DNA of 64,000 nucleotides from assembly GCF_004210375.1 (NCBI RefSeq), contig NC_134830.1, positions 3,906,001-3,970,000 of the forward strand, written 5' to 3'. Under the pieces are notes generated by a model. It searched no databases and had not been told where the DNA came from. It saw only the letters and a list, made by a program, of their open reading frames with translations. This document shows positions 1 to 64,000 of this stretch, one piece after another (within the stretch, counting starts at the first letter, position 1; each line of letters starts with the position of its first letter). The stretch is from Tachypleus tridentatus (Eukaryota; Arthropoda; Merostomata; Xiphosura; Limulidae). The translations under genes were made by a program, and so were the position numbers.

Positions 1-354
1 ATTATAACTCGTCAGGAAGACTAACAGGTAAGTACAAAAACCACCGTCAGTCACCTGAAGTTGACTTTTCCAGTCCTGGTGACGAGTTACGTAACATTAC
101 TGGCAGTGGTGATAGTGCCAGAGTTCATGTATGGAGCAGGCACAGTGGTGATGGTGCCAGAGGAAGACAGATTTAGCTGCAGTGTCAATGAGCTCGTTCC
201 TGTGAATATCAACATAGCCTGGTATTCAGAAAACTGGATAAAAGTAAGTGTTAAAGAAAAATGGGCCAGTCGGTTTTGAATATCGGCGAAAACAGGGTGT
301 GAAGCTATGTGAAGCAATTCTAGGGCCAGTATAGAAGTAAGTAAGTCAGTATAA
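1..354. other. Unassigned left flank
   Basis: No exon or known repeat is recognised. Short open frames occur on both strands but have no domain-like composition. The stretch ends where similarity to the LINE at 355-5040 begins; in the second LINE copy the matching sequence continues further (to about 47265), so the 3' end of the first copy is cut off here. Confidence 0.5.
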
Positions 355-359
355 ATAGT

Positions 360-3353
360 GCAGTTGGAGTACTGCTTAGCTTCTATGTGATCCAGGAAAG
401 AGAAATGGCATACAGTTCAGCAGTGAATACAGAAACTGAAGAGGGGATTCTGCACACAACCATCACACCACAACAAACCATAGCAGAGCGCCTCCATTTC
501 TCTTTATATAGATGGTTCAGAAGACGTTCAGCAAATAGCAGACAGTATTTCCAATCAGGAGTGTCTGCTTTTCTCAGGTGACTTAAAGATAGGTCACATT
601 TGGGGACTGTAATAAGCCATGGTGGGATAGGCTGACCAGTAGATACAGCAATGTTATCCAAGGAGAGACCCAATTCATCCAACTGTGCCTGGATACCAAG
701 GTCAAAAGAAGTAATGGCAGATCTTCTGTTCTGAAAAGCGTAGCCCACCGAGGAAGAAAAACACAACCTTGTGGGATGCTTTGGTAAGGAATGAAGTTTT
801 GAAACATATAGTAAAGACAGTTGCAAACGACAGAGGTGCAAAGAAGGTTCATGAAACTCTATGTATAAGCTCTGAACTGGGGAGGTGCAGAAAGCCACAG
901 TGCAGAGCAAAGGTCCTTGATGATGAATGGGGTCCTGCATCTTTGGGACGAGGTCCTGGCAGAGCCATAGACCAGTGATCAATAAGATCGAATGAGAGAA
1001 CAATGTATCTTTTAGCATAGAACATTGATCTGTTCCCCAAGTGGTGGAGGAGATGACACAGAGGATGTTCAGTGCTCTTGTACATTTGACCTGTAGCTGC
1101 TTGATGTGTGGTATAAAGGTCAGCTTATGGTCAAAGATAAGCCCCAAGAACTTTCTCTTAGGGAAAATGGGTAGCACAACTTTACCAACACGGAGTTCAG
1201 AATCGGGATGAATACCCGTTGGAGGCAAAAGTGCAAACAAATGGTTTTAGAGAGAGAAGGTAAAGCCATTTGCTGTGGTCTATTTTAGTAAACAATTGAG
1301 GGCAGCCTGTAGTTCCCTCTCAATATACCTCATGTTTGACAACTGACATGAGATGTGAAAGTCGTCGACATAGAGCCCAATTGCAACAGTAAGAGGGAGT
1401 TGTTTAGTGATGGCATTAATCTTTATATTGAAAAGAGTGACACTAAAAACACAGCCATGAGGTACTCCAAGTTCCTATAAAAAAGAATGGGAAAGTGTCG
1501 AACCCACACAAACTTGGAATTGCCTGTCCATTAAAAATTTTTTTATAAAATGGGCAAATACCCACGTAACCCATATAAATGGAGGTCTCGCAAAATGCCA
1601 TACCTCCATGTTGTATCATAAGCCTCCTCAATGTCAAAGAATAGTGATACAAAATGTTGTCGTTTTAGAAAGGCTTCTCTAATGGATGTTTCCAGTTGAA
1701 TCAGGTGGTTCATGGCGGAGTGCAGTAGCAGAACCTACAATGAGTGGGCAAGAGGAGGTTGTTTCATTTGAGGAATCAAATAAGACGAGCATTAACCATC
1801 CTCTCTATGGGGTTACAGACAGCTCGTCAAAGCAATTGGATGGTAGTTTGAAGGAATCTTGGGATCCTTCCCAGACTAGGAGAAAGGTTGGACAATAGCC
1901 TGGTGCCAGGCATCAGGAAAAACATTCTCCTGCCAGATCCAGTTAAAAACAATCAGAAGAATAGTAAAAGAAGAAGGAGATAGATGACACAGAATTTCAT
2001 AGTGTACATTACTAGGTCTGACCAATGTATTGCCAGACTGATGAAAGGCCAGTTTGAGTTCCACCAGTGTAAGAGGACAATTATAGTCACAGAGACTATC
2101 AGCTCGAAAAGAAAGTAGTAATTGCTCTGCCCAAGTTTTGATGGCTGAAAAGATGGAGGATGAAGCAGAAGTGCTAGATACCTGGCAAAAGCTTTCACCT
2201 AGAGTATTGGAGATGCTCTGTGTATCAGCTAATTCTTGGCCATCAGAGTGCAAGATTGAGAGGGGCACAGAATTATATTGCCCACTGACCTTTTGAATCT
2301 TGTCCTACATGACTTTGGAGTTGGTGGTAGAAGATATGTTTGTTGTGAACTTAATCCAAGAGTCCTTCTGGCTTTGACGTATTACCCACTAAGCATGTGC
2401 AGGCATGCTGGAAAATGATGTGGTGCGAGAGTGTAGGATACCTATAAAAGGTACCCCAGGCTCATTTTTGAGTCTTTCGTGCCATGTGACAGGCAGGATT
2501 CCACCACGGATGAGGATATCATGAAAAAATGTGTCCAGGTTTTAGGAATACACTGAGCAGCTGCCTGTATAACACAATCAGTTGCTGCTGCCACACAGTC
2601 ATCTATTGATGGCTTACAGATGATGGCAGGATCAAGTTCTGCAAGAGCAGTGAAAGAGGGCTAGTTTGCTTGATCCAGCTTCCACAGGTCACGGGTCAGG
2701 TGGCACTGACCATGGCCAGTCTCTCTCAAAAGTATAGGAAAATGATCACTGCCTCATGGATTATTGTCAGCTCTCTATGAAAAGTGTGAGAATAATGAAG
2801 TAAATAATCAATAGCAGTAAAGGACTGACTAGATGCATGAAAATAAGTAGAAGAACCAGTGTTGAAAAGAGAAAGGTTGTGATCAGAGAGCATATGCTCT
2901 ACGGAGCAATCCCACCCACCAATATCAGCACTTCCCCAGAGAGGATGATGTCCATTAAAGTCCCCCAGGATTAAAAATGGAGACAGCAACTGTTCAATGA
3001 GAACATCAAAGTCTGATTGATCATAGGTCTCTCCAGACAATAGGTAGAGAACAAACAGTGATGGTACGACCCAAGGAAAGACAGATGGCTATGGCCTCCA
3101 AGGGTGTGTTGAGTTGCAAAGAAAGGGTGGGTACATGCTGATCAACCAACAGTGCCACCCCTCCATGCACTTGTTCATCACACAGCCTGTCATTTCTGTA
3201 TAAAGAAAACTGCTAAAAGGTGACTGTATTGGCAGGTTTCAGAAATGTTTCCTGTACGGAAAGACAAACAGGATAGTGGGAAGCAATCAGTGTTTTGATG
3301 ACATCCAGATTAGAACGTAAACCTCAACAGTTCCATTGTATCAAGGTGGCCAT
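360..3353 (-). pseudogene. LINE ORF2 (endonuclease, reverse transcriptase, RNase H), broken
   Basis: On the minus strand the start at 3353 reads MATLIQWNC, then an early stop. The endonuclease signature LILGDFNGHHPLWG lies at about 2990-2940, followed by MLSDHNLSLFNTGSSTYF. The RT fingers and palm are at 2268-1880 (NVHYEILCHLSPSS, IWQENVFPDAWHQAIV). The catalytic YVDD box is intact at 1372-1361. After the thumb (FLGLIFDHKLTFIPHI near 1170-1120) comes an RNase H segment, VFTAELYAISL, at about 430-400. The protein would have made and integrated cDNA of its own RNA at a nicked target. Stops near 3323 and 3216 and several frameshifts make it non-functional. Confidence 0.85.
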
Positions 3354-3364
3354 TTTTATTTACA

Positions 3365-4700
3365 TGTAGGCGAAATGGGTGGAGAACCCTTCTGTTTACA
3401 ACCACGTCTTTTTTCCTTACTGTCCTTATTTGAGGGAGGTCTACTGACCTCCATGGATCCTACCCTGTGTTGATTGGGCAGGTCTTTGTTGTTGAAAGGA
3501 GATTCCAGTGACTGAGAACGTGAATGAATGATTGTTTTGCATCTTGGGGTGGGAGAAGAAAATGTGTCTGAGGAAATACCTGTACCTGGAACCAAAGGAA
3601 GTGGATCTTTGGGTTTGTTGGAATGTATGTAAGCGACAGAGAAGGGTGTTGAAGTTCATTCATGGAGGTTAAAAGACTGTTCATTTGTTATGAGAAAGAT
3701 TCTTTTGGAGGCACAGAGATATCTGTCTGCACTTCCACTGTAGTAGTGGAATGAAGTGCAGCAGCATACATCCGAGATGAAGTGGTGGACAGCAACTTTT
3801 GAGTCTCAGGATAAGTAATGTTATGAATTGTTTTCAAACACTGGACCTCTTTACTTCAAACATTTAGGGCAAGAACGAAAGTAGGATGGGTGAGAGCCAT
3901 TGCAACTGCCGTAATGAGAGTCAATTTCACACTCATAGGCATCATGGTCCTACAACTGAAATGAGCACATGTCAAGGAACCACAACATGATGTCTTTGAG
4001 TGACCGAAACGCTAACACTGGAAACATCTGAAAGGGTTTGGAATGTATGGTTGTACCTCACAATGAAGATAATCTGTCTTGATGGTGGCAGGTGGACATG
4101 GTGATGTAAATGTCAGAATGAGAACATTGGTCGGTATCACAATTCCATCTTTGTGGGTGGAGATACACCTCACTGCAAAAACTCCTTGGGTGGAGAAACC
4201 AGGGAGAATCTCTGAATCAGGAATGTTCTTCAAATTCCTTTCAACAATAACTCCTCATGATGAATTCAAAGTAGCATGAGGCATAACCTCAATAGTATAT
4301 CCCCAATCGCCTTTGAATGCAAGAGTAATTCATTATGTTGAGATGTGGATGTTTCCACCAATATGTCACCAGAGTGAAGCATCTTTACTGACTTTGGAGA
4401 GCCAGTAAATCCTTCTAGTCCCTTCTGAATAAAAAGGGAGACATTCTGTCCTAACGGTTTGTTTGAAAGAGAATGTAGTATACAAAAATGAGGTACAGGT
4501 GTTACAGATGTTGAAGATTGCTGCTCAGAATCTTCAAGATGTGGTCATTTACCTCTGGACAGTTTCTCACTATTTTATTTAAGTTTTTATTTGGGGGATC
4601 TATAATAAAGAAAGAATTTTTCTGTGCCCACTGACCACACCAATCATGGAGCCCTGTGAGGGGATGCACTACAATGCCAAACAAGGACACTGTAGTAACG
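3365..4700 (-). pseudogene. LINE ORF1 (gag-like nucleic-acid-binding protein), broken
   Basis: The clearest part is the 3' end on the minus strand. Between about 4040 and 3850 it reads RCFQC, stop, RFGHSKTSC, then after a shift DAYEC followed by SHYGSC. These are remains of successive CCHC/CCHC-like knuckles of a LINE gag protein that binds the element RNA. Upstream, frames at 4233-4012 and about 4500-4310 carry the gag body (for example ILPGFSTQGVFAVRC). Stops and frame changes interrupt it at least four times. The first part, 5036-4737, is open for 99 codons and may be 5' leader or the start of ORF1; the true start was not fixed. Confidence 0.7.
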
Positions 4701-5189
4701 CCAGAGTTTGGTGAGCACTATACCCAAACACCGACATCAGATGCAATGTCCACAATACCCATTGAGAACATCCAACACTGATACTTGTTTGACCCTAGCC
4801 CAAGTGGACCAGCCAATTGGCCCCTGGGGGCCACCCCAAAGTTTCCTGTGTATAGGAATCCAAGGCCAAAGTGGTGTGATAGGGTTGGACCCCTCAACTA
4901 CTAGGATTCTCTCCTCCCCTTCATGGGCAACTACGCATGGCAAACATGTGGGTGGATGTTTAAATCTCAGAGGAAGTAAACTGAAAGAATATAACTTTCC
5001 ATAGGAAGCCACCTCATCACATACAGAAATCCACACGGAGGGGTATAACTGCCTGTTTTATTTAGAGATGTTTCAAAACTCCTTTACTATCTGTTATAAT
5101 TGACAACTCTTAAATCAAGAGTTATTTATATATAAAAACACTAACATCAAATATATCCTATTTAACAAACCACAAGAGTCTTAACTCAC

Positions 5190-5286
5190 CAGCATTCTGT
5201 TCTTCTCTAGCAATGACAGTGGCAGTTTTTGCAGCTTCCTTGAACTGTCGAAGAGCCATGTAGAGTCTGAATAGGTACTTAAAGTC
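5190..5286 (-). CDS. WDR19: WDR19 exon (last in window)
   Basis: This 97-bp exon starts in phase 0 after a TTAG acceptor and ends one base into a glycine codon at a GTGAGT donor. It codes for 32 residues from [10 protein letters not shown] to EEQNA, a TPR-like helix pair of the IFT-A subunit. The next exon (vertebrate NYRNAHDVL region) is not in the window. Confidence 0.92.
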
Positions 5287-8200
5287 CTAAAATATTTTAA
5301 TTTAACATCTCATCAAAAACTAATTTGTGTAATCTTTTTATTCAGTTGTGAATTATGTACAAAAATACATTCAAAACAACTTAACATAGCTTAGGACATT
5401 CACATGACAATCAGGACACCCAATTCAATATATACTTTTGTACTTATAAAGACTAGAGTACTAGTGTAGTCTTTTTATTCAGTTGTGAATTATGTACATA
5501 AATACATTCAAGACAATTTAACATAACTTAGAACATTCACATGACTATCAGGACATCCAATTCAATATATACTTTTGTACTTATAAAGACTAGAGTACTA
5601 GTGTAGTCTTTTTATTCAGTTGTGGATTATCTACATAAATACATTCAAGACAATTTAACATAACTTAGAACATTCACATGACGATCAGGACATCCAATTC
5701 AATATATACTTGATGTTAGATTAAAAACAAAATCCCAACAGCATCTCTTCAAGTTCATTCAGCTTAGGAACATTAGGTTAGTTTTATATACATACATTAA
5801 GTTGATAATTAAAGCCACATCATTAAAGTACACATAAAAAAAAATAAATACTGTAAAGAAAAGTAATAATAAATAAATAATATGGAAACACTAGCTTGAA
5901 GTTTAAACTATTGTTGTTAATAAATAATATGGAAACACTAGCTTGTTGTTTAAACTATTGTTGTTAATAAATAATATGGAAACACTAGCTTGAAGTATAC
6001 ACTATTGTTGTTAATAAATAATATGGAAACACTAGCTTGAAGTTTAAACTATTGTTGTTAATAAATAATATGGAAACAGTAGCTTGTTGTTTAAACTATT
6101 GTTGTTAATAAATAATATGGAAACACTAGCTTGAAGTTTAAACTATTGTTGTTAATAAATAATATGGAAACACTAGCTTGTTGTTTAAACTATTGTTGTT
6201 AATAAATAATATGGAAACACTAGCTTGTTGTTTAAACTATTGTTGTTAATAAATAGTATGGAAACAGTAGCTTGTTGTTTAAACTATTGTTGTTAATAAA
6301 TAGTATGGAAACAGTAGCTTGTTGTTTAAACTATTGTTGTTAATAAATAATATGGAAACACTAGCTTGTTGTTTAAACTATTGTTGTTAATAAATAATAT
6401 GGACACACTAGCTTGTTGTTTAAACTATTGTTGTTAATAAATAATATGGAAACACTAGCTTGTTGTTTAAACTATTGTTGTTAATAAATAATATGGAAAC
6501 ACTAGCTTGTTGTTTAAACTATTGTTGTTAATAAATAATATGGAAACACTAGCTTGTTGTTTAAACTATTGTTGTTAATAAATAATATGGAAACACTAGC
6601 TTGTTGTTTAAACTATTGTTGTTAATAAATAATATGGAAACACTAGCTTGTTGTTTAAACTATTGTTGTTAATAAAAAATATGGAAACACTAGCTTGTTG
6701 TTTAAACTATTGTTGTTAATAAATAATATGGAAACACTAGCTTGTTGTTTAAACTATTGTTGTTAATAAATAATATGGACACACTAGCTTGTTGTTTAAA
6801 CTATTGTTGCTAATAAATAATATGGAAACACTAGCTTGAAGTATACACTATTGTTGTTAATAAATAATATGGAAACACTAGCTTGAAGTTTAAACTATTG
6901 TTGTTAATAAATAATATGGAAACAGTAGCTTGTTGTTTAAACTATTGTTGTTAATAAATAATATGGAAACACTAGCTTGAAGTTTAAACTATTGTTGTTA
7001 ATAAATAATATGGAAACACTAGCTTGTTGTTTAAACTATTGTTGTTAATAAATAATATGGAAACACTAGCTTGTTGTTTAAACTATTGTTGTTAATAAAT
7101 AATATGGAAACAGTAGCTTGTTGTTTAAACTATTGTTGTTAATAAATAATATGGAAACACTAGCTTGTTGTTTAAACTATTGTTGTTAATAAATAATATG
7201 GAAACACTAGCTTGTTGTTTAAACTATTGTTGTTAATAAATAATATGGAAACACTAGCTTGTTGTTTAAACTATTGTTGTTAATAAATAATATGGAAACA
7301 CTAGCTTGTTGTTTAAACTATTGTTGTTAATAAATAATATGGAAACACTAGCTTGTTGTTTAAACTATTGTTGTTAATAAATAATATGGAAACACTAGCT
7401 TGTTGTTTAAACTATTGTTGTTAATAAATAATATGGAAACACTAGCTTGTTGTTTAAACTATTGTTGTTAATAAATAATATGGAAACACTAGCTTGTTGT
7501 TTAAACTATTGTTGTTAATAAAAAATATGGAAACACTAGCTTGTTGTTTAAACTATTGTTGTTAATAAATAATATGGAAACACTAGCTTGTTGTTTAAAC
7601 TATTGTTGTTAATAAATAATATGGACACACTAGCTTGTTGTTTAAACTATTGTTGTTAATAAATAATATGGAAACACTAGCTTGTTGTTTAAACTATTGT
7701 TGTTAATAAATAATATGGAAACACTAGCTTGTTGTTTAAACTATTGTTGTTAATAAATAATATGGAAACACTAGCTTGTTGTTTAAACTATTGTTGTTAA
7801 TAAATAATATGGAAACACTAGCTTGTTGTTTAAACTATTGTTGTTAATAAATAATATGGAAACACTAGCTTGTTGTTTAAACTATTGTTGTTAATAAATA
7901 ATATGGAAACACTAGCTTGTTGTTTAAACTATTGTTGTTAATAAATAATATGGAAACACTAGCTTGTTGTTTAAACTATTGTTGTTAATAAATAATATGG
8001 AAACACTAGCTTGTTGTTTAAACTATTGTTGTTAATAAATAATATGGAAACACTAGCTTGTTGTTTAAACTATTGTTGTTAATAAATAATATGGAAACAC
8101 TAGCTTGTTGTTTAAACTATTGTTGTTAATAAATAATATGGAAACACTAGCTTGTTGTTTAAACTATTGTTGTTAATAAATAATATGTTGAAACACTAGC

Positions 8201-11200
8201 TTGTTGTTTAAACTATTGTTGTTAATAAATAATATGGAAACACTAGCTTGATGTTTAAACTATTGTTGTTAATAAATAATATGGAAACACTAGCTTGTTG
8301 TTTAAACCATTGTTGTTAATAAATAATATGGAAACACTAGCTTGTTGTTTAAACTATTGTTGTTAATAAATAATATGGAAACACTAGCTTGTTGTTTAAA
8401 CTATTGTTGTTAATAAATAATATGGAAACACTAGCTTGTTGTTTAAACTATTGTTGCTAATAAATAATATGGAAACACTAGCTTGTTGTTTAAACTATTG
8501 TTGCTAATAAATAATATGGAAACACTAGCTTGTTGTTTAAACTATTGTTGTTAATAAATAATATGGAAACACTAGCTTGTTGTTTAAACTATTGTTGTTA
8601 ATAAATAATATGGAAACACTAGCTTGTTGTTTAAACTATTGTTGTTAATAAATAATATGGAAACACTAGCTTGTTGTTTAAACTATTGTTGTTAATAAAT
8701 AATATGGAAACACTAGCTTGTTGTTTAAACTATTGTTGTTAATAAATAATATGGAAACACTAGCTTGATGTTTAAACTATTGTTGTTAATAAATAATATG
8801 GAAACACTAGCTTGTTGTTTAAACTATTGTTGTTAATAAATAATATGGAAACACTAGCTTGTTGTTTAAACTATTGTTGTTAATAAATAATATGGAAACA
8901 CTAGCTTGTTGTTTAAACTATTGTTGTTAATAAATAATATGGAAACACTAGCTTGTTGTTTAAACTATTGTTGTTAATAAATAATATGGAAACACTAGCT
9001 CGTTGTTTAAACTATTGTTGTTAATAAATAATATGGAAACACTAGCTTGTTGTTTAAACTATTGTTGTTAATAAATAATATGGAAACACTAGCTTGTTGT
9101 TTAAACTATTGTTGTTAATAAATAATATGGAAACACTAGCTTGTTGTTTAAACTATTGTTGTTAATAAATAATATGGAAACACTAGCTCGTTGTTTAAAC
9201 TATTGTTGTTGAAGATGCTGGTTTGAAATTTAAACCTGGAACAATGTATTCATGTTCTTATTTCTTCTCTATTGTGTGTTTTGACCAAAGAAAACTTATT
9301 TCAGTGAAAATAAAAAAAATATTTTCTTACTTTTACTTAAGCATGAATTAAAGTATTATTTTTGTATTGGTTTTTATAAATTGTTAAGCCCTATTTTACA
9401 GCTTTTACTTCGAACAAGTTTTTATAAGATTTTTATATAAAAAAATTAAGTTTTATCTAAGTTGAAGTCACAAAAACTAGCTTCAAAGACAAGTTGTATT
9501 TTGTTTCCAGTTTGTAGTGCATGAATGCATATCATTTCTACACATATTAACAAGGTAAGACTATGTAATTAAAACAAACGTTACTTTAGGAACTCCGTCT
9601 GTCTCTCCCATAAGGTACTCAATAACCTGACGAGTCACTTGTTCATCATTTGCTGCTCCAACGGCTTGAATAGCTATCTGAATGGCCTGACTGCTGTCAC
9701 TTCCACTCACTTTGAGAAGATGTTTCACAGCCTAATGAGTGAAAGTTGTTTTACATAACAAACAGGTTTGAGACTTTAGGTAATATCTACTGTTATATTT
9801 TCAACCAGTTTTCCTTTCTAATTTACCACAACAACACTCTTCAAACATCAAGTACCTCTAATTACCTCTATACAAACACACATTCACAAAAACAGATTTT
9901 TGAAAGAAAAACAAAATACAATCTTGAAACTAGCATATAAGCTTTAAATAAAAAATATCCTAGGACTTGAAATTGGAAGAAAAGAATTTCAAATAATAAG
10001 TCTAAAGACCATATTAAAAATTATTAAATAAAAAATCATCTCCTCACAAACAGGAAATTATGTGCAATTTTGAAAGAAGCTGAAAAAGAAAACATTAAGA
10101 AAAGTGTAGTGTTTGTTAAAAGTCTCTCACTCCTGAGTCAGTCCAAGGGACTGACTTTATAACCATTTTGTGGTTGTTATGGTTTTGATTCAGTAAGTAT
10201 ATCTTCATGAAATTTTACAGATTATTAATATATATTACATGAATTTTTTACACACAAATACCAGATTTCTTTCGTGTTTGGAATGCTAACTATGCAATAT
10301 GCAAAGTAATTTTTATTTTAAGATTAAAAACACTTTTATGCATTAGGAAATTGTCAAATTTCACATGAATAATCTTTATAATCTCCATTTCAGAAAAAGT
10401 TTATAATTTATCTGTTATTTTCCTTAGTGTAACTCTGTGGGGTTGATTTGACTGACCTCATAACCACCATAAAAAATTAAGAAATATTTTATATAAATTA
10501 TGATTTTCTCATATTAGAATTACCATAACTTAATTATAACATGAAAACACATGTTTACACTAAATAACTTAAATCTCATAACTTTATACATTTATGTGTT
10601 TATTATTTTTATTGTATTGATTTTTGAGCCACTGCTGACTATCATTACAATGGCGTAACCTGCGATGCACTCACATCACTGTACTCAAGAATGTAAAACT
10701 GGTCTTTACTTAAAGTGACCTGTCTTGGCTGCATTTTAGTAATATTTTGTGAAATACGTTCACACTTCAGTTATAACACATTTTATATGCATTTAGATTA
10801 TAGATATTTATCAATAAGTTATTAAAATTATTTTTCTTAAAACATATAACAGTAAATAAAGAAGTAAAGCAAACAATTATATCTCTTTTTTAGTTACAAT
10901 CTTTGTACTTGTTTGCTGCTTGTCAAAGGTTCCTAAGCCTATTCAAATTTTGCATGTGAAGAATGTAAAAAAAAATAATTTTTTTAGGTTTTATATATAC
11001 ATTTGAAATAACCTAATAATCATAAATTACTATACTGATACCACAGAATTACACTATAATTTATCAGAGCCGTATGTGGATCTACAGAAATATATTTCTC
11101 AGCATAATGAATCTAGCATGTAAAGAAATAAGTTCCCATGTAAATACTTTACACAAGCTGAGAAACCCAATAAGGGTTATTCTGAGAATTTCCAAAATTG

Positions 11201-14200
11201 GAAGAGCCAGGAAGGTCCACCTTGGTTGATTCAATAAATATATTATCTCAGACAATAGAAAAGATGGGAAGTTCTTATCTTATATTCTTGTTTGTCCACA
11301 ACAGCAATTTGAGTATCTAATTTGTAAGAAACTATAGATCTTGTATTTTGACATTACAAACATCTAATCTGAACCAAAATAACATTCAACAAACCTTGTG
11401 ACACACAAAGAAATTTATGTTTAGGATTGTTTTTAATATTTACTTATAACTTAAGAAATTAAACAATATATACTATAAAGATGTTAATTACAATTTACAA
11501 GGTGATACAAAGCTTACTGACAAACATCCAGTACTTCAAGAACATTTGAAATGGGAGTTTACAAATTCAATGATATGGTCTTTGACCTGTGAATACAGGA
11601 AGAACCATCTGGTTAGACTACACATATCAGCTTCATTATATGATCAGTCCTAAAGTTAAATATTCACAGGCTTGGCAGTAAGTCTATAGGTTTACAATGT
11701 TAAAAATTAGGTTTTAATACCTGTAGTGGTTAGAGCACAATGAAATGTGTAAATACGCTTAACAACAACCAGACCAAAACTTAGAATTAAATGTACACAA
11801 CTGAAAGAGTATAGAAACATTTATAACACAAATATGAGGATGTTTATAACACAAATATGAGGTTGTGAAGACTAAAGACACATTTATAACATGAATATGA
11901 GGTCGTAAAGACTAAAGACACATTTATAACACAAATATGAGGTTGTGAAGACTAAAGACACATTTATAACATGAATATGAGGTTGTGAAGACTAAAGACA
12001 CATTTATAACATGAATATGAGGTTGTGAAGACTAGAGACAAAAATTATAACACAAATATGAGGTTGTAAAGACTAAATAAATATTTATAACACAAATATG
12101 AGGTTGTAAAGACTACAGAAATATTTATAACACAAATATGAGGTTTTATAGACTACAGAAATATTTATAACACAAATATGAGGTTTTATAGACTACAGAA
12201 ATATTTATAACACAAATATGAGGTTTTAAAGACTACAGAAATATTTATAACACAAATATGAGGTTGTAAAGACTACAGAAATATTTATAACACAAATATG
12301 AGGTTTTATAGACTACAGAAATATTTATAACACAAATATGAGGTTTTATAGACTACAGAAATATTTATAACACAAATATGAGGTTGTAAAGACTACAGAA
12401 ATATTTATAACACAAATATGAGGTTTTATAGACTACAGAAATATTTATAACACAAATATGAGGTTTTATAGACTACAGAAATATTTATAACACAAATATG
12501 AGGTTTATAGACTACAGAAATATTTATAACACAAATATGAGGTTTTATAGACTACAGAAATATTTATAACACAAATATGAGGTTTATAGACTACAGAAAT
12601 ATTTATAACACAAATATGAGGTTTTATAGACTACAGAAATATTTATAACACAAATATGAGGTTTTATAGACTACAGAAATATTTATAACACAAATATGAG
12701 GTTTTATAGACTACAGAAATATTTATAACATGAATATGATGTTGTTAAGACTACAGAAATATTTATAACACAAATATGAGGTTGTAAAGACTACAGAAAT
12801 ATTTATAACACAAATATGAGGTTTTATAGACTACAGAAATATTTATAACACAAATATGAGGTTTTATAGACTACAGAAATATTTATAACACAAATATGAG
12901 GTTTTAAAGACTACAGAAATATTTATAACACAAATATGAGGTTGTAAAGACTACAGAAATATTTATAACACAAATATGAGGTTGTAAAGACTACAGAAAT
13001 ATTTATAACACAAATATGAGGTTTATAGACTACAGAAATATTTATAACGTGAATATGATGTTGTTAAGACTACAGAAATATTTATAACACAAATATGAGG
13101 TTTTAAAGACTACAGAAATATTTATAACACAAATATGAGGTTTTATAGACTACAGAAATATTTATAACACAAATATGAGGTTTTATAGACTACAGAAATA
13201 TTTATAACGTGAATATGATGTTGTTAAGACTACAGAAATATTTATAACACAAATATGAGGTTGTAAAGACTAAAGACACATTTATAACACAAATATGAAG
13301 TTGTGAAGACTAAAGACACATTTATAACACAAATATGAGGTTGTAAAGACTAAATAAATATTTATAACACAAATATGAGGTTGTAAAGACTACAGACATA
13401 TTTATAACACAAATATGAGGTTTTATAGACTACAGAAATATTTATAACACAAATATGAGGTTTTATAGACTACAGAAATATTTATAACACAAATATGAGG
13501 TTGTAAAGACTACAGACATATTTATAACACAAATATGAGGTTTTATAGACTACAGAAATATTTATAACACAAATATGAGGTTTTATAGACTACAGAAATA
13601 TTTATAACATGAATATGATGTTGTTAAGACTACAGAAATATTTATAACACAAATATGAGGTTGTAAAGACTACAGAAATATTTACAACACAAATATGAGG
13701 TTGTAAAGACTACAGACATATTTATAACACAAATATGAGGTTTTATAGACTACAGAAATATTTATAACACAAATATGAGGTTTTATAGACTACAGAAATA
13801 TTTATAACATGAATATGATGTTGTTAAGACTACAGAAATATTTATAACACAAATATGAGGTTGTAAAGACTACAGAAATATTTACAACACAAATATGAGG
13901 TTTTATAGACTACAGAAATATTTATAACACAAATATGAGGTTTTATAGACTACAGAAATATTTATAACACAAATATGAGGTTTTAAAGACTACAGAAATA
14001 TTTATAACACAAATATGAGGTTGTAAAGACTACAGAAATATTTATAACACAAATATGAGGTTTTATAGACTACAGAAATATTTATAACGTGAATATGATG
14101 TTGTTAAGACTACAGAAATATTTATAACACAAATATGAGGTTTTAAAGACTACAGAAATATTTATAACACAAATATGAGGTTGTAAAGACTACAGAAATA

Positions 14201-17200
14201 TTTATAACACAAATATGAGGTTTTATAGACTACAGAAATATTTATAACGTGAATATGATGTTGTTAAGACTACAGAAATATTTATAACACAAATATGAGG
14301 TTGTAAAGACTAAAGACACATTTATAACACAAATATGAAGTTGTGAAGACTAAAGACACATTTATAACACAAATATGAGGTTGTAAAGACTAAATAAATA
14401 TTTATAACACAAATATGAGGTTGTAAAGACTACAGACATATTTATAACACAAATATGAGGTTTTATAGACTACAGAAATATTTATAACACAAATATGAGG
14501 TTTTATAGACTACAGAAATATTTATAACACAAATATGAGGTTGTAAAGACTACAGACATATTTATAACACAAATATGAGGTTTTATAGACTACAGAAATA
14601 TTTATAACACAAATATGAGGTTGTAAAGACTACAGAAATATTTATAACACAAATATGAGGTTTTATAGACTACAGAAATATTTATAACACAAATATGAGG
14701 TTTTAAAGACTACAGAAATATTTATAACACAAATATGAGGTTTTATAGACTACAGAAATATTTATAACACAAATATGAGGTTTTATAGACTACAGAAATA
14801 TTTATAACACAAATATGAGGTTTTAAAGACTACAGAAATATTTATAACACAAATATGAAGTTTTATAGACTACAGAAATATTTATAACACAAATATGAGG
14901 TTTTATAGACTACAGAAATATTTATAACACAAATATGAGGTTGTAAAGACTACAGAAATATTTATAACACAAATATGAGGTTGTAAAGACTACAGAAATA
15001 TTTATAACACAAATATGAGGTTGTAAAGACTACAGAAATATTTATAACGTAAATATGATGTTGTTAAGACTACAGAAATATTTATAACACAAATATGAGG
15101 TTTTAAAGACTACAGAAATATTTATAACACAAATATGAGGTTGTAAAGACTACAGAAATATTTATAACGTGAATATGATGTTGTTAAGACTACAGAAATA
15201 TTTATAACACAAATATGAAGTTTTAAAGACTACAGAAATATTTATAACACAAATATGAGGTTGTAAGACTACAGACATATTTATAACACAAATATGAGGT
15301 TTTATAGACTACAGAAATATTTATAACACAAATATGAGGTTTTATAGACTACAGAAATATTTATAACACAAATATGAGGTTGTAAAGACTACAGAAATAT
15401 TTATAACACAAATATGAGGTTTTAAAGACTACAGAAATATTTATAACACAAATATGAGGTTGTAAAGACTACAGAAATATTTATAACACAAATATGAGGT
15501 TGTAAAGACTACAGAAATATTTATAACACAAATATGAGGTTTTAAAGACTACAGAAATATTTATAACACAAATATGAGGTTGTAAAGACTACAGAAATAT
15601 TTATAACGTGAATATGATGTTGTTAAGACTACAGAAGTATTTATAACACAAATATGAAGTTTTAAAGACTACAGAAATATTTATAACACAAATATGAGGT
15701 TGTAAAGACTACAGACATATTTATAACACAAATATGAGGTTTTATAGACTACAGACATATTTATAACACAAATATGAGGTTTTATAGACTACAGACCTAT
15801 TTATAACACAAATATGAGGTTTTATAGACTACAGAAATATTTATAACATGAATATGAGATTGTAAAGACTAAAGAAATATGTATAACACAAATATGATGT
15901 TGGAAGTGAATTTCTTTAGACAATTAAGACCTGCATTCTTTAGATAGTCATGAACATTGAAAACATGTTTATTTCCACACAAAATCTCACTTTTCTGTGT
16001 TGACCTGCCAAGTGTAAAACTTTCCTGCCATCAGATGGTTTTTTTCATGATCGTAGTATGTAGCAATACTTTGGTAATCTTCTTGAGAGGCATCTTCTCC
16101 AACAACATCAACATAAATATCCATTTTACCAGTTGATTGGGCCAGCTGGAAGGCTTCTTCATGACATTTTGATAACACCAAAAACTGAATAGCTGAAGTC
16201 GTATCATTTAAACGTTGGAAGAATCTGACAATGTGGTAACATGAAATAACTTTATTTATAAATGATATAACATTCTTTGTAGAACCAAATTAACTTAAAT
16301 AAATAACAATATATTGTTTAATAAAAGACATAAAATCCATGAAGAAATGGGAGAAAAATGGTGGTAACAAATCTATTTGAGCAGCTAAGACCAATTCATG
16401 AGCTATTTTTCTCGTCAAACACCATCAACGTAAAAGCACACACTAGTCAGTGATGACGAGAAAACCCACTTGTAAAGAAAAATATGTATGTAGAAAGCGG
16501 CTGGTTTGGGTTGAGAAAATTGTTATGTAGAGGAGCAAACAACGTTTCGACCTTCTTCGATCATCGTCAGGTTCAAAAGAAGGTTTAAACATTGTTCGTT
16601 CCTCTACATAAAATTTTCTCAACCCAAACCAGCCATTTTTACATATATGAAAGCACACATTACTTGTGCTAATGTTTTCAAAACGAAACAGAAGGTACAA
16701 GTGGTCTACAGGAAACTACTCAATGTCTGAACGTACTGACTAACCCCTAGGGAATATGCCTACTGTCATTTAACAATATACTCACAATGACAGCCTCAAA
16801 GGAAATTACTTTAAAATAAAAATTGAGTAACATTCATCTTCTGTACTAAAGTATCTTGAAATTAAACATTTTTATTATCATAAAAAGCAAGTTAGATTAA
16901 AAACAGTACATATCTTCTTTGATAGACCGTTTAGGCATTCATAATGAAACTTTGCAGAATGGATGACAACTTCCTGTTGTGGAGACACAAGTATAGAGGA
17001 TGACGTTTTGAAAGTCTTCCGCCTTTCGTCTTCAAGGACTTTTCACTTGTGCAACAGGCAGTTGCTGTCCATTCTACAAAGTCTCATCAGTGCATATCTT
17101 CACCATGTGCTTCACATCTGTCAGTGAGGTAAAGGTTAGGATATGATTTCTGGGTAACTATATTTTAGCAAATCACAAAAAAACATCTACTGTCTTCTGA

Positions 17201-20200
17201 AAGATGTTGAAAACTAAAAGAATGGCAAGTTTTCAATAATATGTTTAAAAAGTTTAGTTTTCAAAAAATGAACAAATATGATTTACATTCATGCTTACAT
17301 ATTGACCATGCCTATCTTACCTGTTAAACATGCCTATCTTACATACTGACCATGCCTATCTCACATGTTAAACATGCCTATCTTACATATTGATCATGTC
17401 TATCTTACCTGTTAAACATGCCTATCTTACATATTGACCATGTCTATCTTACCTGTTAAACATGCCTATCTTACCTATAGACCATGCCTAGCTTACATAT
17501 TGACCATGCCTATCTTACCTAATGATCATGCCTATTTCACCTACTGACCAAGCCTATCTTACCTATTGACTATACCTATTTCACCTACTCGCCATGCTTA
17601 TTGACCATGCATATTTCACCTACTCACCATGCCTATCTAACTAGTGACGACACTTACCTAGCAACCATCTTTGCTCCTTCTACTGATTTTGTGTCTTTTA
17701 CAAGTCTTACAGCTTCCTCTGGTTTGTTCAAGTGCTCAAGTTGTATTCTAAAACATTAAAAATCTTATACAAATCAATGAAATATTAATACTTATCTTAA
17801 TAATTTATACAATATTTTCATTCTAAATTATCCAAAAATAACGCATTATTCAACAAATCTTATACAAATCAATGAAATATTAATACTTATCTTAATAATT
17901 TACACAAAATTTTCATTCTAAATTATCCAAAAATAACGCATTATTCAACAAATCTTATACAAATCAATGAAATATTAATACTTATCTTAATAATTTACAC
18001 AAAATTTTCATTCCAAATTATCCAAAAATAACGCATTATTCAACAAATCTTATACAAATCAATGAAATATTAATACTTATCTTAATAATTTACACAAAAT
18101 TTTCATTCCAAATTATCCAAAAATAACACATTATTCAACAAATAAAACATGATCTAATGTAAATTGCACACAGATAAAACTCATCTCTCTCCAAATGTTT
18201 TGAATATATTTTATACATGTAATGTTCACATGTATTCATTCACAATCTGTCCACCATGGGGAATTTAACCTCAGATTTTAGAATTTTAAGAAAGGTGAAC
18301 TTAATACTGACCAACTGGAAAACAAAATATGAATGCTTCATTCATCTTAATACTGACCAACTGGAAAACAAGATATGAATGCTTCATTCATCTTAATACT
18401 GACCAACTGTAAAACTGTGACATTAGTTATATACTTCCTTCAACTTAATACTGACCAACTGTAAAACTGTGACATTAGTTATATACTTCCTTCAACTTAA
18501 TACTGACCAACTATAAAACTATGACATTAGAGTTGTATACTTCCTTCAACTTAATACTGACCAACTGTAAAACTGTGACATTAATTATATACTTCCTTCA
18601 ACTTAATACTGACCAACTATAAAACTATGACATTAGAGGAATATGCTTCCTTCAACTTAATATTGACCAACTGTAAAACTATGACATTAGTTATATATCC
18701 TTCAACTTAATACTGACCAACTGTAAAGCTATGACATTAGTTATATATCCTTCAACTTAATACTGACCAACTGCGAAACTATGACATTAGTTATATATCC
18801 TTCAACTTAATACTGACCAACTGTGAAACTATGACATTAGTTATATATCCTTCAACTTAATACTGACCAAATGTGAAACTATGACATAAGAGATATATAT
18901 TTCTTTCAACCTTTACTGGACACACGTGTAAATGTTGAGAAGCATATTCTACAAGTTTTTACCTTATGACATTTTCATAATCTCTAGCATCTTCATATGC
19001 TTTTGCTGCCTCATGATATGAGCCATCAGCTTCCTTTGCCTTTGCGTACTGAGCATGGATCTTTGGGGAAACTACATTTGGCAGTAATTCTCCAACTTTG
19101 TTCCTGAAATATTCCAGTTATTTACACAGGGAACTTTGTTAAACTAGTGTGGTTTATGAAACAGAAAGCTACACCAACTCACAGGTTTCAAGTTTTTATG
19201 AAGTGATTGTTAAACAAATACTTCCATCAATGAAAAATTAATTTATATTTGGAGAATGTAACCACATAATTGGTGTAAAAAAATTGCTTATGTGCAGCAA
19301 TTACATCAGTTGAATTTCATGTAAACTAATATCCAAGTCCAAATTACAATTAAATCAATTAATCAACATTAGAAGTCCAGATTATTACTGTTTTTTGTTA
19401 TTTTAACAATGGAGTAAACTGATTGTTACAAAATATTCAGTTAATTCCATAAGATCACAGATGTATCAAAGTGCAGATGTCACTACTGTTTTACAAAGTT
19501 ACACTAAATATTCAGTTAACTCCACAGATCACAGATGTATCAAAGTGCAGATGTCACTATTGTTTTACAAAGTTACACTAAATATTCAGTTAACTCCATA
19601 AGATCACAGATGTATCAAAGTGCAGATGTCACTACTGTTTTACAAAGTTACACTAAATATTCAGTTAACTCCATAAGATCACAGATGTATCAAAGTGCAG
19701 ATGTCACTACTGTTTTACAAAGTTACACTAAATATTCAGTTAACTCCACAGATCACAGATGTATCAAAGTGCAGATGTCACTACTGTTTTACAAAGTTAC
19801 ACTAAATATTCAGTTAACTCCATAAGATCACAGATGTATCAAAGTGCAGATGTCACTACTGTTTTACAAAGTTACACTAAATATTCAGTTAACTCCATAA
19901 GATCACAGATGTGTCAAAGTGCAGATGTCACTACTGTTTTACAAAGTTACACTAAATATTCAGTTAACTCCATAAGATCACAGATGTGTCAAAGTGCAGA
20001 TGTCACTACTGTTTTACAAAGTTACACTAAATATTCAGTTAACTCCATAAGATCACAGATGTATCAAAGTGCAGATGTCACTACTGTTTTACAAAGTTAC
20101 ACTAAATATTCAGTTAACTCCACAGATCACAGATGTATCAAAGTGCAGATGTCACTACTGTTTTACAAAGTTACACTAAATATTCAGTTAACTCCATAAG

Positions 20201-23200
20201 ATCACAGATGTATCAAAGTGCAGATGTCACTACTGTTTTACAAAGTTACACTAAATATTCAGTTAACTTCACAGATCACAGATGTATCAAAGTGCAGATG
20301 TTACTGCTGTTTTACAAAGTTACACTAAATATTCAGTTAGCTCCATAAGATCACAGATATATCAAAGTGCAGATGTCACTACTGTTTTACAAAGTTACAC
20401 TAAATATTCAGTTAACTCCATAAGATCACAGATGTATCAAAGTGCAGATGTCATTACTGTTTTACAAAGTTACACTAAATATTCAGTTAACTCCACAGAT
20501 CACAGATGTATCAAAGTGCAGATGTCACTACTGTTTTACAAAGTTACACTAAATATTCAGTTAACTCCACAGATCACAGATGATCTTAAAACTTAAAACT
20601 TCACTTAAAACCTCGTAGCTAACACACAAATGAAGATATCTGCAATCGGGAAATGACGTTGTAATCAGCTGATCTGTGTGAACCTAGCGACACCAAGCAG
20701 ATTCCCCTAAAACCAACTGGAGCCATGCAATTCAAACAGTCTGCGTATGTCACAATATCCAAAGTAGATACTGACAGTCTAGTCAAATAAACAGTGTACA
20801 TCTTGTAGCAACACTCAGAGCCATCTAGGGGCCAGCCACATTGACACAATCAGTTAGATAGGTAAGTACACAAAAGTTACTGTTTTAGATATTTTTAAAT
20901 TGCTATACCAGGAATGTTAGCAACCTATTTACTATATTATTAGCATATATCCTGATTAATACTTTGAATGGTAGATCTTTCACTTAGGAATTCAACAGGA
21001 TGGTTTTCCAGCATGTGAATTATTTGGAAACCTCGACAATTCCTAACATCATATTTTACTTAAAAATCATTTTAAAATTTCTAAATTCAGTACTGTGACT
21101 TTTAGTGTACAAATACAAAAGCTTGAAAAGCAAGACTTCATATACTAACACTAAATTTCTTGTTTTATATGCATAATTATTTACTTATTCCCATAAAAGT
21201 AACTAAATTATAAAATCAGAAAATTATTAGGTTAGATACAACTCATTCAGCATGATTGTTAAGGGTCAATATCAGGCGATGCGATAGTAGCGTTAGATAC
21301 AACTCATTCAGCATGAGTGTTAAGGGTGAATATCGGGGAGCGTGGAAGTAAGCGTTACATACAAGTCATTCAGCATGAGTGTTAAGGGTAAATATCAGGA
21401 ACGTGGGCGAGTAACTTGATCCTCTGTTTACATTAAGTGCCAGTGTAATACATTTCTGTGTATTCTGAGAGTGTCCAAGCACAACTATAAAGAAATAAAA
21501 CTTCTGTTAACTGTAAACCAATACAGTGTGTAATTGTCTCTTGTAATGTGTGGTCATTGTAGAAAGAAAAAAAAAAAGACAGTTGAAAATTAATTATTTT
21601 TAAATTTTTTATGTAATGGTTATAATGAGAGTTGTCAAACTGACTGAGGTGAATCTAGTTGGTGTTAAAGTAGAGCAAGTAACTGATAAATCATAGTTTT
21701 ATTGAAAGAAAGCTTCTGCAGAAATTTATTTTGTAAAGGAAATATAAAAACTGTGAGATGGAGAGAAGTGTTTTTAGTCTTAGCATGAGTATTGGACTGA
21801 CTCAGTCAAGACATTGTAAATGCATAGACAAATCTTTAGTAAAAATACTTAATTTTAAAATGTAACTGCTTTTGCACAAAAAATTATAATTTATATTAAA
21901 AACTTGCAAAATTCCTGAAGATACACATCAAAATGATAAAAGTTGTAGTTTTATGGTTACAAGACTTAATAATACCAAACACAGACCATATCTGATGTTA
22001 GAAGCTTAAACAGATTGTCACAAAAATAATCAAATTCATATTTTTCAGTTGTTTCTATTTTTTATTATTTCAATTATCTAAATAATTAAAATAGTATTAT
22101 TATATTATATTTGTTGTTAAGCCTAAATCTACATAATATACTCTCTTTATTCTGCCCAGTTTTAGCCCAAGTTGTATTTTACTTCAAGTTTATTTTGTTT
22201 TCTTGAGGAAACTGTCTAGCAGCATCTGCCACCATTTTATTTTCATATTTCACTGTTGATTATAGTGAAGACAAGTGTTTCTGCCTGAGACCAGAGTTTT
22301 TTGTACTCTGGTGATTAAGATTAGTAATGTCAAACTCTGGCAGTACAAAAGAAATATACTGTATACAGTAGGTCAGTACACATTATACTGACATATAGAA
22401 ATATACTGTATACAGTAGGTCAGTAGACATTATACTGACATATAGAAATATACTGTATACAGTAGGTCAGTACACATTATACTGACATATAGAAATATAC
22501 TGTATACAGTAGGTCAGTATACATTATACTGACATATAGAAATATACTGTATACAGTAGGTCAGTACACATTATACTGACATATAGAAATATACTGTATA
22601 CAGTAGGTCAGTATACATTATACTGACATATAGAAATATACTGTATACAGTAGGTCAGTATACATTATACTGACATATAGAAATATACTATATACAGTAG
22701 GTCAATTACACATTATACTGACATATAGAAATATACTGTATACAGTAGGTCAGTACAGATTATACTGACATATAGAAATATACTGTATACAGTAGGTCAG
22801 TATACATTATAGAGACATATAGAAATATACTGTATACAGTAGGTCAGTATGCATTATACTGACATACAGAAATATACTGTATATTTAATATACACAAATA
22901 AGATGTCTAAAGGTATGAAACATATCTCATTAAATAGGTTCAACTTAAGTCACTCTTACTTCATCTTACCATGTTTCTTATAACATTTAATTTACAATCT
23001 ACATCAACCAAGTGAAACTTTTAACATTTCTTGAATCTTATAATGAACTATTAGCACTATGGTAAATAACAAATGATTTAACATGAATTTTCATCACTTT
23101 AACTTTTACACAACATAATGCAGTAGAACTACTGCTAAAACTTTGTATCAACACAGGAAGGTAAATGGTAAACTTACCAGTTTTTAAGCCTGATGTACAA

Positions 23201-25751
23201 CGATGCAGCCTTATCGTAGTAATTACCTATTTCATACAACATGGCTGCTTCAGCATATTGCTGTATTTAAAAAAGATGTTAAGTGACAAGAAATTTCCAG
23301 ATTTTAACACACATATATAGTGAGGACTAAAAGAAACAATAAGAAATTTCTAGATGTTTAACACACATATATAGTGAGGACTAAAAGAAACAATAAGAAA
23401 ATTCCAGATGTTTAACATACATATATAGTGAGGACTAAAAGAAACAATAAGAAATTTCCAGATGTTTAACACACATATATAGTGAGGACTAAAAGAAACA
23501 ATAAGAAATTTCTAGATGTTTAACACACATATATAGTGAGGACTAAAAGAAACAATAAGAAAATTCCAGATGTTTAACATACGTATATAGTGAGGACTAA
23601 AAGAAACAATAAGAAATTTCCAGATGTTTAACACACATATATAGTGAGGACTAAAAGAAACAATACAACATCGAATGAATTACTTTACAAATTACACCAT
23701 GAATGTTACATCAAATATACGTCTGGTGTCAATTGTTCCTGTTGATAAAATGAAAAATTACTGAATGATTCAGTTTATACTTTTTATTATTATTAAATAT
23801 ATTTCTATACCAAACAAATTACATCAAATTTTCCTTTGTAAAGTTTAGTACATGTCTTCAAAATTACATTTAATTTAACAAAACATGCTAACTTGTTAGT
23901 TGACAAATAATTATATTATGTAATCCGTCTTGGGAACTAAAATACAAGTTACTTTTAACTTACTAAAATATTTACTGCTTTATTTTAGATTTATATGTAG
24001 TGGTAAATATTATTTACAAAGGTAAATGCAGAAATAATATGTTAAAACCAGAAATTTGATCCATACAGTGACTAACTCATTACAAGACTGGTTTCTGAAA
24101 TTATCTAAACTACGAACCTTCATCGACTCAAGAATTTCAGCACATTCTTTCTTCAGTGTCCTGCTTTCTGACTTTTGAGCTATCTGAACACCCCTTAACA
24201 ATAAACAGAAAGGAATCAATAAATAATAATATAAATTACATTCTTGACACATCTTTTGCTTGTTAACTGTGTACATAGAGAGACATCTTTGTTGTATAAT
24301 CAACCATCAGAACAAATCCATAACCAAATGCATTTTGGAATTTAATTTTTGATGGAAATCACTGAGGCATGAACATAACAAGATACAAATGAGTTGAAAC
24401 AATAATAACAAAATAGTGTTATGTTATACAAGTTGAAACAATAATAACAAAATAATGTTATGTTATACAAGTTGAAACAATAATAACGAAATAGTGTTAT
24501 GTTATACAAGTTGAAACAACAACAACAAAATAGTGTTATGTTATACAAGTTGAAACAACAATAACAAAATAGTGTTATGTTATACAAGTTGAAACAACAA
24601 TAACAAAATAGTGTTATGTTATACAAGTTGAAACAATAATAATAAAATAGTGTTATGTTATACAAGTTGAAACAATAATAACAAATAGTGTTATGTTATA
24701 CAAGTTGAAACAACAGTAACAAAATAGTGTTATGTTATACAAGTTGAAACAACAAAAACAAAATAGTGTTATGTTATACAAGTTGAAACAACAATAACAA
24801 AATAGTGTTATGTTATACAAGTTGAAACAATAATAACAAAATAGTATTATGTTGTACAAGTTGAAACAATAATAACAAAATAGTGTTATGTTATACAAGT
24901 TGAAACAACAATAACAAAATAGTATTATGTTGTACAAGTTGAAACAATCATAACAAAATAGTGTTATGTTTTTCAAGTTGAAACAACAATAACAAAATAG
25001 TGTTATGTTATACAAGTTGAAACAATAATAACAAAATAGTGTTATGTTGAACAAGTTGAAACAATAATAACAAAATAGTGTTATGTTATACAAGTTGAAA
25101 TAATAATAACAAAATAGTGTTATGTTATACAAGTTGAAACAACAATAACAAAATAGTGTTATGTTATACAAGTTGAAACAATAATAACAAAATAGTGTTA
25201 TGGTGTACAAGTTGAAACAATAATAACAAAATAGTGTTATGTTTTTCAAGTTGAAACAACAATAACAAAATAGTGTTATGTTGTACAAGTTGAAAGAACA
25301 ATAACAAAATAGTGTTATGTTATACAAGTTGAAACAACAATAACAAAATAGTGTTATGTTATACAAGTTGAAACAATAATAACAAAATAGTGTTCACACC
25401 ATCTGAAATTAATTACTTCCAAAATAGAAGTTTATATAAATGTTAAATAGAATTCTTATACTACAAAATCTAATAATATATTTAATAAGAAATGTTATTT
25501 ATAAGTCCAACCAAACTGAAAAACATGTTTACAGAGGAAGGCAACATGATTATATTAGTTTTTTCTCAAGACACACTGTACAGAACAATGTGGAATTCAT
25601 GAAGAAATTTGACACAGTTTTGTAAGATATTAAATGTTTGTAATCATGACCTTATTGAAATTTGACATGGTTTTACTAACCTTCTGAGGTCACTGCACCT
25701 AAGGGACATCCTGGCTATACCAGCATTACAAGTTTCATCATGGTCATGAAA
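5190..25751 (-). CDS. WDR19: WDR19/IFT144, eight internal exons (partial gene)
   Basis: Exons in transcript order are 25751-25681, 24193-24118, 23260-23178, 19103-18963, 17747-17658, 16224-15991 (or -16005), 9731-9585 and 5286-5190. All have AG/GT borders, and phases match at every junction except that between the sixth and seventh exons, discussed at that exon. Joined they give about 310 residues that align by eye, from memory, with the TPR-like half of vertebrate WDR19, with landmarks such as [60 protein letters not shown] and [20 protein letters not shown]19 (IFT144) is a core subunit of IFT-A, which drives retrograde transport in cilia and helps membrane proteins enter them; in arthropods it would act in ciliated sensory neurons and perhaps sperm. 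Carboxyl-terminal exons lie left of the window. The WD40 half is missing to the right, where an assembly gap lies. The introns are packed with minisatellites. Confidence 0.93.
5331..5714. repeat. 137-bp tandem repeat, about 2.8 copies
   Basis: The word CTTTTTATTCAGTTGTG recurs at 5334, 5471 and 5608, an exact 137-bp step. The copies differ at only a few bases. The array lies in the WDR19 intron, just upstream in gene sense of the exon at 5190-5286. Confidence 0.9.
5715..5861. other. Intronic spacer
   Basis: AT-rich sequence between two tandem arrays, with an A-run near 5840. No exon or repeat is recognised. Confidence 0.5.
5862..9210. repeat. 47-bp minisatellite, about 71 copies, with an 846-bp higher-order period
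   Basis: The unit runs AATAAATAATATGGAAACAC then TAGCTTGTTGTTTAAACTAT then TGTTGTT. Units are mostly identical. Rare variants recur 846 bp apart (18 units): GAAGTATAC at 5992 and 6838, AATAAAAAAT at 6671 and 7517, GGACACAC at 6777 and 7623. This shows a block duplication inside the array. It fills most of the WDR19 intron between the exons at 5286 and 9585. No long frame is open through it. Confidence 0.97.
9211..9584. other. Intronic spacer
   Basis: Unique-looking AT-rich intron sequence between the 47-bp array and the WDR19 exon at 9585-9731. Nothing further is seen. Confidence 0.5.
9585..9731 (-). CDS. WDR19: WDR19 exon
   Basis: This exon has 147 bp, exactly 49 codons, phase 0 at both ends (acceptor TTAG, donor AAA|GTAACG). 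The product runs from [10 protein letters not shown] to [11 protein letters not shown] and matches the vertebrate block RALKHFLKC to LMGESDGMPK as I recall it. Its start in phase 0 matters for judging the preceding exon's donor. Confidence 0.94.
9732..10120. other. Intronic spacer
   Basis: AT-rich intron. The 64-codon open frame on the plus strand at 9746-9940 has no recognisable features and is treated as chance. Confidence 0.5.
10130..11060 (+). repeat. Unclassified dispersed repeat, copy A
   Basis: The stretch 10620-11060 resembles the reverse complement of 31130-31560. Shared words include AAGTAAAGCAAACAATTAT, GGTTTTATATATACA, ACTATACTGATACCA and CCTGTCTTGGCTG. The part 10130-10400, read on the opposite strand, also resembles 21800-21970 (CATGAAGATA context). 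No coding capacity or terminal repeats were recognised. The family is old and AT-rich; limits are approximate and strand is relative. Confidence 0.6.
11061..11810. other. Intronic spacer
   Basis: AT-rich intron sequence with no exon recognised. It may include the edge of the dispersed repeat to its left. Confidence 0.4.
11811..15902. repeat. 40-bp minisatellite, about 102 copies, with a 1,040-bp higher-order period
   Basis: The unit reads ACAGAAATATTTATAACACA then AATATGAGGTTTTATAGACT. Variant units (TTGTAAAGAC, AACGTGAATATGATGTTGTT, CTAAAGACACATT) alternate. The block 13040-13570 recurs at about 14080-14610, a shift of 1,040 bp or 26 units; for example TTTATAACGTGAATATGATG at 13201 and 14241. 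Divergence is higher at the left end (11811-12060), as expected for the older flank. It lies in the WDR19 intron before the exon at 15991-16224. Confidence 0.97.
15991..16224 (-). CDS. WDR19: WDR19 exon with an uncertain 3' splice border
   Basis: The acceptor TTGTCAG is at 16227-16225 and the incoming phase completes the arginine of MVAR. The product runs [20 protein letters not shown], then [20 protein letters not shown] and ends near [13 protein letters not shown]. Two donors are possible. GTGAGA at 15990 keeps the full family length (15 residues from KF to KH, as in vertebrates by memory) but leaves the frame one base short. GTCAAC at 16004 keeps frame but loses five residues. A missing base in the AAAA run at 15991-15994 would reconcile them. 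The exon is certain; its last 14 bases are not. Confidence 0.88.
16225..16439. other. Intronic spacer
   Basis: AT-rich intron sequence, nothing recognised. Confidence 0.5.
16440..16660 (-). mobile_element. Small inverted-repeat element with a hammerhead-like core
   Basis: Arms of about 58 bp face each other: the left arm 16499-16558 begins GGCTGGTTTGGGTTGAGAAA and the right arm, about 16580-16638, is its near-perfect inverse. On the minus strand the centre carries CTGACGA at 16570-16564 and GAAAC at 16548-16544, separated by 15 bases with a weak GATC/GGTC pairing. Such spacing recalls hammerhead ribozymes of Penelope-like elements, but the stem is poor, so the ribozyme reading is inference. 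The left flank (GATGACGAGAAAACCCACTT) is shared, inverted, with the right flank of the element at 46160-46310. Confidence 0.7.
16661..16935. other. Intronic spacer
   Basis: No exon or repeat recognised between two hairpin elements. Confidence 0.4.
16936..17096 (-). mobile_element. Second small inverted-repeat element
   Basis: Imperfect arms of about 50 bp: left GAAACTTTGCAGAATGGAT...CACAAGT (16944-16992), right CACTTGTGCAACAGG...CATTCTACAAAGTCTCAT (17045-17091). On the minus strand the centre (17036-17003) reads CTTGAAGACGAAAGG, then CGGAAGACTTTCAAAACGTC. It has a clear 5-bp stem GAAAG/CTTTC (17027-17023 with 17014-17010). The architecture matches the element 300 bp to the left although the sequence is different. 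Confidence 0.65.
17290..17645. repeat. Degenerate 20-25 bp tandem repeat
   Basis: The words CATGCCTATCTTACCT and ATTGACCATG alternate about 15 times with variable spacing. This is an old, decayed minisatellite next to the WDR19 exon at 17658. Confidence 0.85.
17658..17747 (-). CDS. WDR19: WDR19 exon
   Basis: This exon of 90 bp has acceptor TTTTAG and donor AG|GTAAGT. It codes for 29 whole residues, [20 protein letters not shown] then SVEGAKMVA, plus split arginine codons at both ends (AG|A), which match both neighbours. It is a TPR-like helix pair of IFT144. Confidence 0.94.
17761..18143. repeat. 95-bp tandem repeat, 4 copies
   Basis: AATCTTATACAAATCAATGA recurs at 17761, 17856 and two further 95-bp steps. 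Copies are nearly identical, which suggests recent duplication inside the WDR19 intron. Confidence 0.93.
18290..18905. repeat. About 50-60 bp tandem repeat, roughly 11 copies
   Basis: CTTAATACTGACCAACTGTA with ACTATGACATTAGTTATATA and a CTTCCTTCAA link recurs throughout. The first copies use a diverged version (GGAAAACAAAATATGAATGC), and later ones lose a few bases. Confidence 0.9.
18963..19103 (-). CDS. WDR19: WDR19 exon
   Basis: This exon of 141 bp has acceptor TTTCAG and donor AG|GTAAAA. The product is [20 protein letters not shown], then [20 protein letters not shown] and DYENVI, with the tryptophan before N and the arginine after I split across introns. [14 protein letters not shown] is the strongest match to the family in the window. 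Confidence 0.95.
19104..19430. other. Intronic spacer
   Basis: AT-rich intron sequence; nothing recognised. Confidence 0.5.
19440..20585. repeat. 75-bp minisatellite, about 15 copies
   Basis: The unit starts AGATCACAGATGTATCAAAG and ends CAGTTAACTCCATA; a 2-base-shorter form ending CCAC also occurs. Because 75 is a multiple of three, open frames of 71-146 codons with a 25-residue repeat run along the plus strand. Each breaks where the shorter unit shifts the frame. They are not genes. Confidence 0.96.
20600..21220. other. Intronic spacer, part less AT-rich
   Basis: 20630-20850 is markedly richer in GC than its surroundings and includes a 76-codon open frame on the minus strand with no recognisable motif. 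It may be a fragment of a dispersed repeat not otherwise present here. Confidence 0.35.
21225..21420. repeat. About 61-bp tandem repeat, 3 copies
   Basis: GATACAACTCATTCAGCATG followed by GTTAAGGGT and a variable GC-richer tail occurs three times. The tails (CGATGCGATAGTAGC, GAGCGTGGAAGTAAGC, AACGTGGGCGAGTAAC) have diverged. Confidence 0.85.
21560..22000 (+). repeat. Unclassified dispersed repeat, copy C
   Basis: Weak but ordered similarity to 31700-32070 on the same strand: TAATGGTT, GTTTTA.TGAAAG, TTAGTCTTAGCATGA against TTAATCATAGCATGA, and GAAGATACACAT followed by AAAAGTT.TAGTT. It is probably the third member of the family at 10130 and 31020. Confidence 0.45.
22001..22335. other. Intronic spacer
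   Basis: AT-rich intron sequence with nothing recognised. Confidence 0.4.
22345..22885. repeat. 47-bp palindromic minisatellite, about 11 copies
   Basis: Each unit contains the perfect palindrome TACTGTATACAGTA and, next to it, the inverted pair GTCAGTA / TACTGAC around a 7-base loop. So every unit can form two small hairpins. The unit is unrelated to the 47-bp unit at 5862. Confidence 0.95.
23178..23260 (-). CDS. WDR19: WDR19 exon
   Basis: This exon of 83 bp starts in phase 0 after TACAG and ends with TG of a split tryptophan at GTAAGT. The product [20 protein letters not shown] then LYIRLKN matches the family block AALLYEKGLYYDKAASVYIR. Confidence 0.94.
23285..23668. repeat. 54-bp minisatellite, about 7 copies
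   Basis: AGAAATTTCCAGATGTTTAA then CACACATATATAGTGAGGAC then TAAAAGAAACAATA recurs with a 54-bp step (for example 23341 and 23395). Confidence 0.94.
23669..24117. other. Intronic spacer
   Basis: AT-rich intron sequence; nothing recognised. Confidence 0.5.
24118..24193 (-). CDS. WDR19: WDR19 exon
   Basis: This exon of 76 bp has acceptor TTAAG and donor AAG|GTTCGT. The product [20 protein letters not shown] then LESMK corresponds to the family block starting RRGVNQALKHPSRVLKRDC. The first base completes an arginine codon from the previous exon. Confidence 0.92.
24385..25395. repeat. 39-bp minisatellite, about 25 copies
   Basis: The unit is CAAGTTGAAACAATAATAAC then AAAATAGTGTTATGTTATA. A 39-base unit is 13 codons, so the minus strand stays open for 107 and 237 codons as a 13-residue repeat ([13 protein letters not shown]). 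A one-base loss near 24690 separates the two frames. There is no splice or domain support; it is an intronic satellite. Confidence 0.96.
25681..25751 (-). CDS. WDR19: WDR19 exon (most upstream recognised)
   Basis: This exon of 71 bp has acceptor TTCTAG, phase 0, and donor AG|GTTAGT. The product [20 protein letters not shown] then DLR matches the family block [21 protein letters not shown]. The preceding exon must end in phase 0 and was not found; the assembly gap begins 343 bp further on. Confidence 0.9.
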
Positions 25752-25834
25752 CTAGAAGAAAACATTAATGCACAAAATGTTTAATTTCTTTAGTCCTACT
25801 AAAAATGTATTTCATATTAACTGTGGTTATCTTG

Positions 25835-25965
25835 TTGTTGTTTTAATTAAGCACAAAGCTACACATTGGGCTATCTGTGCTGTGCCCACCACTGGTATCA
25901 AACCTAGTTTTCAGCATTGTAAGTCAGTGGACATGCAGCACTGAGTCACTGGGGGGCAGCTGTGG
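25835..25965 (-). mobile_element. tRNA-derived SINE, second type
   Basis: On the minus strand the head reads CCCCCCAGTGACTCAGTGCT with a B-box-like GGTTTGATACC, then the tail CAGATAGCCCAATGTGTAGC shared in part with the main SINE here. Read on the plus strand it starts near TTAATTAAGCACAAAGCTAC. The copy is short and diverged. Confidence 0.75.
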
Positions 25966-26094
25966 TTATTTACCTTAACACTTACTAATTTTTTGTATTT
26001 TAAAATAGTTTGAGATTTTTTTTTTCATTACATCAAGGTACTGATAAAATATTATCTAAGTTGTTTTCTCCCTACATGACTGTTATGAATTAAA

Positions 26095-26594
26095 NNNNNN
26101 NNNNNNNNNNNNNNNNNNNNNNNNNNNNNNNNNNNNNNNNNNNNNNNNNNNNNNNNNNNNNNNNNNNNNNNNNNNNNNNNNNNNNNNNNNNNNNNNNNNN
26201 NNNNNNNNNNNNNNNNNNNNNNNNNNNNNNNNNNNNNNNNNNNNNNNNNNNNNNNNNNNNNNNNNNNNNNNNNNNNNNNNNNNNNNNNNNNNNNNNNNNN
26301 NNNNNNNNNNNNNNNNNNNNNNNNNNNNNNNNNNNNNNNNNNNNNNNNNNNNNNNNNNNNNNNNNNNNNNNNNNNNNNNNNNNNNNNNNNNNNNNNNNNN
26401 NNNNNNNNNNNNNNNNNNNNNNNNNNNNNNNNNNNNNNNNNNNNNNNNNNNNNNNNNNNNNNNNNNNNNNNNNNNNNNNNNNNNNNNNNNNNNNNNNNNN
26501 NNNNNNNNNNNNNNNNNNNNNNNNNNNNNNNNNNNNNNNNNNNNNNNNNNNNNNNNNNNNNNNNNNNNNNNNNNNNNNNNNNNNNNNNNNNNNN
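26095..26594. other. Assembly gap of exactly 500 N
   Basis: A round-number run of N, likely a placeholder of unknown true length. It lies just upstream, in gene sense, of the last recognised WDR19 exon, where exons for the rest of the protein are expected. The 212-codon open frame across it is an artefact. Confidence 0.98.
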
Positions 26595-26990
26595 ATACAT
26601 ATTTGGGTTTCTCTTACAATTCATTGTAAAAGTTATAATATTACAATGCATATAAAAAGAGCCATATACAAATATAATACCAGAAACCATAATAGTTTGT
26701 AAAATTATTACATCTGATTAACTTTTGTATTCTACAAGTAAATACATAGCTTTATCTTTGTTGCAAGTTTCCCTTCATTACTTGTTCTACTGGTTTTTAA
26801 AACAAACAGGTTTGGGTATTACTAATATTGTCTTTAATACAAGAGAGAAGTAAGAATTACTTTCATATTTGTTAATCTAAGGTAACATTTACAGCCATAC
26901 CAAAGTAGATAAAAGATCTAGAACATTCATTTAATTAGAATAACGGATGTTCATACACAAGCATATCTGAAGCAAACCCAGTTAACTCAC

Positions 26991-27034
26991 CAGCAGAAAT
27001 TTCAAAACCTCCAGATGAATATAAATCAAGATTT
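26991..27034 (-). CDS. Possible small exon, unassigned
   Basis: A good acceptor (TTTTGTTTTCAG) and a strong donor (GTGAGT) enclose 44 bp. Read so as to end in phase 0, as the exon at 25751 requires, it gives ILIYIHLEVLKFLL; another frame gives NLDLYSSGGFEISA. Neither matches WDR19 as I know it. It could be a decoy. Confidence 0.2.
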
Positions 27035-28050
27035 CTGAAAACAAAAGCAGGTTTATCCTACTCCCAAGGTATGTTATTATACTGTAGTTAAGATTAACTA
27101 CAACAGTATGAAAACATAGTTCAAAGTGTTGCATGCACAGCTTTCAACGATTTCTAATTATTAGTCTGTTATTTCTCTGGCTACAATACATGTATATCAT
27201 TTAGTTCAACTAAAAATCAAAAGGTGGACCTGAGGTAAAACAAATGATACTTTTACTCAACTTAATAGCAATGTATTGTAAAATTGGGTGATGCATTTCA
27301 TAAACAAAACTAATAATGTACTGATTTTAATAATAATTTTCATCCTACAACACTGGTTGTATTACTGAAAAGAAAGGCTCAGAGATTTAACAGGCCTATT
27401 ATGTTTGGAAGTACTCTTAAAACTTCCAACCCTATAATAAAATCTGCAAATAAAATACACACAAAATCACTTATGAACAGCACGATGTACCTTTCTGATT
27501 AGAGGTAGTTAAAATTGTGCAATATTTGAGCAAAAAGGTATGTTACATCTTTATTTTAAGTTTTGTAGAAAAAGTCAGTGCAAAAGCTTTATGAAAACAA
27601 TCCTTGTTTACCAACAAAATCCTTTAAAGACATACTAATATGATTTCCTATAGCTATTAAGATACAGTAATATGCTGCATTATAGCTTGTATAAAAATTT
27701 ATGTACATTACAATAAAGTGATAACAAAATTAAAGTCAGTGTATTGAACGTACTGTCAGAACTTGAACAAAAAAGAAGTACACATCTTGAGCTTGTGAGC
27801 TGATAAGGTACGTTTCGTTAGTTTAACGACATTAACAGTCAAACTTACAAATTTGTAATTACCACTCACTTTCAGGTCTAGTAATTAGAATAAAATTGTA
27901 AGCTTTAAAAGCAGCACTAGATACATTTCTAGGTTTTGCTGGAATATGTGTTTTAAATGAACAGACCACCACTTAGGGTCACCCTGTGTATTCCTTTGCA
28001 TAGCAAGTACCTATGAAGTGATAAGAAATAAATAAAATTTAAAATCTCAC
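27035..28050. other. Intergenic or intronic spacer
   Basis: AT-rich sequence without a recognised exon or repeat. Confidence 0.5.
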
Positions 28051-28056
28051 TGTAAG

Positions 28057-28366
28057 CAGGTTTGATTTGAATTCTGCACAAAGCTACACGAGGGTTATCT
28101 GTAAGCAGGTTTGTTTTGATTTGAATTCTGCACAAAGCTACACGAGGGTTATCTGTACTAGCTGTCCCTGACTTAGCAGTGTATGACTAGAGGGAAGGCA
28201 GCTAGTCATCACCACCCAAGCCAACTTTAGCTACTCTTTTAACAACAAATAGTTGGATTGATCATCACCTTATAATTACCCAACAGCTGAAAGGACAAGC
28301 ATTTGAACATGCAACCCTCAGATTACAAGTCAAACAACCTAACCACCTGGCCATGCTGGGCCACAC
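28057..28366 (-). mobile_element. tRNA-derived SINE with duplicated tail
   Basis: The SINE body runs from about 28104 to the tRNA-like end GGCCATGCTGGGCC at 28349-28362. Its tail segment (TTTGAATTCTGCACAAAGCT through GAGGGTTATCTGTA) is repeated in tandem at 28060-28103, so the 3' tail is present twice. Confidence 0.85.
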
Positions 28367-28596
28367 TGTAACCAGTGCAACTGATAAGCATTACCAACCC
28401 ACAGAATGTTGTCTGCTGAAAGGAAACTACAGTTGAACAAAGTTGAATTATGATGAGACAACTGATCAATACATGTAGGAAAAGAAACACCCACCGTAGG
28501 CATACAATTGGATTTGAGGGACAACTAACACAGACTAAAGTGTAAACACTGAAGGAAGAAGGCCAAGAGACAGACTCACTTAGCTTTAAAAAAGCA

Positions 28597-28925
28597 TGAG
28601 CAGGCAGCAAAGAATGGGGAACAGTGGAGTACCAGAGTCACCTATCAAAGAATGGGGAACAGTGGAGTACCAGAGTCACCTATCAAAGAATGGGGAACAG
28701 TGGAGTACCAGAGTCACCTATCAAAGAATGGGGAAAAGTGGAGTACCAGAGTCACCTATCAAAGAATGGGGAAAAGTGGAGTACCAGAGTCACCTATCAA
28801 AGAATGGGGAACAGTGGAGTACCAGAGTCACCTATCAAAGAATGGGGAAAATTGGAGTACCAGAGTCACCTATCAAAGAATGGGAAAAGTGGAGTACCAG
28901 AGTCACCTATCCTCAGAATGGATGG
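28597..28925. repeat. 38-bp minisatellite, about 8 copies
   Basis: CAAAGAATGGGGAACAGTGG then AGTACCAGAGTCACCTAT recurs in 38-bp steps (28611, 28649 and on). Because 38 is not a multiple of three and the unit lacks stops, all three plus frames are open for about 100 codons. It is not coding. Confidence 0.95.
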
Positions 28926-30520
28926 TACCACTAATGATTGAGTGGACCTGAGAAAATACAACCAAGAATTCCTTAAGAGGACAGTGGTGGATGACCAGAC
29001 TTCTCCAAAACTGTAAGGAGATTTCAATTCTTAAATATATCTGTTAGTTGCTAATGTACACTCACATGGACATATGTACTTAGTGTAAGCTGGAGAGAAT
29101 GTTCAGATTACTTACAGTCAACTATGTTAATTATAGTGCTTTATAATCTGGTAACACTAACAAAAATTACCGAAACATCTTTATGTTCATTACCAATACA
29201 TAATTCTCTCATAATTCAAACACCTACGTGTATAATTGATAAAGTAATTAATTCTCTGGCTTGTGTTTCTTTATTAACAACGTAAACTGATGTACATACA
29301 AGTTAAATATCAACAGAGCCCATTTCCCCAGATTTGTGATATTACTTAAAACTGGAGAAAATATCCTCAGATGTACAAGTAAAAATAAGACGTTTCTGTG
29401 TGTACATAACATTCACCACACACCTCCAGCCACCTCACTTGATTACATTTTATCAGAAATGGAAAAATGGTTATGTTTGAAAACACAATATATTTCTTTC
29501 TTTCAACATTACTTATAAAACAGAATTGGTTCACACACATTTCTTATATTTCCAGTTACTTTATGAACAATATTTCTTGATCCAACAGAATGTTATTGGA
29601 AGCGGAATAACCCAAAAGTTGTATGTGCTGAATATGTGTATCTATGTAAACAAATACCAAATATATAATATTAAAAATGTACATATAAACACTAGTATAC
29701 AAAGATAGTTAATAGAGAATAAACTAAGAAATAACAATTCTTTATACATGTGACAACAATGAAGGACTTTTCTCAGGGAACTAATCTATGCTGACCCCCA
29801 AGGTCAAGCTTAGCCTACCCCAGCACCACAATTGTAAGATCTTGGCACCAAAATATGTTGGCATGTACCAAGACCAGTTACTGTGCATTTATATACTCCA
29901 CAACACCGAGAATCTGTACATGCGTACAATTATATTATGTACAAAATATGAATTAATAATTGTTTATGATATAACAGGATGATGTTAATACTGGATGCAA
30001 AGGTTTACACATCCAGTTCCTACAAGTAACAAGCGAGTACAGAAAAAATGCTTGTTACCTGTTCAACTATTCACTAAAATAGTAGACAAACATTCAAAAC
30101 ATGTACACAGCTCAAACGAGCAAACTCTCACCAATGTCGCAATGTCCAAGCTACATCCAGTAACTTCTTCACAAACAAACATTCTCACACAAGTGAGTTA
30201 TTTTAAAGCTTTCTCTGTCTTATTTTCTTTTTCCTATCAAATCTTAAAAATAATTATATGATCACTAGAAGATGTACATATATCCATATTCCTAAATGGA
30301 AAAAAAAACTTGCATTTAATTACTGGTCATATCTTGGCAGTGATAAAAATGTATGCAGGTAGTACAATGATACTGGCCTATAGTACAACCTTGTATTACC
30401 AAACACACTGGCTAATAGACAAACTACAGCTTACAAGACAAATTGGCAAGGCCTAATAGTATCTGAAATATCCTGTTACTTCTCTTGCTATGAATATATA
30501 CAAGTACACCAATTAACTCT
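28926..30520. other. Spacer without recognised content
   Basis: Several plus-strand open frames of 60-88 codons (29336-30261) have no motif, no splice context and a low-complexity AT-rich make-up. Nothing else is seen. Confidence 0.5.
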
Positions 30521-31019
30521 TTTGCAATAGGCCATGGGTCAAAGGTCATGTCATCACATTTCTTGACATCCATTCAAAATTTTATTGAACTATTATTTTA
30601 GGAATTTATGTCAATAAGTTTGGAATCGAATTGTAGATTATAATTCAAACTTTAATGTTATATACAAGTTAATTTATTACTTTAAAAGTAAATACAAAAT
30701 AACACATTTAAATATAGATTTTAGTGAATCATGTGGTATGTTGAATGCAGCATTGTTTAAAATTAGATGTTTGTGATGTCCAAATACCATGTCTGTAGTT
30801 TTGTATGAATTAAGAACTCAAACCACTAACATTAACAGTTTAGAATATTAAATCAGAACCTCATATCTTTTTATTTTGCCAAGATATGAACTGAATTATA
30901 CACATTTTTGGAAATGGTCCCTTATATACACTTACTTCGATATATGACATGTGAATAACCAATTGATAGCTTAGAATATCCTCTAGTGGATTTTTCAGCC
31001 ATTTTAATTTGTGAAAAGA

Positions 31020-32165
31020 CTACCACATTCTTTTGAATCAAGATTTCATGAAGGTAGGTTGTGTCTTTAGTCTGCTTGAAGTTTTATATACTATTGAATC
31101 TAAATACATCCTAGTTACTAAGCTTAATAAATTATAGTATAATTCTATGGTATCAGTATAGTTATTTTTGGTTGTTCAACTGTATATATAAAACCTAGAA
31201 AAATAATTTCTTTGATATCCTTCACATGCAGAATTTTAAAAGGCTTAGCAATCCATGTCCAGCAGCAACAAAGTTCAAAGGTTGTAATGAGAAGAGATAA
31301 TTGTTTGCTTTACTTCTAGATTTATTTGTTCTGTATTTTAGGAAAAATAAGTTTAATAATTATTTCTAAATAATAATAGTTTATAAACATACATGATGTA
31401 TAATAATTGAAATGACTATATATTACAAAACACTAGCCCACTAAAACACAGCCAAGACAGGGAAGACAAAAGGTCAGTTTTATATTAATGGATATGCAAC
31501 ATGAGTGTACGTGTACCATGACAATACACATTATGTAATGTTAGCTGGGCATGACTGAAAGGTCAAAACAATAAAAAATAATAATAATAATTATATATTC
31601 ACACACACACACACACACATGTAAACATATAGTATTATGAGACTTAAGCTGATTAGCCTAAACAGTTGTATTTTCATGTTATAATATGTTGTCATTGTAA
31701 CATAAAAAAAAGCATAACTTAGATTTCCTAACTTTTTTCATAATGGTTCCTAGGTTGGTCAAGTGACAGACCCTACATATTTAGAGTGGAGATAATAAAA
31801 TATAAAGTTTTACTGAAAGCAATACATTTGAAGTGTATTTAGGTTTTATAGATTACACAAATGATATTTTAGATGTTTGGGATGAAGAATAGTTTTTTAA
31901 TCATAGCATGAAATCACTTTGCACTCAGACTAGTAACACAATAAGAATCAATATTTTCACAAAGTTTCAGTAACAAAAATTGAATGAAATTCTGATTTTG
32001 TTACAAAACACATGTAATCTTTACTAAGTTTTGTGAAGATACACATGCTGTATCAAAAGTTATAGTTCAAATACTTAATGCAAGCAAATGTATAGACAAA
32101 CTTGTGTATATTATACTAAGCCTATTGTGAAATGTATAGACAAACTTGTGTATATTATACTAAGC
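31020..32165 (-). repeat. Unclassified dispersed repeat, copy B
   Basis: Inverted relative to copy A (10130-11060); 31130-31560 is the best-matching part. A dinucleotide AC run (31601-31618) sits inside it. At 32100-32165 a 45-bp segment with TGTATAGACAAACTTGTGTA is duplicated in tandem. Left limit uncertain; it may begin near 30520. Confidence 0.55.
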
Positions 32166-32534
32166 CTATTAAGCGAAAGGGTTAACACACAAAATAACTT
32201 GTATGAATTATTTCTTTTTCAACACACTTAATATTTGAAATACCTATTTATCTAATTAAACCAACATGTTCAGTATTTAGTTTAAAATGTAATACTGAAT
32301 GTTAGTCCAATTATTTACAAGAAAAGTAAAAATAATTCAAAATCGAACAAATACACTTTCTCTACCTGACTTATGGCCTTCATGCACCATAGTTACAGCT
32401 TTTGTACCTATTTTATCAAGTGAACAAGGTGGATATTTACAGAGCACCATCAAACTACAGGGAACTTCAGAGCTACAAATTATTGTCCAGAAAATCACAG
32501 TTTCAAGGAAAAACATTAAGTAAAACTGTGCCAG
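32166..32534. other. Spacer downstream of the Drep-like gene
   Basis: This probably includes 3' untranslated or flanking sequence of the minus-strand Drep-like gene. No clear AATAAA was fixed. Plus-strand open frames at 32299-32620 are considered chance. Confidence 0.4.
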
Positions 32535-32660
32535 GTGTTCTGTTATTACCCACTGTAGATTATTCTGTGTCCAAAGTAACTCTCTGTAGATTATTCTGTG
32601 TCCAAAGTAACTCTCTGTAGGTTATTCTGTGTCATCCAAAGTAACTCTCTGTAGATTGTT
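32535..32660. repeat. About 31-bp tandem repeat, 4 copies
   Basis: CTGTAGATTATTCTGTGTCC with CAAAGTAACTCT recurs four times, one copy with a 4-base insertion. It would lie in the 3' untranslated region of the Drep-like transcript if that extends this far. Confidence 0.85.
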
Positions 32661-32916
32661 GATTTGATTGCCCATTTGTCCACTTCTGATTCCTCTTCAC
32701 ATGTTCTGGTTAGAGCTGAGCCTTACATCATACTCAGCCAAAAGCTGCTCCTGTTTGCAAGACAGCTGGTTCATTAAACTTTCAAACAGTCACTCTTCCT
32801 CGTTAGCAGTATTTGTCTTTTCCAACTCAGCCTTGCCACAAAATGACCACAACCTTTCACTTCTTATATTCACACAGTCTTCAGAGGACTAATCCTAAGT
32901 TATACAACAATCATCT

Positions 32917-33278
32917 TCAAAGCCAATCCTCAACAAGTGAATGTACTCCATCTTCTGCATCTTGTTTTGGCAGCATGTGACGAGGAGGCCTGGGTTCCAA
33001 TCCTTTCACAAACAGTTTTGCATGACCCTCTCTTCGAGGTGAGAGATCTTTAGTGCTAGCAGTAGTCTGATCTAGTTCTTGTGTCATCAATTCAACCCTC
33101 CACGGGATCCGCCTGCTGGACGGCTGCTGGACTGGCGGTTTAGGAATGTCTTGTTGATCCCAGCGTAACACGACTGTAATGTGACCTTTATTATCCATGA
33201 TTTTCCATGATGGTTGTTTATCCACCAACTCAAGGCTATTGATGGCTTCACACACAATTTGAGGGATGGCTGTGATGG
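32917..33278 (-). CDS. Drep-like gene, last exon
   Basis: Acceptor CTTTAG at 33281-33279; 119 codons plus TGA. It starts by completing a split alanine codon (G|CC), then ITAIPQIVCEAINSLEL and SWKIMDNKGHITVVLRWDQQ. The following 70 residues are rich in P, R and Q without a known domain. Confidence 0.9.
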
Positions 33279-36200
33279 CTAAAGAAGTCAGAAAACATGA
33301 CTGTAATAAAACAGTTAACTTTTTAATCTATCACCTGTTTGGCAGTGTAAAGAAACTTAGTTATCATAGTTCCAGAAAGACTATTACAGAACATGTTTCT
33401 TATTGTGAATGTATGTAGTTTATAGAGTGAAGATACAATGGCAATATTTTTAATTGGACATCTGTCATTGAACATAATAAAACTTTAAGGTTCACCATAT
33501 TAACTTGTATACATATGGACAGTAACAGTAATTATTAACTCGTATACACATGGACAGTAACAGTAATTAGTAACTCCTATACACATGGACAGTAACTAAT
33601 TAGTAACTCCTATACACATGGACAGCAACAGTAATTAGTAACTCGTATACACATGGACAGTAACAGTAATTAGTAACTCGTATACACATGGACAGTAACA
33701 GTAATTAGTAACCTCAGATACACATGGACAGTAACAGTAATTAGTAACTGTATACACATGGACAGTAACAGTAATTAGTAACTCAGATACACATGGACAG
33801 TAACAGTAATTAGTAACTTCGTATACACATGGACAGTAACAGTAATTAGTAACTCGTATACACATGGACAGTAACAGTAATTAGTAACTCGTATACACAT
33901 GGACAGTAACAGTAATTAGTAACTCGTATACACATGGACAGTAACAGTAATTAGTAACTCGTATACACATGGACAGTAACAGTAATTAGTAACTCGTATA
34001 CACATGGACAGTAACAGTAATTAGTAACTCAGATACACATGGACAGTAACAGTAATTAGTAACTCGTATACACATGGACAGTAACAGTAATTAGTAACTT
34101 CAGATACATATGGACAGTAACAGTAATTAGTAACTCGTGATACACATGGACAGTAACAGTAATTAGTAACTCGTATACACATGGACAGTAACAGTAATTA
34201 GTAACTTCATGATACACATGGACAGTAACAGTAATTAGTAACTGTGATACACATGGACAGTAACAGTAATTAGTAACTCGTATACACATGGACAGTAACA
34301 GTAATTAGTAACCTCGTATACACATGGACAGTAACAGTAATTAGTAACCTCGTATACACATGGACAGTAACAGTAATTAGTAACTCGTATACACATGGAC
34401 AGTAACAGTAATTAGTAACTCGTATACACATGGACAGTAACAGTAATTAGTAACTCGTATACACATGGACAGTAACAGTAATTAGTAACTCGTATACACA
34501 TGGACAGTAACAGTAATTAGTAACTTCGTTATACACATGGACAGTAACAGTAATTAGTAACTCGTATACACATGGACAGTAACAGTAATTAGTAACTCGT
34601 ATACACATGGACAGTAACAGTAATTAGTAACTCGTATACATATGGATAGTAACAGTAATTAGTAACTCGTATACATATGGACAGTAACAGTAATTAGTAA
34701 CTCGTATACATATGGACAGTAACAGTAATTAGTAACTCGTATACATATGGACAGTAACAGTAATTAGTAACTCGTATACATATGGACAGTAACAGTAATT
34801 AGTAACTTCAGATACACATGGACAGTAACAGTAATTAGTAACTCGTGATACATATGGACAGTAACAGTAATTAGTAACTCAGTATACATATGGACAGTAA
34901 CAGTAATTAGTAACTCGTATACATATGGACAGTAACAGTAATTAGTAACTCGTATACATATGGACAGTAACAGTAATTAGTAACTCGTATACATATGGAC
35001 AGTAACAGTAATTAGTAACTTGTATACACATGGACAGTAACAGTAATTATTAACTCGTATACACATGGACAGTAACAGTAATTATTAACTCGTATACACA
35101 TGGACAGTAACAGTAATTAGTAACTCGTATACACATGGACAGTAACAGTAATTAGTAACTCGTATAAACATGGACAGTAACAGTAATTATTAACTTGTAT
35201 GCATATGGACAGTAACAGTAATTATTAACTTGTATGCATATGGACAGTAACAGTAATTATTAACTCGTATACATATGGATTATTCTTCCACTGTGACCAA
35301 TAGATAACAAAACATCATTAAAAAACTTGTATCACAGTTCCTCTTTAATCTCTTGAAATTACCAAGATGTAGCTCAAGATATATAACTAAAGTATATTTT
35401 GCTTTAGTTCACTTTTATTAACAGATTGCATGCTAAAGTTATATAAACATTTACGTAATTTGTTTTACTGATACAGTGGCTGTTTTTAACACAGTTACAC
35501 TACATTTACATGTGGACAAAACTTACATTATCCGAGACAACTTTTACCAATTAGTTTACGTTGATAATATGGTTACAAATCAATAGATGTTTATACGACA
35601 TTTGCCCTTCAAACTTTCCCTTTAAAAGTTATACTAAAACAATAATACATTTGTTAATTTTGAATATTCTAATAGTATTATTTTATTTGGGAAATGAACA
35701 GAATAAACTTCTGTAAAATATTACAAAATGATAAAACTCTGAGGCTAAGAACAGTAATGGTGTTTGTATTTAACCACAATGACACATTATGTACATGTGA
35801 ACTAACAACCAGGTTAAACCTATAATTCAGGTATAGCTGTCCTGAATTTTCAATTAATGGCCAGTTAGAAGGCAGTTGGTCAACAGCACTACTTGCCAAA
35901 GGACTCTGTCCCCTTTGAATCAAGGAAGTGGATTTTCATACGTATAATGTACCTACAGTGACATTGTGGTGAAAATCTTAGACAATTTTATCTGCATCTG
36001 GCATCCGAGCCATTACGTTACATTTAACAGTTTGGAATAAAAACTGACAATATTACATAGTATTCAGGAATAGATTTTAAAGTTAGCTATTTACACTTAT
36101 GTTATGACATAAATAGTTTAATAAAATCAAGGAAAAAAACAATGGTATTACAGAAACTTTCAGAGCCTGAATATCAAACAAAGTTAACCTACATTCACAG

Positions 36201-39200
36201 TGAAAACAAGTTTAGTGTATTATAGAAAGACTTGTGTTATTAAAATAATCAAGGTAACAAATACAGGAATGGAGAAAAGTATTAAAACTTATAAAATAAA
36301 TTTAATATTAATAATTATTTTAGAATTGCAGTGGACAATATTATAAATTTTATTTCTGATATGTTAAAACACATCCCATGTATTAACCATTAAACTTGAC
36401 ACTTATCCTTCTTGTGCAAAGTTGACTTTAACACAGAGAAAACATTGTTTACTTTATAAATCTAGTTTTCACACACTTTTGATTGTTATTTTTAGTAGAG
36501 ATAATTTTAAAGATTTGTTTAGGTCAGGCTTTAACAAATTTTCAGATCTAAGAGCCATCCCAAAACTTAGAAGCCAGACACAGTTGATGTAAAACAAAGT
36601 TATGGTACAAGAAACACAGTTTGACATTTAAAAACAAAGGGTTCATTATTAAAATTTATTACATACCATGTATCAAACTTCAATATGTGCAATTATTAAA
36701 ATAGTAAATAACTATAACTTAGGTCAATTCTTGCAATGAACGAAATAAAAATAACCAATGACTGGGATATCGATAAGCCAAGCAGACTGTTTCAAAATAG
36801 GTGCAATATACTTATCACAATAACACTGTACAACAATAAACAAAAGGTTTTGGTGTACTTAACTCCTCTACAGTTTGTTCCAGAAAATAGGAGCTTTATT
36901 TATTTACTTTCACAGCAATGAGTGCATGATAATGATCACGTGATATCAAGAAGCACTTGATAGTATTGCCTGAACTAACTGCCTTTGGTCTCGTATGTGT
37001 CTAAACACATGCACTGACTGGTTGAATTTAGAGGAAGGAGAAAAAACAAATGGCACAAAATTAGTAATGTGTTGTCCAACCATAGAGACTCATTCGTGAA
37101 AAAACATCAAGTGGTGAACCCCATTATAGTAATGTGTTGTCCAACCACAGAGCCTCATTCGTGAAAAAAACATCAAGTGGTGAACCCCCATTAAAATATG
37201 AGAAACAAAGATCAAATTCAGGACTCAAAGAGTACAAAAAAATAATTCTGGACTTAATTAAAATAAGTATTTGTGATAAGTTGGTTAATCATACTGCGAT
37301 AAATTGGTTAACCATACTGCGATAAGTTGGTTAACCATTCTGCGATAAGTTGGTTAACCATTCTGCGATAAGTTGGTTAACCATACTGCGATAAGTTGGT
37401 TAACCATACTGCGATAAGTTAGTTAACCATACTGCGATAAGTTAGTTAATCATGCTGCGATAAGTTAGTTAATCATTCTGTTGTAAGTTAGTTAATCATA
37501 ATGTTGTAAGTTATATTTTTTATATCTTAACATTTTGTTAAGTAGAAATAATTATGTTATATTGTTTAATGGTTGTGAAGTTTAAACGTTTCACGACAGT
37601 TACGACCTTGATAGAATACAATATGTAAGTGCGAGACTGTGTCACAGCTAATTAATTAGTTGAGTCAGTTTTAGTTAGTATCTGAATGTGGTCTAGTTAG
37701 CCTGTCCATCCATGATTGATGAGGAAGCTAGCCATTGAGGAAATTTTGCAAAATGTGTGTACCTTATTAGTAAATTAAGCCTACACTGGTGTTGGAATAC
37801 ATGTTAAAAAATTATATGTAAAGTCAGGCTTATCAGGGAACTTGGCCTATATAGAATGTTATCAAAGAATATATTAATGGATTATCTTTTCACTGAACTG
37901 GACTTTATTTTAATTGAATAACTCAAAAGTACATGTCATATGACTGATTAGATGGTCAGTTGTTCAGTTGTCTGTTGAGGAAATTCATTCATAAAAACAA
38001 TATTAAGATTTTTACACCTTTTAAAGAATTAATTAATTAATTAATGTTTTACATCACAAGTTTGCAATTTGTATTTCAAAAAGGGAACTTTTATGTAACA
38101 CACATGATCATTGATTCTCGTGTTATTCATTATTATAGTGTAATTGTAAGACATTACACAACGTGAATTAGTTAAAATTATTAAAATAATTATCTAAATT
38201 GAGAATTTAATGTTTACAAATGAGGAATATGATATTTGACAAAAATCATTAACCATTATGTATTTAATCGCTACAATGTGCTGGAGCTTACGGTGAATGA
38301 TTTGTTACTTACATTAACCCTGTCGAACTGAAGTGATAAATTAGAGGGAAGACAAGCAAGCTAATAACAACTGAAAACTCTTGAGCTGCCTTTTGCTAAT
38401 GAACAGTGGTACTGACCATCAGATTAAAATGCTCCCACAGCTGAAAGGGTGAGCATGTTTGGCAATAGGTCTTGGTCCTGTGATCTACATATTGTGAATC
38501 AAGCACCCAAACCACAGGAAGGCTTATGATGAAAAAGAAATAAATGTATTGTTTATCTACTTAGAGTTACAGATGCTTCATGAACATTAATGACCTTAAG
38601 TCTGCCAAACTATCACTTACTTTTTACAAGTGTATTGTGATGAATCAGAAGAGATTTATGAAATATATATTAATTAGGTAATAAGATACACCAAAAAGAA
38701 CAACGAATGTTTTAAGATCTTATATAATACGTTTTACTGAACAAAGATACCCAACCATATACACTATAAAGTGATTGTAAAACGCATTCTGTAAAAAAGT
38801 TCAAGATGTTGTCACCATTATGAACTTATACCTGAAGCAAGCAGTACCAACTACAGACATAAAATCTAACAATTGGTTTTTGAACTTACAGTTATGTTTC
38901 AACTTAAGGTTATTTCTAAAAAAAATAGTACCTCTTACTTCTCATACAAACGTTACCTGCTCGCAATGTTTCCATGCTTGGAGGGAACCATCGCTCACCA
39001 GGACGGAGGAGGATGAACACTGTGTCCTTGTCTACAGTTTTGAAATAATTTTCATCTTCAACCTCTGTTCCATCATTCTCCAGCACCACTCTAAGCTTGG
39101 AGGGGGTGCTGTAACCCAACTTTTCTCCACCTACAAAATGATCATGGGACTCACTCAGACATTATTATTCTGATCATGTGGCTCACTCAGACATTATTAT

Positions 39201-42200
39201 TCTGATCATGTGGCTCACTCAGACACATTATTACTCTGGTCATGTGGCTCACTCAGACACATTATTACTCTGGTCATGTGGCTCACTCAGACACATTATT
39301 ACTCTGGTCATGTGGCTCACTCAGACACATTATTATTCTGGTCATGTGGCTCACTCAGACACATTATTATTCTGGTCATGTGGCTCACTCAGACACATTA
39401 TTACTCTGGTCATGTGGCTCACTCAGACACATTATTACTCTGGTCATGTGGCTCACTCAGACACATTATTACTCTGGTCATGTGGCTCACTCAGACACAT
39501 TATTACTCTGGTCATGTGGCTCACTCAGACACATTATTACTCTGGTCATGTGGCTCACTCAGACACATTATTACTCTGGTCATGTGGCTCACTCAGACAC
39601 ATTATTACTCTGGTCATGTGGCTCACTCAGACACATTATTATTCTGGTCATGTGGCTCACTCAGACACATTATTATTCTGGTCATGTGGCTCACTCAGAC
39701 ATTATTATTCTGGTCATGTGGCTCACTCAGACATTATTATTCTGGTCATGTGGCTCACTCAGACATTATTATTCTGGTCATGTGGCTCACTCCAGACACA
39801 TTATTATTCTGGTCATGTGGCTCACTCAGACACATTATTATTCTGGTCATGTGGCTCACTCAGGCACATTATTATTCTGGTCATGTGGCTCACTCAGGCA
39901 CATTATTATTCTGGTCATGTGGCTCACTCAGGCACATTATTATTCTGGTCATGTGGCTCACTCAGGCACATTATTATTCTGGTCATGTGGCTCACTCAGG
40001 CACATTATTACTCTGGTCATGTGGCTCACTCAGACACATTATTATTCTGGTCATGTGGCTCACTCAGACACATTATTACTCTGGTCATGTGGCTCACTCA
40101 GACACATTATTATTCTGGTCATGTGGCTCACTCAGACACATTATTATTCTGGTCATGTGGCTCACTCAGACACATTATTATTCTGGTCATGTGGCTCACT
40201 CAGACACATTATTATTCTGGTCATGTGGCTCACTCAGACACATTATTATTCTGGTCATGTGGCTCACTCAGACACATTATTATTCTGGTCATGTGGCTCA
40301 CTCAGGCACATTATTATTCTGGTCATGTGGCTCACTCAGACACATTATTATTCTGGTCATGTGGCTCACTCAGACACATTATTATTCTGGTCATGTGGCT
40401 CACTCAGACACATTATTATTCTGGTCATGTGGCTCACTCAGACACATTATTATTCTGGTCATGTGGCTCACTCAGACACATTATTATTCTGGTCATGTGG
40501 CTCACTCAGACACATTATTATTCTGGTCATGTGGCTCACTCAGACACATTATTATTCTGGTCATGTGGCTCACTCAGACACATTATTATTCTGGTCATGT
40601 GGCTCACTCAGACACATTATTATTCTGGTCATGTGGCTCACTCAGACACATTATTATTCTGGTCATGTGGCTCACTCAGACACATTATTATTCTGGTCAT
40701 GTGGCTCACTCAGACACATTATTATTCTGGTCATGTGGCTCACTCAGACACATTATTATTCTGGTCATGTGGCTCACTCAGGCACATTATTATTCTGGTC
40801 ATGTGGCTCATTCAGACATTATTATTCTGGTCATGTGGCTCACTCAGACACATTATTATTCTGGTCATGTGGCTCATTCAGACATTATTATTCTGGTCAT
40901 GTGGCTCACTCAGACACATTATTATTCTGGTCATGTGGCTCACTCAGACACATTATTACTCTGGTCATGTGGCTCACTCAGACACATTATTACTCTGGTC
41001 ATGTGGCTCACTCAGACACATTATTACTCTGGTCATGTGGCTCACTCAGACACATTATTACTCTGGTCATGTGGCTCACTCAGACACATTATTATTCTGG
41101 TCATGTGGCTCACTCAGACACATTATTATTCTGGTCATGTGGCTCACTCAGACACATTATTACTCTGGTCATGTGGCTCACTCAGACACATTATTACTCT
41201 GGTCATGTGGCTCACTCAGACACATTATTACTCTGGTCATGTGGCTCACTCAGACACATTATTACTCTGGTCATGTGGCTCACTCAGACACATTATTATT
41301 CTGGTCATGTGGCTCACTCAGACACATTATTATTCTGGTCATGTGGCTCACTCAGACACATTATTATTCTGGTCATGTGGCTCACTCAGACACATTATTA
41401 TTCTGGTCATGTGGCTCACTCAGACATTATTATACTGGTCATGTGGCTCACTCAGACATTATTATTCTGGTCATGTGGCTCACTCAGACACATTATTATA
41501 CTGGTCATGTGGCTCACTCAGACATTATTATTCTGGTCATGTGGCTCACTCAGACACATTATTATACTGGTCATGTGGCTCACTCAGACATTATTATTCT
41601 GGTCATGTGGCTCACTCAGACACATTATTATTCTGGTCATGTGGCTCACTCAGACACATTATTATTCTGGTCATGTGGCTCACTCAGACACATTATTATT
41701 CTGGTCATGTGGCTCACTCAGACACATTATTATTCTGGTCATGTGGCTCACTCAGACACATTATTATTCTGGTCATGTGGCTCACTCAGACACATTATTA
41801 TTCTGGTCATGTGGCTCACTCCAGACACATTATTATTCTGGTCATGTGGCTCACTCAGACACATTATTATTCTGGTCATGTGGCTCACTCAGACACATTA
41901 TTATTCTGGTCATGTGGCTCACTCAGACACATTATTATTCTGGTCATGTGGCTCACTCAGACACATTATTATTCTGGTCATGTGGCTCACTCAGACACAT
42001 TATTATTCTGGTCATGTGGCTCACTCAGACACATTATTATTCTGGTCATGTGGCTCACTCAGACACATTATTATTCTGGTCATGTGGCTCATTCAGACAT
42101 TATTATTCTGGTCATGTGGCTCACTCAGACACATTATTATTCTGGTCATGTGGCTCACTCAGACATTATTATTCTGGTCATGTGGCTCACTCAGACACAT

Positions 42201-45200
42201 TATTATTCTGGTCATGTGGCTCACTCAGACACATTATTATTCTGGTCATGTGGCTCACTCAGACACATTATTATTCTGGTCATGTGGCTCACTCAGACAT
42301 TATTATTCTGGTCATGTGGCTCACTCAGACATTATTATTCTGGTCATGTGGCTCACTCAGACATTATTATTCTGGTCATGTGGCTCACTCAGACATTATT
42401 ATTCTGGTCATGTGGCTCACTCAGACACATTATTATTCTGGTCATGTGGCTCACTCAGACACATTATTATTCTGGTCATGTGACTCACTCAGACACATTA
42501 TTATTCTGGTCATGTGACTCACTCAGACACACTATTATTCTGGTCATGTGGCTCACTGAGACACATTATTATTTTTTAAAAATTGAAAATACATCTTTTT
42601 GAGCTTCAATACTCAATTACAATAAAAACTGCTTATAATAGGACAGAATTGTCTGACTTTAAACTAGATGGAAGGAGCCACATTGCTGGTTAGCAATCTA
42701 GAACCATAAATCCTAGAATCCCCAAGACAAGTAATTTGAAAAACCTGTCCATCTTTCAGAGGGTGTCCATTATATGAAAGAACAGAAGGTATATGACTAA
42801 CACACAAATAATAGTTTGCTTCTTCAAAATGCAAATTATGCAATGTATTTATTACATTATATTATATTATATTACAAATTTAAATCATAAATATGGGAAC
42901 TTTCCAATGCTTTTGAGCTAAACAGAACCTGTCTACCAACTCAGTGCATTTACAGACTTACAATATTTATTTTCTTGCCATCAAAAACTGTTAACAGACC
43001 AACCATCCTACTAAAACCTCAGCTATAAGATTGGTTTCCATCTGAAAGTGCATATTTAAGACCCAGTAGCAATAGTCGCTCATTCAACAAACTAATTATG
43101 TTCTATGATCTAGTGTTACAAAATGTTTGTCTGCTGTGTTTCACAACTACATCGTGCTAACCTTGTCCTTGCCCGATAATCAGCTTGTGAATAAATTTTA
43201 AACTGAAGTACATCAGCAGACAACTACATTGTGCTAACCTTGTCCATGCCTGATAATCAGCTTGTGAATAAATTTTAAACTGAAGTACATCAGCAGACAA
43301 CTACATTGTGCTAACCTTGTCATTGCCTGATAATCAGCTTGTGAATAAATTTTAAACTGAAGTACATCAGCAGACAACTACATCGTGCTAACCTTGTCCA
43401 TGCCTGATAATCAGCTTGTGAATAAATTTTAAACTGAAGTACATTGTGCTAACCTTGTCAGTGCCTGATAATCAGCTTGTGAACAAATTTTAAACTGAAG
43501 TACATCAGCAGACAACTACATCGTGCTAACCTTGTCCGTGCCTGATAATCAGCTTGTGAACAAATTTTAAACTGATATACATCAAAAGAAAAAAGATAAA
43601 AACTGCCCAAGGTATAGTTTTTCTTTAATTCATACAATTGCAGATTGTTAAACTGAGTTGCACATCCTACAGTAATATGTGTAGTACAGTTCTTCTGTTG
43701 ACTCAGGTTTGGAGATTCACAAATACCAACACTTCAAATGTATACAAACACATCATTCTGATGAAGGAGTGAATTTTGTTGTTCACTGTGTTTTAATTAG
43801 TATACATAAAGCTACTTTTATTTTACACCATATTTACTACAGTCAACACAACATTCTCTGGATCATAATAAAACTGGAGACAATCATGACCTCCTTACAT
43901 GAGTGAACAGAAGCTGTTGTGACACAGGATGTCTGCATGGAGGGTTCTTACTTCAGAGAAGTCCACAAACACACACCATACAAACTAAAACTTTGAGCAC
44001 CAGAATTAATACAAACAAAACAAATCAATAAATTATTTAAATAGTTTTATGTCTTCATTACATTGTACTAAAATCTACACAATGAACATAGGAAATAATC
44101 TGGAAAATATACCAAACATACAAAACTCAATTCACAATGGTACACACACATCCTCATAAGTTATAAAATATTTTCTGTAAATGAAGAACTAAGTGAAAAG
44201 CAACTGCAGGAGACAACTTTCTCAACTGAAAACCAGGAAACACGTACTTTGTTTCATCACCCACTTAATCATAAATAAATTATATACACTGGGTGTATGT
44301 TTGACAAATAGTAAAAGAAAAGATAGTAGCTACTGGAGACCAGTGAAACTGGACATTTCTTATCAGTGGAATGCTTCAAAGGTCAGTCCTTGTACTTACA
44401 TTAATGATAATAAGATGGGGATAACCTTTGTTGAATATTCTGGTACTTAAAGATGATAAAATGTCACAGAATGACTTATATTAAGTGTTAAGTTGGACAT
44501 GTTCAATATTTGGAAGTTTTCCTTTAATTATACTGAAGTGAAAGGTTATACATTTGAGTTAGCATAGTTTGATTTGGTGTAGATGTGAATCCTTTCAATA
44601 ACGAACTACAGAAAAATGTCTTGGCAGAGTAGTGGATATGACACTCAAAGCCATTATCACCATGCTCTGTTGAACAAAACAAAGTTGAAACAGGTAGCAA
44701 CTGTCTTGTTCAGAGTGTAGTGAAACTTTAGAGGAAAGACTTGAAATAACCTGATAAAGTAGCTCCAGTGAGTACAAAGTTTCAAAACACTTCAGGTCAC
44801 CAATCTCCACTGTTAATATTACAGTTAGTATAACTTTACAATATATTTATTAATATACTGATTGCAAGTGAAAGAAGCCAGTTATCTCCATTAAAGTTAC
44901 AAGTCACAACTTGTAAAAATGCATCTCAGAATAGCTGGTATGGGTATTTACACATATTGAAAGAAGCCAGTTATCTCCATTCAAATTACAAGTCACAACT
45001 TGTAAAAATGCATCTCAGAATTACTTGTATGGGTATTTACACTTATTGAAAGAAACCAGTTATCTCCATTCAAATTACAAGTCACAACCTGTAAAAATGT
45101 ATCTCAGAATGGCTTGTATGGGTATTTACACTTCTTGAAAGAAGCCAGTTATCTCCATTCAAATTACAAGTCACAACTTGTAAAAATGCATCTCAGAATA

Positions 45201-46990
45201 GCTGGTATGGGTATTTACACTTATTGAAAGAAGCCAGTTATCTCCATTAAAGTTGCAAGTCACAACTTGTAAAAATGCATCTCAGAATAGCTGGTATGGG
45301 TATTTACACTTATTGAAAGAAACCAGTTATCTCCATTCAAATTACAAGTCACAACTTGTAAAAATGCATCTCAGAATAACTTGTATGGGTATTTACACTT
45401 ATTGAAAGAAACCAGTTATCTCCATTCAAATTACAAGTCACAACTTGTAAAAATGCATCTCAGAATAGCTGGTATGGGTATTTACACTTATTGAAAGAAG
45501 ACAGTTATCTCCATTCAAATTACAAGTCACAACTTGTAAAAATGCATCTCAGAATAGCTGGTATGGGTATTTACACTTATTGAAAGAAGCCAGTTATCTC
45601 CATTCAAATTACAAGTCACAACTTGTAAAATGCATCTCAGAATAGCTGGTATGGGTATTTACACATATTGAAAGAAGCCAGTTATCTCCATTCAAATTAC
45701 AAGTCACAACTTGTAAAAATGCATCTCAGAATAGCTGGTATGGGTATTTACACTTATTGAAAGAAGCCAGTTATCTCCATTCAAATTACAAGTCACAACT
45801 TGTAAAAATGCATCTCAGAATAGCTGGTATGGGTATTTACACTTATTGAAAGAAGCCAGTTATCTCCATTAAAGTTGCAAGTCACAACTTGTAAAAATGC
45901 ATCTCAGAATGACTTGTATGGGTATTTACACTTATTGAAAGAAGCCAGTTATCTCCATTCAAATTACAAGTCACAACTTGTAAAAATGCATCTCAGAATA
46001 GCTGGTATGGGTATTTACACTTATTGAAAGAAGCCAGTTATCTCCATTAAAGTTGCAAGTCACAACTTGTAAAATGCATCTCAGAATGACTTGTATGGGT
46101 ATTTACACTTATTGAAAGAAGCCAGTTATCTCCATTCAAATTACAAGTCACAACTTGTAAAAATGTATCTCAGAATAGCTGAAATGGGTATTAACACTTT
46201 TACTGATAAGCAGAGAACAACGTTTCCACCTTATGAATAAAAGTATTAATACCCACACAAGCCGTTCTGAGATACATTTTACTTTCAAGTGGGTTTCTCA
46301 TCATCAAGAAGTCACAACTTGCTAGGATTACCCAGTTGTGGTTTTACCTTAGACAGTACACTGGTTTACCAGTAAGGGTTCACAGGATGGCTGCTGGGAA
46401 GGTTATGATCTTTTAATTTTTATTAGGAAAATAAAAGGATGAGGTGATCTTATGAAGTTTGAGATATTATGAAGTAAATATGAAGGATAAAGGTCTTTGA
46501 TTCTACTGTGTGGTATTCAGAACACAAGATAACACTGTCTTATGAAATGAGTTAGAAATAGTCAATTTTGGAGGACAATATTATATAAGTGTTTAAGACT
46601 CGAACTAATGACTTCCTGGAAAATTAAATTTGGGTTTAAATTTTGTACTTTTCTTGAGGTTCAGGGTTGACAAACAAAACAAACCTTGTGGAACCAAATG
46701 TTCGGTTTATAGGCATGAAACTTACATCTGTCAAGCTAGATATATGAAACAGAACCTTTTAATCTTAAGAGTTCTCAAAGTTTGCACAAAAATGACATTT
46801 AGTGGAGTAATAGATTCTTTAAGTAAAAAACACATGATTAATTAGAGCTTGCTTAATATTAAAAGATCACAGTACACCAAACATAAAGGTACTAACCTTT
46901 AGTTCTAAGATCTGAGAGGGAATGTGCTACAACTGCTTTCCTTGTTTCTCTATTACAGCTCCATACTTTGTATGGAAGCTGTCTCAGTTC
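32917..46990 (-). CDS. CIDE-N domain protein, Drep-2/Drep-3-like (three exons, 5' end missing)
   Basis: Exons in order are 46990-46897, 39130-38957 and 33278-32917 (stop at 32919-32917), all with AG/GT borders and matching phases. The 209 residues visible begin with a CIDE-N domain: LPYKVWSCNRETRKAVVAHS, then DLRTKGGEKLG, LRVVLENDGTEVEDENYF and DTVFILLRPGERWFPP. After it comes IPQIVCEAINSLEL and PSWKIMDNKGHITVVLRW, a block I associate with arthropod Drep-2/-3. A basic, proline-rich tail ends in VEDWL. CIDE-N domains pair with each other and control the DFF40/CAD apoptotic nuclease; fly Drep-2 is neuronal and synaptic. No nuclease domain is present. The starting methionine lies in an unfound upstream exon. 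The CIDE call is firm, the subfamily less so. Confidence 0.9.
33300..33494. other. Intronic spacer
   Basis: Short intron segment before the 35-bp array; nothing recognised. Confidence 0.4.
33500..35278. repeat. 35-bp minisatellite, about 50 copies
   Basis: The unit CGTATACACATGGACAGTAA then CAGTAATTAGTAACT is mostly exact. One- or two-base insertions at the unit junction (CTTCG, CCTCG, CTCAG) and CACATGG to CATATGG changes mark subgroups. It sits in the second intron of the Drep-like gene. Short minus-strand frames (77 codons) are by-products. Confidence 0.97.
35279..37040. other. Intronic spacer
   Basis: AT-rich intron of the Drep-like gene. Open frames at 35678-35923 (minus) and 36736-36921 (plus) lack motifs or splice support. 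Confidence 0.5.
37055..37195. repeat. About 67-bp tandem duplication
   Basis: TAGTAATGTGTTGTCCAACC through CATCAAGTGGTGAACCCC occurs twice in direct order, with a few differences. Confidence 0.9.
37265..37510. repeat. 23-bp minisatellite, about 10 copies
   Basis: GATAAGTTGGTTAACCATAC then TGC recurs. The last copies decay to GTAAGTTAGTTAATCATAAT. Each unit holds the palindrome GGTTAACC. Confidence 0.9.
37511..38330. other. Intronic spacer
   Basis: AT-rich intron sequence with a short ATTA run at 38025-38044. Nothing else recognised. Confidence 0.5.
38335..38522 (-). mobile_element. Decayed SINE relic
   Basis: AGAGGGAAGACAAGCAAGCT, CTCTTGAGCTGCCTTTTGCT and CCCACAGCTGAAAGGGTGAG match the middle of the main SINE in order. 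The tail and most of the tRNA-like head are lost or highly diverged. Confidence 0.75.
38957..39130 (-). CDS. Drep-like gene, middle exon (most of CIDE-N)
   Basis: This exon of 174 bp has acceptor TTTGTAG and donor G|GTAACG. It codes for 57 whole residues: GEKLGYSTPSKLRVVLENDG, TEVEDENYFKTVDKDTVFIL and LRPGERWFPPSMETLRA. The acidic DGTEVEDE strand is typical of one interaction face of CIDE-N domains. The 34-bp minisatellite begins only about 15 bp upstream of its acceptor. Confidence 0.94.
39145..42572. repeat. 34-bp minisatellite, about 100 copies, open in all three plus frames
   Basis: The unit is GTGGCTCACTCAGACACATT then ATTATTCTGGTCAT, with a 32-bp form lacking CA and point variants (TTACTCTGG, CAGGCAC, TTATACTGG). 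No plus frame contains a stop and 34 is one more than a multiple of three. The array therefore reads as three overlapping frames of about 1,090-1,130 codons that cycle through the same peptides. No initiation context, domain or splice signals support expression. It lies in the first visible intron of the Drep-like gene. Confidence 0.97.
42573..43130. other. Intronic spacer
   Basis: AT-rich sequence with an ATTAT run at 42857-42881. Nothing else recognised. Confidence 0.5.
43135..43585. repeat. 77-bp minisatellite, about 5.8 copies
   Basis: ACAACTACATCGTGCTAACC, CTGATAATCAGCTTGTGAAT and AAATTTTAAACTGAAGTACA recur in 77-bp steps (43143, 43220). One copy near 43440 lacks the CAGCAGACAACTACAT link. 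Confidence 0.94.
43586..44855. other. Intronic spacer
   Basis: No exon or known repeat recognised. Open frames of 65-85 codons here look random. Confidence 0.5.
44860..46190. repeat. 89-bp minisatellite, about 15 copies, related to the adjacent hairpin element
   Basis: The unit is TTGAAAGAAGCCAGTTATCT, CCATTCAAATTACAAGTCAC, AACTTGTAAAAATGCATCTC, AGAATAGCTGGTATGGGTAT, TTACACTTA. The part GTAAAAATGCATCTCAGAAT through GGGTATTTACACTTA matches the left arm of the inverted-repeat element that follows at 46160-46310. Confidence 0.95.
46160..46310 (-). mobile_element. Small inverted-repeat element, third copy
   Basis: The left arm ATGTATCTCAGAATAGCTGA..GGGTATTAACACTTTTA faces its inverse TAAAAGTATTAATACCCACA..CGTTCTGAGATACAT at 46239-46278. 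The centre holds AGAACAACGTTTCCACCTTA, an altered form of the AACAACGTTTCGACCTTCTT seen at 16539-16558. The right flank AAGTGGGTTTCTCATCATCA matches, inverted, the left flank of the 16440 element, so both belong to one family. Confidence 0.72.
46311..46896. other. Intronic spacer
   Basis: No recognised exon or repeat. The 71-codon plus-strand frame at 46630-46845 has no features. Confidence 0.5.
46897..46990 (-). CDS. Drep-like gene, first visible exon (start of CIDE-N)
   Basis: This exon of 94 bp has a strong polypyrimidine tract and CCAG acceptor and ends K, G|GTTAGT. It codes for ELRQLPYKVWSCNRETRKAV then VAHSLSDLRTK, the first strands and helix of CIDE-N with the usual basic RETRKAVVA stretch. 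Confidence 0.92.
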
Positions 46991-47264
46991 CTGGAAAAAA
47001 AAAAAAAGATACAAGTCTCCATATCACCATGTATACATCAAAATGTATTGAATTAGCTTCATAATTCCATTAAAGTAAAAACCTAAAGGAAAGTTATACT
47101 GAGGTTATTCTCTAAGGTGGATTACGCTAGTTTTTGGTTGGTTGTTTGATGTTCATTCGCTCAAAGTCACTAAGTTATGTGCACCAAACAGCTGGTAAAA
47201 AGGTAAAAATTACTAAAATACATAACAAATCACTTTAAAACAAAACAAAACCAAATTTTTTAAT
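46991..47264. other. Intronic spacer
   Basis: The region upstream of the first visible Drep-like exon. The 5' exon with the start codon was not found anywhere to the right with confidence. Confidence 0.4.
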
Positions 47265-48505
47265 TAAAAACTTAAGAGTGAAAAAGGCCAATGACCTTAA
47301 AAAGTTTAAATCACAACTGAGGTGGACAGTGTTGCCATCACCAATGACACTGTCCAATGTCAAGAGTGAATCCATGGTAAAAATATGTCTAAAAGGGTAT
47401 TGTCACTCATTGTTGTAACAATGGCACAACAGTAAAATGTGGGTTATTGTGACTTGAGTGTTGCACATGTACTGCATAGCTTCTATGTGATCCAGGGCAA
47501 GAGAAATGGCATACAGTTCAACAGTGAATACAGAAACTGAAGAGGGGATTCTGTGTGCAGCCACTGAACCAAATCTAACCATGGCAGATCCCACAGTCAC
47601 CTGATTTTGAAACGTATATAAATAGAAACTGAAGGATGGTTCAAAAGATGTTTGGCAATTTGAAGACAGTACTTCCAATTGGGAGTATCTGCTGTCTTCA
47701 GATGACTCAAAGAAAGGTCACACATGGACATGGTAATAAGCCATGGTGAGATGGACTGACCAATGAATTCAGCAATGTTATCGAATGACAGACCCAACTC
47801 ATCTAACTGCGCCTGGATACGAAGTCCCACTGAGGAAGGAAAACACAACTCCAGATGGGATGCTGTGGTAAGGATAAATGTTTGGAAGCATACAGTAATG
47901 ACAGCTGCAAATGGCAGAAGTATAGAGGATGTTCGTAAGACTCAGTGTATAAACTTGGACTGGAAAGGTGTAGAAGGCTACTGATGGTGAATAGGGTCTA
48001 ACATTTTCAAGGCAAAGGTCCTGGCAGGGCCATAGGTCAGAGATCCATAATCTAGGTTTGATCAAATGAAGGCACAATAGATTTTTAGTATAGAACATCG
48101 ATCCACTACCCAAGAGATGAAAGAGAGGCACAGGGAATGTTCAGTGCCCTTAAACACCTGACACATAACTACTTGATGTGTGAAATAAAGGTCAGCTCAT
48201 GGTCAAAAATAAGCTCCAAGAACTTTACCTCAGGGCCCATGGGAAGCACAACTTCTCCAAGACTAAGCTGTAGGTAGCAGAAGTGCATGCAAACAGTTTT
48301 AGTGTGAGAAAAGGTAAAACAATTTGCTGTGGTCCACTTTAGTAAACAGCTGAAGGCAGTCTGTAGCTACCATTCAATAAATCTCAAGCCACTGATGGCA
48401 TTAATCTTTATAATGAAAAGTTTGATGCTCAAGACAGCCCTAAGGGAAAGAACGGGAAGTGTCGAACCCACACGGACTTGGAATTGTCGGTTCACTTACA
48501 GTTCC
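47265..48505 (-). mobile_element. LINE fragment, second copy of the 355-5040 family
   Basis: The minus strand matches 355-1520 in order: the RNase H segment VFTVELYAISLALDHI (about 47550-47480), the linker and the RT thumb. It extends further 3' than the first copy, giving the end of RNase H. Relative to the first copy an internal stretch of roughly 75 bp around the catalytic YVDD box is missing (near 48385). Stops break the frame. It lies upstream of the first visible Drep-like exon. Confidence 0.87.
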
Positions 48506-48654
48506 AGTGATTTATCCACCACGATGTGATGGTTCTCTTCCTCTGTACATAGTTTAACATATTCAATACAGCTAAAAATACCCAACAGTTTAATTTTTCT
48601 TTATTCCATAGAATCTTTTCAACAGGTATTGATACTAACCCTCCCACATTTTTA

Positions 48655-48800
48655 TTTGAAATAATGGACTAGAGGGAAGACAGCTAATCCAAACACCACC
48701 CACTACCAGATTTAGGGTTACTGTTATAAACCTTCAAAGCTGTAAAAATGAGCACCTTTTAAGGTAGCTCTTGTGACCCACATGTTACAAGTTATTAAAC
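48655..48800 (-). mobile_element. Decayed SINE relic
   Basis: GGACTAGAGGGAAGACAGCT, CACCACCCACTACCA and AGCTGTAAAAATGAGCACC follow the order of the main SINE. The tRNA-like head is barely recognisable. Confidence 0.7.
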
Positions 48801-49070
48801 AAACTTACCAGCTCTTCACTTAAAGTAAACAAGACAAAACAATGATCAAAATACCAACCTCTAACATTAATCACTAATAACAAGGACCTAGACCAAATCA
48901 ACTCCACTAATAGTAACTATTTTGTTACCTTCCACTCATCCACCCATCAACCCACTTATAGCCTTTTCCCAATATGGTTTTCTTAGCTTATTTTTGTGTG
49001 GCATCTTATAAAAGCCTTTGGATAACTGAAGATCTGTCAGCAGAAGGAAACGTTTTACTAATTGTACAGC
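48801..49070. other. Spacer
   Basis: No recognised content. Confidence 0.4.
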
Positions 49071-49076
49071 ATACTA

Positions 49077-49315
49077 CAAGGTGTTCGGAAAGTCACCGTG
49101 CAGTTTTGTAATCATATTTTATTCAGACTATTTCAAGCCAGCAATTGATAGCGGTGTTTAGAAACAATATAAGAAGGATCCAAGCCTGTATTGATGTCAA
49201 CGGGGGTCACTTTCAGCATTATTTATAATTGTCATTCATATTTACCTCCTGTATTCTATATTGAAGCATGTCTGTTAATAAATATATAAGTGCACAGCGA
49301 CTTTCGAACACCCTG
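49077..49315. mobile_element. Mariner-type MITE, 239 bp, TA target duplication
   Basis: Terminal inverted repeats of about 25 bp: CAAGGTGTTCGGAAAGTCAC at the left and the inverse of CAGGGTGTTCGAAAGTCGCT at the right. TA flanks both ends (49075-49076 and 49316-49317). There is no coding frame. TA duplication is the hallmark of Tc1/mariner transposition; mobilisation by a transposase encoded elsewhere is inferred. Confidence 0.88.
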
Positions 49316-49317
49316 TA

Positions 49318-51040
49318 CATTTCAACAAGACATTGATCTATCTTCTTCAGGTGTACTGACACATCTAGTATGTTCTACCATAATGAATCATTTCCTTATA
49401 CTTATAAGTTGTTATTTGTCTATCTACTATTACATTAGTATAACTTGCTTCCTTATTCAAGTCTTTTGAATAGTTAAGTATACCACAAATACACCCTTTT
49501 CACAATTTTAGTTACAAGAACAACCTAGAAAAAAGTTAACAGATAAATGACACAAGACATTCCTTTAATGAATACATACTAGCTTTCGTTTACTGGGTCA
49601 TATTTCACTATTGCCTCTGTAAAGCTTTTCTATCACTATTAAAATAAATATGATCACAAACTCCAAATAAAAAATATTTTAATGTACCTGATGTTTCTTC
49701 TCATGGGTCAAAAATACAAAATGATTAAGACTCTGTAGAACAATTTGAGGAAGTTTATATTTTCTTTATTGCAAAATAAACAAATAAATATAATACAAAC
49801 ATGTTTACACATGAATATACAGTTTATTGTATAAATTTGAATTTAGGGAAGATAATCTTTACATCTGTTTATGACTTTGTTGGCAGTGTCTCCTTATATT
49901 TTCATTCTAAATAATAATTACTTCTTTCTAAAACTAATTTCACAAGGTATTTCAATCAACAGTTCAAGTGTTGAAACATGCTCAACTATAGTTTTTGTGT
50001 AAAGTGCTCAATATCGGTGACATTCTTCAAATCATTCCTGTTGGTAGCAACCGATTTCAGGAACATCTTTGAGCACTATGTATATTCTGCTTCATATGTC
50101 ACATTTTCAGTGGTACAAGTTTCATCACAACCTCTATATTTTGAATATAATTGTTTGATATTATAATTATTATCTCATACACGACTGATACAAAAACCAA
50201 CACTTCCTTCTGATCAGAAATCATGTCATAAAAACCAAAACTCAAATCACCAGGTACATTAAAATAGTTTTTTTATCCAGAGTTTGTAAGTGATTTCTAG
50301 CCTCCTGTGTGCACTTACACATCTGAATTAAATAATAGTTTTCTTTATTACATCCTCCAGAACTGCTCCAATAAAAGAATAAAGTCCAACTAACTGGCCT
50401 AAAATTTCCATGGCAACTCTTATCTTTAAAAACCAGAATGACATATTCAAGACTCCAATCCTACAACACTTGTCCACTCTTCTAACGCACTAAAATAAGA
50501 CATTCTTAAACATATCTGATTTTTGACCTTGTCCAAAATCCCGAGGTAAACCTTGGCTGGCTATGATGCTTTACCTACTTATAATCTTTAAGTGTTCCAC
50601 TGATCACCCATGTATTAACATCTGCATAATTCACCTCAATTCTAATATTTTCCATAGAGTGCCCTGGAGCAGGAATATTACAAATATTTTCTCTTGTAAA
50701 AACAGAACATAAATTTAAAAGCTCAACTATATTTAAACTATTATTAGCATCCTTTAGGTGTCAAACTCCCCATTCTAATATTTGTCTTTCCATAAAAATA
50801 CAACAAATCATACTTGTTAGTTTTGACAGCATCAACCAGCTGTTCCTCACAAGTTATAATCACTAGGCTTGCAATACTTTGGTAAATATTTCATCCTGTC
50901 TACCAACTGAAAGTTCTTAAAGTTATGATACTTATCCTCATATTCACTGATGGAGACAAGAGTGGCTGAATGGGTTTAAGCCCCTGCATTCTTATGTCCC
51001 CAAAGTGCCCTTCTTTCTTGGTCATAAACAATCTTTAACA
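49318..51040. other. Spacer without recognised content
   Basis: AT-rich sequence. A 62-codon plus frame at 49978-50166 has no motif. No exon found. Confidence 0.5.
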
Positions 51041-51044
51041 ACTA

Positions 51045-51445
51045 TTAAAAGATACAAGTGATACCACACCTGGTTTGGTGCAAGTTAACAAGAAGATACA
51101 AGTGATAGCACACCTGGTTTGGTGCAAGTTAACAAGAAGATACAAGTGATAGCACACCTGGTTTGGTGCAAGTTAACAAGAAGATACAAGTGATACCACA
51201 CCTGGTTTGGTGTAAGTTAACAACAAGTTACAAGTGATACCACACCTGGTTTGGTGTAAGTTAACAACAAGTTACAAGTGATAGCACACCTGGTTTGGTG
51301 CAAGTTAACAAGAAGATACAAGTGATAGCACACCAGGTTTGGTGCAAGTTAACAAGAAGATACAAGTGATACCACACCTGGTTTGGTATAAGTTAACAAC
51401 AAGATACAAGTGATACCACACTTGGTTTAGTGTAAGTCAACAAGA
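51045..51445. repeat. 44-bp minisatellite, about 9 copies
   Basis: AAGATACAAGTGATAGCACA then CCTGGTTTGGTGCAAGTTAA then CAAG recurs, with a GTGTAAG subtype in the middle and at the right end. Confidence 0.94.
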
Positions 51446-51703
51446 TGAAAGATTTAGCATTGAAATGACTTGCAGGCCTTTATAGTAAATCAACTCTGAT
51501 GTACTATTAATTGACTATTTAGACTGTAAAAATATTTATAAGACCAACTGAATAGAACAAAATCAGAATGATGCATTTACTCTGGACACCAGAGGCAATC
51601 CCCAGTCCTCCATAGTCTCCTCTTTATTTTTATCAAACACCAACCTAATTATGCAATTAACACTATTCCCTAAATAACATCTATTTCTTTTACAATCATA
51701 CCC
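51446..51703. other. Spacer
   Basis: Nothing recognised. Confidence 0.4.
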
Positions 51704-51975
51704 TTGTTTGTTTTTGTTTTGTTTTTGAATTTCACACAAAGTTACACGAGGGCTATCGGCACTAGCCATCCCTAGTTTAGCAGTGTAAGACTAGAGGGAA
51801 GGCAGCTAGTCATCACCACCCACTGCCAACTCTTTTACCAACAAATAGTGGGACTGACCATCACATTAAGACCCCTCACAGGTGAAAAGGCAAGCATGTT
51901 TGGTGCAACAAGGATTTGAACCTGTGACCCTCACATTACAAGTTAAGCACTCTAGCTACCTGGTCATGCCGGGTC
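51704..51975 (-). mobile_element. tRNA-derived SINE
   Basis: Full-length type. On the minus strand it starts with the tRNA-like head (GACCCGGCATGACCAGGTAG), has the B-box GGTTCAAATCC, then the body and the tail ending in GT-rich sequence (TTTGTTTG on the plus strand). RNA polymerase III would transcribe such elements, and a LINE would copy them. Confidence 0.92.
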
Positions 51976-53150
51976 TCATACTCTTGTTAGTTTGTGGTTT
52001 ATCTTAAACGAGCTTTTAATCAGTTGATCTTTCTAATTCTGGACTTGACTAGATAGCAAAGATGCTACCATTTGAATCAAAATATAACATCAAAAACCAG
52101 TACAACAATTTTTCATCTCAAGTATACTTTGTAAGATAATTTATTACAATGAAGTGTCATCGTAAATAATCCAAAACAAATTATGAAAAACAAATAATCA
52201 TCTATAATTAAATAAATTAACTTATAACTATATTATACTTGGCTCATGAAATATGATTTGTAAAGTCATGTGAATGGATACACATAATAGTTCATGGCTC
52301 AACCAAAGTTTAGTATAAGTAATACTAACAGTATTTCTTGTAATATATTAAGATACATATTAAGAAACTTGTTTTTCTGAGTAACACTTGCCCTTAGCTA
52401 ATCAGGAGTAAATGTACTAATATTACTATTAGCACACTTAAATTTACGATATTTAACTTCTTTAAAACTATTTAAATTCACGACAACACTTTTACTAGTT
52501 TAGTGGTTGTACAGAATATCCCAGATAAATCGTTTGGCCAAAAATTAGTATTGTACCTGAAAGTGAACTTACCATAACTGACATTATTTCATTTTTGTTT
52601 ATTATTTTGAAAGTTAAACGTAGTATTTTCGATGTCAGACGTTAACTAACCTTACTCTCATCCATATTAACTTCGACACTCCCTCTCTCCTTCCCAATCT
52701 GCCTTACTCACCAGTTACTTTTTTCTTTTTATTTAAGAATAATCAATCCTCCATAGGCGGCCTGATAATCATATACATTACTAAAGAGATAAACACCAAA
52801 ATTAAGTAACACTATTAAACAATCAAATACGCTTCAGTAAAGCTAGTTGTTATAGTTTATATCAAAGGCCATACAATAATTTATCGTTCTGAACAAGGAC
52901 GAACAAGTTTAGAATAAAAAGAAAAATGTCATCCATGTCATTATGCATTCCAAATATTGAATAGTCAAAACTTATTTTCTTTCTTATCTCTACCTTATAA
53001 AAGGACAACAAATTTAAATGAATGATTTTAGCTAATCAAGTTTTTAAACAGTCATAATATTTAACTAAAGTAATCAAACATATATATTGTAAACTCTCAT
53101 CTTTACCTAAACCGTTGAAAAAGCCTTGTACAATAATCCGTTTTCTTCTG
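51976..53150. other. Spacer without recognised content
   Basis: AT-rich sequence, no exon or repeat seen. Confidence 0.5.
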
Positions 53151-53413
53151 CTTGTTTGTTTGTTTGTTTTTGAATTTCGCGCAAAGCTACACGAGGGCTA
53201 TCTGCGCTAGCCATCTCTAATTTAAAAGTGTAAGACTAGAGGGAAGACAACTAGTCATCACCACCTACCGCCAACTATTTGACTACTCTTTTATCAACGA
53301 ATTGATTGACCGTAACATTATAACGTACCCACGGCTGAAAGGGTGCGACGGGGATGCGAACCCGCTACCCTCAGATTACGAGTCTCACGCTTTAACATAC
53401 TTGGCCATGCCGG
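53151..53413 (-). mobile_element. tRNA-derived SINE
   Basis: Well-preserved copy. Plus-strand landmarks are GCGCAAAGCTACACGAGGGC at the tail side and GGCCATGCCGG at the head side; the B-box on the minus strand is GGTTCGCATCC. Confidence 0.93.
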
Positions 53414-54260
53414 ACTTTTGCATATTAATAACTTTATTGTTTGTCATGAAGGTACAGTGATAAAAAAATAATCTACGTCAGTAAAGAGAAAGTTCTTAAA
53501 TGGGTGATAAGAATATTATGTTTTTCTTTTTTTTCAATTAGTATCTATTAAAATAATCTTTCCAAGCAGTAATGTCTTCTGTAATGGAAGGAGAAATCTG
53601 GTATAGTAAATTATTTAGTTTTTTTTTTGACAGGTACACCATTCAAGTGAATAACATTTTCAGTGTTCGAATCGAATACATCGAAAGTAAATTGTCTCGT
53701 ACTTGTAGTTTGAGGAATCTCTATTTCAACCAGGTCTTTCCATTCCAATACCTGTAACTGATATCTAATTAGCTGTACAGAATGAACATGATGGGTCTGA
53801 ATTGAATTACTAATACAATTATTCTCCACACTAGATTTTACCCACAGTTTTGAAAGTTTTTTTTTTATAATACTACTTTTTCCTGAAGTTGAACCTGTGT
53901 ACTTCAAGTTCTTACTTTTCAATTATTCTCACAAGTAAAGCCCGTGACTGAATATTTGTACCTATCTCTTACCTGTTGTTAAATACGCAGGCTAGATTTC
54001 GTTACCTTCTTTCTATACAGGATTAGTTTCTCTGTCTCTCACATGTTATTGCTCATCATTTTAATGTACATTTTTATGACCCGTTTCAAGTTTCAAATGC
54101 TTTTAATATGGTCTGGAATTGTGAGTTTATCTTCAAGCTGTGGTGTATGTCTACCTTACTTTGTCTGCGGTGTATGTCTACCTTACTTTGTGATGTTTAA
54201 GTCATTACTTCATTCCTTATTGCTAGGTTGTCCTTTTTATTGAATTCGTGTTCTGAAGAC
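53414..54260. other. Spacer
   Basis: Holds a 103-codon minus frame (53922-53611) that lacks an ATG start, a domain match and splice support, and a 27-bp direct duplication (GGTGTATGTCTACCTTACTT) near 54140-54191. Confidence 0.4.
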
Positions 54261-54264
54261 CATT

Positions 54265-54425
54265 TATTCTCCCCAAAGGTGTTCCAAAAGGTCCATTTCT
54301 CACCTTTCCTCTATATCTTCTATGTTTCAGTTATACCACAGCCTCCACATCCTGTACAGATTTCTCAGTATGCTGATGATACTACAATTGTCATTTTAAA
54401 CAGGGTTTATATAAACAGCAGTTAA
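54265..54425 (+). mobile_element. Reverse-transcriptase relic (YADD box)
   Basis: A plus-strand fragment reads VPKG with PLYIFYVSVIPQPPHPVQIS then QYADDTTIVILN. This is the RT palm around the catalytic YADD motif (GVPQGS...YADDT in living elements). The LINE at 355-5040 uses YVDD, so this is a different element. Only about 50 codons survive, with at least one frame shift. Confidence 0.8.
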
Positions 54426-54708
54426 TCATTTCTTTGTTTGATGTAGCTAACACTTAATAAAACGAGAGCTATTTTGTTTGGTCTAAGTAGAAATTTGTTT
54501 TTATAATTTTGAATATTCAACTCTTCTGTATGTGTTACATTGTTGTGATATTCCAGTAACAATTGAGAACTTTAAAACCATTGAAACTGCCAAATTAAAG
54601 ATATTTTGACCATTACAAACTTTAATTCAGAACTGACTAGACAATCACGGTAAATAAAACATTGAACTGCCACGAATTATTTTTTATAGTTAGTGAGTTT
54701 CTTTCTAA
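54426..54708. other. Spacer
   Basis: Possibly decayed flanks of the RT relic; nothing firm. Confidence 0.3.
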
Positions 54709-54984
54709 ATGGTTTGGTTTATTTTGAAATTCGCGTAAAGTTACACGAGGGCTATCTACGCTAGCCGCCCCTAATTTAGCAGTGTAAGATTAGAGGGAAG
54801 ACAGCTAGTTATCACCACCCACCACCAACTCTTGGAATAGTCTTTTATCAACAAATAGTTGGATTGACTGTCACATTATAACGCTTCCACAGCTGAAAGG
54901 GCGAGCGTGTTTGATGTGACGGGGATCCAAACTCGCGACCCTCGGATTATGTATGAGTCGAGTGTCTTAACTATACGGCCATGT
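54709..54984 (-). mobile_element. tRNA-derived SINE
   Basis: Body well preserved (GAGGGCTATCTACGCTAGCC, ACTCTTGGAATAGTCTTTTA). The head side has a 4-base insertion (TATG) and ends at CGGCCATGTGAG, so the terminal GGCC is altered. Confidence 0.9.
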
Positions 54985-56798
54985 GAGCATCTATGCAGTT
55001 AAATTAAATACTGGCATAATATCTTCTATAAATTCTCTCCTCTTATAAATCTTGAAAGGGGATAGAGGCATGGTGGATAAAACATTTTAGTTATTTTAAA
55101 CAAAGTTTTTTTACATTTATACTTAACACTAAATATATTTTATTTTAATTCGAGGGAAATGTCAGATCATAGACATTGTTATCAGGTATAACAATTTCTA
55201 ATTTTGAACTGTTGACGAGAAGAAAAACAAACAGCCATCAGTATTTACCATTACGAGGATGTTGTTGGATCCTCTGAACCAAATAACAGGCTTGACTGCC
55301 ATTTTATTTTAAAATGCCCACACCTAAATATGTGGAACTTGTTCAAAGTATCACATTTCAAACCCAGGACACTTTGATCCGCAGCCCAACACACTAACCT
55401 TAGTCCATTCTCTACTCGGTTTACAAATATTCACATTTCCACATATACGTTGAAAAACAATAGATAATATTCTATTTCCATGTTTATAGTTTTAATATAT
55501 GACTCTTCTTCTGTTCAAATGACAACAGATTAATTCTTCCGTTTAATTAAACACATTCCAAATAATCACTACAGTGATACTGAGTACAATAATCAGCACC
55601 CAGAAGGGTTTGTTTTGCTTGAGAATCTACATGTGCCTATAACAGGCCACAAGGTCTTCGTTTATCTGCTGTTATTTTTCTCGGCATACACATTTTGCCT
55701 CTGGTGATGTGGCATTGAAACGAACAGTAAATGGTATCTATTTTAGTAAAGTTCGACTAATAAAATTCACGCCAACAAATATGACAAAGCTCCATCTAAA
55801 TCAATCAATCATTGGCATCGTCACCTGGTTAAAGAAAATGAACAAATATGAATTAGTAAGAAGATTCATATTTGGGAAAACGTTTTTGTTTTGGAGTCTG
55901 CCATCCTAAAAAAAAAAAAAAAAAACAACCAATGGTAGTCAGTGAAGAGTCTGCAAGTTAGAGAATTGGTTAAATTTGGCATTATTATGGATAAAAAGAG
56001 ACCTAAAGTTGGTATAATGACTGAACTTGAAAGAACTTTATTCATCGATAGTTAAAGTGTAGAAGAATAATTTGAAAAATCAGAACAAATCAGGTGTCAA
56101 ACAATACACATGACAAGTAAGCATCAAGAATACCCTAGTAATCTACTTGTTTAACTAATATGATGTAACAAATTATAGTTTTGGAGTACGTGGCAGTAAC
56201 CAATCACATGAAGCCAATGACAAACAAACCTTAAAGCACAATGGAAGAAGATCAAAGTTCGAACAACAGAATAGGAAGTAAAATAAGGTTCTAAAGTACT
56301 TGCCCTTTGTATTCATAAAGTATAAATGAACAATAAGTATAGAGTAAATGAAACTATTAAATCTCAGATGGACAATTCCCAGTTAGTAATCTTGAGATGA
56401 TCCGGATAACATTTCTATTTCAAGACTATTTTTTTCTCAAGACTATTTGCACACTGAAAGAAAAAAATGTCCACCAGCAGAAAACAAGGAGTCAGAACGG
56501 AGAGGAGTTAGACTGGCATGATTTGAGAGATTGCCTGGTGTAGATATTATTAATTAGTTTATTTTGTGGAAGAATATTTTATGATTGTTCAGATTTTTAT
56601 TATAAGAGAGTTAAAAGAAGATTATTATTGGGAAATGCGTTTGTAGCTCATTGATGTCGAGAATGTAGCGAGCGAGCAGACGATTTAGTAATAGACGTAT
56701 AAATAGTATGATGTGAGGATAAACACCAGAAAGACAAAGGTAATTACTAATACTGAGTAAAGTGATGATTATAAAAAAAGTTAGGCCTAATTACTCTA
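54985..56798. other. Spacer without recognised content
   Basis: AT-rich sequence with an A-run at 55909-55924. The plus frame at 55709-55909 has no motif. Confidence 0.5.
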
Positions 56799-57036
56799 CA
56801 GGGTGGCCCGTAAGTCCCTACCCATCCATATGTTATTATGTTATATTCAATTACGCATGCATTATAAATTTGTTTCTTTTTTTTTCAGAGAAATATGGCC
56901 GATGTATGCCCATTTACACTTGAAGGCGTATTGTGACAAGTATGTGGCTACATGAACGCAAGAATACTGGTGACACCACACAGATATACTGGATACATAA
57001 GATATATGGATGGTTAGGGACTTACGGGCCACCCTG
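56799..57036. mobile_element. Mariner-type MITE, 238 bp, TA target duplication
   Basis: Terminal inverted repeats of 33 bp with a single mismatch start CAGGGTGGCCCGTAAGTCCC and continue TACCCATCCATAT. TA flanks both ends (56797-56798, 57037-57038). The inside has no coding frame. The near-identical arms suggest recent activity. Confidence 0.95.
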
Positions 57037-57038
57037 TA

Positions 57039-57324
57039 GAAGTGATAAGCCCAATGATTAGCATAGGCCTAACATTTAATATGCTAGAGGAAAACTAACA
57101 GTTTTAAAAGAGACAAGAAGTGTTGTTTAATCTGTCAAAGCATGGTTCTAAATTAACCAAATCAGCCTAAGTGCACTCTGACAAAACGAACAGAGGATTC
57201 TTTGAAGAAAGAAGACAAAACTATTATTGGAAGAGCTGTATACAGTTGGGGTAAGTCGCAGCACATTGAGTGAATTAAACACCAATACTAACTGATATTT
57301 TAAAGTAACTGCATAGGCCTAAAT
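57039..57324. other. Spacer
   Basis: Nothing recognised. Confidence 0.4.
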
Positions 57325-57595
57325 GGTTTGTTTGTTTTTGGAATTTCGCACAAAGCTACTCGAGGGCTATCTGTGCTAGCCGTCCCTAATTTAGCAGTGT
57401 AAGACTAGAGGGAAGGCAGATAGTCATCACCACCAACTCTTGGGCTACTCTTTTACCAACGAATAGTGGGATTGACCGTCACATTATAACTCCCCCACGG
57501 CTAGGAGGGCGAGCATGTTTGGCGCGAGTCGGGCGCGAACCCGCGACCCTCAGATTACGAAACGCACGCTTTAACGCGCTAGGCCATGCCGGGCC
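57325..57595 (-). mobile_element. tRNA-derived SINE (best-preserved copy)
   Basis: From TTTGTTTGTTTTTGGAATTT to AGGCCATGCCGGGCC. On the minus strand: GGCCCGGCATGGCCTAGCGC (A-box side), then GGGTTCGCGCCC (B-box). This copy comes closest to what I take as the family consensus. Confidence 0.94.
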
Positions 57596-57936
57596 ATTGT
57601 ATGACAATAGAAAAAATATCACTTACCACTTTTATTTTTGGATAATTTAGGCGGATGACCAGCCATTTTTTACATATGGGTAAACACTTATTTCTTGAAA
57701 AACACATAATTTAACAACAAAATATAAAATTAAAATATAAAGTAATGTTATTAACTTCGTGTAGTTCAACACTGATATCACAGCCCAAAGTCGTTTTATT
57801 TTTTTCAGTTGCAAAGTTGCGTAGTAGGTAAGATTCAGGAGGTCCACTTACGAACTTTCAAAACTACACGAGTATATACGTTTAGCTAAGACTTGTTTAA
57901 AGCCTCTGTGTTTTGTTTCATATAAAGTGTATCTAG
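57596..57936. other. Spacer
   Basis: Nothing recognised. Confidence 0.4.
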
Positions 57937-58151
57937 TTCAGCATGGTTAGGTGGTTAGGGTACTTGACTCATTTTTATCTGAGGGTCGTGAGTTCGAATC
58001 CATATTCAGTTAAACATACTCGCTCTTTTAGCTATGGGAGTGTTATAATGTTACGGTCAATACATTATTCGTTGGTAAAACAGTAACGAAAGAATTGGCT
58101 GTTGGTGGTTGAGACTATCTGCTTTCCAATAGTTTTCACTACTAAATTAGG
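57937..58151 (+). mobile_element. tRNA-derived SINE, opposite orientation, 3'-truncated
   Basis: The tRNA-like head is on the plus strand (AGCATGGTTAGGTGGTTAGG, B-box GTTCGAATCC), followed by the body to CACTACTAAATTAGGG, where the next SINE starts. It is the only clear copy in this orientation. Confidence 0.9.
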
Positions 58152-58403
58152 GTTTGTTTTTAATTTCGCGCAAAGCTACACTAGGGCTATCTGCGTTAGT
58201 CGTCCCTAATTTAGCATAGTAAGACTAGAGGGAAGGCAGCTAGTCATCACCGCCCACTCTTTTACCAATGAATAGTGGGAGTATCCATCCCATTATAACG
58301 CCCCCACAGCTGAAGGGTCGGGCATATTTGGTGTGACTGGGATTTGAACTCGCGACCCTCAAATTACAAGTAGAACGCCCTAACCACCTGGTCATGCCGG
58401 GCC
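58152..58403 (-). mobile_element. tRNA-derived SINE, tail-to-tail with the previous one
   Basis: From GTTTGTTTTTAATTTCGCGC to GTCATGCCGGGCC. It abuts the preceding SINE without spacer, so the pair forms an inverted repeat of about 215 bp per arm. Confidence 0.92.
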
Positions 58404-59140
58404 ACTATTTTCGGACTTGGAGCGTGAAAACAATGCTTTTGCAGGTTGCTCTGAGAACATTTGTTTGTCCTACGAAAGTGGAATTTAGTTGTTGGGTTAC
58501 CTGTTTTATTATCTAACATATCGTGATTTTTACATAAATATGTGTTTTATCTACTTATAAGCCCCCCGATCGATAAACTTCCGAATAAACGAAGTTTAGT
58601 ATTGAAATGACTTGCACTTTTCTTGTTTAATTTAACGTATCTTTTAGGTACCCAGTGGCTGAGGAGTACGTTTACTGCCTTATAAAACTTTCCCGTGATG
58701 GACTGACCACAGATGGCCTATTATGAGAATTTCACTAAAACAAATAAAAAACACACCTGTAAGTTCTTAATAACTGGTAATGGCGTTGCATTATATAACT
58801 GTTATGTATTCATGGCTGACAATTACCTTTCATCCGATACATGTCAGATGTCAATGAATGGTAATGATATAACGTAAGTCAGATACATTTCAAGTTCTAT
58901 TAGCTGGTAATGATATTACGTCTCACAGGTTTAGCCACACGATGTCATTCATATTATGTTGACTCTTATTTTGTTATACAGTTGATTGGGTGATTTTGAA
59001 GTTGGGCCATGTGTAGGTAGAGACACAACAGATACAACAATATGGCTTTGATGTGAGAAAACACACACACACTGAAAATGATATTCGATTATCGTGAACT
59101 TATTTGCTACTGAAGTATTAAAAAAATCCTAAAGAGATCG
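58404..59140. other. Spacer
   Basis: Nothing firm. The word CTGGTAATG recurs three times between 58774 and 58912. Confidence 0.4.
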
Positions 59141-59149
59141 ACTACTGGA

Positions 59150-60075
59150 AAAACAACAAAAAAACTAAAACGTTTTGTATTTGATAATAAAGTAAGACAA
59201 CAGAGTGACAGTTACGCGTTTAGTATCTGATAAAGAAACCATGCAACATGGATTACAGTTAAACGTTTTGTATCAGATAAAGGAATATGCAATAGGGTGA
59301 CAGTTAAACTTTTTGTATCTGATAAAGGAATAAGACAACAGGGAACCTTTGAAGCGTTTTGTATCTGATAATGAAGTAAGACAACAGGGTGACAGTTAAA
59401 CGTTTAGTATCTGATAAAGAAATCAGGCAACAGGGTGACAGTTATACGTTTTGTGTCTGATAAAAAAATAAGACAACAAGATGACAGTTCAACGTTTTGT
59501 ATCTGATAAAGAAATCAGGTTACAGGGTGACAGTTAAACGTTTTGTATTTGACAAAGGAATAAGACAAAGGGTACCAGTGAAACATTTTTGTATCTGATA
59601 AAGGAATAAGACAAAGGGTGACAGTTAAACGTTTTGTATCTCATAAAAGAATAAGACAAAGGGTGACAGTTAAACGTTTTGTATCTGATAAAGAAATCAG
59701 ACAATAGGGTGCAAGTGGAACGTTTTGTATCTGATAAAGGAATAAGACAACGGGGAACCAGTTATACGTTTAGTATCTGATAAAGGAATAAGACAATAGG
59801 GAACCATGAAACGTTTTGTATCTGATAAAGGAATAAGACAACAGGGTACCAGTGAATCTTTGTGTATCTGACAAAGGAATAAGTCAACATGGTGACAGTT
59901 CAACGTTTTGTATCTGATAAAGGGACAAGAAAATAGGGTGACAGCTAAACGTTTTGTATCTGGTAAAGGAATCAGGCAACAGGGTACCAGTGAAACGTTT
60001 TGTATCTGATAAAGGAATAAGACATTAGGGTGACAATTAAACGTTTTGTATCTGATAAAGGAATCGAATCACACT
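59150..60075. repeat. About 46-bp minisatellite, roughly 20 copies, diverged
   Basis: AAACGTTTTGTATCTGATAA then AGGAATAAGACAACAGGGTG then ACAGTT recurs with many substitutions and small gaps. The minus-strand 68-codon frame inside it is a by-product. Confidence 0.93.
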
Positions 60076-60940
60076 TAAAGTCCAATTGCTGATCAGAAAG
60101 ATGCAATTAGAAATTTGAGTATTAAACAGAACAAAAAAAAAATATCTTAAAGTTGATTTTGTTGTCAATAATTCGGTTGTTTAGGTTGTTTTTAAATTCA
60201 AGGTTCAGGTAAACCAATAACCACAGTTATTATATGTCAGTTGACATTGTGATTTAAAAGAAAAATTAGAATGTTGGTTACAATTATAGATTGTGATGAA
60301 AAAACCACAGTAAAAGTTTGGGATGTTCATAAAATTATTGACTGTGTTAGGATGTAAGAACTACGACAAATTATTAATGATTAGTATTTTGGTCTTCAGA
60401 TTTACAATAATATAATCAGGGGTTCGATTCTCCTTGGTGGACCTAGCAGATAGGCCGATGCTATAATAAAACATGAACTAACCTTTATCAGGTTTTTATT
60501 TGAACGTTGAAACAGTATATTTATTCTCAGTGAAAGAAATAGTACAAAATATGGTTTTTGTTTGCAACATTTCACACATTATGAAACTACTTAAAATACT
60601 TAATGTTAACTAAGTAAATACATTCCTTTGTAAACTGCTTGAAAAACGTAAAATCAACTTATAATCATGGTAATTGATATGTGGCTTAATATTTATTTAT
60701 GTTTAGTTTTACAATGTAAAACTATTTAAATTTACAATCACTCCAAAGTTGCTTTATTTGATAAAAAGTACCACTGGCTGCAAGAAATAACCCCAATACT
60801 AAGTATGCGAATTAGTAATCAAATACCCCACTAAATTCACTCCATATTTAATACTCAATATAAGTTAATTTATTTTTACTAAAGACAACGAACTCAAATA
60901 ATGAATAGTAGAACTACCACAATTCTAAACTTCCTTAACA
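60076..60940. other. Spacer downstream of the hexosaminidase gene
   Basis: An AATAAA on the minus strand near 60870 could serve the hexosaminidase transcript, but this is not established. Nothing else recognised. Confidence 0.35.
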
Positions 60941-60944
60941 AACG

Positions 60945-61735
60945 TTTAGGAATTACACATATTCTATCTTCATGATAGAATCCATGAATATAATGAAAGA
61001 AACAATCTTTGGTATAATTACAAATATAAAAATACAAAAACCAATGTTAGAAAATTATAAAATATTCAGTTTCAACAAAAGAGAGAGAAATATTTAAATA
61101 AAGTTAAGGAAAGAGTTGGAATTCCTAACGAGTCTTGGATTTCGTTTATAATCTTTCTTATCAACGGCTCGTGATCATTCGAAGTGTGGTGTGATGATGT
61201 TGATTTGTGTTTGGAGTTTAGGTCCGATTCTGTTAGAAATTCCCATTTGTTTCAATGGACGTATCTGTAAATAGTCTATGTAGGGTGCTTTACAACTACC
61301 ACATTGATATTTATATACTACCTTTGAACGTAAGAGTGAAGATAATTATAAATAAACGTGTGATAACCCGGAATTTAAAAATACGCGCATTGAACCAGGT
61401 AGGAATTTCTAACAGAACTGGTCTTACACTTCAAACTCTCCTATATATTCTTACAAAATGTCATCAGACCCCATTTCTTAACTTCTGTACATACTGTAAG
61501 AGAACTGTTCATAAAGAAGTCTACATATTATGAATGGACTTCTAAACCTCGTTAGAAATTGGAACTTTTCCTTTTCAAACACTCTCTCTTTTGAAAAGGA
61601 ATATTTTATAATTTTCTAACACTGGTTTTTGTATTTTCATATTTGTAATTATACTAATGATTACTCAATTCATTATTATGACAGATTTGCTGAAGATGGA
61701 ATATGTGTAAGTGTGTGAAACGTTCATTAAGAATT
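60945..61735. mobile_element. Large inverted-repeat element, about 790 bp
   Basis: The left arm (60945-61125) and right arm (61540-61735) are inverse copies. The best part is TATAATTACAAATAT, AAAATACAAAAACCA, GTTAGAAAATTATAAAATAT at 61013-61072, against its inverse at 61600-61655, roughly 88 percent alike by eye. The outer parts share ACACATATTC.ATCTTCA. Between the arms a 92-codon plus frame (61255-61533) has no recognised domain. The right end contains CTGAAGA (61690-61696) and GAAACGTT (61717-61724), echoing the hammerhead-like words of the smaller hairpins. Confidence 0.7.
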
Positions 61736-61808
61736 TTCATAATTTCACATAAGATGACCTGAGTAATGTTGGTTTAGAAAAACGGTCGAGAGATGGCGAT
61801 ATAACAAT

Positions 61809-61968
61809 TTAAACTATACCACTGTCAATCAAAGATATTAAACAAACAAATAAAGATACAGTTAAGTTAACATGAACAGTGTGAGCAGAAGCAGGTATTT
61901 CTTCGTTCATTTCCCACTCGTAGTCTCCACAATAACCATTCAGAATAGGTTGGGTAGGAATGCCCCTT
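61809..61968 (-). CDS. Beta-hexosaminidase, last exon
   Basis: Acceptor CTACACAG at 61970-61969; 52 whole codons and a stop at 61811-61809. The first base completes the arginine of MLR. NGYC is about 40 residues before the end, and a 19-residue hydrophobic stretch closes the protein. Confidence 0.92.
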
Positions 61969-62268
61969 CTGTGTAGAGAGTATACGTAGCAAGTTATATT
62001 GAAAAATAATACAAAATAAATACTACAAAAAATCATTATAACAACCATACATTTTTTATGAGCACACTTTTTGATTTGATTATTGTGAAACTACAAAGAA
62101 AAGCAAAGCAGAAGAAAAGAACCAATTTTTGTTTGAAAAACATTTATGTTTCTTATATCTCACCTCAGCATACGACAACGCTGTTCGTCTAGCCTGAACT
62201 TTGCACTTTCAACGTCTCTAACGTCCTCGCGGCTCCAGAGTCTTTCCCCTACTGCTGATGCCCGAGGC
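61809..62268 (-). CDS. Beta-hexosaminidase (GH20), last two exons
   Basis: Exons 62268-62164 and 61968-61809 join in phase (AG|A arginine). They read [20 protein letters not shown], then [32 protein letters not shown], and a tail ending [18 protein letters not shown]. The blocks (W)[12 protein letters not shown] and [18 protein letters not shown] are diagnostic of the carboxyl end of family 20 beta-N-acetylhexosaminidases (EC 3.2.1.52), which trim terminal GlcNAc/GalNAc from glycoconjugates or chitin oligomers in lysosomes or outside the cell. The catalytic exons lie beyond the window or were not recognised. The hydrophobic tail is unusual: family members I recall end soon after NGYC/GFC. It could be a GPI-attachment or membrane tail. 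The lysosomal HEXA/HEXB-like type is favoured over the arthropod chitinolytic type. Confidence 0.93.
62164..62268 (-). CDS. Beta-hexosaminidase, penultimate exon
   Basis: This exon of 105 bp has acceptor GTTTAG and donor AG|GTGAGA. It codes for 34 residues from [11 protein letters not shown] to EQRCRML. The first base completes a codon that would be tryptophan (TG|G) in the family pattern LWPRA. It is clearly richer in GC than its surroundings. Confidence 0.93.
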
Positions 62269-63515
62269 CTAAACGCAAAACAATGATGGAGCTTAATCTT
62301 TTTTTTAAATATTTTATTACAAGGCTTATGATACATTTACTTGAATGTCGTGTCAAACATTATCAAAATATTGGTAACATACAGAGAAATTGGAATCATA
62401 ATATATCGAGCATTGCTTTTGGAAATCTGATTTATTAAGTGAAATTTTTCAAACTAAACTAAGCATATCGAATATGTGTTCTATAAAATCTCTTTTAGCG
62501 TTACCTTGACAGTCGGACAACAAATCGCATCTGTTCTCCTCTTGTTAAGGCCGTTCACATGCGTGCGTTTCGTTGGAATAAAGCTTTTTAAATCAGCACA
62601 GTGAAAGCACTATGATTCACTTAGGCCTAATTACAATCAATTTACTCAACCCCGTAATGAACGTGAACAAACCTAATGGTGAAAATTTTCACGTACTGAT
62701 AAATAAAGATATTCAGGGTAGTTTAGGCAGCAAAACTTTGCAGACGACAAGTTTTTGTAGCAGTGTGAAAACATTGATTAATTTAGGCCTATATATAAAC
62801 AACGTGGAAATCTTACCATCTTTCTAGATAAATTTTGTATTAAGTTGAACAAGCGTCTTCTTTATATGTTTATTAGCATGATAATAGATTTTGTTGTTTT
62901 GCAAATTAAACAATTCCTAAATCATAATGATTTATTATTTATTCTTAAAATGCTATCAAAATATTCAATGAAATTTTAAACTTTCATAACATACATGTAG
63001 GCCCAAATATTTAGGCTAAAATTACTTAATTAATTACACGCTTAAATTACAGATTTCAGTAAACCTGAGAACATGATAACAGTTATTGACTAGTGATTTT
63101 GTGTAACTGATAAAGGCAACTTTCACTTTCTTGAACAACAAAAGATCTGTTGTATGCCTAATCAGTCAATGAGTGTTCAATGTTTCACACGTCATATTCG
63201 AGACTGGGCTGATGTAAATTGAAATTGTGTAATTAATTGTATCTTGTGTTTTCACATTATATGTAAGTGTCTTGACAGTAGCTCTTCCATAAATCAGAAA
63301 CTGAACATACTTTCATCATGTATACAGCTAAAGTTTTACAAGACAGGAAAAACTGTCAAACGCAAACTATCATGAGAAGCTATAAACAAATATGCGGTGT
63401 CAGAACACTTCGATATTCCAACATGTCAGATTTATCCTTAGGCTTTCAGGTAATCGATTTTAGGGTAGCGATTGTGGAGAGCAATTCAGCATTAAAAATT
63501 ATAAAGAGAACGTTA
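62269..63515. other. Intronic spacer of the hexosaminidase gene
   Basis: No further GH20 exon was recognised. Open frames on the plus strand (62612-62827, 63318-63620) look random; the second runs into the terminal satellite. Confidence 0.45.
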
Positions 63516-63519
63516 ATAT

Positions 63520-64000
63520 ACTGTTCAAAAATGAAAGTAACAAGTACATATTTCAGTATATACTGTTCAAAAATGAAAGTAAGAAGTACATATTTCAGTA
63601 TATACTGTTCAAAAAATTAAAGTAACAAGTACATATTTCAGTATATACTGTTCAAAAATTAAAGTAACAAGTACATATTTCAGTATATACTTTTCAAAAT
63701 GAAAGTACAAGTACATATTTCAGTATATACTGTTCAAAATTAAAGTAACAAGTACATATTTCAGTATATACTGTTCAAAAATTAAAGTAACAAGTACATA
63801 TTTCAGTATATACTGTTCAAAAATGAAAGTAACAAGTACATATTTCAGTATATACTGTTCAAAAATTAAAGTAACAAGTACATATTTCAGTATATACTGT
63901 TCAAACATTAAAGTAACAAGTACATATTTCAGTATATACTGTTCAAAAATTAAAGTAACAAGTACATATTTCAGTATATACTGTTCAAAAAATTAAAGTA
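63520..64000. repeat. About 42-bp minisatellite, 11 or more copies, runs off the window
   Basis: GTTCAAAAATTAAAGTAACA then AGTACATATTTCAGTATATA then CT recurs to the end of the window. It is probably within the hexosaminidase intron. Confidence 0.95.

Follow-up and report, generated by a model that had tools for sequence, protein, structure and literature searches.

Penelope-like elements (PLEs) canonically combine a reverse transcriptase (RT) with a GIY-YIG endonuclease (PMC11167929). In bdelloid PLEs, the pseudo-LTRs (pLTRs) are described as inverted and placed head to head, with a 31-bp tail on one of them and a target-site duplication (TSD) (PMC3846280). For the Anolis element Poseidon/PAc, the published account places the hammerhead cut 26 nt and the RT start 111-118 nt into the open reading frame (ORF), explains a tail of 30-40 bp by a second RT start, and has both target strands cut and extended, with the later steps of PLE insertion awaiting experimental validation (PMC11167929). 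Hammerheads lacking helix III have been reported in PLEs (PMC6155905, PMC7761336). Moreover, metazoan non-LTR retrozymes are presented as small, non-coding elements that bear hammerheads, have TSDs of more than 4 bp and are presumed to be mobilised by PLEs (PMC7229834).

In this context, we analysed 64,000 nt of the Tachypleus tridentatus genome (C6:3906001-3970000, hereafter the window) and searched the 2.17-Gb host genome for relatives of three hairpins found there, H1 (16433-16662), H2 (16904-17101) and H3 (46145-46321). We consider it likely, with a probability of about 0.77 for the best explanation as a whole, two-strand mechanism included, that the three are ORF-less PLE insertions, each composed of two 3'-terminal units joined head to head. 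This kind of insertion is already known; its orderly one-tail pattern and fresh junctions make the insertion mechanism countable. By title, searches of one open-access collection listed no paper on these elements.

H1, H2 and H3 have one build in common: a TSD of 13-14 nt enclosing two inverted copies (the arms) of a unit of 95-130 nt, with a tail of 26-38 nt on just one of the arms and a central hammerhead-like core. Bdelloid Pen2a-type PLEs are likewise described with inverted terminal units, a tail of about 31 bp on one of them and a short TSD (PMC3846280, PMC8969392). Unlike the bdelloid PLEs with inverted pLTRs in those reports, H1-H3 hold no ORF between the units, and the insert measures only about 150-205 bp; neither an RT nor a GIY-YIG domain was found in the three hairpins themselves. 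Furthermore, the TSD is about 13 nt here versus 8-10 nt in the bdelloid elements, and the copies here run to thousands. The resemblance to retrozymes extends to small size, lack of coding sequence, the hammerhead and TSDs longer than 4 bp, whereas retrozymes are reported as direct tandem repeats with canonical hammerheads (PMC7229834); the units here are inverted pairs with a minimal hammerhead that lacks helix III.

In H1, the left TSD copy (16433-16445, AAAGCACACACTA) is identical at 12/13 positions to the right one (16650-16662, AAAGCACACATTA). Between them lie a one-sided tail of 38 nt (16446-16483, minus strand), with a similar tail beside H3, the long arm to which the tail is attached (16484-16576, minus strand) and a short, tailless arm (16577-16649, plus strand), which is the second unit copy in inverted orientation. 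The long arm is a terminal unit with the minimal hammerhead and, together with the tail, covers unit positions 2-127. The inverted match of H1 to itself extends over 16484-16648 (81% over 168 columns, E 9e-33), longer than the arms that a first-pass annotation had given it. H2 is bracketed by copies at 16904-16917 and 17088-17101 (13/14 identical), and comprises a 26-nt tail (16918-16943, minus strand), a long arm (16944-17036, minus strand) and a short, tailless arm (17037-17087, plus strand) whose inner end is not sharply defined; its arms at 16944-16979 and 17052-17087 are 83% alike. In H3, detected as a hairpin at 46160-46280 beside an 89-bp minisatellite, the TSD copies are identical (46145-46157, AAGTCACAACTTG, at the end of the 89-bp array, and 46309-46321), and the tailless arm (46158-46232, minus strand) carries a half core, GGAAACGTTGTT, followed by the tail arm (46233-46280, plus strand), shortened at its inner end, and a tail of 28 nt (46281-46308, plus strand).

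H1 and H3 have arm, core and outer box in common (80.6% over 62 columns), and the 11-mer RAAACGTYRTY occurs three times in the window, once at the centre of each hairpin, against a mean of 0.34 in 100 shuffles, none of which contained three. On unit coordinates, where H3 was placed via its half core, the outer ends of H1, H2 and H3 lie at +119, +112 and +111 and the inner ends at +82, +86 and +85. The tailed ends are 95 (H1), 84 (H2) and about 87 nt (H3), and the tailless ends 58, 58 and 61 nt, past the predicted hammerhead cut. The 89-bp minisatellite (44869-46199) has a unit that includes target flank, the H3 TSD and about the first 40 nt of the tailless arm; it matches the H3 border region (46145-46308) at 95-96% over 87-100 nt, and the array was apparently seeded where the H3 insertion meets its flank.

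First-look searches of the host genome gave 3505 (H1), 2904 (H2) and 3059 (H3) candidates. From 40 scored candidates per family, 39, 38 and 20 further places were retrieved, and 94 copies were analysed (39, 34 and 21, the window's own included), after omission of six duplicates (L011, a copy of the WDR19 locus, L055, L072, L077, L088 and L089). A flank comparison of the retrieved copies, excluding those of the window, confirmed five of the six and revealed no others. Since the 94 copies were taken among the best-scoring matches to a hairpin query, they over-represent neat hairpins; in addition, as the H2 and H3 queries included a single tail, they favour tailed over tail-free copies, with no bias against two tails. 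Near-identical pairs were also present: H1 and H2 together recur at 98-99% about 200 kb upstream in inverted orientation (C6:3722242-3722837), a 99% copy of H3 with unchanged orientation lies about 111 kb upstream (C6:3840850-3841000), and several other loci are paired at 97-99.9%. These are either recent segmental duplications or unmerged haplotypes in the assembly.

Because a direct repeat brackets each of them (16433-16445/16650-16662, 16904-16917/17088-17101 and 46145-46157/46309-46321), H1, H2 and H3 are read as insertions; the first-pass annotation had missed both the flanking TSDs and the third hairpin. Among 2000 random places outside tandem arrays, equally good repeats were seen at 4 for H1 (scored on its exact 10-nt core only), 1 for H2 and 0 for H3; an initial null drawn from anywhere in the window was spoiled by minisatellites and was replaced. 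In the genome copies, flanking direct repeats with a score of at least 8 were present in 74 of the 90 tailed copies of the three families (H1 28/35, H2 30/34, H3 16/21) versus 3-4% for mismatched flanks taken from different copies (50/1190, 42/1122 and 13/420, respectively). Their median length was 13 nt (H1), 12 nt (H2) and 13.5 nt (H3).

The affiliation with PLEs comes from the element body. A genome search for GIY-YIG (PF01541) returned 4 places, one of which is linked to the unit. At this locus (L093, within L116), the frames for GIY-YIG (2.4e-6) and RVT_1 (4.1e-11) are mutually offset, and an H1 unit follows about 117 bp after the frames, with 90.6% identity over positions 1-95. As the unit ends this RT/GIY-YIG element, we take it to be the terminal pLTR of a PLE, which agrees with the Penelope-like link that the first-pass annotation had hinted at. 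The body of L116 is degraded, its RT and endonuclease frames being offset fragments with no intact PLE ORF, and all NCBIfam matches to its RT fell far below the cut-off. The linked body pertains to the H1 family only; at a second locus, L118, a frame upstream of the unit resembles the L116 endonuclease by eye. In the window itself, a Pfam scan of 20 of the 96 listed frames revealed no PLE domain. T-rich filler at the junctions turned out to be partly native, as L116 has ACCTCTTT just before the unit. Of the other PLE traits, the inverted pLTR with a single tail and the TSD are seen in the copies, and a probable RT start at a fixed distance past the hammerhead in H1-H3.

A regular trait of the copies is the single tail. 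With a tail called present at half or more of the probe's full score, exactly one arm was tailed in 90/94 copies (H1 35/39, H2 34/34, H3 21/21), 4 H1 copies had no tail, and none had two. A second count by arm alignment in the H1 and H2 families gave one tail in 70/73, none in 2 and two in 1; all the exceptions belong to H1 (36/39 with one tail, versus 34/34 in H2), and the only two-tail call, L035, is doubtful. The tailless end has a median unit position of 95 in both families, and the tailed end lies at 116-129, mostly 129 (H1), or 125-127 (H2), where the reference units stop. The inner ends are less uniform: the start of the longer arm lies at unit 1-7 (H1 family) or 1-5 (H2 family), and the short arm ends anywhere within unit 10-34 (H1) or 1-58 (H2). 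The tailed arm is the longer one in 14/39 H1 and 24/34 H2 copies, and a probe-based count of 40 H1-family copies placed the core beside the tail in 12 and opposite to it in 25, with no tail in 3. In the H2 family (L052-L089), 24/34 short arms stop at unit 32-40, at or next to the predicted cut (35/36), and look as if the template had been cleaved; only 2/39 short arms of the H1 family stop within three nt of it.

We also sampled copies by a word rather than by hairpin shape. The exact 24-mer GAAGGTCGAAACGTTGTTCGCTCC, taken from the H1 unit, has 3,351 genomic occurrences (1697 + 1654), and its reversed control has 0; the first 30 places on contig C1 reduced to 19 independent loci after grouping by flank matches. 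An inverted second unit was present within the 3-kb locus in 12/19, either close by (L121, L123, L125/126, L127, L128, L129/130, L131-133, L137, L140) or 0.7-1.25 kb away (L117/118, L119, L141/142), and the other 7 had a single unit only (L120, L122/124, L134/135, L136, L138/139, L143/145, L144/146). All 12 inverted loci had one tailed and one tailless unit; L140 is the weakest case, because its shorter arm, ending at 108, falls between the two end classes, and L119 has an additional partial unit at the locus edge. The spacer between the inverted units ranges from 0 to about 1,250 nt. Judged by matches to the body that precedes the unit in other copies, this spacer consisted of element body in head-to-head order in 6/6 loci tested: 253 nt antisense then 88 nt sense (L128), 57 nt antisense then about 27 nt sense (L129), 134 nt antisense only (L127), about 34 nt antisense then 1.2 kb sense (L117), 605 nt antisense then about 70 nt sense (L119), and sense only (L141). 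Since the spacers are element body in varying amounts, hairpins and longer copies form one series.

Both ends of each insert look like RT start sites, one inner and one outer: by subtraction of the published positions, the outer RT start of PAc lies 85-92 nt past its cut (PMC11167929), versus about 84-95 nt here. As here, PAc is described with a minimal hammerhead near the unit start, a second start that gives a 30-40 bp tail, optional in PAc, and both strands cut and extended (PMC11167929). Given the single tail and the body spacers, the insert looks like two unequal cDNAs started at two sites. The element enzyme would open both target strands; one 3' end would prime cDNA at the inner start, about 58-61 nt past the predicted cut, and the other at the outer start, some 84-95 nt beyond the cut. 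These cDNAs would then travel unequal distances along the template before being joined head to head, and a hairpin would result where both stopped near the hammerhead. If the hairpin arises in this way from two short cDNAs, its inverted repeat is a by-product of insertion and not a selected RNA stem, and the inverted-repeat arms of such elements should not be read as selected stems.

The ends, tails, TSDs, variable junctions and body lengths are direct observations, and this strict scar pattern suggests that copying of the element into the target started simultaneously from the two cut DNA strands. As worded, the mechanism is incomplete, since an independent choice of start sites does not explain the strictness of the single tail. 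We lean, by a narrow preference, towards a Penelope insertion that is obligatorily asymmetric, in which an inner and an outer RT start are each used on a different target strand and the unequal cDNAs are joined. If this holds, a short pair would yield a palindromic insert with exactly one tail, and a long pair the familiar element with an inverted pLTR; the tail would not be optional but would mark one half of a complex whose two halves are not equivalent; and this genome would hold thousands of natural records of the reaction. Since thousands of inserts keep both ends, the TSD and the junction, the insertion model is testable by counting.

An alternative is self-priming, in which a single cDNA, or else an antisense template, is copied after folding back on itself, so that priming at the target occurs once. 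Such a step has been proposed for palindromic junctions of bdelloid Penelope elements (PMC3846280), and unequal arms enclosing a loop of body could be the remains of a fold-back loop. The likeness of the arms within a copy would also fit: their identity is 0.920 within versus 0.893 between copies in one family and 0.917 versus 0.899 in the other, values reached in 0/2000 permutations in each. Nevertheless, self-priming predicts the same start at both ends, with either two tailed or two tailless arms, whereas one of each was found in 90/94 hairpin copies and 12/12 loci of the 24-mer sample, and the tailless end is constant at a median unit position of 95 in the H1 and H2 families. We regard self-priming as unlikely. 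Under the two-strand reading, one kind of template seems to have been copied into both arms of an insert, hence their likeness.

It is very improbable that a master hairpin, i.e., a non-autonomous fold-back retroelement, was transcribed whole and copied by a Penelope enzyme. The thousands of first-look candidates, many of them full-length matches, would suit such a source, but junction, spacer and the choice of the longer arm vary within one family, the spacers are element body of varying length, and the arms covary within copies.

The hammerhead itself has to be considered apart from the hairpin. The first-pass annotation had described two inverted repeats with minus-strand words of the CTGANGA and GAAAC types at their centres, and both hairpins and both words are indeed there. 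A descriptor scan located a minimal type I hammerhead motif in H1 at 16535-16576 (minus strand), conserved in relatives, in the order stem I, CUGACGA, an extra U, stem II GAUC/GGUC, GAAAC, GUU and stem I, with CTGACGA ... GAAACGTT at 16541-16570 and the predicted cut between 16541 and 16540. This was the only match in the window, with none in 200 dinucleotide shuffles, although the descriptor was written after the sequence had been seen and gave 0 matches with no extra nucleotide allowed. In H1, the core is kept together with a 5-bp stem I and a 4-bp stem II, with G-U pairs. The core of H2 (17002-17036, minus strand) reads CTTGAAGA, stem II GAAAG/CTTTC, AAAACGTC; it is decayed, as the first-pass annotation had suspected, with C3 changed and stem I absent, and neither H2 nor H3, with its half core, fits the minimal type I pattern. 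There is precedent in a viroid hammerhead for an additional nucleotide following the CUGA box.

Conservation across genomic copies, which we retrieved and aligned, was partial. In the H1 family, CTGANGA...GAAACGTH is kept in 23/39 copies, and the core plus stem I of at least 5 bp and a 4-bp stem II in 18/39. The commonest letters of 37 cores read GTGAACCTGACGATGACCGAAGAAGGTCGAAACGTTGTTCGC, and the family consensus is stem I GUGAAC/GUUCGC, CUGACGA, an extra U, stem II GACC/GGUC, GAAAC and GUU, with no helix III. In the H2 family, a loose core pattern is matched by 13/34 copies, of which 11 read UUGAAGA, and 10 of the fitting cores have the full 5-bp stem II GAAAG/CUUUC. The minimal type I hammerheads reported from PLEs and Terminons agree in having CUGANGA, stem II and GAAAC directly before GUH, without helix III; they differ from the present ones, which have an extra U or C between CUGANGA and stem II and, in the fitting H2-family copies, mostly U for C3 (PMC6155905, PMC7761336). 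That stem II is unlike in sequence between the families yet paired in each hints at structure, and the motif is putatively identified by how far the copies conserve it and by the RT and endonuclease frames linked to the unit. In PAc, the start codon is said to overlap the hammerhead (PMC11167929); likening the H1 ATG to it as evidence of coding was rejected, because the frame opened by that ATG ends after 13 codons in the common form of H1, and H2 has ACG.

Other scans were less favourable to a hammerhead. Rfam at the curated cut-off gave 0 hammerheads in the whole window, and at E<=10 none in 16300-17250 or 16525-16600; an intact relative, L015, matched only Hammerhead_HH9, with 12.8 bits (E 0.71) against a cut-off of 52. 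A canonical three-helix scan requiring a stem III of at least 2 bp returned 0 matches; a match at the base of H2 (17090), with a stem III of 1 bp, was dismissed as weak and accidental, and a looser setting, which returned 14 rows spread across the window, including H1 and H2, was left unused. Among viral contigs, an 18-mer scan gave 0 matches and a gapped-pattern scan 2, both without stems and unlike the element by eye, which were discarded. The stems of the H1 family showed no covariation: in 37 of the 39 cores (L016 and L017 left out for indels) there were 0 compensatory changes in 350 cells, 91.7% of which were paired, and the covariation score was no higher than in shuffles (225 of 500).

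Both H1 and H2, 241 nt apart, lie in an intron of WDR19, as the first-pass annotation had it; an exon frame (15987-16289, minus strand) matches the WDR19 chain 8fgw_C (E 1.6e-22). That they act there as self-cleaving ribozymes, the possibility that annotation had raised, is highly improbable. The motif is on the gene's strand, and H1 keeps its core and both stems. Against this, helix III is absent, only one sense copy with an intact core exists locally, H2 has a decayed core that lacks stem I, and neither the Rfam scans nor the stems across copies gave support. By the refuting condition that the annotation itself had set, absence of both a covariance-model hit and covariation, self-cleavage stays unproven. 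Furthermore, the plain hairpin of the H1 RNA, at -94.1 kcal/mol, is more stable by 21.6 than the hammerhead-constrained fold (-72.5), and by this model the hairpin fold hides the motif; moreover, the PAc hammerhead without its protein is reported to have shown no cleavage (PMC11167929). The local hammerhead copies are most likely inert. The long arms are two copies of the element's end and not a ribozyme stem; the two hairpins, held at first to be unrelated, are insertions of the same type, and their origin is thus not unrelated. H1 and H2 are old transposon scars in the intron, with no ground for a function seen.

Two further readings carry next to no weight. A fold-back DNA transposon or MITE, moved by transposase cut-and-paste, would account for inverted repeats with short flanking duplications, but not for duplications that vary around 13 nt (8-16), asymmetric ends with one tail, or a unit that is the end of an RT/GIY-YIG element. 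As for a microRNA precursor, MIR2630 is the best Rfam match to H1 (72.1 bits, E 4.4e-14), yet this score is half of the family cut-off of 144, and the place is matched by seven Rfam families, six of them microRNAs, on either strand, as any long inverted repeat would be.

The window is rich in other repeats. An inverted pair at 60800-61100 (minus) and 61560-61850 (plus), with a repeat of 167 columns 78% alike, has no hammerhead. A dispersed repeat (28166-28358, 51770-51969, 53217-53341, 54769-54971, 57384-57555 and 57941-58397, the last an inverted pair) has the look of a tRNA-derived SINE, but ARAGORN found no tRNA. Frames at 383-5057 and 47403-48140 (both minus) resemble a decayed non-LTR retrotransposon, with an endonuclease-reverse transcriptase domain (PF14529, 2.4e-9) at 2726-3088. 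Minisatellites are very dense over 5327-64000 (41 overlapping rows, units of 15-224 bp, several with more than 50 copies). Finally, 56795-57040, with terminal inverted repeats of 47 bp that are 91% alike and about 154 bp apart, is perhaps a small DNA transposon.
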